A DNA stretch of 64,000 nt from Kordiimonadales bacterium IMCC3096 (GTDB lineage Bacteria > Pseudomonadota > Alphaproteobacteria > Minwuiales > Minwuiaceae), in NCBI GenBank assembly GCA_016865035.1, contig CP018227.1, forward strand, positions 4,064,115-4,128,114. Reading direction: 5' to 3'. Made by a program: the position numbers and the translations under genes. Below, piece by piece: positions 1 to 64,000 of the stretch (positions are counted from its first letter, which is position 1; each line of letters starts with the position of its first letter). Under the pieces are notes generated by a model. It saw only the letters and a program-made list of their open reading frames with translations. It had not been told where the DNA came from and did not search any database.

Positions 1-282
1 CCCGAGCACCAGTTCCAGAACATCCTGCCGCAGGCTGATGGAGGTCCCGAAGGAGCCCTGCAGCGCCTGTCCCAGCCAGATCACATATTGCTCGACGATG
101 CTGCCATCCAGCCCGTAGGCCTGACGCAGCCGCTCCATGTCTTCCAGGCTGGCCCCGGGGGGCAGCATCATGGCGATGGGATTGCCCGGCACCACGCGGA
201 CCAGCACGAACACCACGACAGAAACACCGAACAGCGTCGGCACCGCCTGCACCAACCGGCGGAGAAGCAGGCTGCCACTCAT
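1..282 (-). CDS. ABC transporter permease, DppB family (partial, N-terminal 94 residues)
   Basis: This is the N-terminal part of an inner-membrane permease of the peptide/nickel (DppB/OppB) family; the rest lies beyond the left edge. I translated it by hand from the ATG at 280-282. The product begins MSGSLLLRRLVQAVPTLFGV, has a first transmembrane helix (about residues 11-30), then the family-typical stretch VRVVPGNPIAMMLPPGASLE and a periplasmic segment ending with LRQDVLELV. Family members carry oligopeptides, nickel or similar solutes with an SBP_bac_5 binding protein. The binding-protein gene ends just upstream on the same strand (stop at 360), so the two are very likely one operon. The substrate cannot be told from this fragment. 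Confidence 0.85.
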   Translation of the reverse strand, partial: MSGSLLLRRLVQAVPTLFGVSVVVFVLVRVVPGNPIAMMLPPGASLEDMERLRQAYGLDGSIVEQYVIWLGQALQGSFGTSISLRQDVLELVLG

Positions 283-359
283 TCAGACTTCCCCGACTGG
301 ACTGGAGGGCAGGACCGCGCCACGGCCGTCGCGGCGCGGTCCCGGCAACAGCGGCGGCC

Positions 360-1895
360 TCAGGCCGGTTTCACGGCCTGGGGCAGCAGGACACCCGAAA
401 CATGCGTGCCGACAGAGACAGTGTCAGCATGAACGATCGGCTGGACGTACTGCAGCAGCGGAATGACGTAGGCATTCTCGGCGATATGCCTGTCCACGGC
501 CTTGTAGCCGGCAATGCGCCTGGCCTCGTCGGCCTCGCCCCACAGCGGGCCGATCATGTCGATCAGATCCTGCCCGTCCCAGACGGAATGCGGCGACGGT
601 CCGAACATGGCAAACCCGGTCGAGGTCGAGGGATCGCCGATGGAGTTGCCCCAGTTGTAGAACGCCGCCGGAGCCAGCGTGTCCGTCGCGCGCAGCTCGT
701 AATGCTTGGCGATCTCGTAGACCTCGATCTCCGCCTCGATCCCGACCTTGCGCCACATGCCGACGATGGCCTGCACCATCTCGTAGTCCTTCGGCTTGAA
801 GCCGCGGGTGGTCTGGATGCGGAACCGCACCGGATTGTCGGTCGAATAGCCACTCTTCGCCAGCAGCGCCTTCGATGCCTCCGGGTCGTAGGCCACCTGG
901 ATCGAGGGATCGAACGCCGCGTACTCCGGTGCCTGCAGCGTGTCGATGGGCACGCCATAGCCCCGCAGCAACCGGTCCACGATGGCCTTCTTGTCGATGG
1001 CGTGGGCTGCGGCCTTGCGCACGTTCGGATCGGTCATGACCTCGATGTCGTTCAGGAAGATCATGCCGATGTCGCTGACCGGTGTGGTGACACCCGCCAG
1101 ACCCGACTTCTGCTTCAGGCGGTCATATTCCTGATACGGAATCTCCAGCGTGATGTCGGAACCGCCGCTCTCCACTTCCGCCACGCGGGCAGACGCATCG
1201 GTGACGAACTTGAAGACAACGGTCTCGAAGGCCGGCTTCTCGCCCCAGTAGTTCGGGTTCCGCTTCAGCCGGACGAAGGCGTTGCGCTGGAACTCCTCCA
1301 CCATGTAGGGGCCGGTCCCGATCGGGGCCTTCTCGAAACCTTCCGCACCGACCTTCTCGAAATAGGCCTTGGGCATGAAGTAGCCGGTCAGGAACGAAAG
1401 CCACTTGAAGAATGTCGGCTCATAGGCCGCAACCTTGCCGGTCACCCGGTTGCCGCTGACCTTGTAGTCGGTGACCTTCGACCAGAGAAACTGGATCGGA
1501 TTGCCGGTCTCCGGGTTACCCGCGCGGGTCAGCGACCAGGCGACATCCTCCGCCGTGAAGGGGGAACCGTCGTGCCAGGTAACACCTTCGCGCACGTCCA
1601 TCCAGATCTCGGTACGGTCATCGTTCCAGCCCCAGCCGGTCAGCAACCCTGGTGAGAAGCTGAGGTCGGGGTTCTGCGTGATCGGCTGGTCGTAGACTGT
1701 CTGATAGAATGTCTGGATCGTCGGATTGACCGCCGACAGGCCGACGGTCGGATCCCAGGATGGCAGGTTGACATGATAGGCGATGGTCACCGCCCCGCCG
1801 CCGTGCGCCGCCGCCAGCGCTCCACCCGGTGCCAGCAGCATCGCCGCCGCCCCCAGGCCCGTACCCTGCAGCATCTGCCTGCGTGTGAGTTTCAT
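360..1895 (-). CDS. ABC transporter substrate-binding protein, family 5 (SBP_bac_5)
   Basis: A periplasmic solute receptor of the oligopeptide/nickel-binding family, about 511 residues, the usual size. I place the start at the ATG of 1893-1895, after a GGAGGCGGG ribosome site. An in-frame upstream extension to 1970 has no such site and would bury the signal peptide. The N terminus MKLTRRQMLQGTGLGAAAM is a twin-arginine signal, so export through Tat in a folded state is expected; tatABC is near 52 kb. Family landmarks include VREGVTWHDGSPFTAEDVAWS and GTGPYMVEEF. It is followed 77 bp later by the DppB-type permease. A divergent TetR gene begins at 2197 and may regulate it. The ligand is unknown. 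Confidence 0.9.
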   Translation of the reverse strand: MKLTRRQMLQGTGLGAAAMLLAPGGALAAAHGGGAVTIAYHVNLPSWDPTVGLSAVNPTIQTFYQTVYDQPITQNPDLSFSPGLLTGWGWNDDRTEIWMDVREGVTWHDGSPFTAEDVAWSLTRAGNPETGNPIQFLWSKVTDYKVSGNRVTGKVAAYEPTFFKWLSFLTGYFMPKAYFEKVGAEGFEKAPIGTGPYMVEEFQRNAFVRLKRNPNYWGEKPAFETVVFKFVTDASARVAEVESGGSDITLEIPYQEYDRLKQKSGLAGVTTPVSDIGMIFLNDIEVMTDPNVRKAAAHAIDKKAIVDRLLRGYGVPIDTLQAPEYAAFDPSIQVAYDPEASKALLAKSGYSTDNPVRFRIQTTRGFKPKDYEMVQAIVGMWRKVGIEAEIEVYEIAKHYELRATDTLAPAAFYNWGNSIGDPSTSTGFAMFGPSPHSVWDGQDLIDMIGPLWGEADEARRIAGYKAVDRHIAENAYVIPLLQYVQPIVHADTVSVGTHVSGVLLPQAVKPA

Positions 1896-1969
1896 TGTCC
1901 CGCCTCCATACCCGGTTTCGTTCCTGCTGGCAGCAGTATGGCGCGGCGACCGTCGCTGGCAACCATGCA

Positions 1970-2007
1970 TGCGTTTCGATGCGCCGCATCATCCGGGACG
2001 AAACGCA
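1970..2007. promoter_or_regulatory. Inverted repeat in the binding-protein/TetR intergenic region (candidate operator)
   Basis: Within the roughly 300 bp between the divergent binding-protein and TetR genes there is a perfect 9-bp inverted repeat, TGCGTTTCG (1970-1978) and CGAAACGCA (1999-2007), separated by 20 bp. It lies 75-112 bp upstream of the binding-protein start and about 190 bp upstream of tetR. It could be an operator for the TetR protein or another regulator, or a stem-loop in the mRNA leader. I saw no other gene-like signal in this gap. Confidence 0.35.
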
Positions 2008-2196
2008 CATTGACCTGGACGCCAATTGTTCAGGAAAAGGTGCAGTTGCATCCTGCAAACGCGCGTCGAGTCACGTGTAGGTTGTGAGCCACGGGGTTGA
2101 ATACGATCATGGCAGCAAGACCATGACGGTGCGGCCCCGAATGAGAGACAGGTCGAGCGACAACTGGACGTCGACCAACGGGGGAGAAGACAGGGA

Positions 2197-2880
2197 ATGA
2201 GTGCCAAGGACAAGATCTTGACGGCAGCAGGTGAATTGTACGGACAGCAGGAGATCGCGATGGTCTCCCAAAGGCAGATCCTGCAGGCTGCCGGTCAACG
2301 CAACACGTCGGCGATCCAGTACCATTTCGGATCACGGGAAGGCCTGTTGCGGGCCGTGTTCGAACGCGGTGTCGCGAGAATTGATGCCCGCAGGAACCAG
2401 CTTGTCGACGAACTGGAAGCCTCGGGAAGGCAACCGGTCGTGAGTGACTACATCAACGCGCTGGTCCGCCCCCTGTGCGAACAGCGCTCCGACGGTGAAT
2501 CCGGTCTTCAGACGCTGCGCTTCCTCGACCAGGTCCTGAAGGATCCAGATCTGCGGCTCATGGAGATCATGAAGGGGATGGACAGCGGCATGCGTCGGGC
2601 GCATCAGGGTGTCGTGCACTGCCTGCCCGACGTGCCGCCGATGCTGCTGCGCTACAGGCTCTACGCAGGCAGCCGTGCAGCCTCCGGTGTATTGTGCGAC
2701 TGGGACAGGAACGGAAAACTCGACGATCTCTCGGACGTCTTTACCGACGATCTGGTCGCGATGGTACTTGCCATGGTCACGGCACCGGTTACACCGGGTG
2801 CGGACAGGCAGTTGGCTGACAGGGCGGCCGGTGATCCCGAGAAGATGGGCTACACTGCGCCAACCACACCAGACGCGTGA
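2197..2880 (+). CDS. TetR/AcrR family transcriptional regulator
   Basis: A 227-residue protein with an N-terminal TetR helix-turn-helix. The stretch KDKILTAAGELY is helix 1, followed by a recognition region around QRQILQAAGQRNTSAIQYHF and then GSREGLLRAVFERG. The rest (residues about 60-200) is the variable ligand-binding and dimerisation domain. The ATG at 2197 follows GGGGGAGAAGACAGGGA, a good ribosome site. It is divergent from the dipeptide-type ABC genes, a common layout for local control, but the target is an inference. Its last 31 bp overlap the 3' end of the convergent molybdoenzyme gene (stop at 2850). Confidence 0.85.
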   Translation: MSAKDKILTAAGELYGQQEIAMVSQRQILQAAGQRNTSAIQYHFGSREGLLRAVFERGVARIDARRNQLVDELEASGRQPVVSDYINALVRPLCEQRSDGESGLQTLRFLDQVLKDPDLRLMEIMKGMDSGMRRAHQGVVHCLPDVPPMLLRYRLYAGSRAASGVLCDWDRNGKLDDLSDVFTDDLVAMVLAMVTAPVTPGADRQLADRAAGDPEKMGYTAPTTPDA

Positions 2881-5255
2881 TCACCGGCAAGGCGAACAAC
2901 CTCGCAGGCACTTGATCTGAGGGGGATCGACCCGCTGACAGGATCGCAGTTCGCGGTGCTGACAGCCTGGTTCATGTTGGCCCCCAACGGGTCCCCCGTG
3001 CCATCGCCATATGCTCGACCGGACGGATCCGGCACCCACCAGCCATGCTGTGCGAAGACCTGGCCTTCGCGCAGCTTGCGGGTCACCCTGGCGCGGGCAA
3101 CGAAACTGCCCGTGGCCGTGGAAACACGGACCCAGTCCTGATCCGCAATCCCCCGCTCCGCCGCTGTCGCCGCGCCGATTTCCAGCAACGGATCCGGCAC
3201 CAGCCGGCGCAGGGACGGCAGGTTGCGATGCTGGCTATGACAATAGGCGACGGTCTTCGCGCATCCCAGACTCAGGGGCAGCAACGGATCTGCGGCTTCG
3301 GGAACCTGTGCCGGATAGGGCAAACCGGACCCGACGTGCTGCTGCAGCACCTCCGACCAGACCTCCAGTCGGCGGGTCGGCGTATCGAAACCCGCGACCT
3401 GGCCGGATTCGTCCTGCAGGGCATGAGGGCGGTAGGTGACCTCTCCCTCCAGGCTGATTCCTTCCGGTTTGCGGCGCAGTTCCGCGACGGTCAGGTCTGA
3501 TGGAGCCAACAGGTGATCGTGTCCCCGATCCACATCGCCATCGAAGAAACGGTCGGACAAGCCCAGACGTTCGGCAAGTTGCAGGACGATATCGATATCC
3601 GAGCGTGATTCCCCCACCGGTGCCACGACCGCCGGACGCAACTGCACGTGCCGCTGCCCCTCCAGGCTGTTGTCGAAGCTCGTGCTCAGCCCCTCCCGCT
3701 CCCAGGATGTCGCGACCGGCAACACGATGTCGGCGTACTCCGCTGTAGCGTTCAGGAAGAAATCCGTGTGGACATGAAATTCCAGAGCGGTGAGCGCCTG
3801 CCGCGCCAGCGCCGTATCAGGCTGCGAAGCGAGCAGATTGCCGCCGAAGGAGAACAGGGCCCGCACCGGATATGGCCCCTGCCCCAGCACGGCGCGATAG
3901 ACGTCACGACCGGTGACCCAGGCATTTGCCGGGGGTCCCAGGGGCCGCTCTGCCAGACCCAGCGCCTTCGCCCGCTGTTCTGCGGACAACAGCTCGGGAC
4001 CGGATATGTCGTTGAAACGCGCGATTCCGCCCGCCACATTACCGCCCGGCACGCCGATGCTGCCGGTCAGGGCGTGCAGCAAGGTCATGGCACGGTCGGT
4101 CTGTGTGGCCGAACTGCTCTGCCCCACACCATTCCATGTGTAGTAGGCAACGGATGCGCTGTCGCCAAGGATTGCCGCGGCCTTCTCGAGGGCCTCGACA
4201 GGTATGCCGGTAACCCCGGAAACATGGTCAGGCGCGTGACGGTCCAGCAATTCACGGTAGGCGGCAAAGGCGGAACGGCAGTCGATCCCGCCCGAGAGTG
4301 TCTCGACCCTGCAGCCACTGTCGAGCAGCAGGTCTGCCCGATCATCAAGCCATTGGCCGGTCGACCGATCATAGCGCAGCAGGGCGCCGGACGATGACTG
4401 GCCAAGCAGCACGTCCGACGAGCCATCGGCCATCAGGTCCGACTGTCTGAGGAACCGCATCTCGTCGCCATGCAGCAGCAGGGGACCGTTGCTCCAGTCG
4501 CGCATGAAAGCTTCATCAAAGCGGCCATCCCGCACCAGCAGGTGCGCCAGGCCAAGTGCCAGCACCTGGTCCGTACCCGGCTTTACCTGCAGCCAGCAGT
4601 CGGCACGACTGGCGAAGGTGGTCGGACGCGGATCGACCACGACCATTCGTGCGCCGTTCTGCAGCCCCTTCTGCACTTCACCGGCCCTGGCCAGCCAGGT
4701 ATTCGCCGGGTTGTTGCCCCACAGCAGGATGCAGTCGGTGTTTGCGAAATCCGGAACTCCGATGTCATGGCCTGTCGTGAACTTCGCCGCCTCGTCCTTG
4801 TGCCAGTTGCAGATCTCCGTCGAGTAGATCGTGTTGGGACTGCCGAAGGCGCGGATGAAGCGCTCGATCCAGGCGATGCCGTCGGATAGCTGTGTGCCGC
4901 TGGGTGTGGTGACGGAGAAGGCGACCTGTTCCGCGCCATGTGTATCCCTGACCCGGCCCATCCGCGCCGCGATCTCGTCCAGCGCCTCGTCCCAGCCTAT
5001 TGGCTGCCATTCGGTCGGCCCTGCCCCCTTCGGCGTGGTCCGGCGCATCGGTCGGGTCAGACGGTCAGGGTGATAGACCTGTTCCGGGGCGGCGCGGCCC
5101 TTCGGACAAAGTTTCGCGCCTGTCGGATGGTCCGGCATGGGCTCGATGCCGGCCAGGCGTCCGTTCTCGACCACGGCGATGCAGCCGCAGCGTGATCTGC
5201 ACTGGGCGCAATAGGCAGGGACATGTCTCGTGTCTGTCATGCGTTCAGGGCTCAT
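2850..5255 (-). CDS. Molybdopterin-dependent oxidoreductase, single-subunit type (DMSO-reductase superfamily)
   Basis: A catalytic subunit with bis-MGD molybdenum and one 4Fe-4S cluster, about 801 residues. From the chosen start, cysteines at about 16, 19, 23 and 50 (YCAQCRSRC, then AKLCPKGRA) fit the Fe-S binding pattern. Cys149 in STEICNWHKDEA sits where the protein ligand to Mo is found, suggesting a Cys-ligated enzyme as in Nap/Fdh/Phs relatives. The C-terminal 130 residues match the molydop-binding fold. No signal peptide is visible, so it is probably cytoplasmic. The start at 5255 is chosen because AAGGA lies 8 bp upstream; an alternative ATG is at 5240. The start overlaps the end of the MscS gene, so the two are translationally linked. 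Related to thiosulfate/polysulfide or formate/nitrate enzymes; the substrate is unknown and no electron-transfer subunit is adjacent. Confidence 0.82.
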   Translation of the reverse strand: MSPERMTDTRHVPAYCAQCRSRCGCIAVVENGRLAGIEPMPDHPTGAKLCPKGRAAPEQVYHPDRLTRPMRRTTPKGAGPTEWQPIGWDEALDEIAARMGRVRDTHGAEQVAFSVTTPSGTQLSDGIAWIERFIRAFGSPNTIYSTEICNWHKDEAAKFTTGHDIGVPDFANTDCILLWGNNPANTWLARAGEVQKGLQNGARMVVVDPRPTTFASRADCWLQVKPGTDQVLALGLAHLLVRDGRFDEAFMRDWSNGPLLLHGDEMRFLRQSDLMADGSSDVLLGQSSSGALLRYDRSTGQWLDDRADLLLDSGCRVETLSGGIDCRSAFAAYRELLDRHAPDHVSGVTGIPVEALEKAAAILGDSASVAYYTWNGVGQSSSATQTDRAMTLLHALTGSIGVPGGNVAGGIARFNDISGPELLSAEQRAKALGLAERPLGPPANAWVTGRDVYRAVLGQGPYPVRALFSFGGNLLASQPDTALARQALTALEFHVHTDFFLNATAEYADIVLPVATSWEREGLSTSFDNSLEGQRHVQLRPAVVAPVGESRSDIDIVLQLAERLGLSDRFFDGDVDRGHDHLLAPSDLTVAELRRKPEGISLEGEVTYRPHALQDESGQVAGFDTPTRRLEVWSEVLQQHVGSGLPYPAQVPEAADPLLPLSLGCAKTVAYCHSQHRNLPSLRRLVPDPLLEIGAATAAERGIADQDWVRVSTATGSFVARARVTRKLREGQVFAQHGWWVPDPSGRAYGDGTGDPLGANMNQAVSTANCDPVSGSIPLRSSACEVVRLAGDHASGVVGAV

Positions 5256-7626
5256 CCGGATATTCCTTGGTCTGGGTGTTCTGCGCGATGACGAGACCTG
5301 CCGCCCCTGCGGCGGCAACGGCGCCCGCAGGCGGAGTCTTCTGGCCTTCCGGCTTCTGTACGGCGGGGGCCGCATCGGCATTCATGGTTTCCGTTTCACC
5401 CTCGCCTTTCGCCCAGTCCGGCCATTCGATCTGGACCCGGCGCTGTGCGAGTTCGATGCCCGCCGCATAGAGGTCGTTCTTCACTTCCTGAAACACGGCC
5501 TTGCGGATCATGAACTGCTCCCGCGGCTTGCAGGTGAACTTGGTGCGCAGGATCAGGGCCCCCTCCTCGATGCGGAACACGCCCTGGGACTTCAGCGGCT
5601 GGATGAACTTCGGGCCGAGTTCCGGATCCTCCAGCAGCCTCAGACCGACCTTCTTGATGATCTTGCGGACCTTGTCGACGTCGGTGTCATAGGGCAGCCG
5701 GAACTCCTGCTTGTAGATCGCCCAGTCGCGGTTGTAGTTGGTGATGGAGCGCAGTTCGCCAAAGGGAACCGTGTGAATGGCCCCCCGATGGTGGCGCAGG
5801 CGCATGGAGCGGATGGAGATCTGTTCCACCTGGCCCCGGATCTCCCCGAACTCGACATATTCGCCGACGCGGAACGCATCGTCGATCAGGAAGAAGATGC
5901 CGGAGATGATGTCCCGGACCAAGGCCTGGGCACCGAAGCCGACGGCGATGCCCACGACACCCGCACCGGCGATCAGGGGACCGATATCCAGTCCCATCGA
6001 CGACAGCACCACCATGATGGTGATGGCGACAAGGATGGTCAGGATGAAACCGCGTATCAGTGGCAGCAGCGTGCCGAAGCGGGAAACGATCAGACCGCCC
6101 AGACCGTCTTCATCAACTGCATGATCGGCGGCAGCGGCCATCGCGCGCTCGTTCTCCCGGTCGATGAAGCGGGTGATCGTCCGTTGCACCAGTGCCCAGC
6201 CGATGGAGGCCACCAGCAGGATGGCCAGCACATCCAGCAGCACCTCGGTCGCCAGCTGCCCGGCCGGGCTCTGCTGCAGGGCAATGATATCGAGGGCAAC
6301 CACGTGCAGGAACGCCGCCAGGCCGATCAGTGCCAGCACCAGATAGGCGATCTGGCGGACAGACGGCAGCAGGCCGCCACCCTGTTTCATCTCCAGTATC
6401 CCGGCCTCCCCGCCCGCGTCGGTCGCGCGCGCGGCAGATTCCTCGTCCGGTTCCGCCGGATTATGGAGACGGGAGACGAACAGGCCGCCGGCCAGCGCCC
6501 CGAACAGGCAGAAGACCGCGACGGTCTTGCTCGGGTCCGGGGAAAAGACACTCAGGGACCAGAGCAGCAGGAACATGGCCGTCGCAACGACCAGCCAGAC
6601 CCGGCGATAGCGCCCGAACAACTGGTGCAGCATCGCGCCAAGACCTGTGCTCGCCGATGGCCGGTCGTGATCAACCGGTGTTCTGAGGATCACCACCAGT
6701 GACACGAGCGCCAGAAGACCGCCAACACCGAGCTGCACGATGTCCAGCATGGCCTGCGGCATGCCCAGCAGGCGCAGCATGCCCATGCTGAACCCGGCAA
6801 GCGCAGCCAGCCCGAGGACGATGGTGAGCCAGTAGACCATGCGCCGCGCGGCGCGGTCGTCCAGGTCCACCATCCGCCGTTCGGGTGCCTTCGGCGCGAA
6901 CAGCGCATTGCCGAGGAACCACCCGGCCATCGCGACGACCGTCACGGCGAGATAGCTGATCAGGAAGATCCGCATGGGGTCGAACTGGCTGAACCAGACC
7001 AGTGACAGCAGGAAACCGGCAGCAACCATCACCGCCAGCACAAGCAGATCACGCAGCAGCACCACCAGGGTGACCGTCAGGGATGGCAGCAGCCGACCGC
7101 GGATCGCCGCTGGCGTGACCACCAGTTGACCGAACATGCGCCGCGTCAGCCAGGCCAGCAGTCCGCCGCCGGCCAGCATCAGCGCAAGATTGGCAATGCC
7201 GGTCCACATGCGCGGCCAGCCCTCGAAATCCGTCAGCAGGATGAAGGCATCCTCGACCTCGCTCTGGCACAGGGGCCAGATGGCGATGACCCCGTCAATG
7301 CCCCTGATGATGCCGTTCATGCTGTTGCGCGCACCGTCGATCAGTGCCGCGAAGGGATCGCCCCCGCCCTGTTGCGGTGCGGCATCCTGCTGTGCGGCAT
7401 TGCCCGCAGCGAGCTTCTCTTCGACGAGTTTCCGGACAGTGGGTTCCAGCAGGGTCTCCAGGCTCTGCTGTCCCGGCGCGGGCGCGGTCTCGGTCTCGGA
7501 ACGCTTCTCGGCCTGTTTCAGGACCTGGAGCGCCTGCGCCTTCACCTCTCCTGTTCCGGACCAGGAGAACCCGAGCAGGATCAGGATCATCAATGCCAGC
7601 AGTGAGCGTGCGAAACCCATGTTCAT
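5245..7626 (-). CDS. Large MscS-family mechanosensitive ion channel
   Basis: A 793-residue inner-membrane channel of the MscS superfamily. It has an N-terminal signal peptide (about residues 1-30), a periplasmic linker rich in Gln/Ala, about ten hydrophobic segments, and a C-terminal MscS core. The pore helix and beta domain include GVVGIAVGFGAQALVRDII, the region around RVGEYVEFGEIRGQVE, and TVPFGELRSITNYNRDW. Such channels open under membrane tension and release solutes after hypo-osmotic shock. A short Ala-rich tail ends in TKEYPDEP. ATGs at 7626 and 7620 are both possible; a run of G gives better spacing to 7620. It is followed, with overlap, by the molybdoenzyme gene. Confidence 0.88.
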   Translation of the reverse strand: MNMGFARSLLALMILILLGFSWSGTGEVKAQALQVLKQAEKRSETETAPAPGQQSLETLLEPTVRKLVEEKLAAGNAAQQDAAPQQGGGDPFAALIDGARNSMNGIIRGIDGVIAIWPLCQSEVEDAFILLTDFEGWPRMWTGIANLALMLAGGGLLAWLTRRMFGQLVVTPAAIRGRLLPSLTVTLVVLLRDLLVLAVMVAAGFLLSLVWFSQFDPMRIFLISYLAVTVVAMAGWFLGNALFAPKAPERRMVDLDDRAARRMVYWLTIVLGLAALAGFSMGMLRLLGMPQAMLDIVQLGVGGLLALVSLVVILRTPVDHDRPSASTGLGAMLHQLFGRYRRVWLVVATAMFLLLWSLSVFSPDPSKTVAVFCLFGALAGGLFVSRLHNPAEPDEESAARATDAGGEAGILEMKQGGGLLPSVRQIAYLVLALIGLAAFLHVVALDIIALQQSPAGQLATEVLLDVLAILLVASIGWALVQRTITRFIDRENERAMAAAADHAVDEDGLGGLIVSRFGTLLPLIRGFILTILVAITIMVVLSSMGLDIGPLIAGAGVVGIAVGFGAQALVRDIISGIFFLIDDAFRVGEYVEFGEIRGQVEQISIRSMRLRHHRGAIHTVPFGELRSITNYNRDWAIYKQEFRLPYDTDVDKVRKIIKKVGLRLLEDPELGPKFIQPLKSQGVFRIEEGALILRTKFTCKPREQFMIRKAVFQEVKNDLYAAGIELAQRRVQIEWPDWAKGEGETETMNADAAPAVQKPEGQKTPPAGAVAAAGAAGLVIAQNTQTKEYPDEP

Positions 7627-7723
7627 TCCCCCCGACGAGCATTCTCGCGCGCCCGTACGGGAAGCCTAAACGATTTTGGCGAGTGGCGGTATCACAGTCA
7701 CTCGGACGGTGACGGCTGTCGGC

Positions 7724-8575
7724 TCAACGAATGTTGCCATGCGCGAGGGTGCGGAACTCCTCACCATCCTTCTGCGAGATCCTGATGCGGTAATAGCCGG
7801 AATCATGCAGCTCGCACAGGAACCGGTCGCCCCGCTTCGCATAGAGGAAGTAGGTCAGGTGCAGGTCAGAGCGCTGAGGCCTCGGCTCCCCGTCGATCTC
7901 CAGTTTCTTCAGGACTTCGATGTTGCGCACGATGAAGAGGCACCGATCGAAACCGGGGCGGGCACTTTCGGCTTCGGAATTGGCCAGGGCCGCATAGTTG
8001 CCGTCCCGCAGTTCGACGGTGCGGAGATCCATGCCCGCGCGGGACTGGTGCACCACGGAGACGTTGAACGGGCCTGCGTCGAAGGTCCCGTCGGTCCCTT
8101 CGGTGAAGAGCCGGATCAGCCAGTCGGCCTCCTCCGGCACGAACAGCGCCGCAAGCCTCGCCAGAGCCGCCTGTGCGGCCGAGCGATCGACATGCGGCGG
8201 GGCGTTGAGCGCGCGGTTCTCGCCGGTGCCATTGTCGGTCCAGGTCAGCCGGACGCGTTTGGTCAGCCCCTCATGACCGACCGGTTCGGTGATTGTGACA
8301 CGCACCGTCCGATTGTCGCCCAGGATGCAGTGACGTCGCAGGTCCGAGAAGGCATCGGTCGCCTGTTCCACCACGCGACTGCAGTTCAGCGCCTCCTCCA
8401 CGCGTCGGGATTCATCGCGAAACGGACCAAACCCCTTGTCCGGTTTCGGTCCTTCATCCTGCCCCGTTATGGCACGCCATAGACTGCCAAGCTGCGCCTG
8501 GGCCGGATGGGCAGCAGACAGCGCCAGCACCAGGGCAAGCATTGGAACGGCAATCAGGACCGGAAAGGGTTTCAT
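7724..8575 (-). CDS. Secreted protein of unknown function
   Basis: I do not recognise this 283-residue protein. It begins with a clear Sec signal peptide (MKPFPVLIAVPMLALVLALS, cleavage probably near AQA) and so should be periplasmic or secreted. The mature part is soluble, mixed alpha/beta, with four or five Cys, among them NCSRVV, RRHCILGDN, RCLFIV and FLCELH, which may form disulfides. I use the ATG at 8575; the longer reading from a TTG at 8614 would put residues in front of the signal. It lies about 100 bp upstream of the MscS gene on the same strand and downstream of the EamA gene. Confidence 0.7.
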   Translation of the reverse strand: MKPFPVLIAVPMLALVLALSAAHPAQAQLGSLWRAITGQDEGPKPDKGFGPFRDESRRVEEALNCSRVVEQATDAFSDLRRHCILGDNRTVRVTITEPVGHEGLTKRVRLTWTDNGTGENRALNAPPHVDRSAAQAALARLAALFVPEEADWLIRLFTEGTDGTFDAGPFNVSVVHQSRAGMDLRTVELRDGNYAALANSEAESARPGFDRCLFIVRNIEVLKKLEIDGEPRPQRSDLHLTYFLYAKRGDRFLCELHDSGYYRIRISQKDGEEFRTLAHGNIR

Positions 8576-8632
8576 TTCGACACCAAGCCAGAGACGTTGG
8601 GTCACTTCAAGCAAGATCAGAGCCGATTGCCG

Positions 8633-9529
8633 TCATGCCGGGCCGGTTGCCTGTGGTGGCTGCTGGCGGGAGGCCAGCCAGAGGCCTGCCAGTACCAGAA
8701 CGAGACCGGCAAAGGTCGCCGTTCCCGGTATCTCGCCCAGCAGAACGGCCCCCCCCAGCGCGGCCGTCACAGGGCTGAGGCCAAGATAGATCGTCACCTC
8801 GGTCGCGCCCGCGTTGCTCAACGCATACAGCCAGAGGAAATAGCTGGCGCCGCTGCCGACGCCGATGAAGATCACGGCCATCCACCCGATGTCGCTGAAG
8901 GCCGGAAGCGTCTCGAAGAGTCCCTCCGGCGCCGCCGCGGCAGCAAGAAAGATGACCGATGCCAGCATGGCGAGCGATCCGACAGAAACGGTCGGATAGC
9001 GCATCAGGTAGGGGCGATAGAAGATCGAGCAGGCCGCGCCCGACAGGGCTGCCGCAAAGGCAGCGAGTTCACCGATCCAGCCTTCATCGACGACAGCGGT
9101 TTCCGTCACCTTCTCCCCCAATGCCAGGCCGACACCGATGATCGTGACGACCACGGCAAAGGCCACGCGGGTACTGAACGCCTCCTTCCCGAAGAGGACG
9201 GAGAGCACCATGGTCAGCAGCGGGAACGTGGCAAAGATCAGCGATGCTCGGGCGGAGGGGATGTATTGCAGGGCAATGTTGAGGAAGACGATCACCAGTC
9301 CGCACTGGACAATACCCAGCAGGACCACCGGTATCACGTCCCGGCGGGCAAATGGCCAGGGCGCGATCTTCAGCGCGACGGGCAGAAGGCAGAGGAACGC
9401 AAGCGCGTAGCGGAAGAAGGCGAGTGAGACCGGTCCGGCCTGGTCCACGACGAAGCGCGTGGCGACAATGCCGAGACCGACCTGGATCCCGGTGGCTGCC
9501 GCAGCCACAAGGCCCGCGCGGCGGTTCAA
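8633..9529 (-). CDS. EamA/DMT family transporter (TTG start)
   Basis: A ten-helix inner-membrane carrier of the drug/metabolite transporter superfamily, about 298 residues, with two EamA repeats. Repeat one covers GLGIVATRFVVDQAGPVSLA onward; repeat two begins near EGWIGELAAFAAALSGA and ends around GLSPVTAALGGAVLLGEIPG. No ATG or GTG fits. A TTG at 9527-9529 gives the expected length and overlaps the TGA of the upstream MarR-GNAT gene (9526-9528), with GGAACTGGAAC just upstream. That overlap implies translational coupling, so the regulator/acetyltransferase and the exporter probably act together, for example to modify and export a small amine or amino-acid analogue. The substrate is unknown. 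Confidence 0.85.
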   Translation of the reverse strand: MNRRAGLVAAAATGIQVGLGIVATRFVVDQAGPVSLAFFRYALAFLCLLPVALKIAPWPFARRDVIPVVLLGIVQCGLVIVFLNIALQYIPSARASLIFATFPLLTMVLSVLFGKEAFSTRVAFAVVVTIIGVGLALGEKVTETAVVDEGWIGELAAFAAALSGAACSIFYRPYLMRYPTVSVGSLAMLASVIFLAAAAAPEGLFETLPAFSDIGWMAVIFIGVGSGASYFLWLYALSNAGATEVTIYLGLSPVTAALGGAVLLGEIPGTATFAGLVLVLAGLWLASRQQPPQATGPA

Positions 9530-10464
9530 AGTTCCAGTTCCCAGTTCTGACCGACCAGATCGACACCGAAACTGTGGTGCGGCTCCTCCTCCACCAGTCG
9601 GAATCCGGCCTTCTGGTATATCCGGCGGGCCGCGTGCAGATTGTCGTTGGTCCAGAGCACCAGCTTGCCGTAGCCCTTTGATTTCGCGAAGCGAATACAT
9701 TCCTCGACCATGCGTTCACCCAGGCGCAGACCGCGCGCGGAAGGGTCGATGATCAGCAGGCGCAGTTGCGCTTCTGCAGGTGATTTCCTGACGACGGTGA
9801 CCGAACCAACGGGGACCCCGTCGATCTCCGCCATCCAGCAATGTTCCCACTCCGGATCGAAGTCGCGCAGGAATGCGGCGGCGATGTCCGCGACCATCGC
9901 CTCGAAGGTATGATCCCAGCCGAACTCGGTGGCATAGATCCGTCCATGTGCCGAGATCACCCACCCCATGTCGCCCGGCCGATGGCTTCTGAGCGTGACG
10001 ACCGGCGTGGGCGCGGGCCGACCGCAAGCCCTGGCGAGCAACGTCCCGGCAGACTGCAGCGCCGTCATCAGGTTCCGCTGATCCTGCTCCCCAAGGCCGG
10101 AGATCAGTTTCATCATCTCGCTCTGCGACCTGCCGGAGAGGGATCGGTACAATTCAGCCCCGTCAGCCGTCAGCGCGAGGATCTGCTGGCGACCATCCGC
10201 CTGCGACACCGCGGCGGTGATCAGTCCGCGGTCCTTGAGTCCCCGCACAAGGCGACTGAGATAGCCGTTGTCGAGGATCAGGTCCCGTGCGAGATCCGAG
10301 ATGGTCAATCCGTCCCCGTTCGCGATCTCGTAGATCACCCGCACCTCGGTCAGCGAGAGGCCGCTGTCCAGATAGGCCTGTTGCAGCAGCCCGACCAGAC
10401 TCGTGTGGGTCCGGTTGAAGCGGCGCAGCGCCTCTGCCCTCAGTTTCAGAACCTCGTCCATCAT
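9526..10464 (-). CDS. MarR regulator fused to GNAT N-acetyltransferase
   Basis: A bifunctional protein of about 312 residues. Residues 1-145 are a MarR winged helix (EVRVIYEIANGDGLTISDLA, then DNGYLSRLVRGLKDRGLI and the wing). Residues about 160-312 are a GNAT acetyltransferase with the acetyl-CoA loop IIDPSARGLRLGERMVEECI and the C-terminal NDNLHAARRIYQKAGF. The family is known, but the substrates are mostly uncharacterised. I start at the tandem ATG of 10459-10464, behind GGGTGG. The extension to 10497 has no ribosome site. It is coupled to the EamA transporter by a 4-bp overlap. Confidence 0.88.
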   Translation of the reverse strand: MMDEVLKLRAEALRRFNRTHTSLVGLLQQAYLDSGLSLTEVRVIYEIANGDGLTISDLARDLILDNGYLSRLVRGLKDRGLITAAVSQADGRQQILALTADGAELYRSLSGRSQSEMMKLISGLGEQDQRNLMTALQSAGTLLARACGRPAPTPVVTLRSHRPGDMGWVISAHGRIYATEFGWDHTFEAMVADIAAAFLRDFDPEWEHCWMAEIDGVPVGSVTVVRKSPAEAQLRLLIIDPSARGLRLGERMVEECIRFAKSKGYGKLVLWTNDNLHAARRIYQKAGFRLVEEEPHHSFGVDLVGQNWELEL

Positions 10465-10628
10465 GCCACCCGAAAAATGCCTAGCGCGCCTAATCATATG
10501 CCACAGGCAGATAAAGGAAATGCCGTCTTTCGCAATTCCTCCTTTTTGCGGAATCCGGAAAAGCTGCTATCGCAGGGACAGTGCACGATGATGTTGTTTC
10601 CGCGGAGAGCCTGGAAATTGAAGATCCG

Positions 10629-10763
10629 ATGACCAGACCTGCCGTCATACGGAAGATCCGGTTTCCCGGGGTTCCGCCCTACACCGGCTGGGCAGTCGGG
10701 ATTGCTGCACTGGTGGTGCTCGGCTTCCTGTTGTTCCCAAATGCGCCGGAGGGCCTGCCATGA
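10629..10763 (+). other. Short ORF with membrane anchor, probable detached 5' part of the next kinase gene
   Basis: From the ATG at 10629 this frame encodes 44 residues with one hydrophobic helix (GWAVGIAALVVLGFLLFP), then stops at TGA 10761-10763. The same frame continues without another stop into the histidine kinase sensor domain (codons from 10764, then the reading that begins at TTG 10797). Sensor kinases of this type need an N-terminal signal or anchor before the extracellular domain, and here it lies exactly in frame on the far side of one stop. I read the two parts as one gene of about 645 codons broken by a nonsense codon or a sequencing error. Confidence 0.55.
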
Positions 10764-10796
10764 CAATCGTCACCGGAGGGGAATACCGAACTCGCA

Positions 10797-12563
10797 TTGG
10801 CATATGCGTTTGATGAATCCGGTACGGCGGACCTGCAGAACGCCCGGCGCCTGACTTTCGCAGACGGCCCGATGCAATCCCTGCACCTCGGATTCAGCGA
10901 CCGCCCCCTCTGGCTGCGACTGACCATGACCAACAGGGCAGCGGAGGCTCTGTCGGCTGTGCTCGTCTATCGCTTTCCCTACATTGATTCCGTGACCGCA
11001 TATCTGCCACGCCCGGAGGGCGGCGAACCTGTCCGGATTGCGCGCGGCGACAGCCTGCCCCTGCCGGAGAGCTTCCGGCAGAGTCATTTCCCGGCGTTTC
11101 CGGTCCACCTGCCCGCCATGGCGACGACGGTTGTCTATCTGCAGGTCCAGAGCACGTCGGTCCTGCTCGCCCCTCTAGAACTTCTGAGCGAGAAGCGTTT
11201 CGCACGCGAACTGATGCTCGACCAGATCCTGCTCGGCCTCCTGTTCGGGGCGGTCATCGCCGTCTGCCTCTACGTTCTGACCGTCTATCTGACGGTGCGG
11301 GACAAGGCCTATCTGGATTTCGTGCCGTTCAGCCTCAGTTATGCGCTCTATGTGGCGGTCGCGACCGGGTTCGGTCAGGTCTGGATATGGCCGGAGGCCT
11401 GGCAGCACGCGAACCTGCTCTATTTCGTCGTCCAGGGGCTGCTGTTCGCCAGTGGCGTGCGGTTCTTTCAGCGCTACCTGAATACCGCCGAGCACACGCC
11501 CCGCATCAACATCGCCATGCGCCTGCTGATCATCGCGGGCCTGCTGACGACCGTATCGCCGTTCCTGCCGAAACCGATAGATACTCTGCTGATAGCCTTC
11601 GTCGCGGGACCGGGCGCAGTTCTCGTGCTGGGAACCGCGATCTATCTCTGGATCCGCGGCGTCGACAATGCCGCTGTGGTGACTGTCGGATGGGCGTTCA
11701 GTCATGTCACCTCGGTCTATCTGTACCTGCGGGTATTCGACATCACGCCTTACCTGGAAGTGAACCACTACCTGACAGCCATCGGCTGCGCTATCGCCAC
11801 CCTGTATTTCGCCATTGCCCAGGCCCTGGGTCTGCGCAGGCAGCAGGCCAAGCTGCTGCTCGCCGAGACCATCAACGACACCCGCAACCAGTTCATGGCC
11901 GGGATGAGCCACGAACTGCGCACGCCGCTGAATGCGATCATGGGCTTCTCCGAGATGATGAAGGAACAGATGCTGGGACCGATCCAGCCGTCTGCCTACC
12001 GGGACTATGCGGCGGACATTCATGCCAGCAGTCAGAACATGCTGAAGCTGGTTGACGATGTTCTCGACATCTCGCGGATCGAATCAGGTCACTACGAGCT
12101 GAATGTCCAGCCGACCGACCTCGTCGACCTCGCGCAGGCCTGCATTGCCAGGTTTGCGACGGAGGCTGCCTCGGCCGGTATCCAGGTCCACCTTCGGCAC
12201 GACCGTGATGCCGTCATGGCGACGGTGGACGCGGAGGCTGTGACGCGTGCCCTGTGCAACGTGCTGGACAATGCCATCAAGTACTCGGCCCCGGAGAGTG
12301 AGGTCAGCGTCGCGATTGCCGGGGACCGGGGCCAGATCAGACTGAGTGTCTCGGACAGTGGTCAGGGCATTCCCGAGGAGATGATGGAGCAGGTCGTCAG
12401 GCCCTTTGAACTCGTCCGCACCAACGCCTACTCGGCGAAGACCGGAGCCGGGCTCGGGCTGCCGGTTGCCCGCATGCTGGTCGAACTGCATGGCGGAAGG
12501 CTCGAGATCGACAGTGACGAGGGCAAGGGCACATCTGTTGCGTTCCTGATGCCCGCCGACTGA
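10797..12563 (+). CDS. 7TMR-DISM sensor histidine kinase, N terminus cut by an in-frame TGA
   Basis: The visible 588 residues hold a 7TMR-DISM extracellular domain (about 1-125; FADGPMQSLHLGFSDRPLWL), a seven-helix membrane block (about 140-345), a HisKA helix pair with phosphoacceptor His372 in SHELRTPLNAIMGF, and a HATPase_c domain (N box around NVLDNAIKYS, G boxes DSGQGIPEE and GAGLGLPVARM). It should autophosphorylate and pass phosphate to an unlinked response regulator; none is encoded nearby. The only start after the TGA is TTG 10797, with GGAGGGG about 16 bp away, which is poor. Without the upstream anchor the sensor domain would be on the wrong side of the membrane. It converges on a second kinase gene. 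Confidence 0.8.
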   Translation: MAYAFDESGTADLQNARRLTFADGPMQSLHLGFSDRPLWLRLTMTNRAAEALSAVLVYRFPYIDSVTAYLPRPEGGEPVRIARGDSLPLPESFRQSHFPAFPVHLPAMATTVVYLQVQSTSVLLAPLELLSEKRFARELMLDQILLGLLFGAVIAVCLYVLTVYLTVRDKAYLDFVPFSLSYALYVAVATGFGQVWIWPEAWQHANLLYFVVQGLLFASGVRFFQRYLNTAEHTPRINIAMRLLIIAGLLTTVSPFLPKPIDTLLIAFVAGPGAVLVLGTAIYLWIRGVDNAAVVTVGWAFSHVTSVYLYLRVFDITPYLEVNHYLTAIGCAIATLYFAIAQALGLRRQQAKLLLAETINDTRNQFMAGMSHELRTPLNAIMGFSEMMKEQMLGPIQPSAYRDYAADIHASSQNMLKLVDDVLDISRIESGHYELNVQPTDLVDLAQACIARFATEAASAGIQVHLRHDRDAVMATVDAEAVTRALCNVLDNAIKYSAPESEVSVAIAGDRGQIRLSVSDSGQGIPEEMMEQVVRPFELVRTNAYSAKTGAGLGLPVARMLVELHGGRLEIDSDEGKGTSVAFLMPAD

Positions 12564-12590
12564 CCGCATGGTCTCGCCCGCCGGCAGGAT

Positions 12591-13973
12591 TCAGGCCGCG
12601 TCGACCGTCTGCGAGCCACCGGTTGGCGTATCTTCCACCCGCGTCGCCCAGAACTCGGCCGGAAGCAGTATCCGCACCGTTGTCCCCTGCCCCTTGGCGC
12701 GGTCGATCTGCAGTTCGCCTTCGAGCACCTGCATCAGGTGACGGGTGATGGGCAGGCCCAGACCGGACCCCTGCTCACCTGTCCTCACGGAGGATTCGGT
12801 TCTGCCAAACGGCGTCAGTGCCTGTCTCACCTCTATCGGGTTCATGCCCAGTCCCTGATCCTTGACCGAAAGGACCAGATCACCCTTCCGACCCGTATCC
12901 AGGCTGATGGTGACCTGCGACCCTTCATTGGAATACTTGATCGCATTGCTGAGAATGTTGAGGACGACCTGACGGAACCTCTGCATGTCGGTCCGCACCA
13001 TCAGATCGCTGTCAATCTCCCTGGTGGTGACGGCAATGTTCCTGCTTTCCGCCAATGACGCGACCATCGCTGTCGCCTCGGCAAGCAGTTCGGAAAGATT
13101 GGTCCATTCCAGCGTGATCTCCGCATTGCCGGTTTCAATGCGCGAGAGATCAAGCAGGTCGTTGATGACACCCAGCAGATGTCTCGCACTGCCATGGATG
13201 TCCTTGACGTATTCGCCATACCTGGGCGGCGACACCTTGCCGAAGACCTCGTCCCGGATGACTTCGGAAAAGCCGATGATGGCGTTCAGCGGGGTACGGA
13301 GCTCATGGCTCGTACTGGCGACAAAGGCACTCTTCTCGCGAGTCGCATTCTCCAGCCTTGTCATGGTCTCAAGCAGCTCGAACTCACGTTGGACAAACTG
13401 GATGCCGACCAGAAAGTTCTGGCGCGCGGCGAAAGCGATCAGGGCCAGGAGAACCGGGCACAGGATCAGCATGTAGACCGCGACATCAGGGTACTTCGTC
13501 GAAACCGCGACCATGGGAACCACCCCGGCACAGAGATAGAGCACCACCGCGGCTAGCGGGATCATGGCGTTCAGCATCACGCCACCCGAAATCGTGATGG
13601 TCAGCAGGATGAACAGCAGAACGTCCGTCGCGATTGTCCCGTTCGTCACCGCAACTGCCCCGAAGACGCCCCAGATTACCCCGAAGATCAGGTTCTTCTG
13701 AACGATGGACGCCACTGTCCGCGAGGAATGGGAGCGTCGCGTCGAGCGCCGTTTCGTTCGCCATTGCATCAGTTGCATCGCACTCAGGCTGACTGTCAGC
13801 GCGAACCAGGGCCAGACGAAGAGCGGATGAACGAACGGACTGAGGGCGATCGCGAGAACCACAGCGAACGTGAAGTTGCCTGCCGCAAAGATAACGGAAG
13901 CATCAATCTGACGCGCAATGCGTTCTTCCATAACCATCGTACGCAGATGCACCGGTGCTGTTGCTCCGATCAT
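12591..13973 (-). CDS. Membrane sensor histidine kinase
   Basis: About 460 residues: a membrane block with five or six hydrophobic segments (about residues 25-185), a short coiled linker, HisKA with His223 in STSHELRTPLNAIIGF, and HATPase_c with NILSNAIKYSNE, KDQGLGMNP and GSGLGLPITRHL. Phosphotransfer goes to a response regulator encoded elsewhere. The ATG at 13973 is preceded by GAGG; a longer GTG reading to 14084 lacks a ribosome site. The catalytic half is similar in layout to the convergent kinase at 10.8-12.6 kb, but the sensor is a simple helical bundle instead of 7TMR-DISM. It resembles PleC/DivJ-type alphaproteobacterial kinases; the signal is unknown. Confidence 0.85.
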   Translation of the reverse strand: MIGATAPVHLRTMVMEERIARQIDASVIFAAGNFTFAVVLAIALSPFVHPLFVWPWFALTVSLSAMQLMQWRTKRRSTRRSHSSRTVASIVQKNLIFGVIWGVFGAVAVTNGTIATDVLLFILLTITISGGVMLNAMIPLAAVVLYLCAGVVPMVAVSTKYPDVAVYMLILCPVLLALIAFAARQNFLVGIQFVQREFELLETMTRLENATREKSAFVASTSHELRTPLNAIIGFSEVIRDEVFGKVSPPRYGEYVKDIHGSARHLLGVINDLLDLSRIETGNAEITLEWTNLSELLAEATAMVASLAESRNIAVTTREIDSDLMVRTDMQRFRQVVLNILSNAIKYSNEGSQVTISLDTGRKGDLVLSVKDQGLGMNPIEVRQALTPFGRTESSVRTGEQGSGLGLPITRHLMQVLEGELQIDRAKGQGTTVRILLPAEFWATRVEDTPTGGSQTVDAA

Positions 13974-14169
13974 GGTCTCGAAGACCTCGAAGAAGCGTCT
14001 GCTACCTGACGATTTCCTGGTTCTGTTCAACTTGCGGCACTGCTCGAGAAACGGGGACGGACGACGGCATGCACCGCCCTTCACGGACTGAATAGGGCAA
14101 CGATCTTAATCTGACGTTAAGCACAGCGATAATCTGTGGTTTTCGTGACGCATCCCGGTGCCTTCCGTT

Positions 14170-15312
14170 TCAGGCCGTGTCGCACCCACCAAGCATTCGC
14201 TCGACCGCGTCGTTGAACATGTGCAGGGCGCCTTCGAACCGCCCGAAGGTCAGATGATCGTTCGCGCCAGACGCCAGACCGGACTGGATGCTCTCACCGA
14301 TCACGAAATCCTCCGCAAGCGTCGTACAGGTGATCTCATGGTTGCGTTGCCAGTATTCAATCGGCTGCGCGCCCTCCGGCACCATGGTCTTCAGGTTGAT
14401 GCGGGTCCTGGTCTCGCTGACGGGATCCATGCATACCCAGATCAGATGGTCCTGCTGTACCAGCAACTGGCTGAGCGGAAAGACCGTGTAGACCAGGTTG
14501 GCATGCTGCCGCAATTGCCAGTCCGCCTCCGGCTGCGTTGCCAGTTCCTTCACGGACACGCGCGGCAGAACGGACCGCAGATGACTTCCGAACGCCTGGT
14601 AGGTGGACAGATTGTCGTTGAAGTACGGGCCGATGGTCGCCTTGTGCGCTACCTTGAAATGATAGGATTCCAGGCCGCCCTCGATCAGGATCTTCCAGTT
14701 CACGTCATGCACCGCGGTCGTCTCCGCCACCACGTGCAGGTCCCGACTGCCGATCCAGTCCAGGTCATCACCGATCCCCGCCAGGAAACCGTCCAGTTCC
14801 CCCATCGTGGCGTCATCCGGCGCAACCCATATCCAGCCGTGCCGCTCCACACAGGCCAGGGGTTTCAGGCCCAGGCTCTCCCGGTCGGCCTCCGGAAAGC
14901 CCTCGCGTTCGTGGGGAATGCCGATCAGCTCGCCACGATTGTTCCAGGTCCATGCGTGATAGGGGCACGTGAAACGTCGCGCGCAACCGCTTTCCGCATC
15001 CACCAGCCGGGTACCGCGATGACGACAGACATTGATGAAGGCCCGGTACGCCCCTGCCCCGTCATGGGTGACCAGCATCGGCAGTCCGGCGATATCGCGT
15101 CTGAGGAAGGCATTGTCCCCGGTGAGTTCGCTGACATGCGCGACCATCAGGGGCAGAGCGCGAAAGATTCCAGCCGTTTCCTGCGCGAACCGCTCGGCGG
15201 AGCAGTAGTTGGCAACCGCGTTGGTGGTCTGGCAGTCGTCCAGGAAGAAGGTCTTGCGCCCCAGCAGGTCCAGCACTTCGTTCAGCAATGAAAGTTCCGT
15301 GGCTCTGTCCAT
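14170..15312 (-). CDS. Rieske non-haem iron oxygenase, alpha subunit
   Basis: The catalytic subunit of an aromatic ring-hydroxylating or demethylating oxygenase, 380 residues. The Rieske 2Fe-2S motif is present as CRHRG followed by CPYHAW (Cys-X-His and Cys-X2-His). The mononuclear iron site is in the C-terminal domain, with IEGGLESYHFKVAHKA supplying the two His ligands. Electrons come from a reductase and ferredoxin; a ferredoxin/reductase pair lies at 44-45.5 kb, but pairing is only a guess. The ATG at 15312 follows a strong G-rich ribosome site; the upstream reading to 15534 has none. The protein is a little short for the family (usually 400-450). The substrate is unknown and no small subunit is next to it. 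Confidence 0.88.
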   Translation of the reverse strand: MDRATELSLLNEVLDLLGRKTFFLDDCQTTNAVANYCSAERFAQETAGIFRALPLMVAHVSELTGDNAFLRRDIAGLPMLVTHDGAGAYRAFINVCRHRGTRLVDAESGCARRFTCPYHAWTWNNRGELIGIPHEREGFPEADRESLGLKPLACVERHGWIWVAPDDATMGELDGFLAGIGDDLDWIGSRDLHVVAETTAVHDVNWKILIEGGLESYHFKVAHKATIGPYFNDNLSTYQAFGSHLRSVLPRVSVKELATQPEADWQLRQHANLVYTVFPLSQLLVQQDHLIWVCMDPVSETRTRINLKTMVPEGAQPIEYWQRNHEITCTTLAEDFVIGESIQSGLASGANDHLTFGRFEGALHMFNDAVERMLGGCDTA

Positions 15313-15617
15313 TGTTCCCCCCCCTTCCGGATGCCGCTTCGGCCCAGGGGCAGGATAGCGGAACCGCTCGGACACACGGTAGTGCGGAGATGCGGCTTCC
15401 GTGCCCCGCCGGCCATCTGGTCCACCCTGTGCACTGTCCCCACCATGAACAGATGCACAGCCATCGCAACCAACCCGGAAGTCGGCGGAAAAATGATTTT
15501 GTTTCAATCGGTTGAGCCAGAAATGCAGTGCCACAAGGTACCCGGCATGATTTGCCGCCCCCGGGTTGAAGCTGCCGTCGGCCCGGCAAGCCTTGCCGCA
15601 GGCGGGGAGGAACGGTC
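15313..15617. other. Intergenic region between the Rieske oxygenase and flgK
   Basis: These 305 bp separate divergent genes and must hold both promoters. The flgK-proximal 140 bp is locally AT-richer (around 15480-15510) and contains the flgK ribosome site GGGGAGGAACGG. I looked for a sigma-54 element with correct GG-N10-GC spacing and found only a mis-spaced GGCATGATTTGC. No gene, RNA or repeat is evident. Confidence 0.4.
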
Positions 15618-17708
15618 ATGAGCCTGAATGGTGTTCTGAGCGCGGGAACAAGCGGCCTGATCGCCGCGCAGGTCGGGCTTTCGACGGTCTCCGACAACAT
15701 CGCCAACGTGAATACGGAAGGCTATGCCCGCAAGGAACCCGTCCAGGAGGTTCGTGTCGTCGGCGGCCAGGGCGTCGGGGTTCAGGTTTCGGAGGTGCGA
15801 CGCATTGCGGACAGCTTCCTGTCCCAGGAATTCCGGATCGCGGCGGCTGAGTCCGGCCGGTTCGAGGCGATGGAGGAACTCCAGCAGCAGCTGACGGCCC
15901 TGCTGGGCGATCCGACACAGGACCGCACGCTGGTGTCCCGCCTGGACGACATCTTCAATGCCGCCTCGGCCCTGGCCAACAATCCGGAGACGACAGCCGC
16001 GCGCAACAGCATGCTGGATGCGCTGCAGCGGCTGGACGAGGATCTCAACCTGGTCTCTGACGGCGTCCGGGACCTGCAGCGCCAGGCCGACCAGCGCATC
16101 GGTGACACGGTGCAGACCATCAATGACCTGATCGAGCAGATCGACGCCCTGAACCGCGAGATCTCCCGCATGCCCGATACGGCCGACAGCAACGCCCTGG
16201 AGGATCAGCGGGCGCGGAAGCTGGACGAGCTGGGTGGCCTGATGGACATCCGGACCTTCGAACTCGGCAACGGCATTCTCGCGGTCTCCACCAACGCCGG
16301 TCTGCCGCTGGTCGACCATGCGGCCCGGCGGCTGGTGCATGTGCCCAACGAAGCCGCCATCGCGGGTCAGACCTTTCCCCCCTTGACGATCGAGCGGATC
16401 GACCCGGCGACCGGCCAGGCGTCCGCCGTCAACGGGTCCATCGATACCAGCATCCGTTCAGGCGAACTGCGGGGACTGCTTGATATCCGCGACACCAACC
16501 TGAACGACCTCGCAGTCGAGCTTGGTGCGATGGCCGGTCAGGTCGCGGACGAACTGAACCGTGTCCACAATGATTTCACCGCCGTGCCGCCGCCCGCCAC
16601 CCTGACGGGCCGGAACACGGGTGCCGTGGCGACCGACCCGCATGGCTTCACGGGGATCGCGACGTTCCATGCCTTCGACGCCAACAACGCCGTCACGGCC
16701 TCTGCAACCATCGACTTCGGCGCAATCGGCGGCACGATCCAGGATGCGGTCAACGCCGTCAACGCCGGGCTGGGCGGACAGGGCACCCTCAGCCTGACCA
16801 ATGGCGTCATGAGCTTCACCGCAGCCGGTGGTGCCAGCGGTGTCGCCATCCAGCAGGACGCAACCACACCGTCGGACAATGGCGGGCGCGGCTTCTCTCA
16901 CCGCTTCGGCCTCAACGATCTGGTCAGCACCGGAACCGGCCCCGCCTTCGACACCGGTCTGACCGCCGCGACAGGCCACGGCATGACCGGCGAGATGACG
17001 CTGAGCCTGATCGGCCCGGCCAACCAGCGTGCCGTCACCACGACAATGGACTTCGCGGCAATCGGCGGCACGGTCGGTGACATGGTGAACCAGCTCAACA
17101 CCAATTTCTCCGGCCTCGTCAGTTTCGCGCTGGACGGTGCGGGCAAGCTGACCGCGACACCGGCTGCTGCCGCCTCCGCATTCCGCGTCGAGGTGCTGGC
17201 CGACAGCAGCGCCCGCGGCACCACCGGGGTCTCGGCCTCCGACCTGTTCGGGCTTGGCAGCGCAGCCGTTGCGTCCGTCGCCTCCGGCTTCGGTGTCTCC
17301 AGCGCGGTCTCCGGCAACCCGGAAGGCATCGCCCTGGCCAGGGTCAATGCAGCCGGCACCCCGGCAGTCGGCATCGGCGACAATGCCGGTGCCATCGCGC
17401 TGCAGGACCTGGGCAGCACGGAGAGCCGCTTCGACGGCGCCGGTCGCCTGCCCGCGATGACGGCAACCCTGTCGGAGATCGGTTCGGAACTGCTGGGCCG
17501 GGTCGGACAGGCGGCCCGGGACATCGCGATCCGCGCAGAGGATCGCCAGGCGCTGCGCGACGAACTCAGTGAGCGGGTCAGCGAAGTCTCCGGTGTCAAT
17601 CTGGATGAGGAAATGACCCGCCTCATCACCTTCCAGACGGCTTTCAACGCCTCCGCACGCGTCATATCCGCGACGCAGGAGATGTTTGACGCCCTGCTGA
17701 GAATCTAG
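15618..17708 (+). CDS. flgK: Flagellar hook-associated protein 1 FlgK
   Basis: A structural protein of the hook-filament junction, secreted by the flagellar type III system. The N terminus MSLNGVLSAGTSGLIAAQVG with SDNIANVNTEGYARKE is the axial-protein signature. The C terminus (SGVNLDEEMTRLITFQTAFN then ARVISATQEMFDALLRI) is the matching D0 helix. At 696 residues it is long: the middle (about 330-545) carries a variable outer domain with two related blocks near residues 362-410 and 474-521, each beginning with a DFxAIGGT motif. The ATG at 15618 follows GGGGAGGAACGG. flgL follows after 20 bp, so the two form an operon; no other flagellar genes are in the window. Confidence 0.95.
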   Translation: MSLNGVLSAGTSGLIAAQVGLSTVSDNIANVNTEGYARKEPVQEVRVVGGQGVGVQVSEVRRIADSFLSQEFRIAAAESGRFEAMEELQQQLTALLGDPTQDRTLVSRLDDIFNAASALANNPETTAARNSMLDALQRLDEDLNLVSDGVRDLQRQADQRIGDTVQTINDLIEQIDALNREISRMPDTADSNALEDQRARKLDELGGLMDIRTFELGNGILAVSTNAGLPLVDHAARRLVHVPNEAAIAGQTFPPLTIERIDPATGQASAVNGSIDTSIRSGELRGLLDIRDTNLNDLAVELGAMAGQVADELNRVHNDFTAVPPPATLTGRNTGAVATDPHGFTGIATFHAFDANNAVTASATIDFGAIGGTIQDAVNAVNAGLGGQGTLSLTNGVMSFTAAGGASGVAIQQDATTPSDNGGRGFSHRFGLNDLVSTGTGPAFDTGLTAATGHGMTGEMTLSLIGPANQRAVTTTMDFAAIGGTVGDMVNQLNTNFSGLVSFALDGAGKLTATPAAAASAFRVEVLADSSARGTTGVSASDLFGLGSAAVASVASGFGVSSAVSGNPEGIALARVNAAGTPAVGIGDNAGAIALQDLGSTESRFDGAGRLPAMTATLSEIGSELLGRVGQAARDIAIRAEDRQALRDELSERVSEVSGVNLDEEMTRLITFQTAFNASARVISATQEMFDALLRI

Positions 17709-17728
17709 GGAAAGGGAGGCCACATACC

Positions 17729-18685
17729 ATGCGTATCGGTTCCTTCGGCAACAGCGAAGCCATGATCCAGCAGATGCTGCGTCAGCAGACCGACCTGGTG
17801 GAAACCCAGCGTCAGGTCGCGACCGGCACGAAATACAATGATGTGAAGGGCTTCGGCGCCGGCACGTCATCGCTGCTCAGTTCCCACTCCATCATGAACC
17901 GGCTGGATGGCTTCTACGAGAGCAACAAGTCGATCTCCGGCCGCCTGAATGCCTTCGACCACAGCCTGACGGAGCTGGAGGGTATCGGGAACCGGCTGCG
18001 CGACGCCCTGTTCACTGCCCGCGGCACCGGCGACGGCACGGGGCTGGTGACGGAGATCGACAGCCTGTTCCAGCAGGCCGCGTCCATCATGAACACCCGT
18101 TTCGAGGGACGCTTCCTGTTCGGCGGAACGCAGAGCGACCAGCAGCCGCTGGCCATCGAAACCACGGCGGACCTGATCGCCACCGCCGAGCCGCCCGCCG
18201 GAAACTTCTTCAACGATCAGGGCGACCCGAACAGCATCCGCCTGGACGAGCGCACCTCCGTGACGGTCGGCAATACGGCCTCACAGGTCGGGGAAGAGCT
18301 TCTGCATGCGATGCAGCGCATCCTGATGTTCGATGCCGGCACCCTGCCCGCCGGTGCGGGCGCATTCGCCCCCGCCGGAGACCTGGACCAGCAGCTGACC
18401 AATGATCAGGCCGAGTTCCTGCAGAGCGAACTGGACCGTGTGCTGGGGGCCATCGACACGATGAAGACCGCCGCGACCGACAATGCGCTGAACATCCGCA
18501 CCGTCGAGGACGTGCAGACCCGGATCGAGGACCAGAAGATCACTCTCTCCGAACTCATCGCCGACAAGGAAGACGCCGATCTCGGCGAAGCCGCCCTGCG
18601 CCTGAACCAGCAGCAGGTCGCCCTGGAAGCCAGCTTCCGCATGATCGCCCAGATGCGCCAGTTGAGCCTGGTGAACCTGCTTTAG
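17729..18685 (+). CDS. flgL: Flagellar hook-associated protein 3 FlgL
   Basis: The second junction protein between hook and filament, 318 residues, related to flagellin. The N-terminal D0/D1 helices (MRIGSFGNSEAMIQQMLRQQ, VETQRQVATGTKYNDVKG) and the C-terminal helix (EAALRLNQQQVALEASFRMI, MRQLSLVNLL) are typical, with the central stretch MNTRFEGRFLFGGTQSDQQP that marks FlgL. It starts 20 bp after flgK with GGGAGGCC upstream of the ATG. A strong hairpin at 18747-18775 follows the gene. Confidence 0.93.
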   Translation: MRIGSFGNSEAMIQQMLRQQTDLVETQRQVATGTKYNDVKGFGAGTSSLLSSHSIMNRLDGFYESNKSISGRLNAFDHSLTELEGIGNRLRDALFTARGTGDGTGLVTEIDSLFQQAASIMNTRFEGRFLFGGTQSDQQPLAIETTADLIATAEPPAGNFFNDQGDPNSIRLDERTSVTVGNTASQVGEELLHAMQRILMFDAGTLPAGAGAFAPAGDLDQQLTNDQAEFLQSELDRVLGAIDTMKTAATDNALNIRTVEDVQTRIEDQKITLSELIADKEDADLGEAALRLNQQQVALEASFRMIAQMRQLSLVNLL

Positions 18686-18746
18686 CGAACAGCGACTGAC
18701 ACGCTTGCTTGAAATACTGCAGGGGCGCCACAGCGGCGCAGCAACC

Positions 18747-18775
18747 GTGGCCCGGTGCGCCGTACACCGGGCCAC
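18747..18775. terminator. Bidirectional terminator between flgL and the F420-type oxidoreductase
   Basis: A perfect 11-bp stem, GTGGCCCGGTG (18747-18757) with CACCGGGCCAC (18765-18775), around a 7-nt loop, sits in the 102 bp between two convergent genes. There is no long U tract on either side, so its efficiency is uncertain, but position and stem strength fit a shared terminator. Confidence 0.7.
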
Positions 18776-18787
18776 GAATTTCCGAAA

Positions 18788-19846
18788 TCAGGCCGCGTGG
18801 TTCAGGTCATAGCCCTTGAAGGTCGTGCCGATCTTCTGGATGTCCTGCAGCACGTCCGGGTCGATCAGGGTCGGTTCCTCGCCTGCGGCAGTCTGGAAGC
18901 CGATGGAGTCGGACAGGCCGCCGAAGCGTTCCTCGATGCGGTTGGCGATCACGTCCCAGGTGCCATGGGCACAGAACAGGTCGACCACGTCGTCGGAGAC
19001 TTCCGCCGCCATCTCGTCCCAGCGCTGCTGCACCGACATGCGATGCAGCTTCTCGCCCAGGTCCAGCAGGTCATGCTGTTCGAACACGGGCCAGTAGGTG
19101 CGTGTGGAGCCGTAGAAGGCGACCCGGTAACGGACCCAGTCGTACATCTTGCGGACCTCTTCTTCCGTCTTGCCGGTGGCGATGAAGCCGCCGCCGGAGA
19201 TCTCGAAGTTCTCCCGGCTGCGTCCGCCCCGTTCGAAACCGGTCTCCAACTCCTTCATGATCACGTTCTCGATGTATTTCCGGGTGCAGAAGCCGTGCAG
19301 CCGGACGCCGTCGCAGACATGGCCTGCCACGCGCATCATCGCCGGGCCGACCGCGGCGATGGTCACCGGCGCGCCGACATGGCCCATCGGCTCCGGCGTG
19401 AAGTTGGGCGTCATCAGGGTGAAGGAATAGTGCTTGCCGATGAAGGCCAGGTCCCGCCCCCCCTCGGCCCAGCACTTCCAGATGGCATGCAGGGACTGGA
19501 TATATTCCTTCAGGCGCGGCGCGGGCGGGCTCCACGGCACGGAGAAGCGGCGTTCATTGTGTCCCTTCACCTGGCTGCCAAGGCCCAGCACGAATCGCCC
19601 GCCGGATGCGGCCTGCAGATCCCATGACGCCTCCGCCACCACCATCGGGCTGCGCGGAAAGGCAATGGCGACGCCGGTCGCGAGCTGGATGCTCTCTGTC
19701 GTGGTGGATGCAACGGCCAGCGGCAGGAACGGCTCGTTCGCATTCTCCTGCGTGACGATGCCGTCATAGCCTGCTTCCTCGATCTCCCGGGCGAAGGTAC
19801 CGGCATTCTTCAGGGGCACCCCCTGCATCGCGAACTGGACTTTCAT
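18788..19846 (-). CDS. LLM-class F420-dependent oxidoreductase (luciferase-like TIM barrel)
   Basis: A 352-residue luciferase-like monooxygenase-fold protein. Landmarks are EIEEAGYDGIVTQENANEPF, TGVAIAFPRSPMVVAEASWD, the barrel stretch GRFVLGLGSQVKGHNERRF, and APVTIAAVGPAMMRVAGHVC. Proteins with this layout use coenzyme F420 or FMN; F420 is favoured here because the F420 genes cofC and fbiC start divergently only 115 bp away. It would catalyse a hydride transfer on an unknown substrate. The ATG at 19846 is preceded by GGGGAGAGAGA. Confidence 0.85.
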   Translation of the reverse strand: MKVQFAMQGVPLKNAGTFAREIEEAGYDGIVTQENANEPFLPLAVASTTTESIQLATGVAIAFPRSPMVVAEASWDLQAASGGRFVLGLGSQVKGHNERRFSVPWSPPAPRLKEYIQSLHAIWKCWAEGGRDLAFIGKHYSFTLMTPNFTPEPMGHVGAPVTIAAVGPAMMRVAGHVCDGVRLHGFCTRKYIENVIMKELETGFERGGRSRENFEISGGGFIATGKTEEEVRKMYDWVRYRVAFYGSTRTYWPVFEQHDLLDLGEKLHRMSVQQRWDEMAAEVSDDVVDLFCAHGTWDVIANRIEERFGGLSDSIGFQTAAGEEPTLIDPDVLQDIQKIGTTFKGYDLNHAA

Positions 19847-19960
19847 TCTCTCTCCCCATCAAACGCAGGGGCCGGATGCAGCAACCGGAGGGTTCTGCTC
19901 ATGGACGCGGCCCTTGCCGCATGTATGATACCGCGCCAGTTGGGGAGGAAACAGGAATAG

Positions 19961-20653
19961 GTGGATCAGAGGTCCATGTGGATCATTCTGCCAATCAAGA
20001 ACATGGATCAGGCGAAGCAGCGGCTTGCCGGTGAGCTCTCACCGCAGGAACGGCGAAGCCTGTTCGAGACCATGTTGACCGACGTGTTCGAAACCCTGGT
20101 GCAGTGCAGGCGGACCAGCGGCATCGTGATCATCTCGCGGGAGCCGAAGGCGGCGGCCTTCGCCGAGCGCTATGGCGCGGAGCTGGTGGAGGAGCCGCTG
20201 AACGAAGGGCAGTCGGCGGCTGTCCAGCGTGGCGTCGATCATGTGCTGGCGAAGGGCGGACGCGGTATCGTGACGATTCCCGGTGATGCTCCGGCCCTGA
20301 CCGTGTTCGAGGTCGACGGGCTGATCGCCCTGAACGGCAATTCCGACCCGGCGCTGACACTCTGTCCGTCACATGACCGGCGTGGCACCAACTGCATCGT
20401 CGCGACACCACCGGACCTGATCCGGTTCCATTTCGGCCATGAGAGCTTTGGCCCCCACCTGCAGGAGGCCGAGAAGATCGGTATCACCCCCAGCATCCGC
20501 CCCCTGCCCGGCCTGGGCCTGGACATCGACACGCCGGAGGATGTGCTGAAGTTCCTCGACCTGCCGCACACCACGCGGACTCACCGGTTCCTGACGGAGA
20601 ACGGCATTGCCGAACGGCTGCTGGCGAAGCAGGCGCGGGACCTTGGCGCATGA
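19961..20653 (+). CDS. cofC: 2-phospholactate/phosphoenolpyruvate guanylyltransferase CofC
   Basis: A 230-residue nucleotidyltransferase that activates 2-phospholactate, 3-phosphoglycerate or phosphoenolpyruvate with GTP for coenzyme F420 assembly. Family features are the N-terminal WIILPIKNMDQAKQRL, the GDAPALTVFEVD metal-binding segment, and DRRGTNCIVATPPDLI with the FHFGHESFGPHLQEAE stretch. The GTG at 19961 has AGGA four bases upstream; an ATG at 19976 is also possible and gives the more usual N terminus. Its stop overlaps the ATG of the FO synthase gene (ATGA), so the two are translated together. Confidence 0.9.
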   Translation: MDQRSMWIILPIKNMDQAKQRLAGELSPQERRSLFETMLTDVFETLVQCRRTSGIVIISREPKAAAFAERYGAELVEEPLNEGQSAAVQRGVDHVLAKGGRGIVTIPGDAPALTVFEVDGLIALNGNSDPALTLCPSHDRRGTNCIVATPPDLIRFHFGHESFGPHLQEAEKIGITPSIRPLPGLGLDIDTPEDVLKFLDLPHTTRTHRFLTENGIAERLLAKQARDLGA

Positions 20654-23079
20654 GTGCTGAACTGCCCGATCGCGCGACGATCGATGCGCTGGCGGAGCTG
20701 CCGCTGGCCGATCTGATGGCGCGGGCCGCCGCCCGGCGCGATGCGTACCATGGCGACACGGTGACCTATTCGCGCAAGGTCTTCATACCGCTGACCCATC
20801 TGTGTCGGGATGTCTGCCACTACTGCACCTTCGCGGAGCCGCCGAAGAAGGGCGAGGCCGCCTTCCTCTCGCCGGAGCAGGTGCTGGAGATCGCGCGCAA
20901 GGGCGCGGCGGCGGGCTGCAACGAGGCGCTGTTCACCCTGGGCGACAAGCCGGAGCTGCGGTACCGCGCGGCGCGGGAAGCGCTGGAGCGGCTGGGCTAC
21001 GCCACCACCCTCGACTATCTGCACGCCATGGCGGAGCTGGTCTGGCGGGAAACCGGGCTGCTGCCGCACCTCAATCCCGGCCTGATGGATCTGAATGACC
21101 TGAACCGGCTGCGTCAGGTCTCCGTCTCCATGGGCATCATGCTGGAGGGCACCGCGCCCAGCCTGATGGAACGCGGCAAGCCGCACTTCGGCTCCCCCGA
21201 CAAGGACCCGGCCCTGCGCATCGCCTGCATGGATGCCGCAGGAGAGGCCCGGGTGCCCTTCACCAGTGGTATCCTGATCGGTATCGGCGAGACGCGGGCG
21301 GAACGGCTGGACGCGCTGTTCGCCCTGCGTGACCTGAACGACCGCCACGGGCACCTGCAGGAAGTCATCATCCAGAACTTCCGCGCCAAGCCGGGCACGA
21401 AGATGGTCGATGCCCCGGAACCGGATCTGGACGAGCTTTGCTGGACGATTGCCATGGCGCGGCTGCTCTTCGCGCCGCAGATGCATGTGCAGGCCCCGCC
21501 GAACCTCAGCCCCGGCGTGCTGCCGCGCCTGATCGGTGCCGGCATCGACGACTGGGGCGGCGTTTCCCCGGTCACGCCGGATTTCGTGAACCCCGAAGCC
21601 CCCTGGCCGCATCTGGAGAAGCTGCGGTTGGAGACGGCGCTGGGCGGCAAGCGGCTGGCGCAGCGGCTGCCGGTCTATCCCGAACACATGGAAGACGCCG
21701 ACCGCTGGCTCGATCCGGCGTTCCACAAGGCGGTGCTGGACCGTACCGACGGACAGGGACTGGTGCGCGATGACGCCTGGTCGCCAGGGGAGCATGACGC
21801 GATCCCTGACCTTCCCGCCATGCGTCCCTCCGGCACCCTGAAACCGATCATCGACCGTGCGGTTGCCGGGGAGCGGCTGGAGCCCGAGGAGATCGTGCGC
21901 CTGTTCCGTGCCCGCGACGCCGACTTCGTGGCCGTCGTGCAGGCGGCGGATGCGCTGCGCCAGCGGGTCAGCGGCGAGAGTGTTTCCTACGTCGTCACGC
22001 GTAACATCAACTACACCAACGTCTGCTACTTCAAGTGCCAGTTCTGCGCCTTCTCCAAGGGCAAGCTGTCGGAGAACCTGCGCGGCCGCCCCTATGACAT
22101 CGGCCTGGACGAGATCCGACGCCGGGTGCGGGAGGCCTGGGATCGTGGCGCGACCGAAGTCTGCATGCAGGGGGGCATCCACCCCGACTATACTGGCCAG
22201 ACCTATCTCGACATCCTGGACGCGGTGCATGAGGCCGCACCCGGGATGCATGTGCATGCCTTCTCCCCGCTGGAAGTGGCCCAGGGCGCGGCAACCCTCG
22301 ACCTGCCCGTCGCCGAATTCCTGCAGCGGCTGAAGGATCACGGTCTTGGCACCCTGCCCGGCACTGCAGCTGAAATTCTGGATGAAGAAGTACGCACAAC
22401 CCTTTGTCCGGACAAGCTTCGTACAGATCAATGGCTGGACGTCATGCGCGACGCCCACCGGGTCGGATTCCGCACCACGGCGACGATCATGTTCGGTCAC
22501 ATCGACCACTACCGTCACTGGGCGCGGCACCTGTTGAGCATCCGCGACCTGCAGGCGGAGACCGGCGGCTTCACCGAGTTCGTGCCCCTGCCCTTCGTCC
22601 ATATGGAGGCACCGATCTACCTCAAGGGTCGCGCCCGCAAGGGTCCGACGTTCCGGGAGGCGGTGCTGATGCACGCGGTGCCCCGGCTGGTGTTCAACGG
22701 TCTGATCGACAATATCCAGACAAGCTGGGTGAAGATGGGTCCGGCGGGCGTGCGGGCGTGCCTCGCCGCCGGCGCCAACGACCTTGGTGGCACCCTGATG
22801 AACGAGACCATCACCCGCGCCGCCGGTGCCGCGCATGGGGAGGAGATGCCGCCGCACATGATGGAGGATCTGATCCGCCAGTCAGGCCGCACCGTCCGCC
22901 AGCGCACCACCACCTACGAGACCGCCCCCGAAAGCCGCACCCAGCGCTCCCGACAGGCCGCCCCACTGGAGGAGGTGGTCAACACCCCGGCCACCCGTTA
23001 CGACCGCGATCAGCGCCCGAGCCGGTTGGTAAGGCCAGGACTGGAGGCCGCTTTGAGGGAGATCAGCGGCGGGGATTGA
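20650..23079 (+). CDS. fbiC: Bifunctional FO synthase (fused CofG-CofH)
   Basis: An 809-residue protein with two radical-SAM modules that makes 7,8-didemethyl-8-hydroxy-5-deazariboflavin, the chromophore of F420, from tyrosine and a ribityl uracil. The CofG half (about 1-390) has CRDVCHYCTF. The CofH half (about 400-780) has VCYFKCQFCAFSKG and EVCMQGGIHPDYTG. Each CX3CX2C binds a 4Fe-4S cluster. CofG-first fusions are known as FbiC in actinobacteria and also occur in some proteobacteria. It is coupled to cofC by ATGA. CofD and CofE, needed to finish F420, are not in this window. Confidence 0.95.
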   Translation: MSAELPDRATIDALAELPLADLMARAAARRDAYHGDTVTYSRKVFIPLTHLCRDVCHYCTFAEPPKKGEAAFLSPEQVLEIARKGAAAGCNEALFTLGDKPELRYRAAREALERLGYATTLDYLHAMAELVWRETGLLPHLNPGLMDLNDLNRLRQVSVSMGIMLEGTAPSLMERGKPHFGSPDKDPALRIACMDAAGEARVPFTSGILIGIGETRAERLDALFALRDLNDRHGHLQEVIIQNFRAKPGTKMVDAPEPDLDELCWTIAMARLLFAPQMHVQAPPNLSPGVLPRLIGAGIDDWGGVSPVTPDFVNPEAPWPHLEKLRLETALGGKRLAQRLPVYPEHMEDADRWLDPAFHKAVLDRTDGQGLVRDDAWSPGEHDAIPDLPAMRPSGTLKPIIDRAVAGERLEPEEIVRLFRARDADFVAVVQAADALRQRVSGESVSYVVTRNINYTNVCYFKCQFCAFSKGKLSENLRGRPYDIGLDEIRRRVREAWDRGATEVCMQGGIHPDYTGQTYLDILDAVHEAAPGMHVHAFSPLEVAQGAATLDLPVAEFLQRLKDHGLGTLPGTAAEILDEEVRTTLCPDKLRTDQWLDVMRDAHRVGFRTTATIMFGHIDHYRHWARHLLSIRDLQAETGGFTEFVPLPFVHMEAPIYLKGRARKGPTFREAVLMHAVPRLVFNGLIDNIQTSWVKMGPAGVRACLAAGANDLGGTLMNETITRAAGAAHGEEMPPHMMEDLIRQSGRTVRQRTTTYETAPESRTQRSRQAAPLEEVVNTPATRYDRDQRPSRLVRPGLEAALREISGGD

Positions 23080-23307
23080 TTCATTCGCGCGCCGGGGTCC
23101 AACGTTCTCAAGCCGGTTCCCCGTGTCGGGAAGCGACCACCCCCATGCTGTATGATCGACGCGGAATCGTCAGCAACCAGTTGATTTTCCGGACGCTTCT
23201 GAATTGAGGCGGGTAGGTCAATCCTGTATCTCTGTCAGCGAAAGTGCACCGCTGTGGAGACCGGTAACGAACATGCACGACCCGATCAGCAGGGACGGAA
23301 CGCACCG

Positions 23308-25071
23308 ATGACTTCCAGAACGAGACGGAAACTCGCTGCAATCGTGGCAGCGGATGTTGTCGGCTGGTCCCGCCTGATGGGCGCTGATGAGGTCGGCACC
23401 CTCTCGATCCTCAAGCAGCACCGCAGGGAATTGATCGATCCCAGGATAACCGAATTCGGCGGACGGATCGCGAACACAGCCGGGGACAGTCTTCTGGTCG
23501 AGTTCCCCAGTGCCGTCGATGCGGTGCAGTGTTCAGTGGATATCCAGCGGGAAATGGCTGAACGGAACGCAGGCCGGCCCCAGGACCAGCAGATGATGTT
23601 CCGGATCGGCATCAACCTGGGAGATGTGATCGCCGATGGTGAGGATGTCTTCGGCGACGGCGTCAATGTGGCGGCGCGGCTGGAAGCCTCGGCCGAGCCC
23701 GGAGGCGTCGTGGTCTCCGACACGATCCATGAGCAGACCCTCGGCAAGCTGGCATACCCTTTCGAGGATGGCGGGCTGCAGCAGTTCAAGAATATCGACC
23801 GCCCGATCCGGACCTGGCGCTGGACGGGAGCCACGGATACCGGTTCTGACAGGACGAAGGCCTCTCCGCAGGACCCGAAGGCGGCCGACGAACGCCCGGC
23901 CATTGCGGTGGTGCCCTTCAACAACATGAGCGCCAGTTCGGATGAAGACTATTTCTCGGACGGGCTGACCGAAGACATCATCACCGCTCTCACCTACTGG
24001 CGCTCTTTCGATGTCATCGCGCGGAATTCCTCCTTTGCCTACAAGGGCAAGTCCTTCGACGTCCGGACCGTGGGACGGGAACTGGGTGCGCGCTATGTCC
24101 TGGAAGGAAGCGTCCGCAAGCAGAAGTCCCGCGTCCGCGCGACCGCTCAGCTGATCGACTGCGAGAACGGCCATCATGTCTGGGCCGAGAAGTTCGACCG
24201 TGATCTGGAGGACATCTTTCAGATGCAGGACGAGATCGTGCAGGCAATAGCGTCGGTGGTAGCCCCGCAGCTGGACCGGGCCGAACTGGAACGCTCGGCG
24301 CTCAGGAAACCGGAAGACCTGGATGCCTGGACGCTGTGCCTGCGGGCCAAGCCCCTGGTGCGGCGGCGCACCGCTGAATCGTCGGCGCAGGCGCGTGCCC
24401 TGTTCTCCCGGGCCATCGAACTGCAGCCGGACTTCTCGGAGGCCCATGCCGGTCTGGCCATGTCCCATAATGTCGACGCCATTAATGGCGACTGCGCCGA
24501 CATCGACCAGACCCTGAAACAGGCGATGAATGCGGCAAGAATGGCCGTTGCCCATGATGACGCCTCGGCCTGGGCGCATCATGAGCTGAGCACGGCCTAC
24601 CAGCTTCTGGGCCTGGTCGAGGATGCGATCGCCGAGGCGGGTATTGCGGTGAGACTGAATCCCAACGACGCCTATACCCTGCACGCGCTCGGCAACAAGT
24701 CGGACCTTGCAGGGGATATTTCCGGGATATCCCACATGGAACGGGCACAGGCGCTCTGCCCGGAAGACGCTTCGTCGCCGACGCAGCTGGCGTTTCTGGC
24801 GCGGGCCTACCTTGTCGCAGGCGACTACATAGCCTCGGTCAGGGTGGCGCGAGAGGCGATTCGGAAGGATGCCGGGAAACCGGCGTCGCATTACATCCTC
24901 GCCCTCGGGCTCGTCATGCAGGGAGACACCGACGGTGCGCGGGGCGCAATTGCCGAATGCGACGGGATCAGTCCAGGCTTCGTCGAGAGTCGCCGCGGCT
25001 GGCAACCCTACAGCGATGCGGCCTGCAACGCCCGTCTTGCAGAGATCCGTACCGCCACCATTGGCATCTAG
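23308..25071 (+). CDS. Class III adenylate/guanylate cyclase with TolB-like and TPR domains
   Basis: About 587 residues in three parts. Residues 1-175 are a class III cyclase homology domain (AAIVAADVVGWSRLMGADEV, TAGDSLLVEFPSAVDAVQC, GDGVNVAARLEA) that would make cAMP or cGMP, with two candidate metal-binding Asp. Residues about 200-330 are a TolB-like domain (IAVVPFNNMSASSDEDYFSD to YVLEGSVRKQ). The rest is TPR repeats. No signal peptide is evident. The ATG at 23308 is preferred over the GTG at 23254. This architecture is widespread in Rhizobiales and Rhodospirillales, and its signal is usually unknown. The 228 bp before it show nothing definite. Confidence 0.85.
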   Translation: MTSRTRRKLAAIVAADVVGWSRLMGADEVGTLSILKQHRRELIDPRITEFGGRIANTAGDSLLVEFPSAVDAVQCSVDIQREMAERNAGRPQDQQMMFRIGINLGDVIADGEDVFGDGVNVAARLEASAEPGGVVVSDTIHEQTLGKLAYPFEDGGLQQFKNIDRPIRTWRWTGATDTGSDRTKASPQDPKAADERPAIAVVPFNNMSASSDEDYFSDGLTEDIITALTYWRSFDVIARNSSFAYKGKSFDVRTVGRELGARYVLEGSVRKQKSRVRATAQLIDCENGHHVWAEKFDRDLEDIFQMQDEIVQAIASVVAPQLDRAELERSALRKPEDLDAWTLCLRAKPLVRRRTAESSAQARALFSRAIELQPDFSEAHAGLAMSHNVDAINGDCADIDQTLKQAMNAARMAVAHDDASAWAHHELSTAYQLLGLVEDAIAEAGIAVRLNPNDAYTLHALGNKSDLAGDISGISHMERAQALCPEDASSPTQLAFLARAYLVAGDYIASVRVAREAIRKDAGKPASHYILALGLVMQGDTDGARGAIAECDGISPGFVESRRGWQPYSDAACNARLAEIRTATIGI

Positions 25072-25166
25072 ACGCTGCAGTTTCCCTGGCGAGCAACGGT
25101 TGACCCTTGGGGGAACCTGTTGACCGTGTCGCCGTCCTGTTGCCCCGGTTCCCCCGGAGAACGCCC

Positions 25167-25445
25167 ATGCAACATCTGGCTGTGATCTTCGCCACGGTCT
25201 TTCTTGCGGAACTCGGAGACAAGACCCAGCTCGCCACCCTGCTGTTCGCCACCGACAAGCAGCAACATCCCATGCTGATCTTCATGGCTGCTTCGCTGGC
25301 CCTGGTTGCATCCACCGCCATCGCCGTGGCGCTTGGCACAGTGGCGGAACGTTACCTGACCATGATCCCCCTGAAGCTCATTGCGGGGGCCGGGTTCGTG
25401 ATCATCGGCCTGCTGACCATCTGGGGCCACTATGCCGGGAAATGA
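25167..25445 (+). CDS. Half-size TMEM165/GDT1 (UPF0016) family transporter
   Basis: A 92-residue membrane protein with three hydrophobic segments and one copy of the family hallmark, ELGDKTQLATLLFA. Relatives are cation exporters, for example manganese exporters in bacteria and cyanobacteria. Most members have two such repeats; single-repeat proteins must pair, as homodimers or with a second small subunit, and I see no second gene here. The ATG at 25167 follows CGGAGAACG; a reading from a TTG at 25107 is less likely. The metal carried is inferred from the family only. Confidence 0.85.
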   Translation: MQHLAVIFATVFLAELGDKTQLATLLFATDKQQHPMLIFMAASLALVASTAIAVALGTVAERYLTMIPLKLIAGAGFVIIGLLTIWGHYAGK

Positions 25446-25465
25446 GAAGGCAGCCCTGAGACCGC

Positions 25466-25585
25466 TCAATGCAGCGCAGGCGTCGGTCTTCGGGTTCTTC
25501 GCGTGCGGTGGCCCGCATTCACGTACAGGCCGTCGATGGGGCAGCTTGTCGTGATGATCGGGCTGCGGTCTCCCTGACCGACAGG
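25466..25585 (-). pseudogene. Decayed duplicate of the 3' end of the sarcosine-oxidase-beta-like gene
   Basis: On the minus strand this stretch reads RSPIITTSCPIDGLYVNAGH, then RRTRRPTPALH and a stop. The intact gene at 27009-28274 ends with SPIITKSPIDGLYVNAGW and finishes GPTPALH. The DNA agrees: 25466-25486 is identical to 27009-27029, and 25509-25565 closely matches 27176-27231, with roughly 120 bp of the intact copy missing between them. It is a remnant with an internal deletion, in direct orientation with the full gene and on the other side of the cyclase gene. Confidence 0.8.
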
Positions 25586-25599
25586 GCCCTGCTTGTAGG

Positions 25600-26904
25600 T
25601 CAAGCAGCCGTTGCGTCGATTGTCTGACGGCGAATCTGGAGAGGAGCTTCCCGCCCCTTCACCGTAACGGTCTCGGGTGCGCCGAATTGCGCGTCCGCCA
25701 GACTGGCCTCGACCACGATTTCCCCGGCCTGCGCAGCTGTGCACAGTCTTGCAGCAATGTTCACTGCATCGCCGATCACGGTGAAGTCGCGTCGGGTTTC
25801 CGGACCGATGGCACCGGAGATCACCTCGCCCCGAAAGATCCCGATGCCGATGCGGCGGGGCATTTGCGCCTGGCTGACCCGCGCCTGTATCTCCCGCGCC
25901 GCCGCAACTGCACGCGCTGCGCCATCTGCGGCGTCGAAGCGGGCGAGGATGGCATCGCCAATCATCTTGTCCACGTCGCCACCATGTCGCGCGAGGATAT
26001 CGACCTGCAGCCCCATCACCGCGTTCAGGAACCCCACGACGTCCTCTGGAGAGTGGTGTTCGCTGAACCCGGTGAAATCCCGGATGTCGGAAAAGAACAG
26101 TGTCGTTGTCAGCTTCCTGGAGGCCATCTCGTTGCCACCTGCCGCCGCCCGTGCCGCATCCGCGGCTGTCGCCGAGACCAGGGACTCCAGACGCTGGCGC
26201 AAGGCACCGATCAGGTTGGACCGCGCGTCGATATCCCTCTGTGCGCGGATGACAAGTCGATCAAGCGCAACGCCCAGGACAACGAACAGCAGGACCAGGA
26301 CTGCAATGATGGGAATGGCCGACGTGATGTAGATATCGTCGAGGTACCTGACGGGTTCGTAGAGTTCGAAGACAGCGCGCAGGACCCCATCATCGTCGTA
26401 AACGGGCACGTAGAACTCGTACTGCTTCTCCCCACTGGGCAAGGTCCTGGTCACGAGGCCTGGCTGGGCTTCGCTGATCGCCTCGCGGAGGGCCTCGCCG
26501 GCCTCACGTGTTCCGATTTCCTCCGCATGGGTTGCGTAGAGCACCACACGGTTGAGGTCATAGACCTTGAGTTCGGGAAGCTGTTGACGCTCGACTTCGG
26601 TTTCGAACGCCTGTGCCAGTCCTGCTGCGTCGTCGGACTCCCGCAGTTGGGCAATCGAACGACCGGACATGAGCGCCTGCCAGGCCTCTCCCCCGTTTTC
26701 CCGAACCGAGCGTTCGATTGTCTGGGCACGTCGCTGTGCCAGCTCGAGATAGATGGCCTCCACAGCTTCACGCGCCGTGAGTCCGATGATCAGCAGGGAC
26801 AGGGCGAAGAATACAAGCAGAGCGGGAGCGAAGCGACGGCGGAACTGCCGCTTCAGGGGGAAGGGTTCGCCAATGCTCGGCGCAGGATCAATGGGTTGGC
26901 TCAC
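25600..26904 (-). CDS. Membrane-bound class III adenylate/guanylate cyclase
   Basis: A 434-residue protein: a cytoplasmic N terminus, transmembrane helix about 26-43, a periplasmic sensor domain (about 45-190), a second helix about 192-213, then a class III cyclase domain. The catalytic domain shows LFFSDIRDFTGFSEHH (metal Asp), GDVDKMIGDAILARF, and GDAVNIAARLCTAAQ. It would make cAMP in response to a periplasmic signal. It lies between the intact sarcosine-oxidase-like gene and a decayed copy of that gene's 3' end, so its position may reflect an insertion or duplication event. No ribosome site stands out at the ATG. Confidence 0.87.
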   Translation of the reverse strand: MSQPIDPAPSIGEPFPLKRQFRRRFAPALLVFFALSLLIIGLTAREAVEAIYLELAQRRAQTIERSVRENGGEAWQALMSGRSIAQLRESDDAAGLAQAFETEVERQQLPELKVYDLNRVVLYATHAEEIGTREAGEALREAISEAQPGLVTRTLPSGEKQYEFYVPVYDDDGVLRAVFELYEPVRYLDDIYITSAIPIIAVLVLLFVVLGVALDRLVIRAQRDIDARSNLIGALRQRLESLVSATAADAARAAAGGNEMASRKLTTTLFFSDIRDFTGFSEHHSPEDVVGFLNAVMGLQVDILARHGGDVDKMIGDAILARFDAADGAARAVAAAREIQARVSQAQMPRRIGIGIFRGEVISGAIGPETRRDFTVIGDAVNIAARLCTAAQAGEIVVEASLADAQFGAPETVTVKGREAPLQIRRQTIDATAA

Positions 26905-27008
26905 GGCGGGAACCCGATCTTTCTGTGACTGTTCAATACCGGAAGGTAGCGACTGGCGTTCCTCGTATCAGGGAATTTCCCGGGCGCGTCGACCCGCCTT
27001 GCCCCTCA

Positions 27009-28274
27009 TCAATGCAGCGCAGGCGTCGGGCCGTGCCCTGTCTCGTCGATCATGTGCCCGCGCTGGAACCGGTCGAGGGTGAAGGCGGCGTTGAGGTCGT
27101 GGGGTTCGTCGCGGGCTATTGTCCAGGCGAAGCACCAGCCTGACGCCGGAGTGGCCTTGAACCCGCCGTAGCACCAGCCCGCGTTGACGTAGAGGCCGTC
27201 GATGGGGCTCTTCGTGATGATCGGGCTGCCGTCCATGGTCATGTCCATGATGCCGCCCCAGCTGCGCAGCAGTTTCAGCCGCCGCGTGTTGGGGAACAGG
27301 GACGCCAGCAGCCCGTGGACATTGTGCACCACCGGCAGGTTGCCGCGCTGGGCGTAGGAATTGTAGCCGTCGATGTCGCCGCCATAGACCAGCCCGCCCT
27401 TGTCGGACTGGGAGACGTAGAGGTGGGCGGCGCCGAAGGTGACGACGGTGTGGATCAGGGGTTTCAGTCCCTCCGACACGAAGGCCTGCAGCACATGGCT
27501 CTCGATGGGCAGGTTGTTCAGGCCCGCCTGCAGCAGCACGACGCTTGAGTTGCCCGCCACCGCGACGCCGATCTTGCCCGCCTTGATCTCGCCGCGCGTG
27601 GTCTCGACGGCGTTGATGCGCCCTGCCCCGTCGCGACGGAAGCCCAGCACCTCACAGTTCTCGATGATGTCCACGCCCAGCCGGTCGGCACCGCGCGCAT
27701 AGCCCCAGGCCACCGCGTCATGCCGCGCGGTCCCGGCGCGGGGCTGCAGCAGGCCGCCGTGAACGGGAAAGCGGGCGTCCATCGACATGTCGATACCGGG
27801 GCAGAGCTTCGCCACTTCCTCCCGCCCCAGCAGTTCGGCATCGATGCCGTTCAGACGCATGGAGTTGCCGCGCACGGCGTGGGCGTCCATCTGCTCCGGC
27901 GTGTGGGCCAGGTTGAGCACGCCGCGCTGGCTGAACATGACGTTGTAGTTGAGGTCGCGCGACAGCCCCTCCCACAATTTCATGGAATGCTCGTAGAAGC
28001 GGTTGTTCTCCGGCAGCAGGTAGTTGGAGCGGACAATGGTGGTGTTCCGCCCGATGTTGCCGGACCCGAGCCAGCCCTTCTCCAGCACCGCGACATTGGT
28101 GATGCCGTGCAGTTTCGCCAGGTAGTAGGCCGTGGCCAGCCCGTGTCCGCCGCCACCGACGATGATCACGTCATAGGCCGGCTTCGGCTCCGGCTTGCGC
28201 CAGGCCATCTTCCAGCCCCGGTTGCCGGTCAGCCCTTCCTTCAGCAGCCGCAGCGCGGAATATTCACCCAGCAT
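27009..28274 (-). CDS. FAD-dependent oxidase, sarcosine oxidase beta-subunit (SoxB) type
   Basis: A 421-residue flavoprotein of the DAO family. The dinucleotide-binding motif is VIIVGGGGHGLATAYYL, followed by LEKGWLGSGNIGRNTTIVRS, which is characteristic of the beta subunit of heterotetrameric sarcosine oxidase. The C-terminal SWGGIMDMTMDGSPII and VNAGWCYGGFKATPASG support the same family. The usual partners (soxA, soxD, soxG) are not adjacent, so it acts alone or with subunits encoded elsewhere; oxidation of an N-methyl amino acid or similar amine is inferred. A degraded copy of its last ~75 codons lies 1.5 kb away at 25466-25585. Confidence 0.85.
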   Translation of the reverse strand: MLGEYSALRLLKEGLTGNRGWKMAWRKPEPKPAYDVIIVGGGGHGLATAYYLAKLHGITNVAVLEKGWLGSGNIGRNTTIVRSNYLLPENNRFYEHSMKLWEGLSRDLNYNVMFSQRGVLNLAHTPEQMDAHAVRGNSMRLNGIDAELLGREEVAKLCPGIDMSMDARFPVHGGLLQPRAGTARHDAVAWGYARGADRLGVDIIENCEVLGFRRDGAGRINAVETTRGEIKAGKIGVAVAGNSSVVLLQAGLNNLPIESHVLQAFVSEGLKPLIHTVVTFGAAHLYVSQSDKGGLVYGGDIDGYNSYAQRGNLPVVHNVHGLLASLFPNTRRLKLLRSWGGIMDMTMDGSPIITKSPIDGLYVNAGWCYGGFKATPASGWCFAWTIARDEPHDLNAAFTLDRFQRGHMIDETGHGPTPALH

Positions 28275-28355
28275 CGGGCACCCTCACCGTTCATCCCGTC
28301 CCGGCTGCAGCCTAGCAGTCGCTGGCCACGCCCGCCCTGCCGGAAATCGACAGGA

Positions 28356-29195
28356 TCAGCCGGAATCTGTCTCCAGCACGACCTTGGCGTGATCGCGCAC
28401 CGCATAGCAATAGGCGCAACCATGGGCACAACTGTCGTAGCGGCCGATGTCGCGGCTCTCGGCGCAGGCGCATCCCGGTCGGTTGCCCTTCTGCCGCGCC
28501 CCGATCCGGGTGCCCACGATGTCGGACAGGCGTGCGACGTCGATGCAGGCGGCGGGGCGCAGCGGGTCGGCCAGCAGATGCGGCTGGGAGCAGAGCGTGG
28601 GTGTCAGCCCGTGATCGACGGCGATCCGGCCAAGCGCGGACAGCAGTTCCCGCTTGCACTCGTCGTCCGGGTCTTCCACGACGACGTCCGGCGCCAGCCG
28701 TTTCAGGTTCCGGGTGGACTTGGCGTACAGCGTCGCGGCGGAGAAGGTCACCTCATCCACATGCGGCGCGATCTGCGCCGCCAGCCGCCGGAAGTTCTGC
28801 CGATGGAACGCCGGTGATGTCAGATCGGTCCAGAGCACCGGGTCGTAGCGCCAGACGACGGCACGCGGCCCGAACGTTGCGGCCAGCCAGGCGATCTCCC
28901 GCACCGCATGCTCTACCGGCGGCACCCCACGCTCCAGCACCGCCGGGTAGCCGGTCACCGTGTAGGTGACCATGAAGGGAGCCACGGCGCGGGCCGCGCC
29001 CAGCCCGTCGCGGAACGGCCGCGTGTTCCGGGTCCAGAAGACCACGGCATCCACATCCCCGGGTCGCAGCGACACGCGGTACGGCTTCGCGCCATAGGGG
29101 TTGGGCACATCCACATGCCCGTCCCGCAGACGCGCCTGAAACCACGCGCCATGGAACGCCGGAATGTCGCTGCGATAGCTGGCGGAGATGATCAT
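28356..29195 (-). CDS. DUF1848 family protein
   Basis: A 279-residue cytoplasmic protein of the DUF1848 family. The N terminus IISASYRSDIPAFHGAWF and the segments VDAVVFWTRNTRPF and AVVWRYDPVLW are typical. The C terminus is Cys-rich (GCACAESRDIGRYDSCAHGC, then YCYA) and probably binds an Fe-S cluster; spore photoproduct lyase-like or radical chemistry has been suggested for such folds, but no function is established. It is divergent from the Atm1-type exporter gene. Confidence 0.85.
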   Translation of the reverse strand: MIISASYRSDIPAFHGAWFQARLRDGHVDVPNPYGAKPYRVSLRPGDVDAVVFWTRNTRPFRDGLGAARAVAPFMVTYTVTGYPAVLERGVPPVEHAVREIAWLAATFGPRAVVWRYDPVLWTDLTSPAFHRQNFRRLAAQIAPHVDEVTFSAATLYAKSTRNLKRLAPDVVVEDPDDECKRELLSALGRIAVDHGLTPTLCSQPHLLADPLRPAACIDVARLSDIVGTRIGARQKGNRPGCACAESRDIGRYDSCAHGCAYCYAVRDHAKVVLETDSG

Positions 29196-29298
29196 GCTGC
29201 CCGATATAGGCCAGTCCGGGCCACCGGACTATCGCCGGACACTTGGCAAGCCTATCCTGCCGCCCCATTTCGCCAGAAGTCCTTTCCCGGAGTCTCCC

Positions 29299-31137
29299 TT
29301 GCGCCAAAGCACATCCAGTGAACCCACCGGCCCGCTCGAATGGGCCGTGCTGCTGCGGCTGCTGCCCTATCTCTGGCCTGCGGGGGAAAAGGGACCGAAG
29401 CTGCGGATCTTCATCGCGGCACTCTGTCTTGCCGGGTCGATCGCGGCGGGCGCCGGGGTGCCGTTCCTGCTGAAATATGCCGTCGATGCGCTGGACGGGA
29501 CCACCCAGACCCTGATGGTGGCCGTGGCCTTCGTGATTGCCTATGGCGCGGCGCGGGTGCTGCAGCAGGGGCTGGCGCAGGCACGTGATGCGGTGTTCTC
29601 TGCTGTCGGCCAGCGGGCGGCGCGCAATGTCGGGCGACGGGTGTTTCAGCGCCTGCATGAGCTGTCCTATCGCTTCCATACCGAACGCCGGACAGGCGCG
29701 CTGCATCAGGTCATCGACCGGGGTGCCAAGGCCATCGACTTCCTGCTGCGCATGGCGCTCTTCAACGTGCTGCCCACCATCGGTCAGGCGCTGATCTTCT
29801 GCGGCATCCTGGTGATCGAGTACAATGTCTGGTTCGCGGTCGCGACGCTGGCTACGGTGGTCTGCTACATCGGTTTCACCTTCATCGTCACCGAATGGCG
29901 CATCGGCATCCGGCGCGAGATGAACAAGCGCGACGAACAGGCCAACGGCAGCGCCATCGACAGCCTGCTGAACTTCGAGACCGTGCGCTATTTCGCCAAT
30001 GAGGACTATGAGGTTGATCGCTTCGACGGCCGCCTGGCGCGCTACGAGAAGGCCGCCGTACGGTCCCAGGTCAGCCTCGCCTTCCTGAACACCGGCCAGG
30101 GTTTCATCGTAGCGCTGGGACTGGTCATCGTCATGGCCATGGCCGCCAACGGCGTCGTCAACGGCCGCATGACCATCGGCGACTTCGTGCTGGTCAATGC
30201 CTTCCTGATCCAGCTCTACATGCCGCTCAACCTGCTGGGCATGGTCTACCGCGAGGTGAAGCAATCGCTGGCGGACATGGAGAAGATGTTCCGTCTGATC
30301 GACCAGGATGTGGAGGTGGAGGACGCACCGAACGCCCCTGCCCTCAGGTTCGAGGGCGGCAATCTGCGGTTCGAGGACGTGCAGTTCGGCTATGACGCGC
30401 GCCGGGCCGTGCTGGGCGGCATCTCCTTCGAGGTGCCTGCGGGCCGCACGGTCGCCGTGGTCGGATCTTCCGGTGGTGGCAAGTCCACGCTGACCCGGCT
30501 GCTGTTCCGGTTCTTCGACGTCGGTGCCGGGCGGATCAGCATCGACGGCCAGGACATTCGCAGCGTGACGCAGAAGTCGCTGCGCCGGCATCTGGGTGTG
30601 GTGCCGCAGGACGTGGTGCTGTTCAACGACACGCTGGAACACAACATCCGCTATGGCGATCTGACCGCCGACGATGCGGCCCTGAACCGCGCCATCGACC
30701 AGGCCCAGTTGCGCGCCCTGATCGGCAATCTGCCCGACGGCCTGAAGACCATGGTCGGCGAACGCGGCCTGAAGCTCTCCGGCGGCGAGAAGCAGCGCGT
30801 CGCCATCGCCCGCATGATGCTGAAGGATCCGGGCATCATGATCTTCGACGAGGCCACCTCCGCCCTCGACACCGCGACGGAGCGGGAGATCCAGCGTGCG
30901 CTGCGCGATGTCTCGAAGGGCCGCACCACCCTGATGATCGCCCACAGGCTCTCCACGGTCGTGGAGGCGGACGAGATCATCGTCCTCGACCAGGGCCACA
31001 TCGCGGAACGCGGCAGCCACGCCAGCCTGCTTGCCCGGAACGGCCTCTACACCGCCATGTGGCAACGCCAGCAGGCGGAACGCGAAGAGGAAGCCACAAC
31101 GACACCCGAGACGGTCACCACGGCGGCGGCCGAGTAG
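29299..31137 (+). CDS. Atm1/HMT-type ABC exporter
   Basis: A half-transporter of about 612 residues with six transmembrane helices and one ATPase domain, homologous to mitochondrial Atm1 and bacterial heavy-metal exporters that move glutathione-linked metal or sulfur species. The membrane part has YRFHTERRTGALHQVIDRGA and SLLNFETVRYFANEDYEVDR, both typical of Atm1. The ATPase has Walker A GSSGGGKST, signature LSGGEKQRVAIARMM and Walker B IMIFDEATSALD. I choose the TTG at 29299, seven bases after GGAG, because the ATG at 29188 would overlap the divergent DUF1848 gene and add a disordered leader. The start is not certain. Confidence 0.87.
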   Translation: MRQSTSSEPTGPLEWAVLLRLLPYLWPAGEKGPKLRIFIAALCLAGSIAAGAGVPFLLKYAVDALDGTTQTLMVAVAFVIAYGAARVLQQGLAQARDAVFSAVGQRAARNVGRRVFQRLHELSYRFHTERRTGALHQVIDRGAKAIDFLLRMALFNVLPTIGQALIFCGILVIEYNVWFAVATLATVVCYIGFTFIVTEWRIGIRREMNKRDEQANGSAIDSLLNFETVRYFANEDYEVDRFDGRLARYEKAAVRSQVSLAFLNTGQGFIVALGLVIVMAMAANGVVNGRMTIGDFVLVNAFLIQLYMPLNLLGMVYREVKQSLADMEKMFRLIDQDVEVEDAPNAPALRFEGGNLRFEDVQFGYDARRAVLGGISFEVPAGRTVAVVGSSGGGKSTLTRLLFRFFDVGAGRISIDGQDIRSVTQKSLRRHLGVVPQDVVLFNDTLEHNIRYGDLTADDAALNRAIDQAQLRALIGNLPDGLKTMVGERGLKLSGGEKQRVAIARMMLKDPGIMIFDEATSALDTATEREIQRALRDVSKGRTTLMIAHRLSTVVEADEIIVLDQGHIAERGSHASLLARNGLYTAMWQRQQAEREEEATTTPETVTTAAAE

Positions 31138-33504
31138 TCACCGCTCCCCCGGTTTCCGCAGGGCATTGTTGGCGGACCGGGCGATGGAGGCTGAATCGAG
31201 GCCGAAGTGGCGGTAGAGATCGGCGACGGTGCCGGTCTGGCCGAAGTGTTCCACCCCAAGCGGGATGGTCCGGTGACCGCCAACGGCACCCAGCCATGAC
31301 AGTGTCGCGGGATGGCCGTCGGTGACGGTCAGGACCGTGCAATGGGCCGGCAGGGCGGAGAACAGCGTTTCCACATGGCTGCTGGCGCGGCGGTTGCCAC
31401 GGCTGCGGTCGCGCTGCGCCGCGGTCCAGCCCGCGTTCAGCCGGTCGGCGGAGGTGACGGACAGCACCGCCACATCCCGATGGTGCTGGGCCAGCTTTCC
31501 GGCGGCATCAATGGCCTCGTTCGCCACCGCGCCCTGATAGGCCACGACAAGCTCACAACCCGGCCCCGGCGGGCGCATCCAGTAGGCACCGTCGATGACG
31601 TTCCGGGCGAAATCCGGGTTGGGGCGTCGGCCCGGCTGTTCCAGCGGATTGGTGGTGAGACGCAGGTAGACGGAGCCGCCGGTCTCGTCGCGTAGCCAGG
31701 TCCGCTCATCCGGGTCCCCCTCCCCGTCGTTCTGCATGTAGGCGAAGGCCCAGCGCATGATGATGGCCAGTTCATCGACGAACGCGGGCTCGAAAGCCGC
31801 AAGGCCGTCCTGTGCCATGCCGATCAGCGGCGAGCCGATGGACTGGTGCGCGCCCCCCTCCGGTGCCAGCGTGATGCCGGACGGGGTGCCGACAATCATG
31901 AAGCGCGCATCCTGGTAGCAGGCATAGTTAAGGGCATCGAGACCGCGCGCGACAAACGGGTCATAGACCGTGCCGACCGGCAGCAGGCGCTTGCCGAACA
32001 GGGAATGCGACAGCCCGGCCGCGCCGAGCAGCAGGAACAGGTTCATCTCCGCGATGCCCAGTTCGATGTGCTGCCCCTCCGGCGCGAACTCCCACTTCGC
32101 GGTGGAGGGGATGCTCTCCGCGATGAAGGTATCGGCCTGTTCGGTACGCGCGAACAGCTTGCGGCGGTTGACCCAGGGGCCGAGGCTGGTGGTGCCGGTC
32201 ACGTCAGGCGACATGGTGACGATCCGGTCCGCGAGATCGCTGTCGCCCTTGGCAAGCTGATCCAGAATCCGACCGAATGCGGTCTGGGTGGAAATCTCCC
32301 CGCGCACGGCAAGATCGATCTCCTGTGACGCAATCACCCTGTCCGAATAGCGCCGCCGTCCCCGGGCAAAGAACGGAGTCTGATCAAGAAAGGCCTGCAG
32401 TGCCTCCGGGTCGGCGACGGTGGCGAACCGCTCCCACTCCTCCCCCTCGGCAACGCCCATGTGCTGCTGCCATTCGGCCATCTGGGTCTTGTTCATCAGA
32501 CCGCCATGGTTGTCCTTGTGGCCGGCGATGGGCGTGCCCCAGCCCTTGACCGTATAGGCCAGGAAGCAGACGGGGCGGTCGTGATCGATGGCGTCGAAGG
32601 CTTCCGCCATGGTCTGCACGCAATTGCCGCCCAGGTTCTCCATCAGTGCCGCCAGTTCCGCATCGCTGCGCCGGTTGATCAGCGCCGTGACGTCGCCCTG
32701 ATCGCCCAGCGCATCCATCAGCCTTTGCCGCCAGACCGCACCGCCCATGAAGGTCAGCGCGGCATAGAGCTGGTTCGGGCAGTCGTCGATCCAGGCGCGA
32801 AGTTTCTCGCCTCCCGGCTCCTGAAAGGCGGCCCGCTGCAGGTGGCCGTACTTGACGCGCACGACATCCCAGCCGAACGCCTCGAAGATCTTCTCGATCC
32901 GTCCGAACAGCCCCTCCCGCACGATCCCGTCCAGGGACTGGCGGTTGTAGTCGATGATCCACCAGGTGTTGCGCAGATCGTGCTTCCAGCCTTCCTGCAG
33001 GCATTCGTAGACATTGCCCTCGTCCAGTTCCGCGTCGCCCACCAGCGCCACCATGCGCCCCAGCGGAACCTCCGCACCCCACGGCTTGGCGGAAACATAG
33101 TCCTGCACAAGTGACGCGAAGGAGGTGATCGCCACGCCGAGACCGACAGAGCCGGTGGAGAAATCCACGTCATCCACGTCCTTGGTGCGGGACGGATAGG
33201 ACTGCACGCCGCCATAGCCGCGGAAATTCTCCATCCGCGCCCGGGTCTGCTGCCCCATCAGGTACTGGATCGCATGAAAGATCGGCGAGGCATGGGGCTT
33301 CACGGCCACCCGGTCCTCGGGCCGCAGGGCGGAAAAGTAGAGCGCCGTCATGATCGAGACCATGGAGGCGGAAGATGCCTGGTGGCCCCCGATCTTGATG
33401 CCGCCCTCCTTGGGGCGCAGGTGGTTGGCATTGTGGATCATCCAGTGGGACAGCCAGAGCAGCCGCTGCTCGATGGTCTTCAGATGGCTGTGCCGTGCAT
33501 TCAT
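31138..33504 (-). CDS. Homodimeric 2-oxoacid dehydrogenase E1 (AceE-like transketolase)
   Basis: A 788-residue thiamine-diphosphate enzyme with an AceE-like layout, though shorter than E. coli AceE (887). The ThDP motif is GDAELDEGNVYECLQEGW followed by IIDYNRQSLDG. The pyrimidine-binding half includes GIAEMNLFLLLGAAGLS and the C-terminal transketolase domain ends GVEHFGQTGTVADLYRHFG. It decarboxylates a 2-oxoacid and reductively acylates an E2 partner; neither E2 nor E3 is adjacent. A divergent Lrp-type regulator suggests an amino-acid-derived 2-oxoacid such as 2-oxobutyrate (compare mdeB with mdeR in Pseudomonas), which is my inference. The ATG at 33504 is chosen as the N terminus matching the family. 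Confidence 0.85.
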   Translation of the reverse strand: MNARHSHLKTIEQRLLWLSHWMIHNANHLRPKEGGIKIGGHQASSASMVSIMTALYFSALRPEDRVAVKPHASPIFHAIQYLMGQQTRARMENFRGYGGVQSYPSRTKDVDDVDFSTGSVGLGVAITSFASLVQDYVSAKPWGAEVPLGRMVALVGDAELDEGNVYECLQEGWKHDLRNTWWIIDYNRQSLDGIVREGLFGRIEKIFEAFGWDVVRVKYGHLQRAAFQEPGGEKLRAWIDDCPNQLYAALTFMGGAVWRQRLMDALGDQGDVTALINRRSDAELAALMENLGGNCVQTMAEAFDAIDHDRPVCFLAYTVKGWGTPIAGHKDNHGGLMNKTQMAEWQQHMGVAEGEEWERFATVADPEALQAFLDQTPFFARGRRRYSDRVIASQEIDLAVRGEISTQTAFGRILDQLAKGDSDLADRIVTMSPDVTGTTSLGPWVNRRKLFARTEQADTFIAESIPSTAKWEFAPEGQHIELGIAEMNLFLLLGAAGLSHSLFGKRLLPVGTVYDPFVARGLDALNYACYQDARFMIVGTPSGITLAPEGGAHQSIGSPLIGMAQDGLAAFEPAFVDELAIIMRWAFAYMQNDGEGDPDERTWLRDETGGSVYLRLTTNPLEQPGRRPNPDFARNVIDGAYWMRPPGPGCELVVAYQGAVANEAIDAAGKLAQHHRDVAVLSVTSADRLNAGWTAAQRDRSRGNRRASSHVETLFSALPAHCTVLTVTDGHPATLSWLGAVGGHRTIPLGVEHFGQTGTVADLYRHFGLDSASIARSANNALRKPGER

Positions 33505-33661
33505 GGTGCCTGTCCCCATACCGTTCCCGTCGGCCTGGCGGATGCCGTCAGCACGCCGCGCAGCAGGCAAAGCATATCACCATGGCCGAAGTGATTTCTT
33601 GCGAATGCAGCTTATCCTGTTCATGGATATGGTGTTATCGGCGGCAACGAAGGATTTTCTG

Positions 33662-34129
33662 GTGACTTCCACCAAACTGGACGAGATCGACCTGCGAATC
33701 CTGCGGGAGTTGGGAAAGGACGGTCGGATCACCGCCGCCGAACTCAGCCAGCGGGTCGGGCTGAGTGCCACACCGGTCATCCGTCGCCTGAAGCAGCTCG
33801 AAGACAGCGGCGTGATCAGGGGCTATGTCGCGCTGATCGACGAGGCGGCGCTGGGTTACACCATGTCGGTGTTCGTTTCGGTCAAGCTGGACCGCCAGGT
33901 CGATCACGCCCTGCGCAGTTTCGAGAGCGCCATCTCCCTGTTCCCGGAGGTGGTGGACTGCTGGCTGATGACCGGCAACCGCGACTACCTGTTGCGCATC
34001 GCCGTCACGGGCCTGAAGGAGTTCGAGGAACTGATGATCGAACGGCTGGTGAAGATCGACGGCGTCGCCTCCATCGAATCCTCCATTCCCATCCGCCGGG
34101 TGAAGGCGGGCATTTCGCGCAGTCCGTGA
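33662..34129 (+). CDS. Lrp/AsnC family transcriptional regulator
   Basis: A 155-residue regulator: winged helix at residues about 5-65 (LDEIDLRILRELGKDGRIT, LSATPVIRRLKQLEDSGVI) and an AsnC ligand-binding RAM domain (VFVSVKLDRQVDHALRSFES to IRRVKAG). Such proteins form octamers and sense amino acids. The start is the GTG at 33662, seven bases after AAGGA; longer readings lack a ribosome site. It is divergent from the E1 gene and probably controls it and itself. A near-perfect inverted repeat lies between them: ATATCACCA (33574-33582) and TGGTGTTAT (33630-33638), 8 of 9 paired. Confidence 0.87.
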   Translation: MTSTKLDEIDLRILRELGKDGRITAAELSQRVGLSATPVIRRLKQLEDSGVIRGYVALIDEAALGYTMSVFVSVKLDRQVDHALRSFESAISLFPEVVDCWLMTGNRDYLLRIAVTGLKEFEELMIERLVKIDGVASIESSIPIRRVKAGISRSP

Positions 34130-34154
34130 TGCCCTGTCGGGCAGGTGGCGCGGA

Positions 34155-37100
34155 TCAGGTCTGCGCCCTGATCCCGCCCTCTGCCTTCGCGCCGGGGGCG
34201 AGCTTGAAGACTTCGCCTTCACGGGCCTTGGCGCGGTGGACGACGCGCTGGATACCGGGAATGGCGAGCAGGCTGGGTTTGACGATCTGTTCCATGGACA
34301 GCAGCGAATAGGGACAGTTGGAACAACTGCCGACGAAGCGGACACGCAGTTCACCGATCCCCTCGTCGATCTCCAGCACATCCAGCCGTCCGCCGTCATT
34401 GGCCAGTACCGGCGCGATGACCCGCTCCACCCGTTCCGCCAGGGTGCCGGCATAGAGCTGGTCCGGGTCGAACAGGGCCGGTGACGGCGTGTCCCGGTCA
34501 GTGCAGGCGCGTATCTCCTCGATCGCCTTCGCATCCTTGGTGGCGTCGATGATGCCGAGTGCGACAAAGGCGTCGGCAAGCTCGGGCGAGATCTTCTGGT
34601 GCACGAGGTACTTCACGAAACCGGACTTGTTGGCGGGGGAGAAGGAGAGCTTCTCCCGGTATTCTTCCCAGTCCAGATCAACGGGGCCGGAGATCTCGAA
34701 ATTGGCATCACCGGTGCGCACATAGTCCACGATCAGTTCGCCCAGCCGGTCGAAGAAGCGGCAATGCTCCTTGCCCGTCGCGGCGCGCTTGCGGTTGATC
34801 ACCATGCCGCGCAGCTTGGTCAGTTCACGGTCCTTCGGCAGCACACCGGTGATGACATCGACACGGACGGCGCGGTTGCGCTTCCGGTCCACCATCAGCA
34901 GGGCGCTGTTGCCGATGGCGCGGGAATGCACCAGCAGCGCGGACCCGATCTCCGCCGGCGAGATGCCCAGGAAATGCGCCGGCACGTCACCGGCACAGGG
35001 AATGGCCACCCCGCTGACAAAGGCCAGATCATCACGGCGGATGGTGGCATTCGCACCGAACAGCAGGTCGAGACCGCGCTTGGCGGCAACGAAGAGCTGG
35101 ATCGCCACGATCTCTTCCTTGAACTCCAGCACCGCGCTCTTGTGCGCCGACAGCAGGTCGAGGGTCTGTTCATTGCCCGCCTCATCCACCACGGTCACGC
35201 CGCCGACGAAATCGGACAGGATCGGGTGCATGATCGACTGGTAGTCGAGGCGGCGCAGCAGCGGCAGATAGACCAGCAGGAAGCGGTCCCGCTGTTCCCC
35301 GTCCAGCCCGCGCAGCAGGTCACCGGCGGCAGCCTTGTAGCCCGGATCGGAGGAATAGCGCTGGAAGAAGGCGGTGACGGCGCCGACGGCCTCGCTCAGT
35401 TCCCGTGCCGCATCGGTCTGCGGATCGCGCAACTGGTCCGACGGCAGCCAGTGAATGCCGTGCCGGTCGTCGCGCTGGGTTGCCACCCAGTCCTCGTCGG
35501 TGGGGAAGGTGGCGCGCCAGTCGGCGAAGATGATGTCGATGCAGCGGTTCAGCGCCGCCGCGTCCGGGGCCGACCAGAGAGCCAGTTCCAGCGGGCGCAG
35601 CGGGGCAAGCTGCACCGGGGTGCGCTTGATCAGGCTCTGGTGGGTGAACTGGTCCGCCTCCACGTAATCCGTCAGGCGGTTCACCTCCCCCGGCACGAAG
35701 TCGATGAAGGCCGTGCCACGGGCGACGCGGTCATTCAGCGCCACCTGGGCGATCACGGCGCCATGACCGGCGACCATGCGCGTCGCAATCCCTTCCTCAA
35801 GGCCCAGCGCCGCCGCCTCGTCCGGGTGCAGTTCGACGTGATGCTCGTCCGGGTCCAGGCCATAGATCGGCAGGGTCTTGATGCCAGAGTTGTAACGTCC
35901 CCTGCCCCGCAGTGCCTGACGTCCGGGCCGTCCGCGACCGCTGATCAGCGACAGGGTACCGGGGGGCAGATCCGCCTCCAGCCGTGCCATGAAGTCGTCC
36001 GGCGGGCAGACCAGCCGGGCCAGCGTCTTCGTGTCCTGATGCAGACCGGGAAAGATCTCGCCGGAGCTGTTCTCGACGTTGTATCGGCCGTTGCCACCCC
36101 ACTGCACGCCCATGCCGGCGTTGGCGCGCAGCATGTCGTGGCTGATCGCCTCCCCCTCCGCATTCTCCAGACGGCAATACATGTCCAGGTCACGGCTGAC
36201 CTGCACCAGATGGTCGAACACCCGGTCGGGCATGATCTGGTCCTGATTGTCCAGATAACGGGCGAAGGTGCGGTGCACCACGTCCGGGTCCAGATCGTTC
36301 AGTTCCGCCGTGTCGGGATTGCGCAGCCGCTCCGCGATCTTCACCGCCAGTCGGGCCAGGATCTGCTCGTCGGCCCAGGCCTTCTCCGGCGGGGTGCTGA
36401 GCTGCTGCTGCAGTTGCAGGGTGCGGTCCCCGCGCTGGATGACGCCTGTCCGCTCCACATAGGTCATGGCTGGCAGCAGCACGTCGGCATGGTCCAGCAC
36501 CCCTTCGCCCAGGAAGCTGTCGATGACGATATTGAACGACCGGCCCATGCGGCGGGTCCAGTGACCGACACGCGGCATGTTCTTGGTCATCTGGGTACCG
36601 ACGAAGATGAAGCAGTAGATGCGGTCATCCTCCGCCATCTGGGAGACCGGTGTCCCCTTGTGGTCGGGAATGTTGTCGATGGGTATGTCGAGGATGTCGG
36701 CCAGTGCCTGCCGATGGCTGGCCTCGGCCGGGTCATGGTTGAACACCAGCTTGCGGCCGTTGAAGCCCATCATCAGCTCGCTGGTGGCATTCGACTGACC
36801 GGCGATGCGCATGGAACCGGCGCCCTTGCGCCCGACATTGCCTGTCAGCAGCAGCAGGTTGAGGTTGGTGGAGAAGCCGTAGCTGCCGGTCGACTGGTTG
36901 ACGCCCATGCTGGAGACAAAGGCGACCTTGGGCCGGTACCCGCTCTCGTCCGGCTTCGCACACAGCTCGGCATAGCGGCGGATGGTGGCGGCAAGTTCTG
37001 CGATGTCCTGCCCGGGCATGGCGATGCGGCGGGCCGCTTCCTCCGGCACGCAGCGGTCTTCCGACACCAGCTTGCGGAACGCGGCAATGCTGTCGGGATC

Positions 37101-38006
37101 AACACGCTTGTCCAGGCTGGCCTGATCCTGCCAGCCATTGTCGAGGATCACCCGTGCGACCGAGAGGTTGAACAGGACATCGCCACCCTGGCGGAAGCGG
37201 ATGTGAATGGTACGCGGATCATCCTCCTCCAGGTCGCTGACGGTGTCGCTGCGGGTCGGGTCGATCACCACCTTGATCGCGTGCCTGTTGCGCTTGATCT
37301 TCTCGTAGGCCTGCGGGAACGTGACGAAGGGATTGGTGCCGTGCATGACGGCGACGTCACAGCCCTCGATCTCGTCGAACTGGCTCCAGGTAAAGCTCGC
37401 CTCATTGCCGAAGTTCAGCTGGTGCGCGGCACCGGCGCTGGTCAGGCAGTGTTCGGAATTGGCACCGATGGTCGGCAGGCGGAACACCAGCTTGTACAGG
37501 CTGGCCATCCAGATCGCCTCGATCATCTTCTGGCCATTGCCGTAGATGGCGACGGCATCGGGACCGACCCATTCGCGGGCATGCAGGAACAGCCAGGCGG
37601 CGCGGTCCAGCGCCTCGTCCCAGGATACTTCCTTCATCTTGCCGTCATGGCCACGGATCATCGGCACGCGAATCCGGTCGTCATCCAGACCGCGACGCAC
37701 CATCCGTGTCGCGCGTTCCGCATCGCCACCGGTCATCAGCGACGTCTTGCCCTTGACGCAGAGCCCCAGCGGCGACATCGGAACCACCCGGTCAATACCC
37801 TTTGCGTCAGGCTCGACCGTATAGGGGCACCCCACACCGCAATAGCTGCAGACGCTGGACCGGTTGCGCAGCGCATCATGGCGCAGGCGCACGCTGTCAT
37901 CCTGCCGCAGTGCCGGATTGTCGGCGACGGCGGCTACGAAATCCGCCGCGCTCATGGCCAGCAGTTCAGCGATGTCGGTGGTGGAGCGGAAAGTGTCGGC
38001 AGGCAT
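34155..38006 (-). CDS. Molybdopterin oxidoreductase with C-terminal NifU-type Fe-S carrier domain
   Basis: A 1283-residue fusion. Residues about 50-780 are a bis-MGD molybdoenzyme of the Nap/Nas/Fdh type: Cys53, 56, 60 and 83 form the 4Fe-4S site (CSYCGVGCPYTV, GLCVKGK), and Cys187 in GANSEHCLTSAG is the expected Mo ligand. The molydop-binding domain runs to about 785. Residues about 790-1180 form a region I do not recognise. Residues about 1187-1260 are a NifU C-terminal (Nfu) domain with the cluster-holding pair in SCSNCPYS (Cys1228, Cys1231). No signal peptide, so cytoplasmic. A residue 1-45 leader precedes the Fe-S site. It may be a nitrate reductase or formate dehydrogenase relative; the substrate is unknown. 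It is divergent from ugpB across an AT-rich region with an inverted repeat. Confidence 0.88.
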   Translation of the reverse strand: MPADTFRSTTDIAELLAMSAADFVAAVADNPALRQDDSVRLRHDALRNRSSVCSYCGVGCPYTVEPDAKGIDRVVPMSPLGLCVKGKTSLMTGGDAERATRMVRRGLDDDRIRVPMIRGHDGKMKEVSWDEALDRAAWLFLHAREWVGPDAVAIYGNGQKMIEAIWMASLYKLVFRLPTIGANSEHCLTSAGAAHQLNFGNEASFTWSQFDEIEGCDVAVMHGTNPFVTFPQAYEKIKRNRHAIKVVIDPTRSDTVSDLEEDDPRTIHIRFRQGGDVLFNLSVARVILDNGWQDQASLDKRVDPDSIAAFRKLVSEDRCVPEEAARRIAMPGQDIAELAATIRRYAELCAKPDESGYRPKVAFVSSMGVNQSTGSYGFSTNLNLLLLTGNVGRKGAGSMRIAGQSNATSELMMGFNGRKLVFNHDPAEASHRQALADILDIPIDNIPDHKGTPVSQMAEDDRIYCFIFVGTQMTKNMPRVGHWTRRMGRSFNIVIDSFLGEGVLDHADVLLPAMTYVERTGVIQRGDRTLQLQQQLSTPPEKAWADEQILARLAVKIAERLRNPDTAELNDLDPDVVHRTFARYLDNQDQIMPDRVFDHLVQVSRDLDMYCRLENAEGEAISHDMLRANAGMGVQWGGNGRYNVENSSGEIFPGLHQDTKTLARLVCPPDDFMARLEADLPPGTLSLISGRGRPGRQALRGRGRYNSGIKTLPIYGLDPDEHHVELHPDEAAALGLEEGIATRMVAGHGAVIAQVALNDRVARGTAFIDFVPGEVNRLTDYVEADQFTHQSLIKRTPVQLAPLRPLELALWSAPDAAALNRCIDIIFADWRATFPTDEDWVATQRDDRHGIHWLPSDQLRDPQTDAARELSEAVGAVTAFFQRYSSDPGYKAAAGDLLRGLDGEQRDRFLLVYLPLLRRLDYQSIMHPILSDFVGGVTVVDEAGNEQTLDLLSAHKSAVLEFKEEIVAIQLFVAAKRGLDLLFGANATIRRDDLAFVSGVAIPCAGDVPAHFLGISPAEIGSALLVHSRAIGNSALLMVDRKRNRAVRVDVITGVLPKDRELTKLRGMVINRKRAATGKEHCRFFDRLGELIVDYVRTGDANFEISGPVDLDWEEYREKLSFSPANKSGFVKYLVHQKISPELADAFVALGIIDATKDAKAIEEIRACTDRDTPSPALFDPDQLYAGTLAERVERVIAPVLANDGGRLDVLEIDEGIGELRVRFVGSCSNCPYSLLSMEQIVKPSLLAIPGIQRVVHRAKAREGEVFKLAPGAKAEGGIRAQT

Positions 38007-38112
38007 GTTTCAGTTCCCCAACTTCCCCGGATCTTCCTGATAACCAGAATTAGTTTGGTTGAGGCAGTTGGTCAATTTTTCGGTGATGTCTGTGTGACGA
38101 ATACTTTGGTAA

Positions 38113-38154
38113 CTGATAATCAATCTCTTTGTTTTTCTTGCCAATGATTATCAG
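38113..38154. promoter_or_regulatory. Inverted repeat in the molybdoenzyme-ugpB intergenic region
   Basis: A perfect 10-bp inverted repeat, CTGATAATCA (38113-38122) and TGATTATCAG (38145-38154), with a 22-bp pyrimidine-rich spacer. It lies in an unusually AT-rich 264-bp gap between divergent genes. Arm centres are 32 bp apart, about three helical turns, so a regulator could bind both arms on one face. The GATAAT-like halves recall Fur-type boxes, but the spacing differs. A smaller AACCA/TGGTT pair is at 38042-38060. Confidence 0.5.
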
Positions 38155-38270
38155 AAACAAATCTGCCGTGCCGGCTGCCTGAAACAAAAATGTCCCCGAA
38201 ACGTCATCGGCCCGAAACGACCCCGCCGTACCTCTTGTCCCGATTGGTACCGATCACAAAGGGGATTCCG

Positions 38271-39572
38271 ATGAAGACGCGCATTGGTCTTGTGGCTGCT
38301 GCGGCCACGCTTGCCTGGTCCACGGCCACACTGGCCGCGACCGAGATCCAGTTCTGGCACGCCATGGGTGGCGCGCTCGGGGAAAAGGTCGACGAGATCG
38401 CCGGCAAGTACAACGCTTCCCAGTCCGACTACGTTCTGAAGCCGGTCTACAAGGGCAACTACACCGAGACGATGACCGCCGCCGTCGCCGCTTTCCGCGC
38501 CGGTGAGCAGCCGCACATCGTGCAGGTGTTCGAGGTCGGCACGGCCTCCATGATGGCCGCCGGTGGCGCGATCAAGCCCGTCACCGATGTGATGAAGGAT
38601 GCGGGCGTCGCCTTCGACCAGGCCGACTACCTGCCCGCAGTCGTTTCCTACTACCAGACCCCGGACGGTGACCTGCTGTCCCTGCCCTTCAATTCCTCGA
38701 CGCCGGTCCTGTGGGTCAACAATGACCTGCTGAAGAAGGCCGGCGTGGAGAAGGTTCCGGCGACCTGGGACGAGATGTTCGCAGCCGGCGAGAAGCTGCA
38801 GGCGGCGGGACACGACTGTGCCTTCTCCTTCGGCTGGCAGAGCTGGGTGATGGTCGAGAACATGAGCGCCTGGCACAATCTGCCCATCGGCACGAAGTCG
38901 AATGGTTTCGAAGGGCTGGATACCGAGTTCACCTTCAACAACGGCACCATCACCGGCCTGCTGCAGCGGGTTGCCGATGCGGGCAAGTCGGGCATGTTCA
39001 AGTACGGCGGCCGTCGCGGCGACAGCCTGGCCCTGTTCACCACCGGTGAATGCGCCATGTGGATGAATTCCTCCGCCTACTACGCCGGGATCAAGTCTCA
39101 GGCGAAGTTCGACTTCAGCCAGTCCATGCTGCCGTACCTGTCGGACGTGGTCTCCAAGCCGCAGAACTCCATCATCGGCGGCGCGACCCTGTGGGTGCTG
39201 CGGGGCAAGGATGACGCCGACTATCGCGGTGTCGCCGAGTTCTTCAAGTATCTCTCCCGCCCGGAGATCCAGGCCGACTGGCATCAGTCCACGGGCTATG
39301 TGCCGATCACCACGGCGGCCTGGAAGCTGTCGCAGGAACAGGGCTTCTACAAGTCCAACCCCGGCACCGACACGGCGATCAAGCAGCTGAGCCTGAACAC
39401 GCCGACCGCCAATTCGCGCGGCCTGCGGTTCGGCAACTTCGTGCAGATCCGCGACATCATCAACGAGGAGATGGAAGCGATCTGGTCCGGCACGAAGTCA
39501 GCACAGAAGGCCATGGACGACGCCAAGGCCCGTGGCGACAGCCTGCTGCGGAAGTTCGAGAAGACCAACTGA
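38271..39572 (+). CDS. ugpB: sn-Glycerol-3-phosphate ABC transporter, binding protein UgpB
   Basis: The periplasmic receptor of the glycerol-3-phosphate/glycerophosphodiester importer, 433 residues. A Sec signal peptide ([20 protein letters not shown], cleavage near LAA) is followed by [40 protein letters not shown] and [20 protein letters not shown], close to the E. coli UgpB pattern. The ATG at 38271 follows AAAGGGGATT. It leads the ugpBAEC operon; a strong hairpin follows before ugpA. Phosphate control by PhoB is usual for ugp, but I could not identify a Pho box with confidence. Confidence 0.93.
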
Positions 39573-39608
39573 CCAGCCTGACGCGCAAGACCTGCGCCGA
39601 AGATGGTG

Positions 39609-39638
39609 GCCGCCCCGCAGGCTCTCCTGCGGGGCGGC
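39609..39638 (+). terminator. Strong hairpin between ugpB and ugpA
   Basis: A perfect 12-bp GC stem, GCCGCCCCGCAG (39609-39620) with CTGCGGGGCGGC (39627-39638), around a 6-nt loop, lies in the 106 bp between ugpB and ugpA. There is no U tract. In binding-protein operons such hairpins protect the upstream mRNA or partly stop transcription, so that the receptor is made in excess over the permeases; that is the likely role here. Confidence 0.75.
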
Positions 39639-39678
39639 ATGCCTTCTGCACCTGATACCTGCTTCCGAACCGGACCAC

Positions 39679-40557
39679 ATGAACAGTTCACCCTATCGCC
39701 ACCGGATGCTGCCCTGGCTGCTGGTGCTGCCGCAGCTGGCCATCACGCTGGTCTTCTTCATCTGGCCTGCCAGTCAGGCACTCTGGCAAAGCGTGCTGCG
39801 CGAGGATGCCTGGGGTCTGTCACAGGAGTTCGTCGGCTTCGAGAACTTCGCCGACCTGTTTGCGGATCCGCTATTCCTTGAAAGCTTCCGGATCACCTTT
39901 GTCTTCAGCTTCGCCGTTGCGGCACTCTCCATGGTCCTTTCGCTGCTGCTGGCGATCAATGCCGACCGGGTGGTGCGGGGCAACAGCACCTATCGCACCC
40001 TCCTGATCTGGCCCTATGCAATCGCCCCGGCGCTGGCTGGCGTGCTCTGGTTCTTCATGTTCAATCCGACGGTCGGCATCCTGTCATGGCTGCTGAAGGG
40101 CGCAGGATATGACTGGAACCACCACGCGAGCGGCACGGATGCCATGCTGCTGGTGATCATGGCCGCCGCCTGGAAGCAGATCAGCTACAACTTCCTGTTC
40201 TTCCTTGCAGGATTGCAGGCGATCCCGAAGAGCCTGATCGAGGCTGCCGCGATCGACGGCGCGGGGCCTGTCCGGCGGTTCTGGAGCATCATCCTCCCCC
40301 TGCTGTCGCCGACGACCTTCTTCCTGCTGGTGGTGAACGTCGTCTATGCCTTCTTCGACACCTTCGGCCTGATCCATGCCACGACGGAGGGCGGTCCGGC
40401 GGGTGCGACGCAGATCCTGGTCTACAAGGTTTATTCCGACGGTTTCGTCGGCCTGGATCTGGGTGGGTCCGCAGCGCAGTCCGTCATCCTGATGACCATC
40501 GTCATCGCGCTGACTGTGGTCCAGTTCCGCTATGTCGAGCGCAAGGTGGCCTACTGA
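39679..40557 (+). CDS. ugpA: Glycerol-3-phosphate ABC transporter permease UgpA
   Basis: An inner-membrane permease of the MalF/UgpA type, 292 residues, six helices. The EAA loop that docks the ATPase is [20 protein letters not shown]. The N terminus [20 protein letters not shown] and the tail [10 protein letters not shown] match UgpA. The ATG at 39679 gives the right length, though the ribosome site is weak. Its stop overlaps the ugpE start by one base. Confidence 0.92.
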
Positions 40558-41405
40558 TGGTCGAGAACCGCCCGATCCTGAACGCCAATTCCCACATCCT
40601 GCTGCTGCTCGGCGTTGCCGTGACGCTGCTGCCGATCTGGATCACCTTCGTTGCCTCGACCCATGCGTCCGAGGAACTGCTGCGGGCGCCCATCCCCATG
40701 TGGCCCGGCGACCAGCTCTGGCAGAACTACGCCGAGGTACTCTCCGGCGGCATCACGGGCGCAGGCGGCGTGCCCGTGGGGGTGATGATGCTGAACAGCC
40801 TGGTCATGGCCCTGTCGATCGCCATCGGCAAGATCGCGATCTCCATCATCGCCGCCTATGCCATCGTCTATTTCCGCTTCCCGTTCCGCATGGGGGTCTT
40901 CTGGCTGATCTTCGTCACGCTGATGCTGCCCGTGGAAGTCCGCATCCTGCCCACCTTCAAGGTGGTGGCCGACCTGGGCATGCTGAACTCCTACGCAGGC
41001 CTTTCGATCCCCCTGATCGCATCCGCCACCGCCACCTTCCTGTTCCGTCAGTTCTTCATGACCGTGCCGAAGGAGATGGTGGAGGCCGCGCGCATGGACG
41101 GCGCGGGTCCGGTCCGGTTCTTCATCGATGTGCTGCTGCCCCTCTCCCGCACCAATATCGCCGCCCTGTTCGTCATCCTCTTCATCTATGGCTGGAACCA
41201 GTACCTCTGGCCCCTGCTGATCACGACGGACGAGAGCTACTACACCGTCGTCATGGGTATCCAGCGCATGGTCAGTGCCGCCGAGCAGCTGCCCGTCTGG
41301 AACCACGTGATGGCGACGGCGATGCTGGCCATGCTGCCGCCCGCGCTCATCGTCATCCTCATGCAGCGGCAGTTCATCAAGGGCCTGATCGAGACAGAGA
41401 AGTGA
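40557..41405 (+). CDS. ugpE: Glycerol-3-phosphate ABC transporter permease UgpE
   Basis: The second permease, 282 residues, MalG-like with six helices. It begins VENRPILNANSHILLLLGVA and has the EAA loop EAARMDGAGPVRFFIDVLLP and the family-typical LFVILFIYGWNQYLWPLLIT. The start ATG overlaps the ugpA TGA (TGATG), so translation is coupled. It ends with MQRQFIKGLIETEK. The ATPase gene follows after 24 bp. Confidence 0.93.
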   Translation: MVENRPILNANSHILLLLGVAVTLLPIWITFVASTHASEELLRAPIPMWPGDQLWQNYAEVLSGGITGAGGVPVGVMMLNSLVMALSIAIGKIAISIIAAYAIVYFRFPFRMGVFWLIFVTLMLPVEVRILPTFKVVADLGMLNSYAGLSIPLIASATATFLFRQFFMTVPKEMVEAARMDGAGPVRFFIDVLLPLSRTNIAALFVILFIYGWNQYLWPLLITTDESYYTVVMGIQRMVSAAEQLPVWNHVMATAMLAMLPPALIVILMQRQFIKGLIETEK

Positions 41406-41429
41406 GTCCCAAGCGATGAAAGCAGACAC

Positions 41430-42488
41430 ATGAGCACCATCGAACTGCGTGGCGTGAAGAAGTCCTATGGTGCCAACTAGGTCGTTCACGGCATCGACCT
41501 GCAGGTCCGGCAGGGCGAATTCATCGTCATCCTGGGACCGTCCGGCTGTGGCAAGTCCACGCTGCTGCGCATGGTGGCGGGACTGGAGATCATCTCGGGC
41601 GGCGAGATCCTGATCGATGGCAAGGTCGTCAATGACCTGGAACCGGCGGAGCGGGACATCGCCATGGTCTTCCAGAATTATGCCCTCTATCCGCACATGA
41701 CGGTGGAGCGGAACATGGCCTACGGTCTGAAGATCCGCGGCCTGCCGAAGGAGGAGATCGCCGAACGTGTCAGGCGAACCGCCGGGATGCTGGAACTGGG
41801 GCATCTGCTCGACAGGAAGCCGCGCGAGCTGTCGGGTGGCCAGCGTCAGCGGGTCGCGATGGGACGTGCCATCATCCGCGAGCCCCGCGTCTTCCTGTTC
41901 GATGAACCGCTCTCGAACCTCGATGCCCGTCTGCGCGTGCAGACCCGGCTGGAGATCCACCGTCTTCAGCAGGAGACGGGGATCACGTCGCTCTATGTCA
42001 CCCACGATCAGGTGGAGGCCATGACCCTGGGCCACAGGATCGTTGTCATGAACAACGGTGTGGCCGAACAGGTGGGAACGCCGGACGAGATATACGAACG
42101 CCCGGCCACCAGCTTTGTTGCGGGCTTCATCGGTGCCCCGCCAATGAGCCTGCTGACGGCGACCGTCTGTGATGATCGCCGGCAGGCGGACATCGCGCCC
42201 GGTCTGCGCCTGCCCCTGCCCCGACCGGTATCTCCGGGACTGGAGATACAGATCGGCATCCGGCCGGAGAATGTCCTGCCCTGCAACGCCGACACGGGAT
42301 CGGCCATGACCGTGGAGCATGTGGAGGTACTGGGTGCGGATCAGATCGCCCATCTGGTCCGGGACGAAGCACGGCTATGTGTGCGGCTGCCCCGCCATTC
42401 CCGTCTGTCCGCCGGCGACACCCTGAACATCGAGGTCCAGGCGGAGGCGGTGTCCATGTTCGATCAGCAGACAGGCCGTGCGATCTGA
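41430..42488 (+). pseudogene. ugpC: Glycerol-3-phosphate ABC transporter ATPase UgpC with premature amber stop
   Basis: Read from the ATG at 41430, the product is MSTIELRGVKKSYGAN, then TAG (41478-41480), then [20 protein letters not shown] in the same frame and on to a normal end at 42488. UgpC proteins usually have Glu before VxHG, so a single GAG to TAG change would explain it. After the stop everything is intact: Walker [10 protein letters not shown], signature [15 protein letters not shown], Walker [13 protein letters not shown], and a C-terminal TOBE/OB region. The next ATG, 41571, lies downstream of Walker A, so restart there would give a dead ATPase. Either this copy is inactive, the stop is suppressed, or there is a base error. 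I list it as a pseudogene with that caveat. Confidence 0.8.
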
Positions 42489-42527
42489 CCCTTTCCCTGC
42501 GGCGCGACCTCGCGTAGAAGCGCGCGC

Positions 42528-43877
42528 ATGACAACAGCATCTGACAAGACAGCTTCCGGCCGCGGCTCCGCCGCGCCGAAGATCGGCATCGTTTCCCTGG
42601 GCTGTCCCAAGGCCCTGGTGGATTCGGAACGGATCATCACCTCGCTGCGGGCGGAGGGCTATGAGCTCTCGCCCGAGTACGCCGATGCGGACGCCGTGAT
42701 CGTCAATACCTGCGGCTTCCTGGACAGCGCCAAGGCGGAAAGCCTGGAGGCCATCGGCGAAGCCATGTCCCGGAACGGTCGCGTGATCGTCACCGGCTGC
42801 ATGGGCGTGGACGAGACCGCGATCCGCCAGAGCCATCCCGGCGTTCTGGCCGTCACCGGGCCGCATCAGTACGAGCAGGTGGTCGAGGCCGTGCACGCCC
42901 ATGTGCCGCCCGCCCACGAACCCTGGCTCAACCTGGTCCCGGAAGCAGGCCTGAAACTGACTCCACGCCACTATGCTTATCTCAAGATTTCAGAGGGTTG
43001 CAATCATTCCTGCAAGTTCTGCATCATCCCTGACCTGCGCGGCAAGCTGGTCAGCCGACCAGCAGCGAAGGTGCTCTATGAGGCGGAGCGACTGGTCGAG
43101 GCCGGTGTGCAGGAACTGCTGGTGATCTCCCAGGACACCTCGGCCTATGGCGTGGATATCCGCCATGCATCAACCCCCTGGCATGGGGAGCAGATCAATG
43201 CCCATGTGTTCGACCTGGCCGAGGCGCTGGGCCGTTTCGGTGTCTGGGTCCGACTGCACTACGTCTACCCCTACCCGCATGTGGACCGGCTGATCCCGCT
43301 GATGGCGGAGGAGAAAATCCTTCCCTACATCGACATCCCGTTCCAGCACGCCAGCCCGACGGTGCTGCAGGCCATGCGCCGCCCGGCCGCGCAGGAAAAG
43401 ACGCTCGACCGGATCCGGAGCTGGCGCCATGACGTGCCGGACCTCACCCTGCGCTCCACCTTCATCGTCGGTTTCCCGGGCGAGACGGAGGCGGACTTCC
43501 AGTTCCTGCTCGACTGGCTGCAGGAGGCGCAACTGGACCGCGTCGGCTGCTTCCGCTACGAGCCTGTCGCCGGGGCAGCCGCGAACGACCTGCCGAACCC
43601 GGTGCCGGAAGAAGTGAAGGAAGAGCGCTGGCACCGGTTCATGCAGACCCAGCAGGCCATCAGCGAACAGCGCATGAAGCAGAAGATCGGCTGGGAATAC
43701 GAGGTGCTGGTCGACGAGGTCGATGAGGACGGCGCCATCGCCCGATCCAAGGCCGATGCGCCCGACATTGACGGCTGCGTCTTCATCAATGGCGAAACCG
43801 AACTGGAACCCGGTGACATGGTCCGCGTCGAGATCACCGAGGCGGACCACTACGACCTCTGGGGTCAGCTGGTCTGA
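42528..43877 (+). CDS. rimO: Ribosomal protein S12 methylthiotransferase RimO
   Basis: A 449-residue radical-SAM enzyme that adds a methylthio group to an Asp of ribosomal protein S12. It has the N-terminal UPF0004 domain with three Cys ([29 protein letters not shown]), the radical-SAM motif [16 protein letters not shown] and a C-terminal TRAM domain ([20 protein letters not shown]). SLGCPKN-type wording at the start separates it from MiaB. The ATG at 42528 has only a weak ribosome site. It stands alone after the ugp operon and converges on the ferredoxin gene. Confidence 0.95.
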
Positions 43878-43906
43878 GAGGGGTCCGTCGCTGGCCCCCG
43901 TCCGCG

Positions 43907-43950
43907 CAGATCAGTTGACCCCGTTCAGATCAGTCGCTCCCGTTCAGATC
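43907..43950. repeat. Short tandem repeat between rimO and the ferredoxin gene
   Basis: Two 19-bp units, CAGATCAGTTGACCCCGTT (43907-43925) and CAGATCAGTCGCTCCCGTT (43926-43944), 17 of 19 identical, followed by a 6-bp partial third unit. It fills most of the gap between convergent genes and abuts the ferredoxin stop codon. No function is evident; slipped-strand duplication is the simplest explanation. Confidence 0.7.
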
Positions 43951-44265
43951 TCAGGCCTCCGGCGCGATGGTGAGTTTCAGGCCGTCCAGGGCGTCGGTCA
44001 TCTCGATCTGGCAGGACAGGCGGGAATTTGGCTTGTAGGTCGGCTCGTCCTCGACCAGGCCCTTCTCGTCGTCATCCTGTGCCGGCAGCCTTGCCGCCCA
44101 GGCTTCATCGACATAGACGTGGCACGTGGCACAGGCGCAGGAGCCACCGCAGATCGCATCGATCTCGTAGTCGTTGTCGCGCAGGTTCTCCATGATGGAG
44201 ATGCCGCTCTCGGCCTCCAGCGTTGATTCCGCGCCAGCGCGATTGGTGATGTGAATGACCGGCAT
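43951..44265 (-). CDS. 2Fe-2S ferredoxin (adrenodoxin/putidaredoxin type)
   Basis: A 104-residue electron carrier. The cluster ligands are in ICGGSCACATCHVYVD (three Cys) and the fourth is in NSRLSCQIEM, the pattern of vertebrate-type ferredoxins that serve cytochrome P450s or Rieske oxygenases. The ATG at 44265 gives the normal N terminus MPVIHITNRAG; the upstream in-frame extension overlaps the reductase gene. It is 28 bp downstream of the reductase gene on the same strand, so the pair forms an electron-transfer operon. Confidence 0.93.
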   Translation of the reverse strand: MPVIHITNRAGAESTLEAESGISIMENLRDNDYEIDAICGGSCACATCHVYVDEAWAARLPAQDDDEKGLVEDEPTYKPNSRLSCQIEMTDALDGLKLTIAPEA

Positions 44266-44293
44266 GCTGTCCGGGCCCTCCCTGGAATGAGTA

Positions 44294-45505
44294 TCAGACT
44301 TCCTTGATCGGTATTTCGGTGTCGGCAAGACGGGCGGCATCGACCGTGCGCCCCTCCCCGATCCACTTGCGCCCGCGCACATAGTCGGCGCCGACATTGA
44401 TGGCGTTCACGCCGGAGACCTTGCCGTCCCGCAGGTAGAAGACGGAGAAGGACCGGCTGTCAGGGCCGCCGCGCACCACCACCTGGTCATCGGGGGCGGG
44501 CAGTCCAGCCATCTGCATCTTCAGGTCATACTGGTCGGACCAGAACCAGGGCACCTCCGCATAGTCCGCGCCCTTGTCGGTGAGTTCGTTCGAAATGCAG
44601 CGGGCCTGATCGACGGCATTCTGGACCGATTCCAGTCGCACGGTCTGGCCCAGCAGCGCGTTCGGATGCCGGGTGCAGTCCCCGGCGGCAAAAATGTCCG
44701 GATCGGACGTCCGCGCCCGTGCATCGACGACGATGCCGTCATCGACCGCCAGTCCCGCATCAGCTGCCAGCGCGACCACCGGCACGACACCGATGCCGAC
44801 CAGCACGATGTCGGCGGGATGCACATGGCCATGGCTGTCCGCCACGTACTCGGCCCTGCCGTTTCCGCCGATCTCCGCAACACCGGTCTCCAGCAGGATA
44901 TGCACCCCTTCGGCCCGGTGGGCCGCCTCGTAGAAGCGCGACACCGGCTCCGCCACCGCCCGCGCCATGACCCTGTCCATCATCTCGATCACGGTCACGT
45001 CGCAGCCAAGCTTGCGCAGCGCTGCCGCAGCCTCCAGCCCGATGTAGCCACCACCGGCAATCACGACCCTGGCGCCGGACCCGGCTTTCTCCCGGATCGC
45101 GAGGGTGTCGTCGATGGTGCGAATATAGTGAACCCCTGGCAGATCGCGCCCGGCCACCGGAATCTCGCGGATCGCGGTGCCCGTACAGAGTGCCAGCCGG
45201 TCGTAGGCGAGCGATTCGCCGCCCGCCAGCGTGACTGTCTTGCCTGCCCTGTCGATCGACGTGACTTCGGTCCCCAGCCGAAGATCGACGCCCTTGTCGG
45301 CGTAGAAGCTCTCCGGCCGCAGAAAGACCTTCTCCGTCGGCACCTCTCCCATCAGCAACTGCTTCGACAGCGGCGGGCGCTCATAGGGCGGCCAGTTCTC
45401 CGCGCCGATCAGGGTGATGCGGAAGCGGTCCCCTGCCCGGGCAAGCTGGGTCGCGAGCGTGCCCCCGGCATGGCCGGCTCCGACAATCACAATATGCTCG
45501 CTCAT
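44294..45505 (-). CDS. Ferredoxin reductase (FAD-dependent pyridine nucleotide-disulfide family)
   Basis: A 403-residue flavoprotein that moves electrons from NAD(P)H to the adjacent 2Fe-2S ferredoxin. It has the FAD motif IVIVGAGHAGGTLATQLA, the family stretch NWPPYERPPLSKQLL, the NAD motif VVIAGGGYIGLEAAAALR, and DIFAAGDCTRHPN near the second FAD contact. It matches putidaredoxin/rubredoxin reductase proteins. I start at the ATG of 45505. The oxygenase served is not adjacent; the Rieske protein at 14-15 kb is one candidate. Confidence 0.92.
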   Translation of the reverse strand: MSEHIVIVGAGHAGGTLATQLARAGDRFRITLIGAENWPPYERPPLSKQLLMGEVPTEKVFLRPESFYADKGVDLRLGTEVTSIDRAGKTVTLAGGESLAYDRLALCTGTAIREIPVAGRDLPGVHYIRTIDDTLAIREKAGSGARVVIAGGGYIGLEAAAALRKLGCDVTVIEMMDRVMARAVAEPVSRFYEAAHRAEGVHILLETGVAEIGGNGRAEYVADSHGHVHPADIVLVGIGVVPVVALAADAGLAVDDGIVVDARARTSDPDIFAAGDCTRHPNALLGQTVRLESVQNAVDQARCISNELTDKGADYAEVPWFWSDQYDLKMQMAGLPAPDDQVVVRGGPDSRSFSVFYLRDGKVSGVNAINVGADYVRGRKWIGEGRTVDAARLADTEIPIKEV

Positions 45506-45661
45506 GCGCCTGGATCCTTCATCGCGCGGGCGCCGCGCTGTCACCTGACATGCGCGACCGGCCCCTTGTACATACCCAAGGCCGCACCCAAGTGGAACCC
45601 GCCGCGTGGGGTGCGATCAGTCGCCGCGTTGGTGGGGCGGACGACTGCGGTTGATGCTGCT

Positions 45662-47554
45662 ATGTTTCGCCGCCCCAGACAATTCAGGGAACCCGATCCG
45701 TTGACCGAGACCAACAGCCGTGACGCACAGGATGCGACGCCCACACCACCTGCGCCAGAGGCACCGGGAAAGCGGGCACGTGCCTCGACCGGTGTGTTGA
45801 TCCGGCGAATCTGGTCGGAGTATGTGACGCAGTATCTGACCGAGCTGATCATCGGAATCATTGCGGTCATCCTGGTGGCGGGTTGCACGGCGCTGATCGT
45901 GCATCAGCTGGAGCCGGTGATCGACGACATCTTCATCAACGGCGACGAGAGCCAGCTCGTCGTCATCCCGCTGATCATGATCGGCATCTTCTGCGTCCTG
46001 GCCGTCTCCACCTACCTGCAGCATTTCACGATACGGGCTGTCGGCTTCCGGGTCGTGACGGACATCCAGAAGCATCTCTACCGTCGCCTGATCCGCGCTG
46101 ATCTGCGGTTCTTTCATCTGGAAACGGTGGGCGAGTTCATCAGCCGATTCCTGACCGACACCGTCGTGCTGCGGGAGGCGCTGGCGACAACGACGGTCGC
46201 GCTCTGCAAGGACATGCTGACCGCTGTCTTCCTGATCGTGGTGATGTTCACCAAGGATTGGCAGATGGCACTGATCGCGTCCCTGATCCTGCCCGCGACG
46301 GCACTGCCGATGCTGCGGATCGGGCGGCTGTCGCGGAAGTCCTCGGAAGGCATCCAGCAGACCTCCGGCTCCCTCTCCTCCTTCCTCGACGATACGCTTT
46401 CCGGTGTGCGACAGGTGAAGGCCTATGGCCGCGAAGCCTATGAGGTGGAACGCGGTTCGCAGGTGATGGACGCGCGGGAGAACATGTTCATCAAGAACCT
46501 GCGTGCCCGGTCGCTGATCACGCCGCTGATCGAGGTCTTCGTCGGTATCGCGATCGCCGCGATCATCTACTTCGGCGGACACCGGGTGCTCGCGGGCAAC
46601 ATGACGCCGGGTGAATTCTTCGCCTTCCTGACCGCGCTGCTGATGATGGCACAGCCGATCCGCCGCCTGGGCAAGCTGACCGCCGCGCTGCAATCCGGCC
46701 TCGCCGCCGCGGACCGCCTGTTCCAGTCCATCGACGGCCTGCCGGAGATCGAGGACCGCTCCAATGGTCGCGAACTGAAGGTGGACCGTGGCGAGGTCCG
46801 CTTCCGCGACGTGCATTTCGCCTACCCCGACGGCACGGCGGCCCTGCGCGGTATCAGCCTGGACTGCCAGCCCGGTGAGACCATCGCCCTGGTCGGTGGT
46901 TCCGGCGGCGGCAAGTCCACCATCCTGAACCTGACCGCCCGCTTCTACGACACCAGTTCCGGCACCGTGGAGATCGACGGCCAGCCTGTGGACCAGGTCA
47001 GCGCCGCCAGCCTGCGCGCCGCCATGGGCTTCGTCGGACAGGATACGGCCCTGTTCGACGACACCATTCGCGCCAACATCGCCTATGGCCGACCCGACGC
47101 CACGTCGGACCAGATCGAGGCGGCGGCAATTGCGGCCAACGCGCACGGCTTCATCCAGAACCTGCCGCAGGGATACGAGACCGTCGTCGGTGCGGCCGGG
47201 TTCCGGCTGAGTGGTGGCCAGCGGCAGCGCATCGCCATCGCGCGGGCCATGCTGCGCGACGCCCCGATCCTGCTGCTGGACGAGGCCACCTCGGCGCTCG
47301 ACACGGAATCGGAACGCAAGGTGCAGGCCGCCCTCGCCCGCCTGGCGAAAGGACGCTCCACCATCATGGTGGCGCATCGCCTGACCACCGTCGTGAACGC
47401 CGACCGGATCTATGTGATCGAGGATGGCCAGGTCGCCGAGAGCGGCTCGCACGGCGAACTGCTCGCCCGCAACGGCCGTTACGCCGAACTCTATGCTGAC
47501 AGCACGGGCGAGATGCCCGCATCCGCCGGGGCGGCTGCTGTCGGCGCGGACTGA
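45662..47554 (+). CDS. msbA: Lipid A export ABC transporter MsbA
   Basis: A half-transporter of about 630 residues that flips lipid A-core across the inner membrane. It has six helices (VTQYLTELIIGIIAVILVAG onward), the segment LSSFLDDTLSGVRQVKAYGR, Walker A GGSGGGKST, signature [15 protein letters not shown] and Walker B ILLLDEATSALD. The gene leads a tight operon with waaA and lpxK, which fixes the role. An N-terminal Pro-rich tail of about 45 residues precedes the first helix; the ATG at 45662 is used, but a later TTG at about 45700 is possible. Downstream waaA begins 5 bp after the stop. Confidence 0.9.
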   Translation: MFRRPRQFREPDPLTETNSRDAQDATPTPPAPEAPGKRARASTGVLIRRIWSEYVTQYLTELIIGIIAVILVAGCTALIVHQLEPVIDDIFINGDESQLVVIPLIMIGIFCVLAVSTYLQHFTIRAVGFRVVTDIQKHLYRRLIRADLRFFHLETVGEFISRFLTDTVVLREALATTTVALCKDMLTAVFLIVVMFTKDWQMALIASLILPATALPMLRIGRLSRKSSEGIQQTSGSLSSFLDDTLSGVRQVKAYGREAYEVERGSQVMDARENMFIKNLRARSLITPLIEVFVGIAIAAIIYFGGHRVLAGNMTPGEFFAFLTALLMMAQPIRRLGKLTAALQSGLAAADRLFQSIDGLPEIEDRSNGRELKVDRGEVRFRDVHFAYPDGTAALRGISLDCQPGETIALVGGSGGGKSTILNLTARFYDTSSGTVEIDGQPVDQVSAASLRAAMGFVGQDTALFDDTIRANIAYGRPDATSDQIEAAAIAANAHGFIQNLPQGYETVVGAAGFRLSGGQRQRIAIARAMLRDAPILLLDEATSALDTESERKVQAALARLAKGRSTIMVAHRLTTVVNADRIYVIEDGQVAESGSHGELLARNGRYAELYADSTGEMPASAGAAAVGAD

Positions 47555-47558
47555 GGTC

Positions 47559-48836
47559 TTGGTCGGCCAGTTGCTCTATGGCGGGGTCGGGGCGCTGCTG
47601 ACGCCTCTGGCACCCGGCCTGCTGCGCCATCGTCTGAAACAGGGCAAGGAAGACCCGGCACGTACCGGCGAACGTCTGGGCCATGCGGGGATGGCGCGCC
47701 CCGCAGGACCCCTGATCTGGATTCACGGGGCGAGTGTGGGGGAGGCCCAGTCCGTGCTCGCCCTGATCGCCCGGCTGAGAACCGACCGCCCCGACATCGC
47801 CATTCTGGTGACGACCGGGACCGTCACCTCGGCCAGACTGTTGCAGGACCGCCTGCCCGCCGGCGCATTCCACCAGTTCGTGCCGCTGGATCTGCCCGGT
47901 GCGACCGCGCGTTTCATCGCGCACTGGCGCCCGGATGCCGCCTTCTGGGTGGAGAGTGAACTCTGGCCCGGCCTGATCCGAGCCATGCACAGGACCGGGA
48001 AGCCCCTGATCCTGCTCAACGGGCGCATGTCCGCGCGATCCTTCGGCCGCTGGAAGCTGATACGCCCCTTGATAAGCGGCCTGCTGCGCCGGTTCGCCCT
48101 GATCCTGAGCCAGTCAGCGGAGCATTCGGCAAGGTTCAGGGCACTGGATGCGGGGACTGTGACGGAAGCGGGCAACCTGAAACATGCTGCCGAACCACTG
48201 CCGGTGGACAATACGGAACTCGCCCGCCTGCGGACCCGTGTCGGGGACCGGACGGTCTGGATCGCGGCGAGCGTGCATCCTGGTGAGGAAGAGGCACTCG
48301 CTGCCACGCACAGGCATCTGATGCAGGATGATGCAAACGCCCTGCTGATCGTCGTGCCGCGCCACCCCGTGCGGGCAAGCGACATGGCAAAGGCGTTCAT
48401 GAATAAGGGGATGTCGCTCTCCTTTCGCAGTCAGGGTGAAGACCCGAATGCGGATTGCGCCGTCCATTTCGCGGACACCATGGGGGAACTCGGCCTGTTC
48501 TACCGGCTGGCACCACTGGCGGTGATCGGTGGCTCCTTCATCCCGCACGGGGGCCAGAACCTGCTGGAGGCCGCGCGTCTGGGTGTCGTGCCCGTTTGCG
48601 GACCCGCGATGGACAATTTCCAGGCTGTGGCCGAGGAGATGCAGGCAGCCGGCGCCATGATCCGGGTGGATGATGCCGCCATGCTGCCGGAAACCGTCCG
48701 GCAATTGCTGACGACGCCTGAGGAGCTTGCCGCTGCCAGATCACGCTGTCTGGAGACGACGGCGGCCCACGATGGGGTGCTGTCGCGGGTTCTGGCGGAG
48801 ATCGGCCCCTTCCTGCCCCCGGAACCGTTGCCGTGA
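47559..48836 (+). CDS. waaA: 3-Deoxy-D-manno-octulosonic acid (Kdo) transferase WaaA
   Basis: A GT30 glycosyltransferase, about 425 residues, that adds Kdo to the lipid A precursor at the inner membrane. It has a hydrophobic N terminus (VGQLLYGGVGALLTPLAPGL), the motif IWIHGASVGEAQSVLALIAR, WVESELWPGLIRAMH, and the C-terminal GGSFIPHGGQNLLEAARLGV. No ATG fits; TTG 47559, 5 bp after the msbA stop, gives the usual length. Its TGA overlaps the lpxK GTG. Confidence 0.93.
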   Translation: MVGQLLYGGVGALLTPLAPGLLRHRLKQGKEDPARTGERLGHAGMARPAGPLIWIHGASVGEAQSVLALIARLRTDRPDIAILVTTGTVTSARLLQDRLPAGAFHQFVPLDLPGATARFIAHWRPDAAFWVESELWPGLIRAMHRTGKPLILLNGRMSARSFGRWKLIRPLISGLLRRFALILSQSAEHSARFRALDAGTVTEAGNLKHAAEPLPVDNTELARLRTRVGDRTVWIAASVHPGEEEALAATHRHLMQDDANALLIVVPRHPVRASDMAKAFMNKGMSLSFRSQGEDPNADCAVHFADTMGELGLFYRLAPLAVIGGSFIPHGGQNLLEAARLGVVPVCGPAMDNFQAVAEEMQAAGAMIRVDDAAMLPETVRQLLTTPEELAAARSRCLETTAAHDGVLSRVLAEIGPFLPPEPLP

Positions 48837-49855
48837 AGGCCCCGGCCTTCTGGCAGGGCGGTCGCCGCTCCCTGATCGCCCCGGCCCTGACGCCGGCAAG
48901 CTGGCTCTGGTCAGCGGCAACACGCCTGCGACGCCGCAGGACAAGGCCCTGGCGTGCGCCCGTGCCTGTGATCTGTGTCGGCAATCTGACCGCGGGCGGT
49001 GCGGGCAAGACCCCAACGGTTGCGGCGCTGGCTATCTGGTTCCAGGCGCAGGGCAGGACTGTCCATATCCTGCTGCGTGGACATGGCGGCAGGCTTTCTT
49101 CCAACGGCGCACACAGGGTCGACCCGGCCAGTCACGGCGTGGCCGAGGTCGGGGACGAGGCCCTGCTGCACGCCCGCATTGCCCCGACCTTCATCGCCGC
49201 CGACCGAGTGGCCGGGGCGAAGCTGGCGGCTGAGGGCGCGGATCTGATCCTGATGGACGACGGGCATCAGAATCCCTCCCTGGCGCGGGATCTTTCGATC
49301 ATCGTGGTGGATCTGGGATTCGGTCTCGGCAATGGGCGCGTGATCCCGGCAGGTCCGCTCAGGGAACCGGCAACGGAAGGGCTGGCACGCGCCAATGCCG
49401 TCATCGCCATTGGCAACGGCATGGTTCCCGGCGCCATCACACGCACCAGCCTGCCGGTGCTGAGAGCCCACATCGTGCCCGACCGCTCCGCCATGGATCT
49501 GGCCGGTCAGCGGGTGGTGGCCATGACCGGAATTGGCCGACCGGACAAGTTCGCGGAGACCCTGCTGGAAATGCGGGCGCAGGTGATGGACCTGCTGGCC
49601 CACCCCGATCACCATGTCTTCAGCGGCGACGACATCTTGCGCGCCGTTGACCGCGCGCGATCCCTGGACGCGATCCCCGTGACAACCGCCAAGGACCATG
49701 TACGTCTGCCCGCAGTGGCCAGGGACCTGTTCAGGCCCGTGGATATTCATCTCGAGTTCCAGCGCCCCGACATGCTGGAATCCCTACTGCTGCCCCTGAC
49801 TGCAGGATCTATCGCCCAAGCAGCCCCGGCACGGCCGGATCGAGACCCGGATTGA
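48833..49855 (+). CDS. lpxK: Tetraacyldisaccharide 4'-kinase LpxK
   Basis: A 340-residue kinase that phosphorylates the 4' position of the lipid A disaccharide. It has ICVGNLTAGGAGKTPTV (P-loop), then LLRGHGGRLSS and LILMDDGHQNPSLARDLSII, which are specific to LpxK. The GTG start overlaps the waaA stop (GTGA), so translation is coupled. The last 47 bp overlap the 3' end of the convergent GH114-type gene, so the C-terminal tail is encoded in both directions. Confidence 0.95.
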   Translation: MKAPAFWQGGRRSLIAPALTPASWLWSAATRLRRRRTRPWRAPVPVICVGNLTAGGAGKTPTVAALAIWFQAQGRTVHILLRGHGGRLSSNGAHRVDPASHGVAEVGDEALLHARIAPTFIAADRVAGAKLAAEGADLILMDDGHQNPSLARDLSIIVVDLGFGLGNGRVIPAGPLREPATEGLARANAVIAIGNGMVPGAITRTSLPVLRAHIVPDRSAMDLAGQRVVAMTGIGRPDKFAETLLEMRAQVMDLLAHPDHHVFSGDDILRAVDRARSLDAIPVTTAKDHVRLPAVARDLFRPVDIHLEFQRPDMLESLLLPLTAGSIAQAAPARPDRDPD

Positions 49856-50741
49856 CCACCATGCGGTCAAGTGCCCTGACCGTTGCATAGGGTATCAGCC
49901 CTGCATCACGGCCCTTCCCGTAGGCCTCCCGGATCCGGTCGGGATCTGAGGGATACTCGATCAGGAACACCGGCTTGCCTGCATCGGTGATCAGTTTCAG
50001 GTGCTGCATGATCCAGGCCGTAGACTCGTCGGCGTTCGGCACGCCATCGCCGTCCCAGCCGAAGAAGGCATCTTCCTTCCCCAAACCATCGACAGTGGCC
50101 AGATAGGCCGGATCGGCCATCAGATCCTCCGCATTCTGCGGCACGATGCGGAATCCGGGCACCTTCGCGCGTGCATAGGCCGCCAGTTCCATGACGAAAT
50201 CCGTCATCTCCTTCGCCGCCGTTTCCCGACCCTTTTCCTGGAAGTACCAGTAGGCGTCGATGATATCGAGATACACACCGTCGAACCCGGCGGCGATGAT
50301 GCGGTCCAGATAGGCATCGGGACTGCCGAAGATGATGCGTTTCCAGTTCGGATCCCAGTAGCGCACCTTGAAATTGCCTTCCCAGTCCGGGTTTTCGGCT
50401 TCCAGCCAGGACGGGGCCTGCGTCGACCATTCCGGTTTCCAGTAGAACCGGTAGTCCTCCGCTTCCCCCACCGACAGATAGGAAAGGACCACACGGCGCT
50501 CCCCGTCCGGTTTCCGCTGCATCAGGGCCACGTCTTCGCGGCTGAACGCCTGCCCACCCGAACCGTCACGGGAATAGTCGACGACCGCCATGTCGAAGCC
50601 GCTCGCCGAGATCAGCGCGGGGCTGGGATTGGCCAGCCAGTAGGTGAAATGCCGTACGCCCGAAAGGTCCGCCCGTGCACCGCCACCTGCCATAGTCATC
50701 ACCAGCACCATCAGAAGCAGCCTTGTCCGAATCCAGCACAT
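49809..50741 (-). CDS. GH114-like endo alpha-1,4-polygalactosaminidase family protein (MJ1477/TM1410 type)
   Basis: A secreted TIM-barrel protein, 310 residues. The signal peptide MCWIRTRLLLMVLVMTMAGG is followed by a typical MJ1477/TM1410 core: VVLSYLSVGEAEDYRFYWKP, WLEAENPDWEGNFKVRYWD, and GFDGVYLDIIDAYWYFQEKG with the acidic residues expected in the active site. Relatives cleave galactosaminogalactan-type polymers or are uncharacterised. The ATG at 50741 follows AAGGAGAGGCGGC. It is likely periplasmic or outer-surface; its target in this organism is unknown. Confidence 0.87.
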   Translation of the reverse strand: MCWIRTRLLLMVLVMTMAGGGARADLSGVRHFTYWLANPSPALISASGFDMAVVDYSRDGSGGQAFSREDVALMQRKPDGERRVVLSYLSVGEAEDYRFYWKPEWSTQAPSWLEAENPDWEGNFKVRYWDPNWKRIIFGSPDAYLDRIIAAGFDGVYLDIIDAYWYFQEKGRETAAKEMTDFVMELAAYARAKVPGFRIVPQNAEDLMADPAYLATVDGLGKEDAFFGWDGDGVPNADESTAWIMQHLKLITDAGKPVFLIEYPSDPDRIREAYGKGRDAGLIPYATVRALDRMVVNPGLDPAVPGLLGR

Positions 50742-50851
50742 GCCGCCTCTCCTTCCGCATTTCGGGGGTTATCCATTATGACAATCTTTACCGGGCCACG
50801 GTTAAGAAGGTTTGCAAGCACGAACCTGGAAACCCACTGCCGGAGCAGATG

Positions 50852-51397
50852 ATGACGGCCTCCCTAATCGACACCGACCTGGACGATGCCGATCCGATGG
50901 GCGAACTCGTCGCGGGCGAACACCAGATCATACATGTGCCGAATACGCTCCGTGCCAAGACCGGCCCCGGTGAAAGAGTTGATCCGGCCCTCGTCAAGGA
51001 GGCGGAGATGGCCATTCAGGAGATGGCCGGCGAATTCCGTGTCTGGGCGCTGGAGGACGTGGCCGAACTGCGCGGCATCCTGACCGAATGTGTCGAGGGC
51101 AACGACGAACTCGCGGGCAAGCGGGAGAAAATCTACGACATTTCCCACAACGTGAAGGGCCAGGGCAGCACGTTTGGCTATACCCTGCTGACCTCCGTTG
51201 CCGACAACCTCTGCAATTTCCTCGACAGTCAGGATGACCTGTCGCTCGATCACATTCCCGTGCTGATGGCACATATGGAGGCCTTGCATGCGATCCTGCG
51301 CTTCGACGTGAAGGGCAGCGATGATCCGACAGGTCAGGAAATCGTGCGCAGCCTGCACGAGTTGATCGGAAAGAAGACCGTCAGGGCGAGCCTGTAG
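50852..51397 (+). CDS. Hpt-domain phosphotransfer protein
   Basis: A 181-residue soluble protein. Residues about 90-175 form a four-helix Hpt domain with the phosphorylatable His in DISHNVKGQGSTFGYTLL (HxxKGxxxxxG pattern), after a variable N-terminal part. It should relay phosphate between a hybrid kinase and a response regulator. The ATG at 50852 is six bases after GGAG; the overlapping ATG at 50849 and a long reading from 50723 are less likely. No kinase or receiver is adjacent. Confidence 0.8.
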   Translation: MTASLIDTDLDDADPMGELVAGEHQIIHVPNTLRAKTGPGERVDPALVKEAEMAIQEMAGEFRVWALEDVAELRGILTECVEGNDELAGKREKIYDISHNVKGQGSTFGYTLLTSVADNLCNFLDSQDDLSLDHIPVLMAHMEALHAILRFDVKGSDDPTGQEIVRSLHELIGKKTVRASL

Positions 51398-51425
51398 AGG
51401 CCCAGCGAGCTACCCGGAAGCCCCG

Positions 51426-52262
51426 TCAGGCCTGCTCCGCGTCCAGTGCGGCTTCCTTCTCGCGGCGCTTCCTCTCCACGTAGACCGCGCAGAGGATCGA
51501 GATCTCGTAGAGCACGATGATCGGGATCGCCAGGGTAAGCTGGCTGATCGGATCCGGCGGCGTCACGACGGCCGCCACCACGAACACGCCGACGATCGCG
51601 TACTTGCGCTTGGCCCTGAGACCACTTGCGGACGCAAGACCGACCTTGGCCAGCAGCGTCAGCAGCACCGGAAGCTGGAAGCACAGGCCGAAGGCGAAAA
51701 TCAGCTTCATCACCAGGCTGAGATATTCATTCACCTTTGGCTCGAGCTGGATCGCCAGCTCCCCATGTGATCCCGGCGCCTCGAATGACAGGAAGAATTC
51801 CCAGGCCAGCGGCATGACCAGGAAATAGACCATGCTGCCGCCGATGATGAACAGGATCGGGGTCGCCACCAGAAAGGGCAGGAACGCGCCCTTCTCGTTG
51901 TCATAAAGTCCGGGCGCCACGAACATGTAGATCTGCGAGGCAATGATCGGGAAGGCCAGGATGAAGGCCGCCCAGAATGCGACCTTGATGTAGGTGAAGA
52001 AGGCCTCATGCAGGGCGGTGAAGATCATCCGACGCCCCGAATCCTCCCCCAGCACATCCACCAGCGGGCGCATCAGCACCGCATAGATGTCTTCCGCGAA
52101 GATGAAGCAGAAGATGAAGGCAACGAAGATGGCCGCCACCGAATAGAGCAGACGGTTGCGAAGCTCGATCAGGTGCTGCAGCAACGGCTGCTTGCCGGAT
52201 TCCGGATCATCGTCGTCGAGAACATCGTCCCCCGGCCCACCGATCTTCGCGCTCTCCGACAT
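51426..52262 (-). CDS. tatC: Sec-independent protein translocase TatC
   Basis: The receptor subunit of the twin-arginine translocon, 278 residues with six membrane helices. It begins with QPLLQHLIELRNRLLYSVAA, the signature region near the twin-Arg binding site, and has FTYIKVAFWAAFILAFPIIA and FAFGLCFQLPVLLTLLAKVG. The ATG overlaps the tatB stop by one base. It closes the tatABC operon. Substrates include the Tat-signal binding protein at 0.4-1.9 kb. Confidence 0.96.
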   Translation of the reverse strand: MSESAKIGGPGDDVLDDDDPESGKQPLLQHLIELRNRLLYSVAAIFVAFIFCFIFAEDIYAVLMRPLVDVLGEDSGRRMIFTALHEAFFTYIKVAFWAAFILAFPIIASQIYMFVAPGLYDNEKGAFLPFLVATPILFIIGGSMVYFLVMPLAWEFFLSFEAPGSHGELAIQLEPKVNEYLSLVMKLIFAFGLCFQLPVLLTLLAKVGLASASGLRAKRKYAIVGVFVVAAVVTPPDPISQLTLAIPIIVLYEISILCAVYVERKRREKEAALDAEQA

Positions 52263-52729
52263 CAGGCCTGTCCGCCCTTCTGCTCAGGGGTTGGCGCCTT
52301 CTCCGGCTCCGCGGTCGCGGGCGTCTCGGCCACCGTGGAAGTGCTGCCGACCGCCGGAGCATCATTCACGCCCGATGGCTCGCGGGGCGTATCCGGGCGG
52401 GGGGTGTCCGGCATCGACTGGGGCTGGGACGCGGAATTCGGCTTTGACTTCGGCTTGTCCGGATCGTCGAACAGGCCGTCCATGCTGCCGGTCGGATCCA
52501 CCATGGTGTTCATCTCGGATGCGGCGTTCTTCGCCGCCTTGCGGATCTCGTCCAGTTCCGTCTCACGTGCCATGTCATCGACCGTGCGCTGGAATTCACG
52601 CGCGACGGAGCGCGCCTTCCCCAGCCACTGCGTGACGGTTCGGAAGACAACCGGCAGTTCCTTCGGACCAAAGATGAGGATGGTCAGAATGCCGATAACC
52701 AGCAGTTCCGTCCAACCGAGATCAAGCAT
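52262..52729 (-). CDS. tatB: Sec-independent protein translocase TatB
   Basis: A 155-residue Tat subunit: one N-terminal helix (LGWTELLVIGILTILIFGPK), the conserved ELP hinge, an amphipathic helix (GKARSVAREFQRTVDDMARE) and a long Pro/Thr-rich, disordered tail. It forms the substrate-receptor complex with TatC. It starts 47 bp after tatA and overlaps tatC. Confidence 0.95.
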   Translation of the reverse strand: MLDLGWTELLVIGILTILIFGPKELPVVFRTVTQWLGKARSVAREFQRTVDDMARETELDEIRKAAKNAASEMNTMVDPTGSMDGLFDDPDKPKSKPNSASQPQSMPDTPRPDTPREPSGVNDAPAVGSTSTVAETPATAEPEKAPTPEQKGGQA

Positions 52730-52776
52730 GTTTGCAGTCCAGCCGTCTGTTCAGGGTCGCGGGACCAGGTGCGGAA

Positions 52777-52989
52777 TCAGCCCTGTGCGGCCTTGTCCTT
52801 TTCCTCGGAAACCTTGGCGTGCTGCTGCTCACTGCCCTCCGGGGCATCCTCATCCTTCATGCCCTTGCGGAAGCTCTTGATGCCGCCGGCCAGATCGCCT
52901 GCCAGACGGGAGATCTTGCCACCGCCGCCGAAGAGGATCAGCACGACCGCCAGCACGATGATCCAGTGCCAGATGCTGAATGAACCCAT
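52777..52989 (-). CDS. tatA: Sec-independent protein translocase TatA
   Basis: A 70-residue pore-forming Tat subunit. It has [20 protein letters not shown], the [10 protein letters not shown] hinge and an amphipathic helix, then a charged tail. I start at the ATG of 52989, eight bases after GGGAG; a longer reading to 53004 would place that site inside the gene. It is the first gene of tatABC. The orphan ABC ATPase ends 73 bp upstream on the same strand. Confidence 0.95.
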
Positions 52990-53062
52990 AGGGGAAACTC
53001 CCATAAATCAGTTTCGTGTTGCCCCCGCCCGATTGGCGACCGGGGAACTTCTCATGTGGTCC

Positions 53063-54106
53063 TTATAGGCCATCCGTACCAGATGGGAAAAGGATTACGC
53101 GCTCCGGATCGAATGCCACACGTACCGTGTTTCCCGGAGGCGGCGGACGATGGATCGTGCGCGCCCGCAGGTTGGGCAGCCCGGCACCGGTCAGTTTCAC
53201 CCGCCAGTAGGGACCGATCAGCCGGATGTCGGCAACCGTCATCTCTGCCGACAGGTCCTCATTCCCCTGCCCGCCCAGCATGACGCCTTCCGGCCTGACC
53301 AGCATCTCGACAGGTCCCGAGCGCATGCCGTCCGGCTGGGGCAGCACGCCGAAGGCGGTGGTGATCCGATCCCCCTCCGCCATCGCCGGAATGTCATTCG
53401 CCGCACCGAAGAATGTCGCCATGAAACGGTTCACGGGCTTGAGATAGACATCCGTCGCGGGGCCGAACTGGACAAGCTTTCCCGCCCGCATGACGGCGAT
53501 CCGGTCGGCCATGCGCATGGCCTCCTCCGGGTCATGGGTCACCAGCATCACCGTCGCGCCCAGGCGTTTCAGCAGCGCCAGCGTTTCGTCACGGACGGCA
53601 TTGCGCAGGGTCACGTCCAGATTGGCGAAGGGTTCGTCCATCAGCATCAGGCGCGGCGCCGGAGCCAGCGCCCGCGCCAGGGCGACCCGTTGCTGCTCGC
53701 CACCCGAGAGCTGGTGCGGAAAAACGCCGGCGCGTTCCTGCAGTCCGACACGCGCCAGCACTTCGGCCACACGCGCCTTGCGCGACGCGGCAGGCAGTCC
53801 GAAGCCGACATTGTCGGCAACGCTCAGATGCGGGAACAGCGCATAATCCTGAAACACCATGCCGATGCGACGGGTCTCGGGCGGGGCGCTGAATCCCGGC
53901 TCCGCGACCGTCTGGCCATCAATGCTGATCCGGCCCTCCTGCAGGGTTTCCAGTCCGGCGGCCAGACGCAGGCTGGTGGTCTTGCCACAGCCGGACGGAC
54001 CCAGCAGGCAGACGATCTCCCCTTCGGCCATCTCCAGCGACAGCGCGTCCACGGCCTGGAAGTCCCCGAACCGGTGACTGACGTTCTGGAATGACAAGGT
54101 GGTCAA
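53063..54106 (-). CDS. ABC transporter ATP-binding protein, Fbp/Pot type, orphan
   Basis: A 347-residue importer ATPase: Walker A GPSGCGKTT, signature LSGGEQQRVALARAL, Walker B LMLMDEPFANLD, the switch His in VTHDPEEAMRMADR, and a C-terminal TOBE region. It resembles FbpC/PotA/CysA proteins. The start is TTG 54106, five bases after GGAG; no ATG fits. No matching permease or binding protein is nearby, so it either serves a system encoded elsewhere or is shared. It lies upstream of tatA on the same strand, and its promoter region is back to back with the leu promoter. Confidence 0.87.
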   Translation of the reverse strand: MTTLSFQNVSHRFGDFQAVDALSLEMAEGEIVCLLGPSGCGKTTSLRLAAGLETLQEGRISIDGQTVAEPGFSAPPETRRIGMVFQDYALFPHLSVADNVGFGLPAASRKARVAEVLARVGLQERAGVFPHQLSGGEQQRVALARALAPAPRLMLMDEPFANLDVTLRNAVRDETLALLKRLGATVMLVTHDPEEAMRMADRIAVMRAGKLVQFGPATDVYLKPVNRFMATFFGAANDIPAMAEGDRITTAFGVLPQPDGMRSGPVEMLVRPEGVMLGGQGNEDLSAEMTVADIRLIGPYWRVKLTGAGLPNLRARTIHRPPPPGNTVRVAFDPERVILFPSGTDGL

Positions 54107-54193
54107 GGTTGCTCCGCCTGCATGATCTGCTTCCTGATAGTCGCTCGCGGTTCGGAAGCCAAGTCGCGACGGCGACAATCGTTCTTTTGGTAA

Positions 54194-54222
54194 TTGACGG
54201 TTAACCGGTCCGTGGCTAACGT
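54194..54222 (+). promoter_or_regulatory. Candidate sigma-70 promoter for the leu leader and leuA
   Basis: TTGACG (54194-54199), a 17-bp spacer and TAACGT (54217-54222), close to the alphaproteobacterial consensus in the -35 box and weaker in the -10. The predicted start of transcription, about 7 bp after the -10, falls at or next to the ATG of the leader peptide at 54230. Confidence 0.55.
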
Positions 54223-54229
54223 TCGCCGC

Positions 54230-54292
54230 ATGTACGCACCGGTCCACATTCGCCTAATCGGCCTCGACCTAGGTATCCCGGCTCTCAGCTAG
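54230..54292 (+). CDS. leuL: leu operon leader peptide
   Basis: A 20-codon ORF: ATG, then residues YAPVHIRLIGLDLGIPALS and TAG. It holds four Leu (codons CTA, CTC, CTA, CTC), three Ile and one Val, a strong enrichment in branched-chain residues for a short peptide just upstream of leuA. CTA is rare in such GC-rich DNA, so these codons should be sensitive to charged Leu-tRNA. Leader peptides controlling leuA by attenuation are known in Alphaproteobacteria. There is no ribosome site; the transcript probably begins at or near the ATG, as for leaderless trpL in Sinorhizobium. Confidence 0.75.
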   Translation: MYAPVHIRLIGLDLGIPALS

Positions 54293-54304
54293 AGTCGGGT
54301 AAAG

Positions 54305-54338
54305 CCCCTGTGCGTGGGGTCCCGTAATTCAGGACCCC
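54305..54338 (+). terminator. leu attenuator with competing stems
   Basis: GGGGTCC (54316-54322) pairs with GGACCCC (54332-54338) to make a perfect 7-bp terminator-type stem with a 9-nt loop, followed by GAGATTTCCTTC. The GGGG half (54316-54319) can instead pair with CCCC at 54305-54308, just after the leader peptide stop. These choices exclude each other, which is the arrangement expected for transcription attenuation. The U tract is short, so termination may be partial. Confidence 0.6.
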
Positions 54339-54474
54339 GAGATTTCCTTCAAGCGATTCACCAGAACCCATACCGGCCCGCCCGTCGCGCTGCCCCACTG
54401 CCAGGACTGGCGTCAGTGGCGCGCTTGAGCCGGAACTGACGTGAACATGCGCCGAGCATCCGGAGACCGAACCA

Positions 54475-56166
54475 ATGACAAGCATGCCCAATACCCACAA
54501 GTACCGCGCCTTCCCGCAGATCGACCTGCCTGACCGGCAGTGGCCGACGCGGACCATCGACAAGGCACCGATCTGGTGCTCCGTCGATCTGCGTGACGGC
54601 AACCAGGCCCTGATCGAGCCGATGAACGGCGACAAGAAGCTGCGCTTCTTCCGTCACCTGCTCGCCGTGGGTTTCAAGGAAATCGAGGTCGGTTTTCCCG
54701 CTGCCTCCGATACCGATTTCGATTTCGTGCGCCACATCATCGACCACGACCTCATCCCGGACGACGTCACGATCCAGGTCCTGACGCAGGCCCGCGATCA
54801 CCTGATCGAACGGACGTTCGAGGCCGTGAAGGGCGCGAAGAACGTCATCATCCACCTCTACAACTCGACCTCCACCGTACAGCGCAGGGTCGTCTTCGGG
54901 CTGGAGAAGGACGGCATCACGGAGATCGCGGTCGAGGGCGCGAAGAAGGTCAAGAGCCTGATCCCGACGCTGGAAGGCCAGAACGTGCGGATCGAGTACA
55001 GCCCGGAGAGCTTCACCGGCACGGAACTGGAGTATGCCCGAGACGTCTGCCACGCGGTGATGGACGTGTTCGAACCGACCCCGGAGAACCCGATCATCAT
55101 CAACCTGCCTGCAACGGTGGAGATGGCATCGCCCAACTATTATGCGGACCAGATCGAATGGATGCACAGGAACCTGCGTGACCGGGATTCGGTGATCCTC
55201 AGCCTGCATCCGCACAACGACCGCGGCACCGCCGTTGCGGCGACGGAGCTGGGCGTGATGGCCGGCGCGGACCGGATCGAAGGTACCCTGTTCGGCAACG
55301 GCGAGCGCACGGGCAACGTGGATCTGGTCACCCTGGCGCTGAACATGTTCACCCAGGGCCTTGATCCGCAACTGGATTTCACGAACATCACGGAGTCCAT
55401 TGCGGTGGCAGAGCACTGCAACCAGTTGCCGGTGCACCAGCGCCACCCCTATGCGGGCGAACTCGCCTATACGGCCTTCTCCGGATCGCACCAGGACGCG
55501 ATCAAGAAGGGCATGACGGCTGTACGCAGTTCCAACGACGGTCTCTGGGAAGTCCCCTATCTGCCCATCGATCCGATGGATGTGGGTCGTGCCTACGAAG
55601 GAATCATCCGGGTCAACAGCCAGTCCGGCAAGGGTGGCGTTGCCTACATCATGGAGAATGACTTCGGCATCGAACTGCCCCGTCTGCTGCAGGTGGAGTT
55701 CAGCCAGGTGGTGCAGAAGATCACGGACACGACGGGCAAGGAAATGTCCGGTGATGACATCTTCGAGACCTTCGAGAAGACCTATCTGGAGACCGACACC
55801 CCCTTCACGCTCGAGTCCTACAAGGTCGCATCGTCCGACACGGTCGACGGCAATTCCGTCGTCACGGCGGTTGTTGGCCATGGTGGTGAATCGGTGGCGA
55901 TCTCCGGGGAAGGCAATGGTCCGATCAATGCCTTCTTCACCGGGCTGAAGGAACAGTTCGGGATCAATGCCAACCTGACCGACTATCGCGAACATGCCAT
56001 CCACGCCAGCGAGCGTGGGTCGCGCACCCGCGCGGTCTGCTTCATCCGTCTGGCCAATGCACATGGGGAGCAGCGGTTCGGCGTCGGCATCAACGAGAAC
56101 ACGACCACGGCCTCCCTGAAGGCCATCGTCTCCGCCGTGAACCGTCTCTCGACGGTCAGCGGCTGA
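54475..56166 (+). CDS. leuA: 2-Isopropylmalate synthase LeuA (type 2)
   Basis: The first committed enzyme of leucine biosynthesis: acetyl-CoA plus 2-oxoisovalerate gives 2-isopropylmalate. 563 residues, the long LeuA2 form. The N terminus MTSMPNTHKYRAFPQIDLPD and the WCSVDLRDGNQALIEPMNGD segment (catalytic Arg-Asp) are typical, and the metal HxH is in SLHPHNDRGTAVAATE. The C terminus is the LeuA allosteric domain (SVAISGEGNGPINAFFTGLK), through which leucine would inhibit the enzyme. The ATG at 54475 follows GGAGACCGAACC. Upstream is the promoter, leader peptide and attenuator. Confidence 0.96.
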   Translation: MTSMPNTHKYRAFPQIDLPDRQWPTRTIDKAPIWCSVDLRDGNQALIEPMNGDKKLRFFRHLLAVGFKEIEVGFPAASDTDFDFVRHIIDHDLIPDDVTIQVLTQARDHLIERTFEAVKGAKNVIIHLYNSTSTVQRRVVFGLEKDGITEIAVEGAKKVKSLIPTLEGQNVRIEYSPESFTGTELEYARDVCHAVMDVFEPTPENPIIINLPATVEMASPNYYADQIEWMHRNLRDRDSVILSLHPHNDRGTAVAATELGVMAGADRIEGTLFGNGERTGNVDLVTLALNMFTQGLDPQLDFTNITESIAVAEHCNQLPVHQRHPYAGELAYTAFSGSHQDAIKKGMTAVRSSNDGLWEVPYLPIDPMDVGRAYEGIIRVNSQSGKGGVAYIMENDFGIELPRLLQVEFSQVVQKITDTTGKEMSGDDIFETFEKTYLETDTPFTLESYKVASSDTVDGNSVVTAVVGHGGESVAISGEGNGPINAFFTGLKEQFGINANLTDYREHAIHASERGSRTRAVCFIRLANAHGEQRFGVGINENTTTASLKAIVSAVNRLSTVSG

Positions 56167-56215
56167 TGCGCAAGGAACGGGTGCAGCGCGACAACGCTGC
56201 GCCCGCCCCACGCCG

Positions 56216-57529
56216 GTGAACGCGCCCGTGCCCCACTGGTCCGCGCGCCTGCCATTCTTCTATGGCTGGATCGTCATCGGCGTGGCCTTCATCACCATGG
56301 CGATCGGCGTCAGCGCGCGCACCGGCTTCTCCCTGATGCTGCCGCCTCTGACGGCGGAGTACGGCTGGGACCGGGGACTGGTCGCCGGTGCCTTCTCCTT
56401 CGGCTTTCTGGTTTCCGCCATCCTCAGCCCCATCGTCGGGCGGGCCATGGACCGCTACGGCCCGCGGCTGGTGATCGAATGCGGGGTGGTGCTGCTGGCC
56501 GCCGGACTGTTCCTGGCCCCCATGATGACGGTCCCCTGGCACCTCTACGCCACCCTGGGCGTGCTGGTCGGCGGCGGGGCCAACATGATGACCTTCACCG
56601 CCCAGTCCCTCTACCTGCCGAACTGGTTCGCCCGTCGGCGTGGCCTGGCCATCTCCATCGCCTTCTCGGGGGTGGGTGTCGGGGCGATCATCATCCTGCC
56701 GCTGCTGCAGTCGATCATCATCGACCTCGGCTGGCGCGAAGCCTGCTGGGCGATGGGCCTGATGGTCGTCTGCCTGATCGCACCGCTGAACCTGCTGGTC
56801 CGCCACAAGCCCGCGGACATCGGCCAGGTGCCGGACGGTATCCCACTTCCTATCCCGAAGGCGGGCGAGACGACGCGCGACAACATCGTTGACCGGGAAT
56901 GGGCCGCACAGGACTGGACGCTTGCCCGTGCCCTGCGCACCGGGCGGTTCTGGTGGCTGGCGTTCGGATTCTTCATGGCGACCTACACCTGGTATGCGGT
57001 GCAGGTGCATCAGACGACCTTCCTGATCGAATCCGGCTTCGACCCCATCATGGCCGGGTGGGCACTTGGCCTGGTCAGCATCGTCGCGATTCCGGGACAG
57101 ATCGGCCTGGGCGCGCTGTCCGACAGGGTGGGACGGGAAGCGGTCTGGAGCCTCGGCTGCCTGGGCTTCCTGATCTGTTTCGTGACCCTGATCGCGCTGG
57201 AGAACCAGCCATCGCCCTTCCTCCTCTATGTCATGGTCATTGCGCAGGGGTGCCTGGGCTATGCGGTGACATCCGTCATGGGACCGATCGTGGCGGAGAT
57301 ATTCGAGGGACCGCACTATGGCTCCATCTTCGGTGTCCTCTCGGTCGCCCTGATCAGTGGCGGCGCCGCCGGACCCTGGGTCACCGGAATGATCTACGAC
57401 GCGACCGGCAGCTATCGGATGGCCTTCATGCTGGCCATCGGCTTGTCCATCGTTTCGGCGCTTGCTATCTGGATCGCGGCACCGCGCAAGGTGCGAACGG
57501 TGCCCGGCAAGCTGAGGATCACACCATGA
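56216..57529 (+). CDS. MFS transporter, monocarboxylate/oxalate-formate-like
   Basis: A 437-residue carrier with twelve predicted helices. It starts by GTG at 56216 (VNAPVPHWSARLPFFYGWIV) and shows the MFS loop motif around GRAMDRYGPRLVIECG and the second-half copy GALSDRVGREAVWSLG. The first helix pattern FFYGWIVIGVAFITMAIGVS is typical of the monocarboxylate/OFA-like branch. Its stop overlaps the ATG of the next gene (ATGA). The substrate is unknown. Confidence 0.87.
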   Translation: MNAPVPHWSARLPFFYGWIVIGVAFITMAIGVSARTGFSLMLPPLTAEYGWDRGLVAGAFSFGFLVSAILSPIVGRAMDRYGPRLVIECGVVLLAAGLFLAPMMTVPWHLYATLGVLVGGGANMMTFTAQSLYLPNWFARRRGLAISIAFSGVGVGAIIILPLLQSIIIDLGWREACWAMGLMVVCLIAPLNLLVRHKPADIGQVPDGIPLPIPKAGETTRDNIVDREWAAQDWTLARALRTGRFWWLAFGFFMATYTWYAVQVHQTTFLIESGFDPIMAGWALGLVSIVAIPGQIGLGALSDRVGREAVWSLGCLGFLICFVTLIALENQPSPFLLYVMVIAQGCLGYAVTSVMGPIVAEIFEGPHYGSIFGVLSVALISGGAAGPWVTGMIYDATGSYRMAFMLAIGLSIVSALAIWIAAPRKVRTVPGKLRITP

Positions 57530-57966
57530 CAGGCAAAGCCCTCCATCAGGCAAGCGAAGCGGATCTGGCCTGGCGCGATGACTTCGAGGCGTATCGTGTC
57601 GCCCCGGCGGACTTCCGCCATCGCCAGCATATCCGGCTGGCCTACATCTATCTGGTCACTTCCGATCCGGAGACGGCCTGCGTCCGCATGAAGGCAGCCA
57701 TCACGAACCTGCTGGCGCATCTGGGTGTCGATCCGGCGGCGAAGTACCATGAGACGGTCACGCGCGCCTGGATACTGGCCGTGCATCACTTCATGCACAG
57801 TGACCCGGTACCTGCGGAATCGGCAGATGCCTTCATCGATGCCAATCCGCGCCTGCTGATGCAGGACATCATGCTGACGCACTACAGCCGCGAGCATCTC
57901 TTCTCCGACACCGCCCGCTACAGCTTCGTCGCCCCTGACCGCATGCCCATCCCTCTGCATGCCTGA
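57526..57966 (+). CDS. Small conserved protein of unknown function coupled to the MFS gene
   Basis: A 146-residue soluble protein that I cannot name. It begins MTGKALHQASEADLAWRDDF and includes FRHRQHIRLAYIYLV, AAKYHETVTRAWILAVHHFM and REHLFSDTARYSFVAPD. Its run of conserved-looking His, Arg and Trp/Tyr suggests a helical bundle with a possible metal or ligand site. It overlaps the MFS stop by ATGA and so is made with the transporter. No signal peptide or membrane segment is present. Confidence 0.82.
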   Translation: MTGKALHQASEADLAWRDDFEAYRVAPADFRHRQHIRLAYIYLVTSDPETACVRMKAAITNLLAHLGVDPAAKYHETVTRAWILAVHHFMHSDPVPAESADAFIDANPRLLMQDIMLTHYSREHLFSDTARYSFVAPDRMPIPLHA

Positions 57967-58022
57967 TTGAGCCGCTGCCCTCCGCGCCGTATGATCCCCG
58001 GCAATTGTCAGGGGAGGCAGAC

Positions 58023-59714
58023 ATGTTCGATCTGGTCATTCGGGGCGGCACGGTCATCGACGGCAGCGGCGGCGCGCCGCGCACGGCGGATGTTGCGGTG
58101 AAGGACGGGGTGATTGTCTCCGTCGAGGGCAAGGCTGGCCCGGCGACACGGGAAGTGCAGGCGGACGGCGCGCTCGTGACCCCCGGCTGGGTCGACATAC
58201 ACACCCATTATGACGGCCAGGCGACCTGGGACGCGGACCTGACGCCCAGTTCGTGGCATGGCGTAACCACCACCGTCTTCGGCAATTGCGGTGTCGGCTT
58301 CGCGCCGGTGAAACCCGGCTCCGAGCCCTATCTGATCAACCTGATGGAGGGGGTGGAGGACATTCCCGAGATCGTGCTGTCCGAAGGCATCGATTTCCGC
58401 TGGGAGAGCTTTCCCGACTTCCTCAACGTGCTGGCCGAAACCGACCGCACCATGGATATCGGCACCCAGGTGCCCCATGCCGCGCTGCGGTTCTACTGCA
58501 TGGGCGACCGGGGCGCGGATCACGGGTCCCTGCCGACGGAAGACGAGATCAAGCGCATGGGCCTGCTGCTGGAGGAAGCGCTAGGCGCCGGTGCGCTGGG
58601 CTTCTCCACGTCGCGCACCATCAAGCACAAGGCGGCGGACGGGCGTTTCACCCCTTCGCTGACCGCGCGGGAACCGGAACTGGTCGGGCTGGCCCATGCG
58701 ATGAAGCGTGCAGGTCGTGGCATCATCCAGGTGAATTCCGACTTCGAACCCGGCGATTTCGAGACCCTGCGGGCCGTGGCCGCCGAATCCACGCGGCCTC
58801 TCTCGGTGCTGCTGATCCAGGTCGACAATGCACCGGATCGCTGGCTCGACACCCGTGCCGGGATCCGTGCCGCCAACGCGGCCGGGCAGAAGGTGAATGG
58901 CCAGGTTTCCAGCCGCCCGATCGGAATCCTGATGGGGCTGGAAACCTCCGTGCATCCCTTCATGACCCACCGGACCTGGCGGGCTCTGGCCGACCTGACG
59001 CCGGCGGAACGCTATCAGCGGCTGAACAGTGACGCCGACCTGCGGGATCGCCTGATCAATGAGCGGCCGGACAACGGCCACACCAAGTGGATGGACTTCG
59101 CCATGACCCGCGCCTGCCGCCTGCAGGAACCGCTGGACTACGAACCCGACCTCGCGAACAGCATTGCCGCGCTGGCGAAGCGCGAAGGGGTCGATCCCTG
59201 GGCCAAGGCGCTGGAGATGCTGATGGAACAGGACGGCAAGGCGATCATGCTGTACCCGTTCGAGAACTACAACGCGGGCAACCTGGATGTGATCCGGGAG
59301 ATGCTGCTGGACCCGGAGACGGTCTGCGGCGTGGCCGATGGCGGTGCGCATGTGGGCCTGATCTGCGACTCCAGTTCGCCGACGACGCTGATGACCCTGT
59401 GGGGACGCGACCGGAAACGCGGCGAAGGCATTCCCCTGCCCCATCTGGTGAAGAAGCAGACGCGCGATACCGCCCTCACCTATGGCCTCACGGATCGCGG
59501 GCTGCTGGCACCGGGCATGAAGGCAGACATCAATGTCATCGACTTCGACAACCTGCGCGCCCTGAAGCCGGAGGTGGTCTACGACATGCCTGCCGGCGGA
59601 AAACGCCTGATCCAGCGCTCCAGTGGCTATCGCCACACGTTCGTCTCGGGTATCGAGACGCTGAACAACAGCGAGCTGACCGGCAATCGCCCCGGTCGGT
59701 TGATCCGGGGCTGA
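58023..59714 (+). CDS. Amidohydrolase, N-acyl-D-amino-acid deacylase (D-aminoacylase) family
   Basis: A 563-residue metal-dependent hydrolase. The urease-like fold starts MFDLVIRGGTVIDGSGGAPR, with the first metal site in WVDIHTHYDGQATWD and the Cys-containing GVTTTVFGNCGVGFAPVKPG that is typical of D-aminoacylases. DGGAHVGLIC supplies a late active-site residue. The ATG at 58023 follows GGGGAGGCAGAC. It would remove an N-acyl group from a D-amino acid or act on a related amide; the natural substrate is unknown. Confidence 0.87.
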   Translation: MFDLVIRGGTVIDGSGGAPRTADVAVKDGVIVSVEGKAGPATREVQADGALVTPGWVDIHTHYDGQATWDADLTPSSWHGVTTTVFGNCGVGFAPVKPGSEPYLINLMEGVEDIPEIVLSEGIDFRWESFPDFLNVLAETDRTMDIGTQVPHAALRFYCMGDRGADHGSLPTEDEIKRMGLLLEEALGAGALGFSTSRTIKHKAADGRFTPSLTAREPELVGLAHAMKRAGRGIIQVNSDFEPGDFETLRAVAAESTRPLSVLLIQVDNAPDRWLDTRAGIRAANAAGQKVNGQVSSRPIGILMGLETSVHPFMTHRTWRALADLTPAERYQRLNSDADLRDRLINERPDNGHTKWMDFAMTRACRLQEPLDYEPDLANSIAALAKREGVDPWAKALEMLMEQDGKAIMLYPFENYNAGNLDVIREMLLDPETVCGVADGGAHVGLICDSSSPTTLMTLWGRDRKRGEGIPLPHLVKKQTRDTALTYGLTDRGLLAPGMKADINVIDFDNLRALKPEVVYDMPAGGKRLIQRSSGYRHTFVSGIETLNNSELTGNRPGRLIRG

Positions 59715-59763
59715 TCACCCGCCGTACTGACAGCCAGCAACCAGACTTTTCCGGAGGAGCCGC

Positions 59764-60315
59764 GTGGCCCGTACCGTCCACCTGATCCGCCATGGCCAGT
59801 CGACCTTCAACGCACAGATGTCGCTGACCGGCGTCGATCCGATGCTGTTCGATGCCCCCCTGTCCGACCTCGGCCAGGAACAGGTGGCGGAGCTGCGCAG
59901 CCAGATGGCCGATGTGCCGGTTGATCTGGTGGTCACCAGCCCCTTCACCCGTGCGATCCAGACCAGCATGGGGGCCTTCGGCGGGCGTGAACTGCCTGTG
60001 CAGGTGGAGGCCATTCACCGGGAGCATCTGGCGGCAAGCTGCGATGTCGGCCGGTCACCCGCCGAGCTGGTGAACGACTTCCCGCACCTGACCTTCGATC
60101 ATCTGGATGATCCCTGGTGGCATACGGAGGACGGCCACGACGGACCGTTCATCCGGGAGCCGCAGGACGTGCTGATGGACCGGGTGAAACGCTTCCGTGG
60201 CTGGATCGCCAGCCGCCCGGAGGAACACATCGCCGTCGTCGGCCACGGCACCTTCTTCTACATGCTGATCGACCGTTTCCTGAACAATGCGGAAGTGCAT
60301 ACGCTGGATCTGTGA
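59764..60315 (+). CDS. Histidine phosphatase family protein (phosphoglycerate-mutase-like)
   Basis: A 183-residue phosphatase. The catalytic loop is HLIRHGQSTFNAQMSLTG (RHG motif), with a second Arg in LVVTSPFTRAIQTSMGAF and the distal His in IAVVGHGTFFYMLIDRF. Family members remove phosphate from small metabolites or proteins. The GTG at 59764 follows GGAGGAGCCGC. It probably shares a transcript with the amidohydrolase 49 bp upstream. It converges on the thiolase-like gene across a hairpin at its end. Confidence 0.88.
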   Translation: MARTVHLIRHGQSTFNAQMSLTGVDPMLFDAPLSDLGQEQVAELRSQMADVPVDLVVTSPFTRAIQTSMGAFGGRELPVQVEAIHREHLAASCDVGRSPAELVNDFPHLTFDHLDDPWWHTEDGHDGPFIREPQDVLMDRVKRFRGWIASRPEEHIAVVGHGTFFYMLIDRFLNNAEVHTLDL

Positions 60316-60322
60316 GGCGCAA

Positions 60323-60354
60323 CCGCGGGCGCTGAAACGGGTTTCAGCCCGCCG
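60323..60354. terminator. Hairpin between the histidine phosphatase and the thiolase-like gene
   Basis: GCTGAAA (60331-60337) pairs with TTTCAGC (60342-60348) around a 4-nt loop, and the outer GCGG/CCGC flanks can extend it with a small bulge. It overlaps the stop codon of the minus-strand thiolase-like gene and lies 15 bp after the phosphatase stop, so it may end both convergent transcripts. Confidence 0.45.
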
Positions 60355-61876
60355 TGAACAGATTGCGCCCCTGTGCTTCGTTGACCGTCACGGTTCCGGA
60401 GACACCCACCAGATCCGCCTCCGTCATTGCGCGCAACAAGGCCCGGTCATCCGCTGCATTGGCGACGAAACGCGTCGCCTGCGGGTCATCATGGGCACCC
60501 AGTCGGCCAATGATGATCGCGCCGGTCGGTTCGCCACTGCGGTCGAAAGTGACCGTCCATGTCTCGATCTCGCCCGTGCCTGATGGCGTTTCGGTGAACG
60601 GGGGACGCGGCAGTTCGTCGATCTGCGGCTGATAGCTGGCCGAATCCTCCCGCTGCCACGGTCTGTCGCCCGAAACCGGTTCCGTGGACCAGATACCGGC
60701 AGCGTGCTTGCTCAGATAGCCACCGTTCGCCGTGACCAGTCCGAGCTGGCCCGGGGCGGCGCGCAGGCGGTCGGCCATGTTGGCGATGGCATTCATCGAG
60801 TAGTTGTTTCCCGCCCCGCCATGGTACGGCAGGCCACCGGTAACCGTCAGCGGGCGCGGATCGCCATGGGCAATGCCCAGTGCATCGCGTCCGATCTGCA
60901 CGGCACTGGGGAAGCATGAATAGATGTCGATCAGGTCGATGTCGTCGATGCTGCGCCCGGCCATGGCAAAGGCGCGCTCGGCCATCAGGCGCATGGCGGG
61001 AGAGGCAAAATAGTTCTGCCGCTCATGCATGTACCAGAGTTCCGTAGTGTCGGCGCAGCCGTGCAGGAACAGCCAGCGATCCTGCGGCACACCCATCCGC
61101 CGCGCCTCCCCCACGGAGGTCATCAGCAGCGCCGCCGACTGGTTGATCTGGTTCATGGCGTTCATGAACTTTGTGTAGGGCCAGGCGACGAAGCGGTTCT
61201 TCGGACCGGTCTCAGCGATCTCCGCCGCCGTGCGCCGGATCGGGAACCAGGCATGGGCCTGTTCCGCCGCAACATCCGTGAAGCCGGCGAACAGTTCGCC
61301 CATGGCCATCTGATGTCCGTCGATGCTGTGACCCGCATGATGGCGGTAGGCATTCTCCAGCAGCGCGTAATTGTTGGTGGCGGCCCAGATGCCATGGGCC
61401 CGTTCATGCGCCGTCACCATGGGCTTGTCGGGCCAGAGCAGGTCCGCGTCCCGGTCGGCGGGCTGGCTCCAGTCCGGTTTGGTGCCGGACTTGATCAGGC
61501 GGCGGGCATTGTCCATCGCCTCCGCCCCCGCCAGCAGCACGAAACGCTTGCGCCCTGCCGCGATCTCGGCGGCGAAACGATTGACCAGGGCCTGCGGGGC
61601 CTGTCCGCCGTCCGGTGTCAGCCAGGCTTCCGCCTGCGTCGCACCGAGATGCCGGGCAAGGGTCGCGGGCGAATTCCGCATCGGCTCCCGGAAGCTCTTC
61701 ACCACCACCACGGCATCCAGACTGGCCAGCGTGCGGCGTTGCACATGGGCATCGTCAGCGGCCTGGATCGCCGCCCCGATCATCAGGTCCATCGGCGTGG
61801 AAAGCGCGTCCAGCGGTTCATCGCGAACCGTGACCTGACCGACGCCGATCAGGATGGGTGTGTCGTCACGGATCAT
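60344..61876 (-). CDS. Thiolase-like protein (acetyl-CoA acetyltransferase family, TLP1 type)
   Basis: A 510-residue thiolase-superfamily protein. It begins MIRDDTPILIGVGQVTVRDE, has FAAEIAAGRKRFVLLAGAEA, SIDDIDLIDIYSCFPSAVQI and TGGLPYHGGAGNNYSMNAIA, and carries a C-terminal extension (about residues 430-510, EIETWTVTFDRSGEPTGAII) as in thiolase-like type 1 proteins. At the place where thiolases have the acyl-accepting Cys I read TPDGGQAPQALVNRF with no Cys, so normal thiolase chemistry is doubtful. The ATG at 61876 overlaps the stop of the acyl-CoA ligase gene, so the two are co-translated. It may act in side-chain or isoprenoid-acid degradation, which is only an inference. Confidence 0.82.
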   Translation of the reverse strand: MIRDDTPILIGVGQVTVRDEPLDALSTPMDLMIGAAIQAADDAHVQRRTLASLDAVVVVKSFREPMRNSPATLARHLGATQAEAWLTPDGGQAPQALVNRFAAEIAAGRKRFVLLAGAEAMDNARRLIKSGTKPDWSQPADRDADLLWPDKPMVTAHERAHGIWAATNNYALLENAYRHHAGHSIDGHQMAMGELFAGFTDVAAEQAHAWFPIRRTAAEIAETGPKNRFVAWPYTKFMNAMNQINQSAALLMTSVGEARRMGVPQDRWLFLHGCADTTELWYMHERQNYFASPAMRLMAERAFAMAGRSIDDIDLIDIYSCFPSAVQIGRDALGIAHGDPRPLTVTGGLPYHGGAGNNYSMNAIANMADRLRAAPGQLGLVTANGGYLSKHAAGIWSTEPVSGDRPWQREDSASYQPQIDELPRPPFTETPSGTGEIETWTVTFDRSGEPTGAIIIGRLGAHDDPQATRFVANAADDRALLRAMTEADLVGVSGTVTVNEAQGRNLFTAG

Positions 61877-63513
61877 GTTGCATCCCCTGCCCTGGCGCGC
61901 GCCCACTTCGCATCGGTCTTGCCGCTGGGTCCACGCTGGATGGCGTCGAGAAACAGGAAGGCCTTCGGCAGCTTGTAGCGCGCGATGTGCCGTTCAGCCT
62001 CCGCCAGCAGGTCCGCCCGGTCGGGCGTGGCTCCATTGGCCGGCTGGACGATGGCCACGACTTCCTGCCCCCAGCGTTCGCTGGGCCGACCTGTGACGAC
62101 CACGTCGGCAACGTCGGGGTGATGCTTGATCGCCTGTTCCACTTCCTCGGCGAAGATCTTCTCCCCGCCCGAATTGATGGTGAAGGACTCGCGGCCATGA
62201 AACTCCAGCAAGCCGCCCGGCAGCAACCGCACCCGGTCGCCGGGGATGACATAACGGATGCCGTTCACTGTCGGGAATGTCTTCGCCGTCTTCTCCGGGT
62301 CGTTCAGATAACCCAGCGGAACGGCACCGCTCTTGGCCAGCCAGCCAAGACCTTCGTGTCCCGGCGCCAGCTCGGCGGTCATGTCGGCACTCAGGACCAC
62401 CGCATCGTCGGCAATCCGGAACGACGCGGCCCCCGTATCGTCTTCCGGCCCTGTGACCTGGATGGCCTGCGGTCCACTCTCCGACGCGCCAAGGGCATCG
62501 ACGGCCCGCGCGCCGGGTGCCAGGCGAAGCAGTTCGGCCTTGGTTGCCGGGGACATGATCGCGCCTGTGTTCACGATTAGGCTCAGGCTGGAAAAGTCAT
62601 GATCCCGGTCCCGTGCGGCCTGCACCAGCGGGCGACCATAGGCGTCGCCGATCAGCAGCAGCATCGTGATCCGCTCCCGCGCGATGGTGTCCAGCAGATC
62701 GTCCGTGTCCAGCCTGTCCGGCACGTTCGAGATGACCACCGTATTGCCGGAGCAGAGCGCCGACAGTGCTGTCTGACAGCCCGCACCATGCATGAAGGGC
62801 GGTGCAGGCAGCACGATGTTGTGTGTCCGTTTCCGTGCCCGCGCGACGTACGCGGCAATGTCCGGAATCGCCACGCCATGCCGGTCCCGTCCGTCCAGGT
62901 TGGCGGCAAGACAGTCTTCCTGTCGCCACAGCACGCCCTTCGGCATCCCAGTCGTGCCACCGGTGTACATGCAGTAGAGGTCGTCGGGCGACGGCGTCAC
63001 ATCCGGCTTCGTGGCGGTGGAATCAGCAAGCGCGGCCTCGTAATCGAGCGCCCCCGGCAGCAGGGCCGCGTCGGAACCATCCGCCACCTGCAGCAGCAGC
63101 ACCGGCGGTGCGATCCGGGGCAGAACCTCCGCCAGTACGGCGGCAAACTTCGCCTGATAGACAATCGCCCTGGGCCGGGCGTCGCGGAACAAATACGCCA
63201 TCTCCTCCGCCACATAGCGGTAATTGACGTTGAAGGGCACGGCGCGCGCCTTGTAAGCACCCAGCAAGGTCTCGATGTACGCGGGGCAATTGTGCATCAG
63301 CACCGCGACATGATCCTGCCCGGATTCCCAGCCCTGAAGAGCCTCGCGATCCGTATGGATGCTGATTCCGTGCGCCAGGAAAAGGTTGGCCAGCCGACGT
63401 GTCCTGTCGGTCAGTTCCGCGTAGCTGATGCGTCGCGCGCCATGCACGATGGCCTCGCGATCCGGCAGCGCAGCGGCAATTGCCTCCTGCACCTCTCCGA
63501 TGGTCAGTGTCAT
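61873..63513 (-). CDS. Acyl-CoA synthetase (AMP-forming)
   Basis: A 546-residue member of the ANL superfamily that converts a carboxylic acid, ATP and CoA to an acyl-CoA through an acyl-AMP. The P-loop is YCMYTGGTTGMPKGVLW, the adenine site is near VDALGASESGPQAIQVTG, and the hinge and C-terminal domain show PGDRVRLLPGGLLEFHGRES with the late lysine region PSGKTDAKW. It is translationally coupled to the thiolase-like gene and starts 4 bp after the oxidoreductase stop, so three genes form one operon. The acid substrate is unknown. Confidence 0.92.
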   Translation of the reverse strand: MTLTIGEVQEAIAAALPDREAIVHGARRISYAELTDRTRRLANLFLAHGISIHTDREALQGWESGQDHVAVLMHNCPAYIETLLGAYKARAVPFNVNYRYVAEEMAYLFRDARPRAIVYQAKFAAVLAEVLPRIAPPVLLLQVADGSDAALLPGALDYEAALADSTATKPDVTPSPDDLYCMYTGGTTGMPKGVLWRQEDCLAANLDGRDRHGVAIPDIAAYVARARKRTHNIVLPAPPFMHGAGCQTALSALCSGNTVVISNVPDRLDTDDLLDTIARERITMLLLIGDAYGRPLVQAARDRDHDFSSLSLIVNTGAIMSPATKAELLRLAPGARAVDALGASESGPQAIQVTGPEDDTGAASFRIADDAVVLSADMTAELAPGHEGLGWLAKSGAVPLGYLNDPEKTAKTFPTVNGIRYVIPGDRVRLLPGGLLEFHGRESFTINSGGEKIFAEEVEQAIKHHPDVADVVVTGRPSERWGQEVVAIVQPANGATPDRADLLAEAERHIARYKLPKAFLFLDAIQRGPSGKTDAKWARARAGDAT

Positions 63514-63517
63514 CGTG

Positions 63518-64000
63518 TCAGTCCTGAGCGGTCAGGCCGGACAGGCGTTCGGAGGCGTCCAGAAACTCCTCCATGAACTGATAGACTACGCCCTTGGCGC
63601 TCTGGGCCGTGTTCATCAGGCCGACACCTTGCCCTACGTAGTAGGAAGCCAGGTCGCGCGCGCCTTCATGTCCACCCTCCGCCAGCCGCGTGATGCGGGC
63701 CATCGCGGGTTCGGCGATGATCGACTGCAGCGGCATCGGCAGCGGCTCCGGTGCATCAGGCGCCTCCCACGCATCGGTCCAGGCGGAGCGCAACTGGCGC
63801 GATGGCTTGCCGGTGCGGGATTTCGCGCGGATGGTCTGACGACTGGTTGCCGCCAGCATCTTCTCCTTCACCACGGGTGAGGTCTCGGCCTCCGCCGTGG
63901 TGAGCCAGACCGATCCGGTCCATACTCCCTGCGCCCCCATGGCCATGCAGGCGGCCATCTGCTCCCCCGTCACGATGCCCCCGGCAGCAACGACCGGAAT
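63518..64000 (-). CDS. Nitronate monooxygenase / NAD(P)H-dependent flavin oxidoreductase family (partial, C-terminal 160 residues)
   Basis: The C-terminal part of a 2-nitropropane dioxygenase-like FMN protein; the 5' part lies beyond the right edge. Reading from the edge gives IPVVAAGGIVTGEQMAACMA, the phosphate-binding Gly-Gly of the FMN barrel, then GAQGVWTGSVWLTTAEAETS and the tail ARDLASYYVGQGVGLMNTAQ. Proteins of this type are often found with acyl-CoA ligases and thiolases in degradation clusters. It is the first of the visible three-gene operon, ending 4 bp before the acyl-CoA ligase start. Confidence 0.88.
   Translation of the reverse strand: MPVVAAGGIVTGEQMAACMAMGAQGVWTGSVWLTTAEAETSPVVKEKMLAATSRQTIRAKSRTGKPSRQLRSAWTDAWEAPDAPEPLPMPLQSIIAEPAMARITRLAEGGHEGARDLASYYVGQGVGLMNTAQSAKGVVYQFMEEFLDASERLSGLTAQD

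Follow-up and report, generated by a model that had tools for sequence, protein, structure and literature searches.

A putative molybdopterin oxidoreductase of the genus Minwuia fused to an Nfu domain through a region outside known families

In the window, namely the whole 64,000-nucleotide stretch of DNA that was analysed, the enzyme is encoded by one gene of 1283 codons that starts with ATG and carries a single terminal stop (Table 1). The ORF analysis located it exactly where the original prediction had placed it and added the strand, which had not been given. The domain reading put forward there, a 4Fe-4S/bis-MGD oxidoreductase with a C-terminal Nfu domain bearing SCSNC, agreed with both the Pfam search and the alignments. 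The oxidoreductase part comprises residues 49-800 and contains the Molybdopterin domain PF00384 (E 1e-28; 100.8 bits vs. a cut-off of 24) and the Molydop_binding domain PF01568 (E 1.8e-11; 44.5 bits vs. 26.8); the NifU domain PF01106, with its CxxC, lies at the other end of the chain (E 1.6e-9; 38.2 bits vs. 27). The Fe4S4 Pfam model stayed under its cut-off (16.6 bits vs. 22.7); in the alignment the [4Fe-4S] site was complete, with Cys at positions 53, 56, 60 and 83 and a Lys two residues past the fourth Cys. The residue proposed as the likely Mo ligand, Cys187, corresponds in the alignment to Cys182 of NapA and to the ligand position Sec140 of FdhF, both from E. coli. Together, the two domains scoring over their cut-offs and the four-Cys site assign the enzyme to the DMSO-reductase (MopB) superfamily, with a predicted bound bis-MGD. 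No twin-arginine signal was seen by eye in the first 48 residues.

Table 1. Features of the enzyme gene and of its surroundings in the window.
Feature	Position	Strand	Evidence or remark
Whole gene, 1283 aa: MGD/[4Fe-4S] oxidoreductase, middle region and Nfu domain	34155..38006	-	ORF, Pfam, dN/dS
aa 1-48, weakly conserved N-terminus	37863..38006	-	dN 0.11-0.26, dN/dS 0.10-0.25
aa 53-83, four-Cys [4Fe-4S] site CxxCxxxC...C, then VK	37758..37850	-	alignment; weak Pfam match
aa 111-554, Molybdopterin oxidoreductase domain PF00384	36345..37676	-	Pfam
Cys187, motif SEHCLTSA	37446-37448	-	alignment
aa 701-795, molydopterin dinucleotide binding domain PF01568	35622..35906	-	Pfam
aa 801-935, predicted helical, outside known families	35202..35606	-	AlphaFold; no Pfam match; dN/dS 0.12-0.27
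aa 936-1185, outside known families, highly conserved within genus	34452..35201	-	dN/dS 0.03-0.10
aa 1193-1255, Nfu (NifU C-terminal) domain, SCSNC at aa 1227-1231	34242..34430	-	Pfam; alignment
Pyruvate-dehydrogenase-E1-like transketolase	31138-33570		adjoins enzyme gene
[2Fe-2S] ferredoxin	43951-44397		about 6 kb from enzyme gene
Ferredoxin-reductase-type flavoprotein	44294-45544		about 6 kb from enzyme gene

The fusion was intact in four of the seven Minwuia-genus assemblies (the window genome and three others); a fifth, G082, holds a decayed copy, and G368 and G386 gave no match to the enzyme. The four orthologues are mutually 89-95% identical, and the whole-gene dN/dS was 0.062-0.097 in all six pairs. 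The Nfu domain was the most constrained part of the gene (0-0.054), residues 801-935 being the least constrained apart from the N-terminus, and purifying selection acts on every part of the gene in the four intact copies. A frameshift separating the NifU part as a gene of its own, which the original prediction had named as fatal to its reading, is ruled out, since the frame is intact in all four copies and under purifying selection; the fusion is therefore real. A search for the middle region outside the genus, covering 385 alphaproteobacterial and 398 Pseudomonadota genomes, did not recover it and yielded chance-level extras only. Weak matches in G744, G368 and G198 (E 0.001, 0.026 and 0.036, respectively) were taken as chance, the one in G744 having been inspected. 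Phyla beyond Pseudomonadota were covered by genome-contig, viral-contig and plasmid scans alone. Three contigs of the genome-contig collection matched, in a scan that may have missed distant relatives because it used only two narrow peptide patterns, and the C-terminal half of the enzyme had no match in viral contigs (two patterns) or plasmids. The Nfu part alone gave one match in the plasmid collection (E 0.009, Fusobacterium). No earlier description of the Molybdopterin, middle region and Nfu architecture appeared in the literature searched, which lay mostly outside subscription papers. The decayed copy, the two assemblies without a match and the narrow spread across the genomes searched would suit a lineage-specific, dispensable enzyme that is being lost in parts of the genus, its C-terminal third being a structural appendage. 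We regard this as highly improbable, as selection constrains every part of the four intact copies and is strongest in Nfu.

The original prediction that no partner subunits are encoded nearby held for the adjoining genes but not for the wider neighbourhood, where a ferredoxin and a reductase-type flavoprotein are found; in G385 the ferredoxin gene and the enzyme gene are about 1.8 kb apart. The transketolase gene adjoins the enzyme gene in G000, G197 and G385 and the decayed copy in G082, and it was rejected as a firm partner because it is absent from this place in G387. In G368 and G386, both without the enzyme, the transketolase homologue is only 57% identical, which identifies them as more distant members of the genus. 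A Pfam scan of the 14 window neighbours revealed no [NiFe]-hydrogenase. Genes related to F420, located at least 11 kb away, were dropped as a clue to the substrate; the enzyme has no F420-related Pfam domain. No RNA family, and hence no molybdenum-cofactor riboswitch, was detected in the window by Rfam at its gathering thresholds.

For the active site, 45 rows were aligned. The two rows of the Minwuia enzyme showed Cys-Leu...Ala (Ala-Gly-Gln), and one further protein, L021, Cys-Leu...Pro. Cys-His...Arg was present in all 20 formate-dehydrogenase-type rows, which were exactly the 20 rows of a clade that includes three annotated formate dehydrogenases (support 100/99), and Cys-Met...Thr (Thr-Gly-Gln) in all 17 nitrate-reductase-type rows (6 Nap-type, 10 Nas/NarB-type and L068). 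Row L068 carries Cys-Met...Thr, yet its position in the tree is beside the formate dehydrogenase clade. The other rows were four of different kinds and one cut row (L067). Formate dehydrogenase alpha subunits (TIGR01591, E. coli FdhF) share with the Minwuia enzyme the N-terminal [4Fe-4S] site, the MGD-binding domains and the Cys/Sec ligand position, whereas the latter lacks the Cys-His pair and the Arg before Gly-Gln and has two additional C-terminal parts. With NasA/NasC/NarB and NapA it has in common the order of the catalytic domains and a Cys followed by a hydrophobic residue, but Leu takes the place of Met and Ala that of Thr. In NasA, a BFD-type [2Fe-2S] domain is frequently present at the C-terminus; the Minwuia enzyme has Nfu in that place, and Pfam found no BFD domain in it. 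Judged from the alignment, its second-sphere residues are of neither the formate dehydrogenase nor the nitrate reductase type, a new observation made here, and the enzyme probably acts on something other than formate or nitrate. Because the predicted active site fits neither type, the enzyme may perform a reaction of a new kind.

The first tree comprised 43 rows, leaving out L057 (NuoG-type) and L067 (cut at its own in-frame TGA), and two later trees of 21 and 19 rows were built from rows hand-picked from it. L021 grouped with the Minwuia enzyme in the 43-row tree with a support of 100/99. This protein and L072, from the alphaproteobacterial genomes G011 and G157, respectively, are 26% identical to the enzyme and align from residue 122 to 800-805, that is, over almost the entire molybdopterin part. 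They also share the EHCL motif and a self-contained electron-transfer end, which in them consists of C-terminal FAD_binding_6, NAD_binding_1 and Fer2 domains. These nearest full-domain relatives are of a rare kind, in which a flavin/NAD/[2Fe-2S] module is attached to the enzyme at the end where the Minwuia protein has its own extension. They differ in having this FNR-type module in place of the middle region and Nfu, an altered N-terminal Cys pattern (CxxCxxxD), and Pro instead of Ala before Gly-Gln. With both proteins included, union of the enzyme with the formate-dehydrogenase-type rows was rejected (p-AU 0.003), as was union with the nitrate-reductase rows (0.015), the latter partly because those rows are not one clade. 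With both left out, no tested union was rejected (formate dehydrogenase type, p-AU 0.109, or 0.309 with L068; Nas/NarB, 0.217), and the best tree contained the union with the Nap rows (support 56/82). The link between the Minwuia enzyme and these two proteins joins long branches, and the deep placement depends on their inclusion. The best reading is that the enzyme represents a deep branch in the formate dehydrogenase/nitrate reductase part of the MopB superfamily.

These results bear on whether the enzyme could be a formate dehydrogenase variant that tolerates the absence of His and Arg, residues important in formate dehydrogenase catalysis according to an excerpt of PMC13397495. Its best NCBIfam match was indeed the alpha subunit model TIGR01591 (E 5e-54), though far under the cut-off (183.5 bits vs. 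666.25), while NasC (142.5 vs. 1100) and NapA (102.6 vs. 930.55) were also under theirs; the best PDB matches were formate dehydrogenase and periplasmic nitrate reductase, and the union with formate-dehydrogenase-type rows survived once L021 and L072 were removed. Nevertheless, such a variant seems very unlikely to us, given its Cys-Leu...Ala against the Cys-His...Arg of every formate-dehydrogenase-type row, its position outside their clade in all three trees, the rejection of that union when the two relatives are included, and the presence in the same genome of a separate formate-dehydrogenase-type protein with Cys-His...Arg (L058).

The stretch said to be unplaced by the original prediction (790-1180) is better bounded at residues 801-1185, and searches of it in Pfam, NCBIfam, PHROGs and the PDB, the last with both single sequence and profile, found nothing significant, so that it does remain without a family. 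The names listed under threshold were FmdE (E 0.055-0.21), a PHROG of unassigned function (0.39) and a mitoribosomal chain (0.31). The suggestion that this region binds a further redox centre found no support: its four Cys (822, 1004, 1082 and 1168) are isolated and there is no CxxC, although a metal site in it is conceivable. AlphaFold models reached a mean pLDDT of 51.5 for residues 800-1283 (4 rows), poor except for much of the first 135 residues, and 37.2 for residues 925-1185 (5 rows); residues 801-935 were modelled as helical, with pLDDT of 51-86 by blocks of ten. Foldseek with the 800-1283 model gave a best PDB match of E 0.47. In the VIA structural comparison one row reached Z 5.2 and the others at most 4.3, all against helical parts of unrelated proteins, and these scores say little since they reflect helical arrangements.

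The FmdE match led us to consider whether the middle region might be a divergent domain of the FmdE type, helping to insert or hold the metal while Nfu does so for the Fe-S cluster, which would make the C-terminal third a built-in maturation unit for both centres. FmdE (PF02663, about residues 1029-1097) was the sole Pfam family listed for the region and appeared in all four orthologues, whose matches are not independent given their 89-95% identity, with E 0.21 for the window copy, 0.12 at best, and 0.092 and 0.055 for two 253-residue pieces. In support of this idea, two FmdE core structures out of three have Zn or Zn/Ni sites according to an excerpt of PMC2954224, which also mentions a fusion of FmdE to the molybdopterin-binding domain PF00994. 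All the scores shown (12.1, 13.3 and 14 bits among them) were far below the cut-off of 22.9, the match was confined to the profile's C-terminal half, and the AlphaFold models were too poor to use; we therefore give this explanation little chance.

In the Nfu tree, the fused domain belonged to neither the housekeeping Nfu clade (98/98) nor the NifU clade (98/97). It shares with both the PF01106 domain with GxCxxC and differs from them in being divergent and fused to a molybdoenzyme. HucE rows were nearest by path (support 36/50), and HucE-type was by a small margin the best of 12 Nfu proteins in blastp (39.3 vs. 38.1 bits). The genome also encodes a separate housekeeping-type Nfu (100.1 bits vs. 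43.4 for the fused domain). HucE and HhyE carry Nfu domains and are essential for two [NiFe]-hydrogenases; an excerpt of PMC6883350 considers electron transfer their most plausible role and an assembly role also possible. Like the Minwuia enzyme, they present a CxxC Nfu domain serving a redox enzyme devoid of its usual electron-transfer subunit, but they are subunits in their own right, have Rieske or rubredoxin-type ends and lack a molybdopterin domain. Pfam found no Rieske or rubredoxin-type domain in the Minwuia enzyme. As the HucE N-termini and the middle region are both helical ahead of an Nfu domain, they were compared by blastp and local profile comparison, which detected no likeness beyond Nfu.

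On these grounds we tentatively favour a cytoplasmic, single-chain bis-MGD Mo (or W) oxidoreductase acting on a substrate other than formate or nitrate, in which Nfu would be a built-in electron relay. Electrons taken from the substrate would travel via the metal to the N-terminal [4Fe-4S] cluster and then reach a further [4Fe-4S] cluster shared by two chains through their Nfu domains, which would make the enzyme a homodimer. Nfu would relay them to a soluble acceptor from the place occupied in the nearest relatives by the FAD/NAD/[2Fe-2S] module, and residues 801-1185 may act as a joint and as a docking or metal-binding module. Against a relay, the role chiefly known for Nfu domains is that of a carrier. 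The bolder proposal, that the enzyme founds a new self-contained class of molybdo-/tungstoenzymes, with Nfu turned into a permanent electron-transfer bridge of two chains and joined by an undescribed domain family, is possible though doubtful.

Alternatively, as the original prediction had suggested, the tethered Nfu, once supplied with a cluster by the general Fe-S machinery, might load or repair the [4Fe-4S] site of its own chain; electrons would then exit through the N-terminal cluster towards a ferredoxin, for example that of the window. This self-maturation is less likely than the relay, yet a serious competitor. In its favour, an excerpt of PMC8003979 presents Nfu proteins as transferring Fe-S clusters, the N-terminal four-Cys site is complete, and ferredoxin genes lie near the enzyme gene both here, together with the ferredoxin-reductase-type protein, and in G385. 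It would also agree with the finding, in the excerpt of PMC6883350, that an artificial acceptor cannot compensate for missing HucE or HhyE, which fits an assembly role and argues against a pure relay there. Against it, the genome already has its housekeeping-type Nfu, the formate-dehydrogenase- and nitrate-reductase-type class rows (651-1209 residues) hold the same cluster and none was seen with Nfu, albeit not in a row-by-row scan, and the nearest relatives have an electron-transfer module in its place.

In summary, a few related bacteria make a long three-part protein composed of a molybdenum-type enzyme, a novel stretch and an Fe-S carrier, the stretch being conserved and without match to any family in the libraries searched. 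The predicted active site of this protein suggests chemistry other than the formate and nitrate reactions that automatic naming of the gene would imply. Furthermore, whether Nfu domains serving redox enzymes act as carriers or as wires was left open for the hydrogenases in the excerpt of PMC6883350; in the Minwuia protein a single chain unites carrier and enzyme, so that one pair of Cys mutants can separate both roles.

The gene under study encodes a single protein of 1283 residues, the window protein, in which an MGD/[4Fe-4S] oxidoreductase part (MPT part, residues 49-800) is followed by a middle region (residues 801-1185) and a C-terminal Nfu domain, bearing out the one-frame architecture of the original prediction. 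The Fe4S4 Pfam model stayed under its cut-off; nonetheless, the alignment shows all four of its cysteines and the VK after them.

Coordinates of the features discussed
Feature	Position	Strand	Remark
MPT-Nfu enzyme gene	window 34155-38006	minus	1283 aa
Molybdopterin	aa 111-554 of window protein		Pfam
Molydop_binding	aa 701-795 of window protein		Pfam
NifU (= Nfu domain)	aa 1193-1255 of window protein		Pfam
Second molybdopterin-domain protein	window 2850-5381	minus	843 aa
Luciferase-like monooxygenase	window 18788-19846		
CofC	window 19961-20653		
Radical SAM / CofH_C protein	window 20650-23079		809 aa
[2Fe-2S] ferredoxin and ferredoxin-reductase-type flavoprotein	window 43951-45544	minus	overlapping genes
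MPT + FAD/NAD + [2Fe-2S] enzyme	L021:214-4071		
MPT + FAD/NAD + [2Fe-2S] enzyme	L072:243-4094		

Four assemblies (G000, which holds the window, G197, G385 and G387) contain the frame in full, ended by one stop codon, and the six pairwise comparisons of these intact copies gave whole-gene dN/dS values of 0.062-0.097. By part, the values were 0.03-0.08 for the MPT part, 0.12-0.27 for residues 801-935, 0.03-0.10 for residues 936-1185 and 0-0.054 for the Nfu domain. These results exclude a frameshift, with the NifU part as a separate gene, or a chimeric contig as the source of the fusion, and show that the middle region and the Nfu part are maintained. A decayed copy (L005, G082:C24) sits between a RimO-type gene and a transketolase-like gene; the roughly 330 bases that remain for residues 1-327 show no similarity to them, the stretch around residues 676-995 is gone with a frame shift there, and a stop precedes the gene end. 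The transketolase-like gene adjoins the enzyme gene in three of the intact genomes, whereas at the G387 locus (L042), compared with window 31138-34129, it is absent and an exporter gene directly follows.

The gene was matched in five of the seven Minwuia genomes (not in G368 or G386) and in five of nine at the level of the order, the two genomes from other genera giving no match. A middle-region profile found real matches among 385 alphaproteobacterial genomes in G000, G197 and G082, weak ones in G368 and G198 being treated as chance, and a single-sequence query of 398 Pseudomonadota genomes returned G000 and one weak match in an unrelated-looking ORF. The restriction to Minwuia is thus valid for the sampled Pseudomonadota, searches beyond them having been weak. 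In a census of 133 alphaproteobacterial genomes, 122 carried an Nfu domain above cut-off, and the window protein was the sole match in an open frame exceeding 700 residues; nine further long frames that were read (318-698 residues; two more, of 321 and 341 residues, lie outside this set) were ordinary Nfu or NifU proteins, several of them lengthened upstream by a spurious frame, plus one Nfu-Rieske protein of the HucE type.

The substrate was approached through 45 aligned rows of the DMSO-reductase superfamily (MopB), whose members bind two MGD, read at FdhF positions 140, 141 and 333; most rows lack annotation and were classed by motif and by their place in the tree. Cys-His-Arg occurred in 20 rows, coinciding exactly with a 20-row clade (support 100/99) to which the three rows with a formate dehydrogenase annotation belong (E. 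coli FdhF, Haloterrigena and Halomicrococcus). Cys-Met-Thr occurred in 17: six of a Nap-type clade including E. coli NapA, ten of a Nas/NarB-type clade, three of them annotated as nitrate reductases, and L068, placed by the tree next to the formate dehydrogenase clade. In contrast to both classes, the window protein has Cys-Leu-Ala, as does its orthologue in G197; L021, a relative, has Cys-Leu-Pro, four own-genome rows of other kinds (L057, L059, L060 and L062) have other sets, and L067 is cut there. PMC13397495 describes a conserved His and Arg as taking part in formate dehydrogenase catalysis. Judging from these residues, neither formate nor nitrate is likely to be the substrate.

L021 (G011; 1286 residues) and L072 (G157; 1284 residues, both lengths from chosen starts) align to residues 122-800 and 122-805, respectively, with 26% identity, and share the EHCL motif with the window protein. 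Their C-termini carry FAD_binding_6, NAD_binding_1 and Fer2, whereas the window protein has the middle region and Nfu domain. A 43-row tree groups the window protein with L021 (100/99); in a 21-row tree the window-protein pair and the L021/L072 pair are adjacent, both on long branches, outside all formate dehydrogenase and nitrate reductase rows (99/99), and once L021/L072 are left out no firm deep placement is obtained. With the MPT part of L021 alone as query, no plasmid record matched at E 1e-5, and at a threshold of E 1e-10 the 398 Pseudomonadota genomes yielded nothing beyond the window protein and a single further hit (8.8e-11), so this pair of single-chain enzymes is rare as well. Both have an N-terminal CxxCxxxD motif followed by a long insertion, and PF00384 at E 0.1 gave no match in either despite their long similarity to the window protein.

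The middle region, originally left unplaced, indeed showed no significant match in Pfam, NCBIfam, PHROGs or PDB sequences. Its four cysteines are isolated and CxxC is absent, which lends no support to the further redox centre once suggested for it. Helices are predicted for the first 135 residues, most blocks reaching fair confidence; no usable model was obtained for the remainder. FmdE was the sole Pfam name, in all four orthologues and always below cut-off (E-values 0.21 for the window copy, 0.12 at best, with 0.092 and 0.055 when two shorter pieces were queried), and this resemblance is a lead only.

Elsewhere in the window, the second molybdopterin-domain protein has its Cys in the motif STEICNWHK, and the luciferase-like monooxygenase, CofC and radical SAM / CofH_C genes represent the coenzyme F420 pathway, here in an alphaproteobacterium. 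A distance of about 6 kb separates the enzyme gene from the ferredoxin and flavoprotein genes, whose products are possible redox partners.

The Nfu domain scored 43.4 bits, against 100.1 for the genome's other Nfu, and in a 20-row tree it fell outside housekeeping Nfu (98/98) and NifU (98/97), with HucE-type rows nearest by path (support 36/50). According to PMC6883350, Mycobacterium smegmatis hydrogenase activity needs the Nfu-domain proteins HucE and HhyE, for which an artificial acceptor is no substitute; electron transfer is called their most plausible role and assembly a possible one. Two other reports note, in methanotrophs, a NifU-domain gene next to the genes of group 1h hydrogenases (PMC12319191) and, in hydrogenase neighbourhoods, a NifU/Rieske gene family (PMC12727194). 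Self-maturation by the Nfu domain, the main rival to an electron relay and akin to that assembly role, is a serious though less likely alternative.

A MopB enzyme and an Nfu domain are each already known; no description of their fusion, of the Cys-Leu-Ala set or of the middle region was found in the literature covered, most subscription papers lying outside it. Gene, selection, residues and domain order are directly established for the window protein, to which an electron relay would add a putative cytoplasmic location, dimer, bridging cluster, direction, soluble acceptor and substrate other than formate or nitrate. The cluster of an Nfu domain is bound at the interface of two chains, each of which contributes two cysteines. 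As the likeliest reading we tentatively propose, at somewhat less than even confidence, that the window protein is a single-chain oxidoreductase in which electrons would pass from the N-terminal [4Fe-4S] cluster to an Nfu domain held between two chains, and from there outward.
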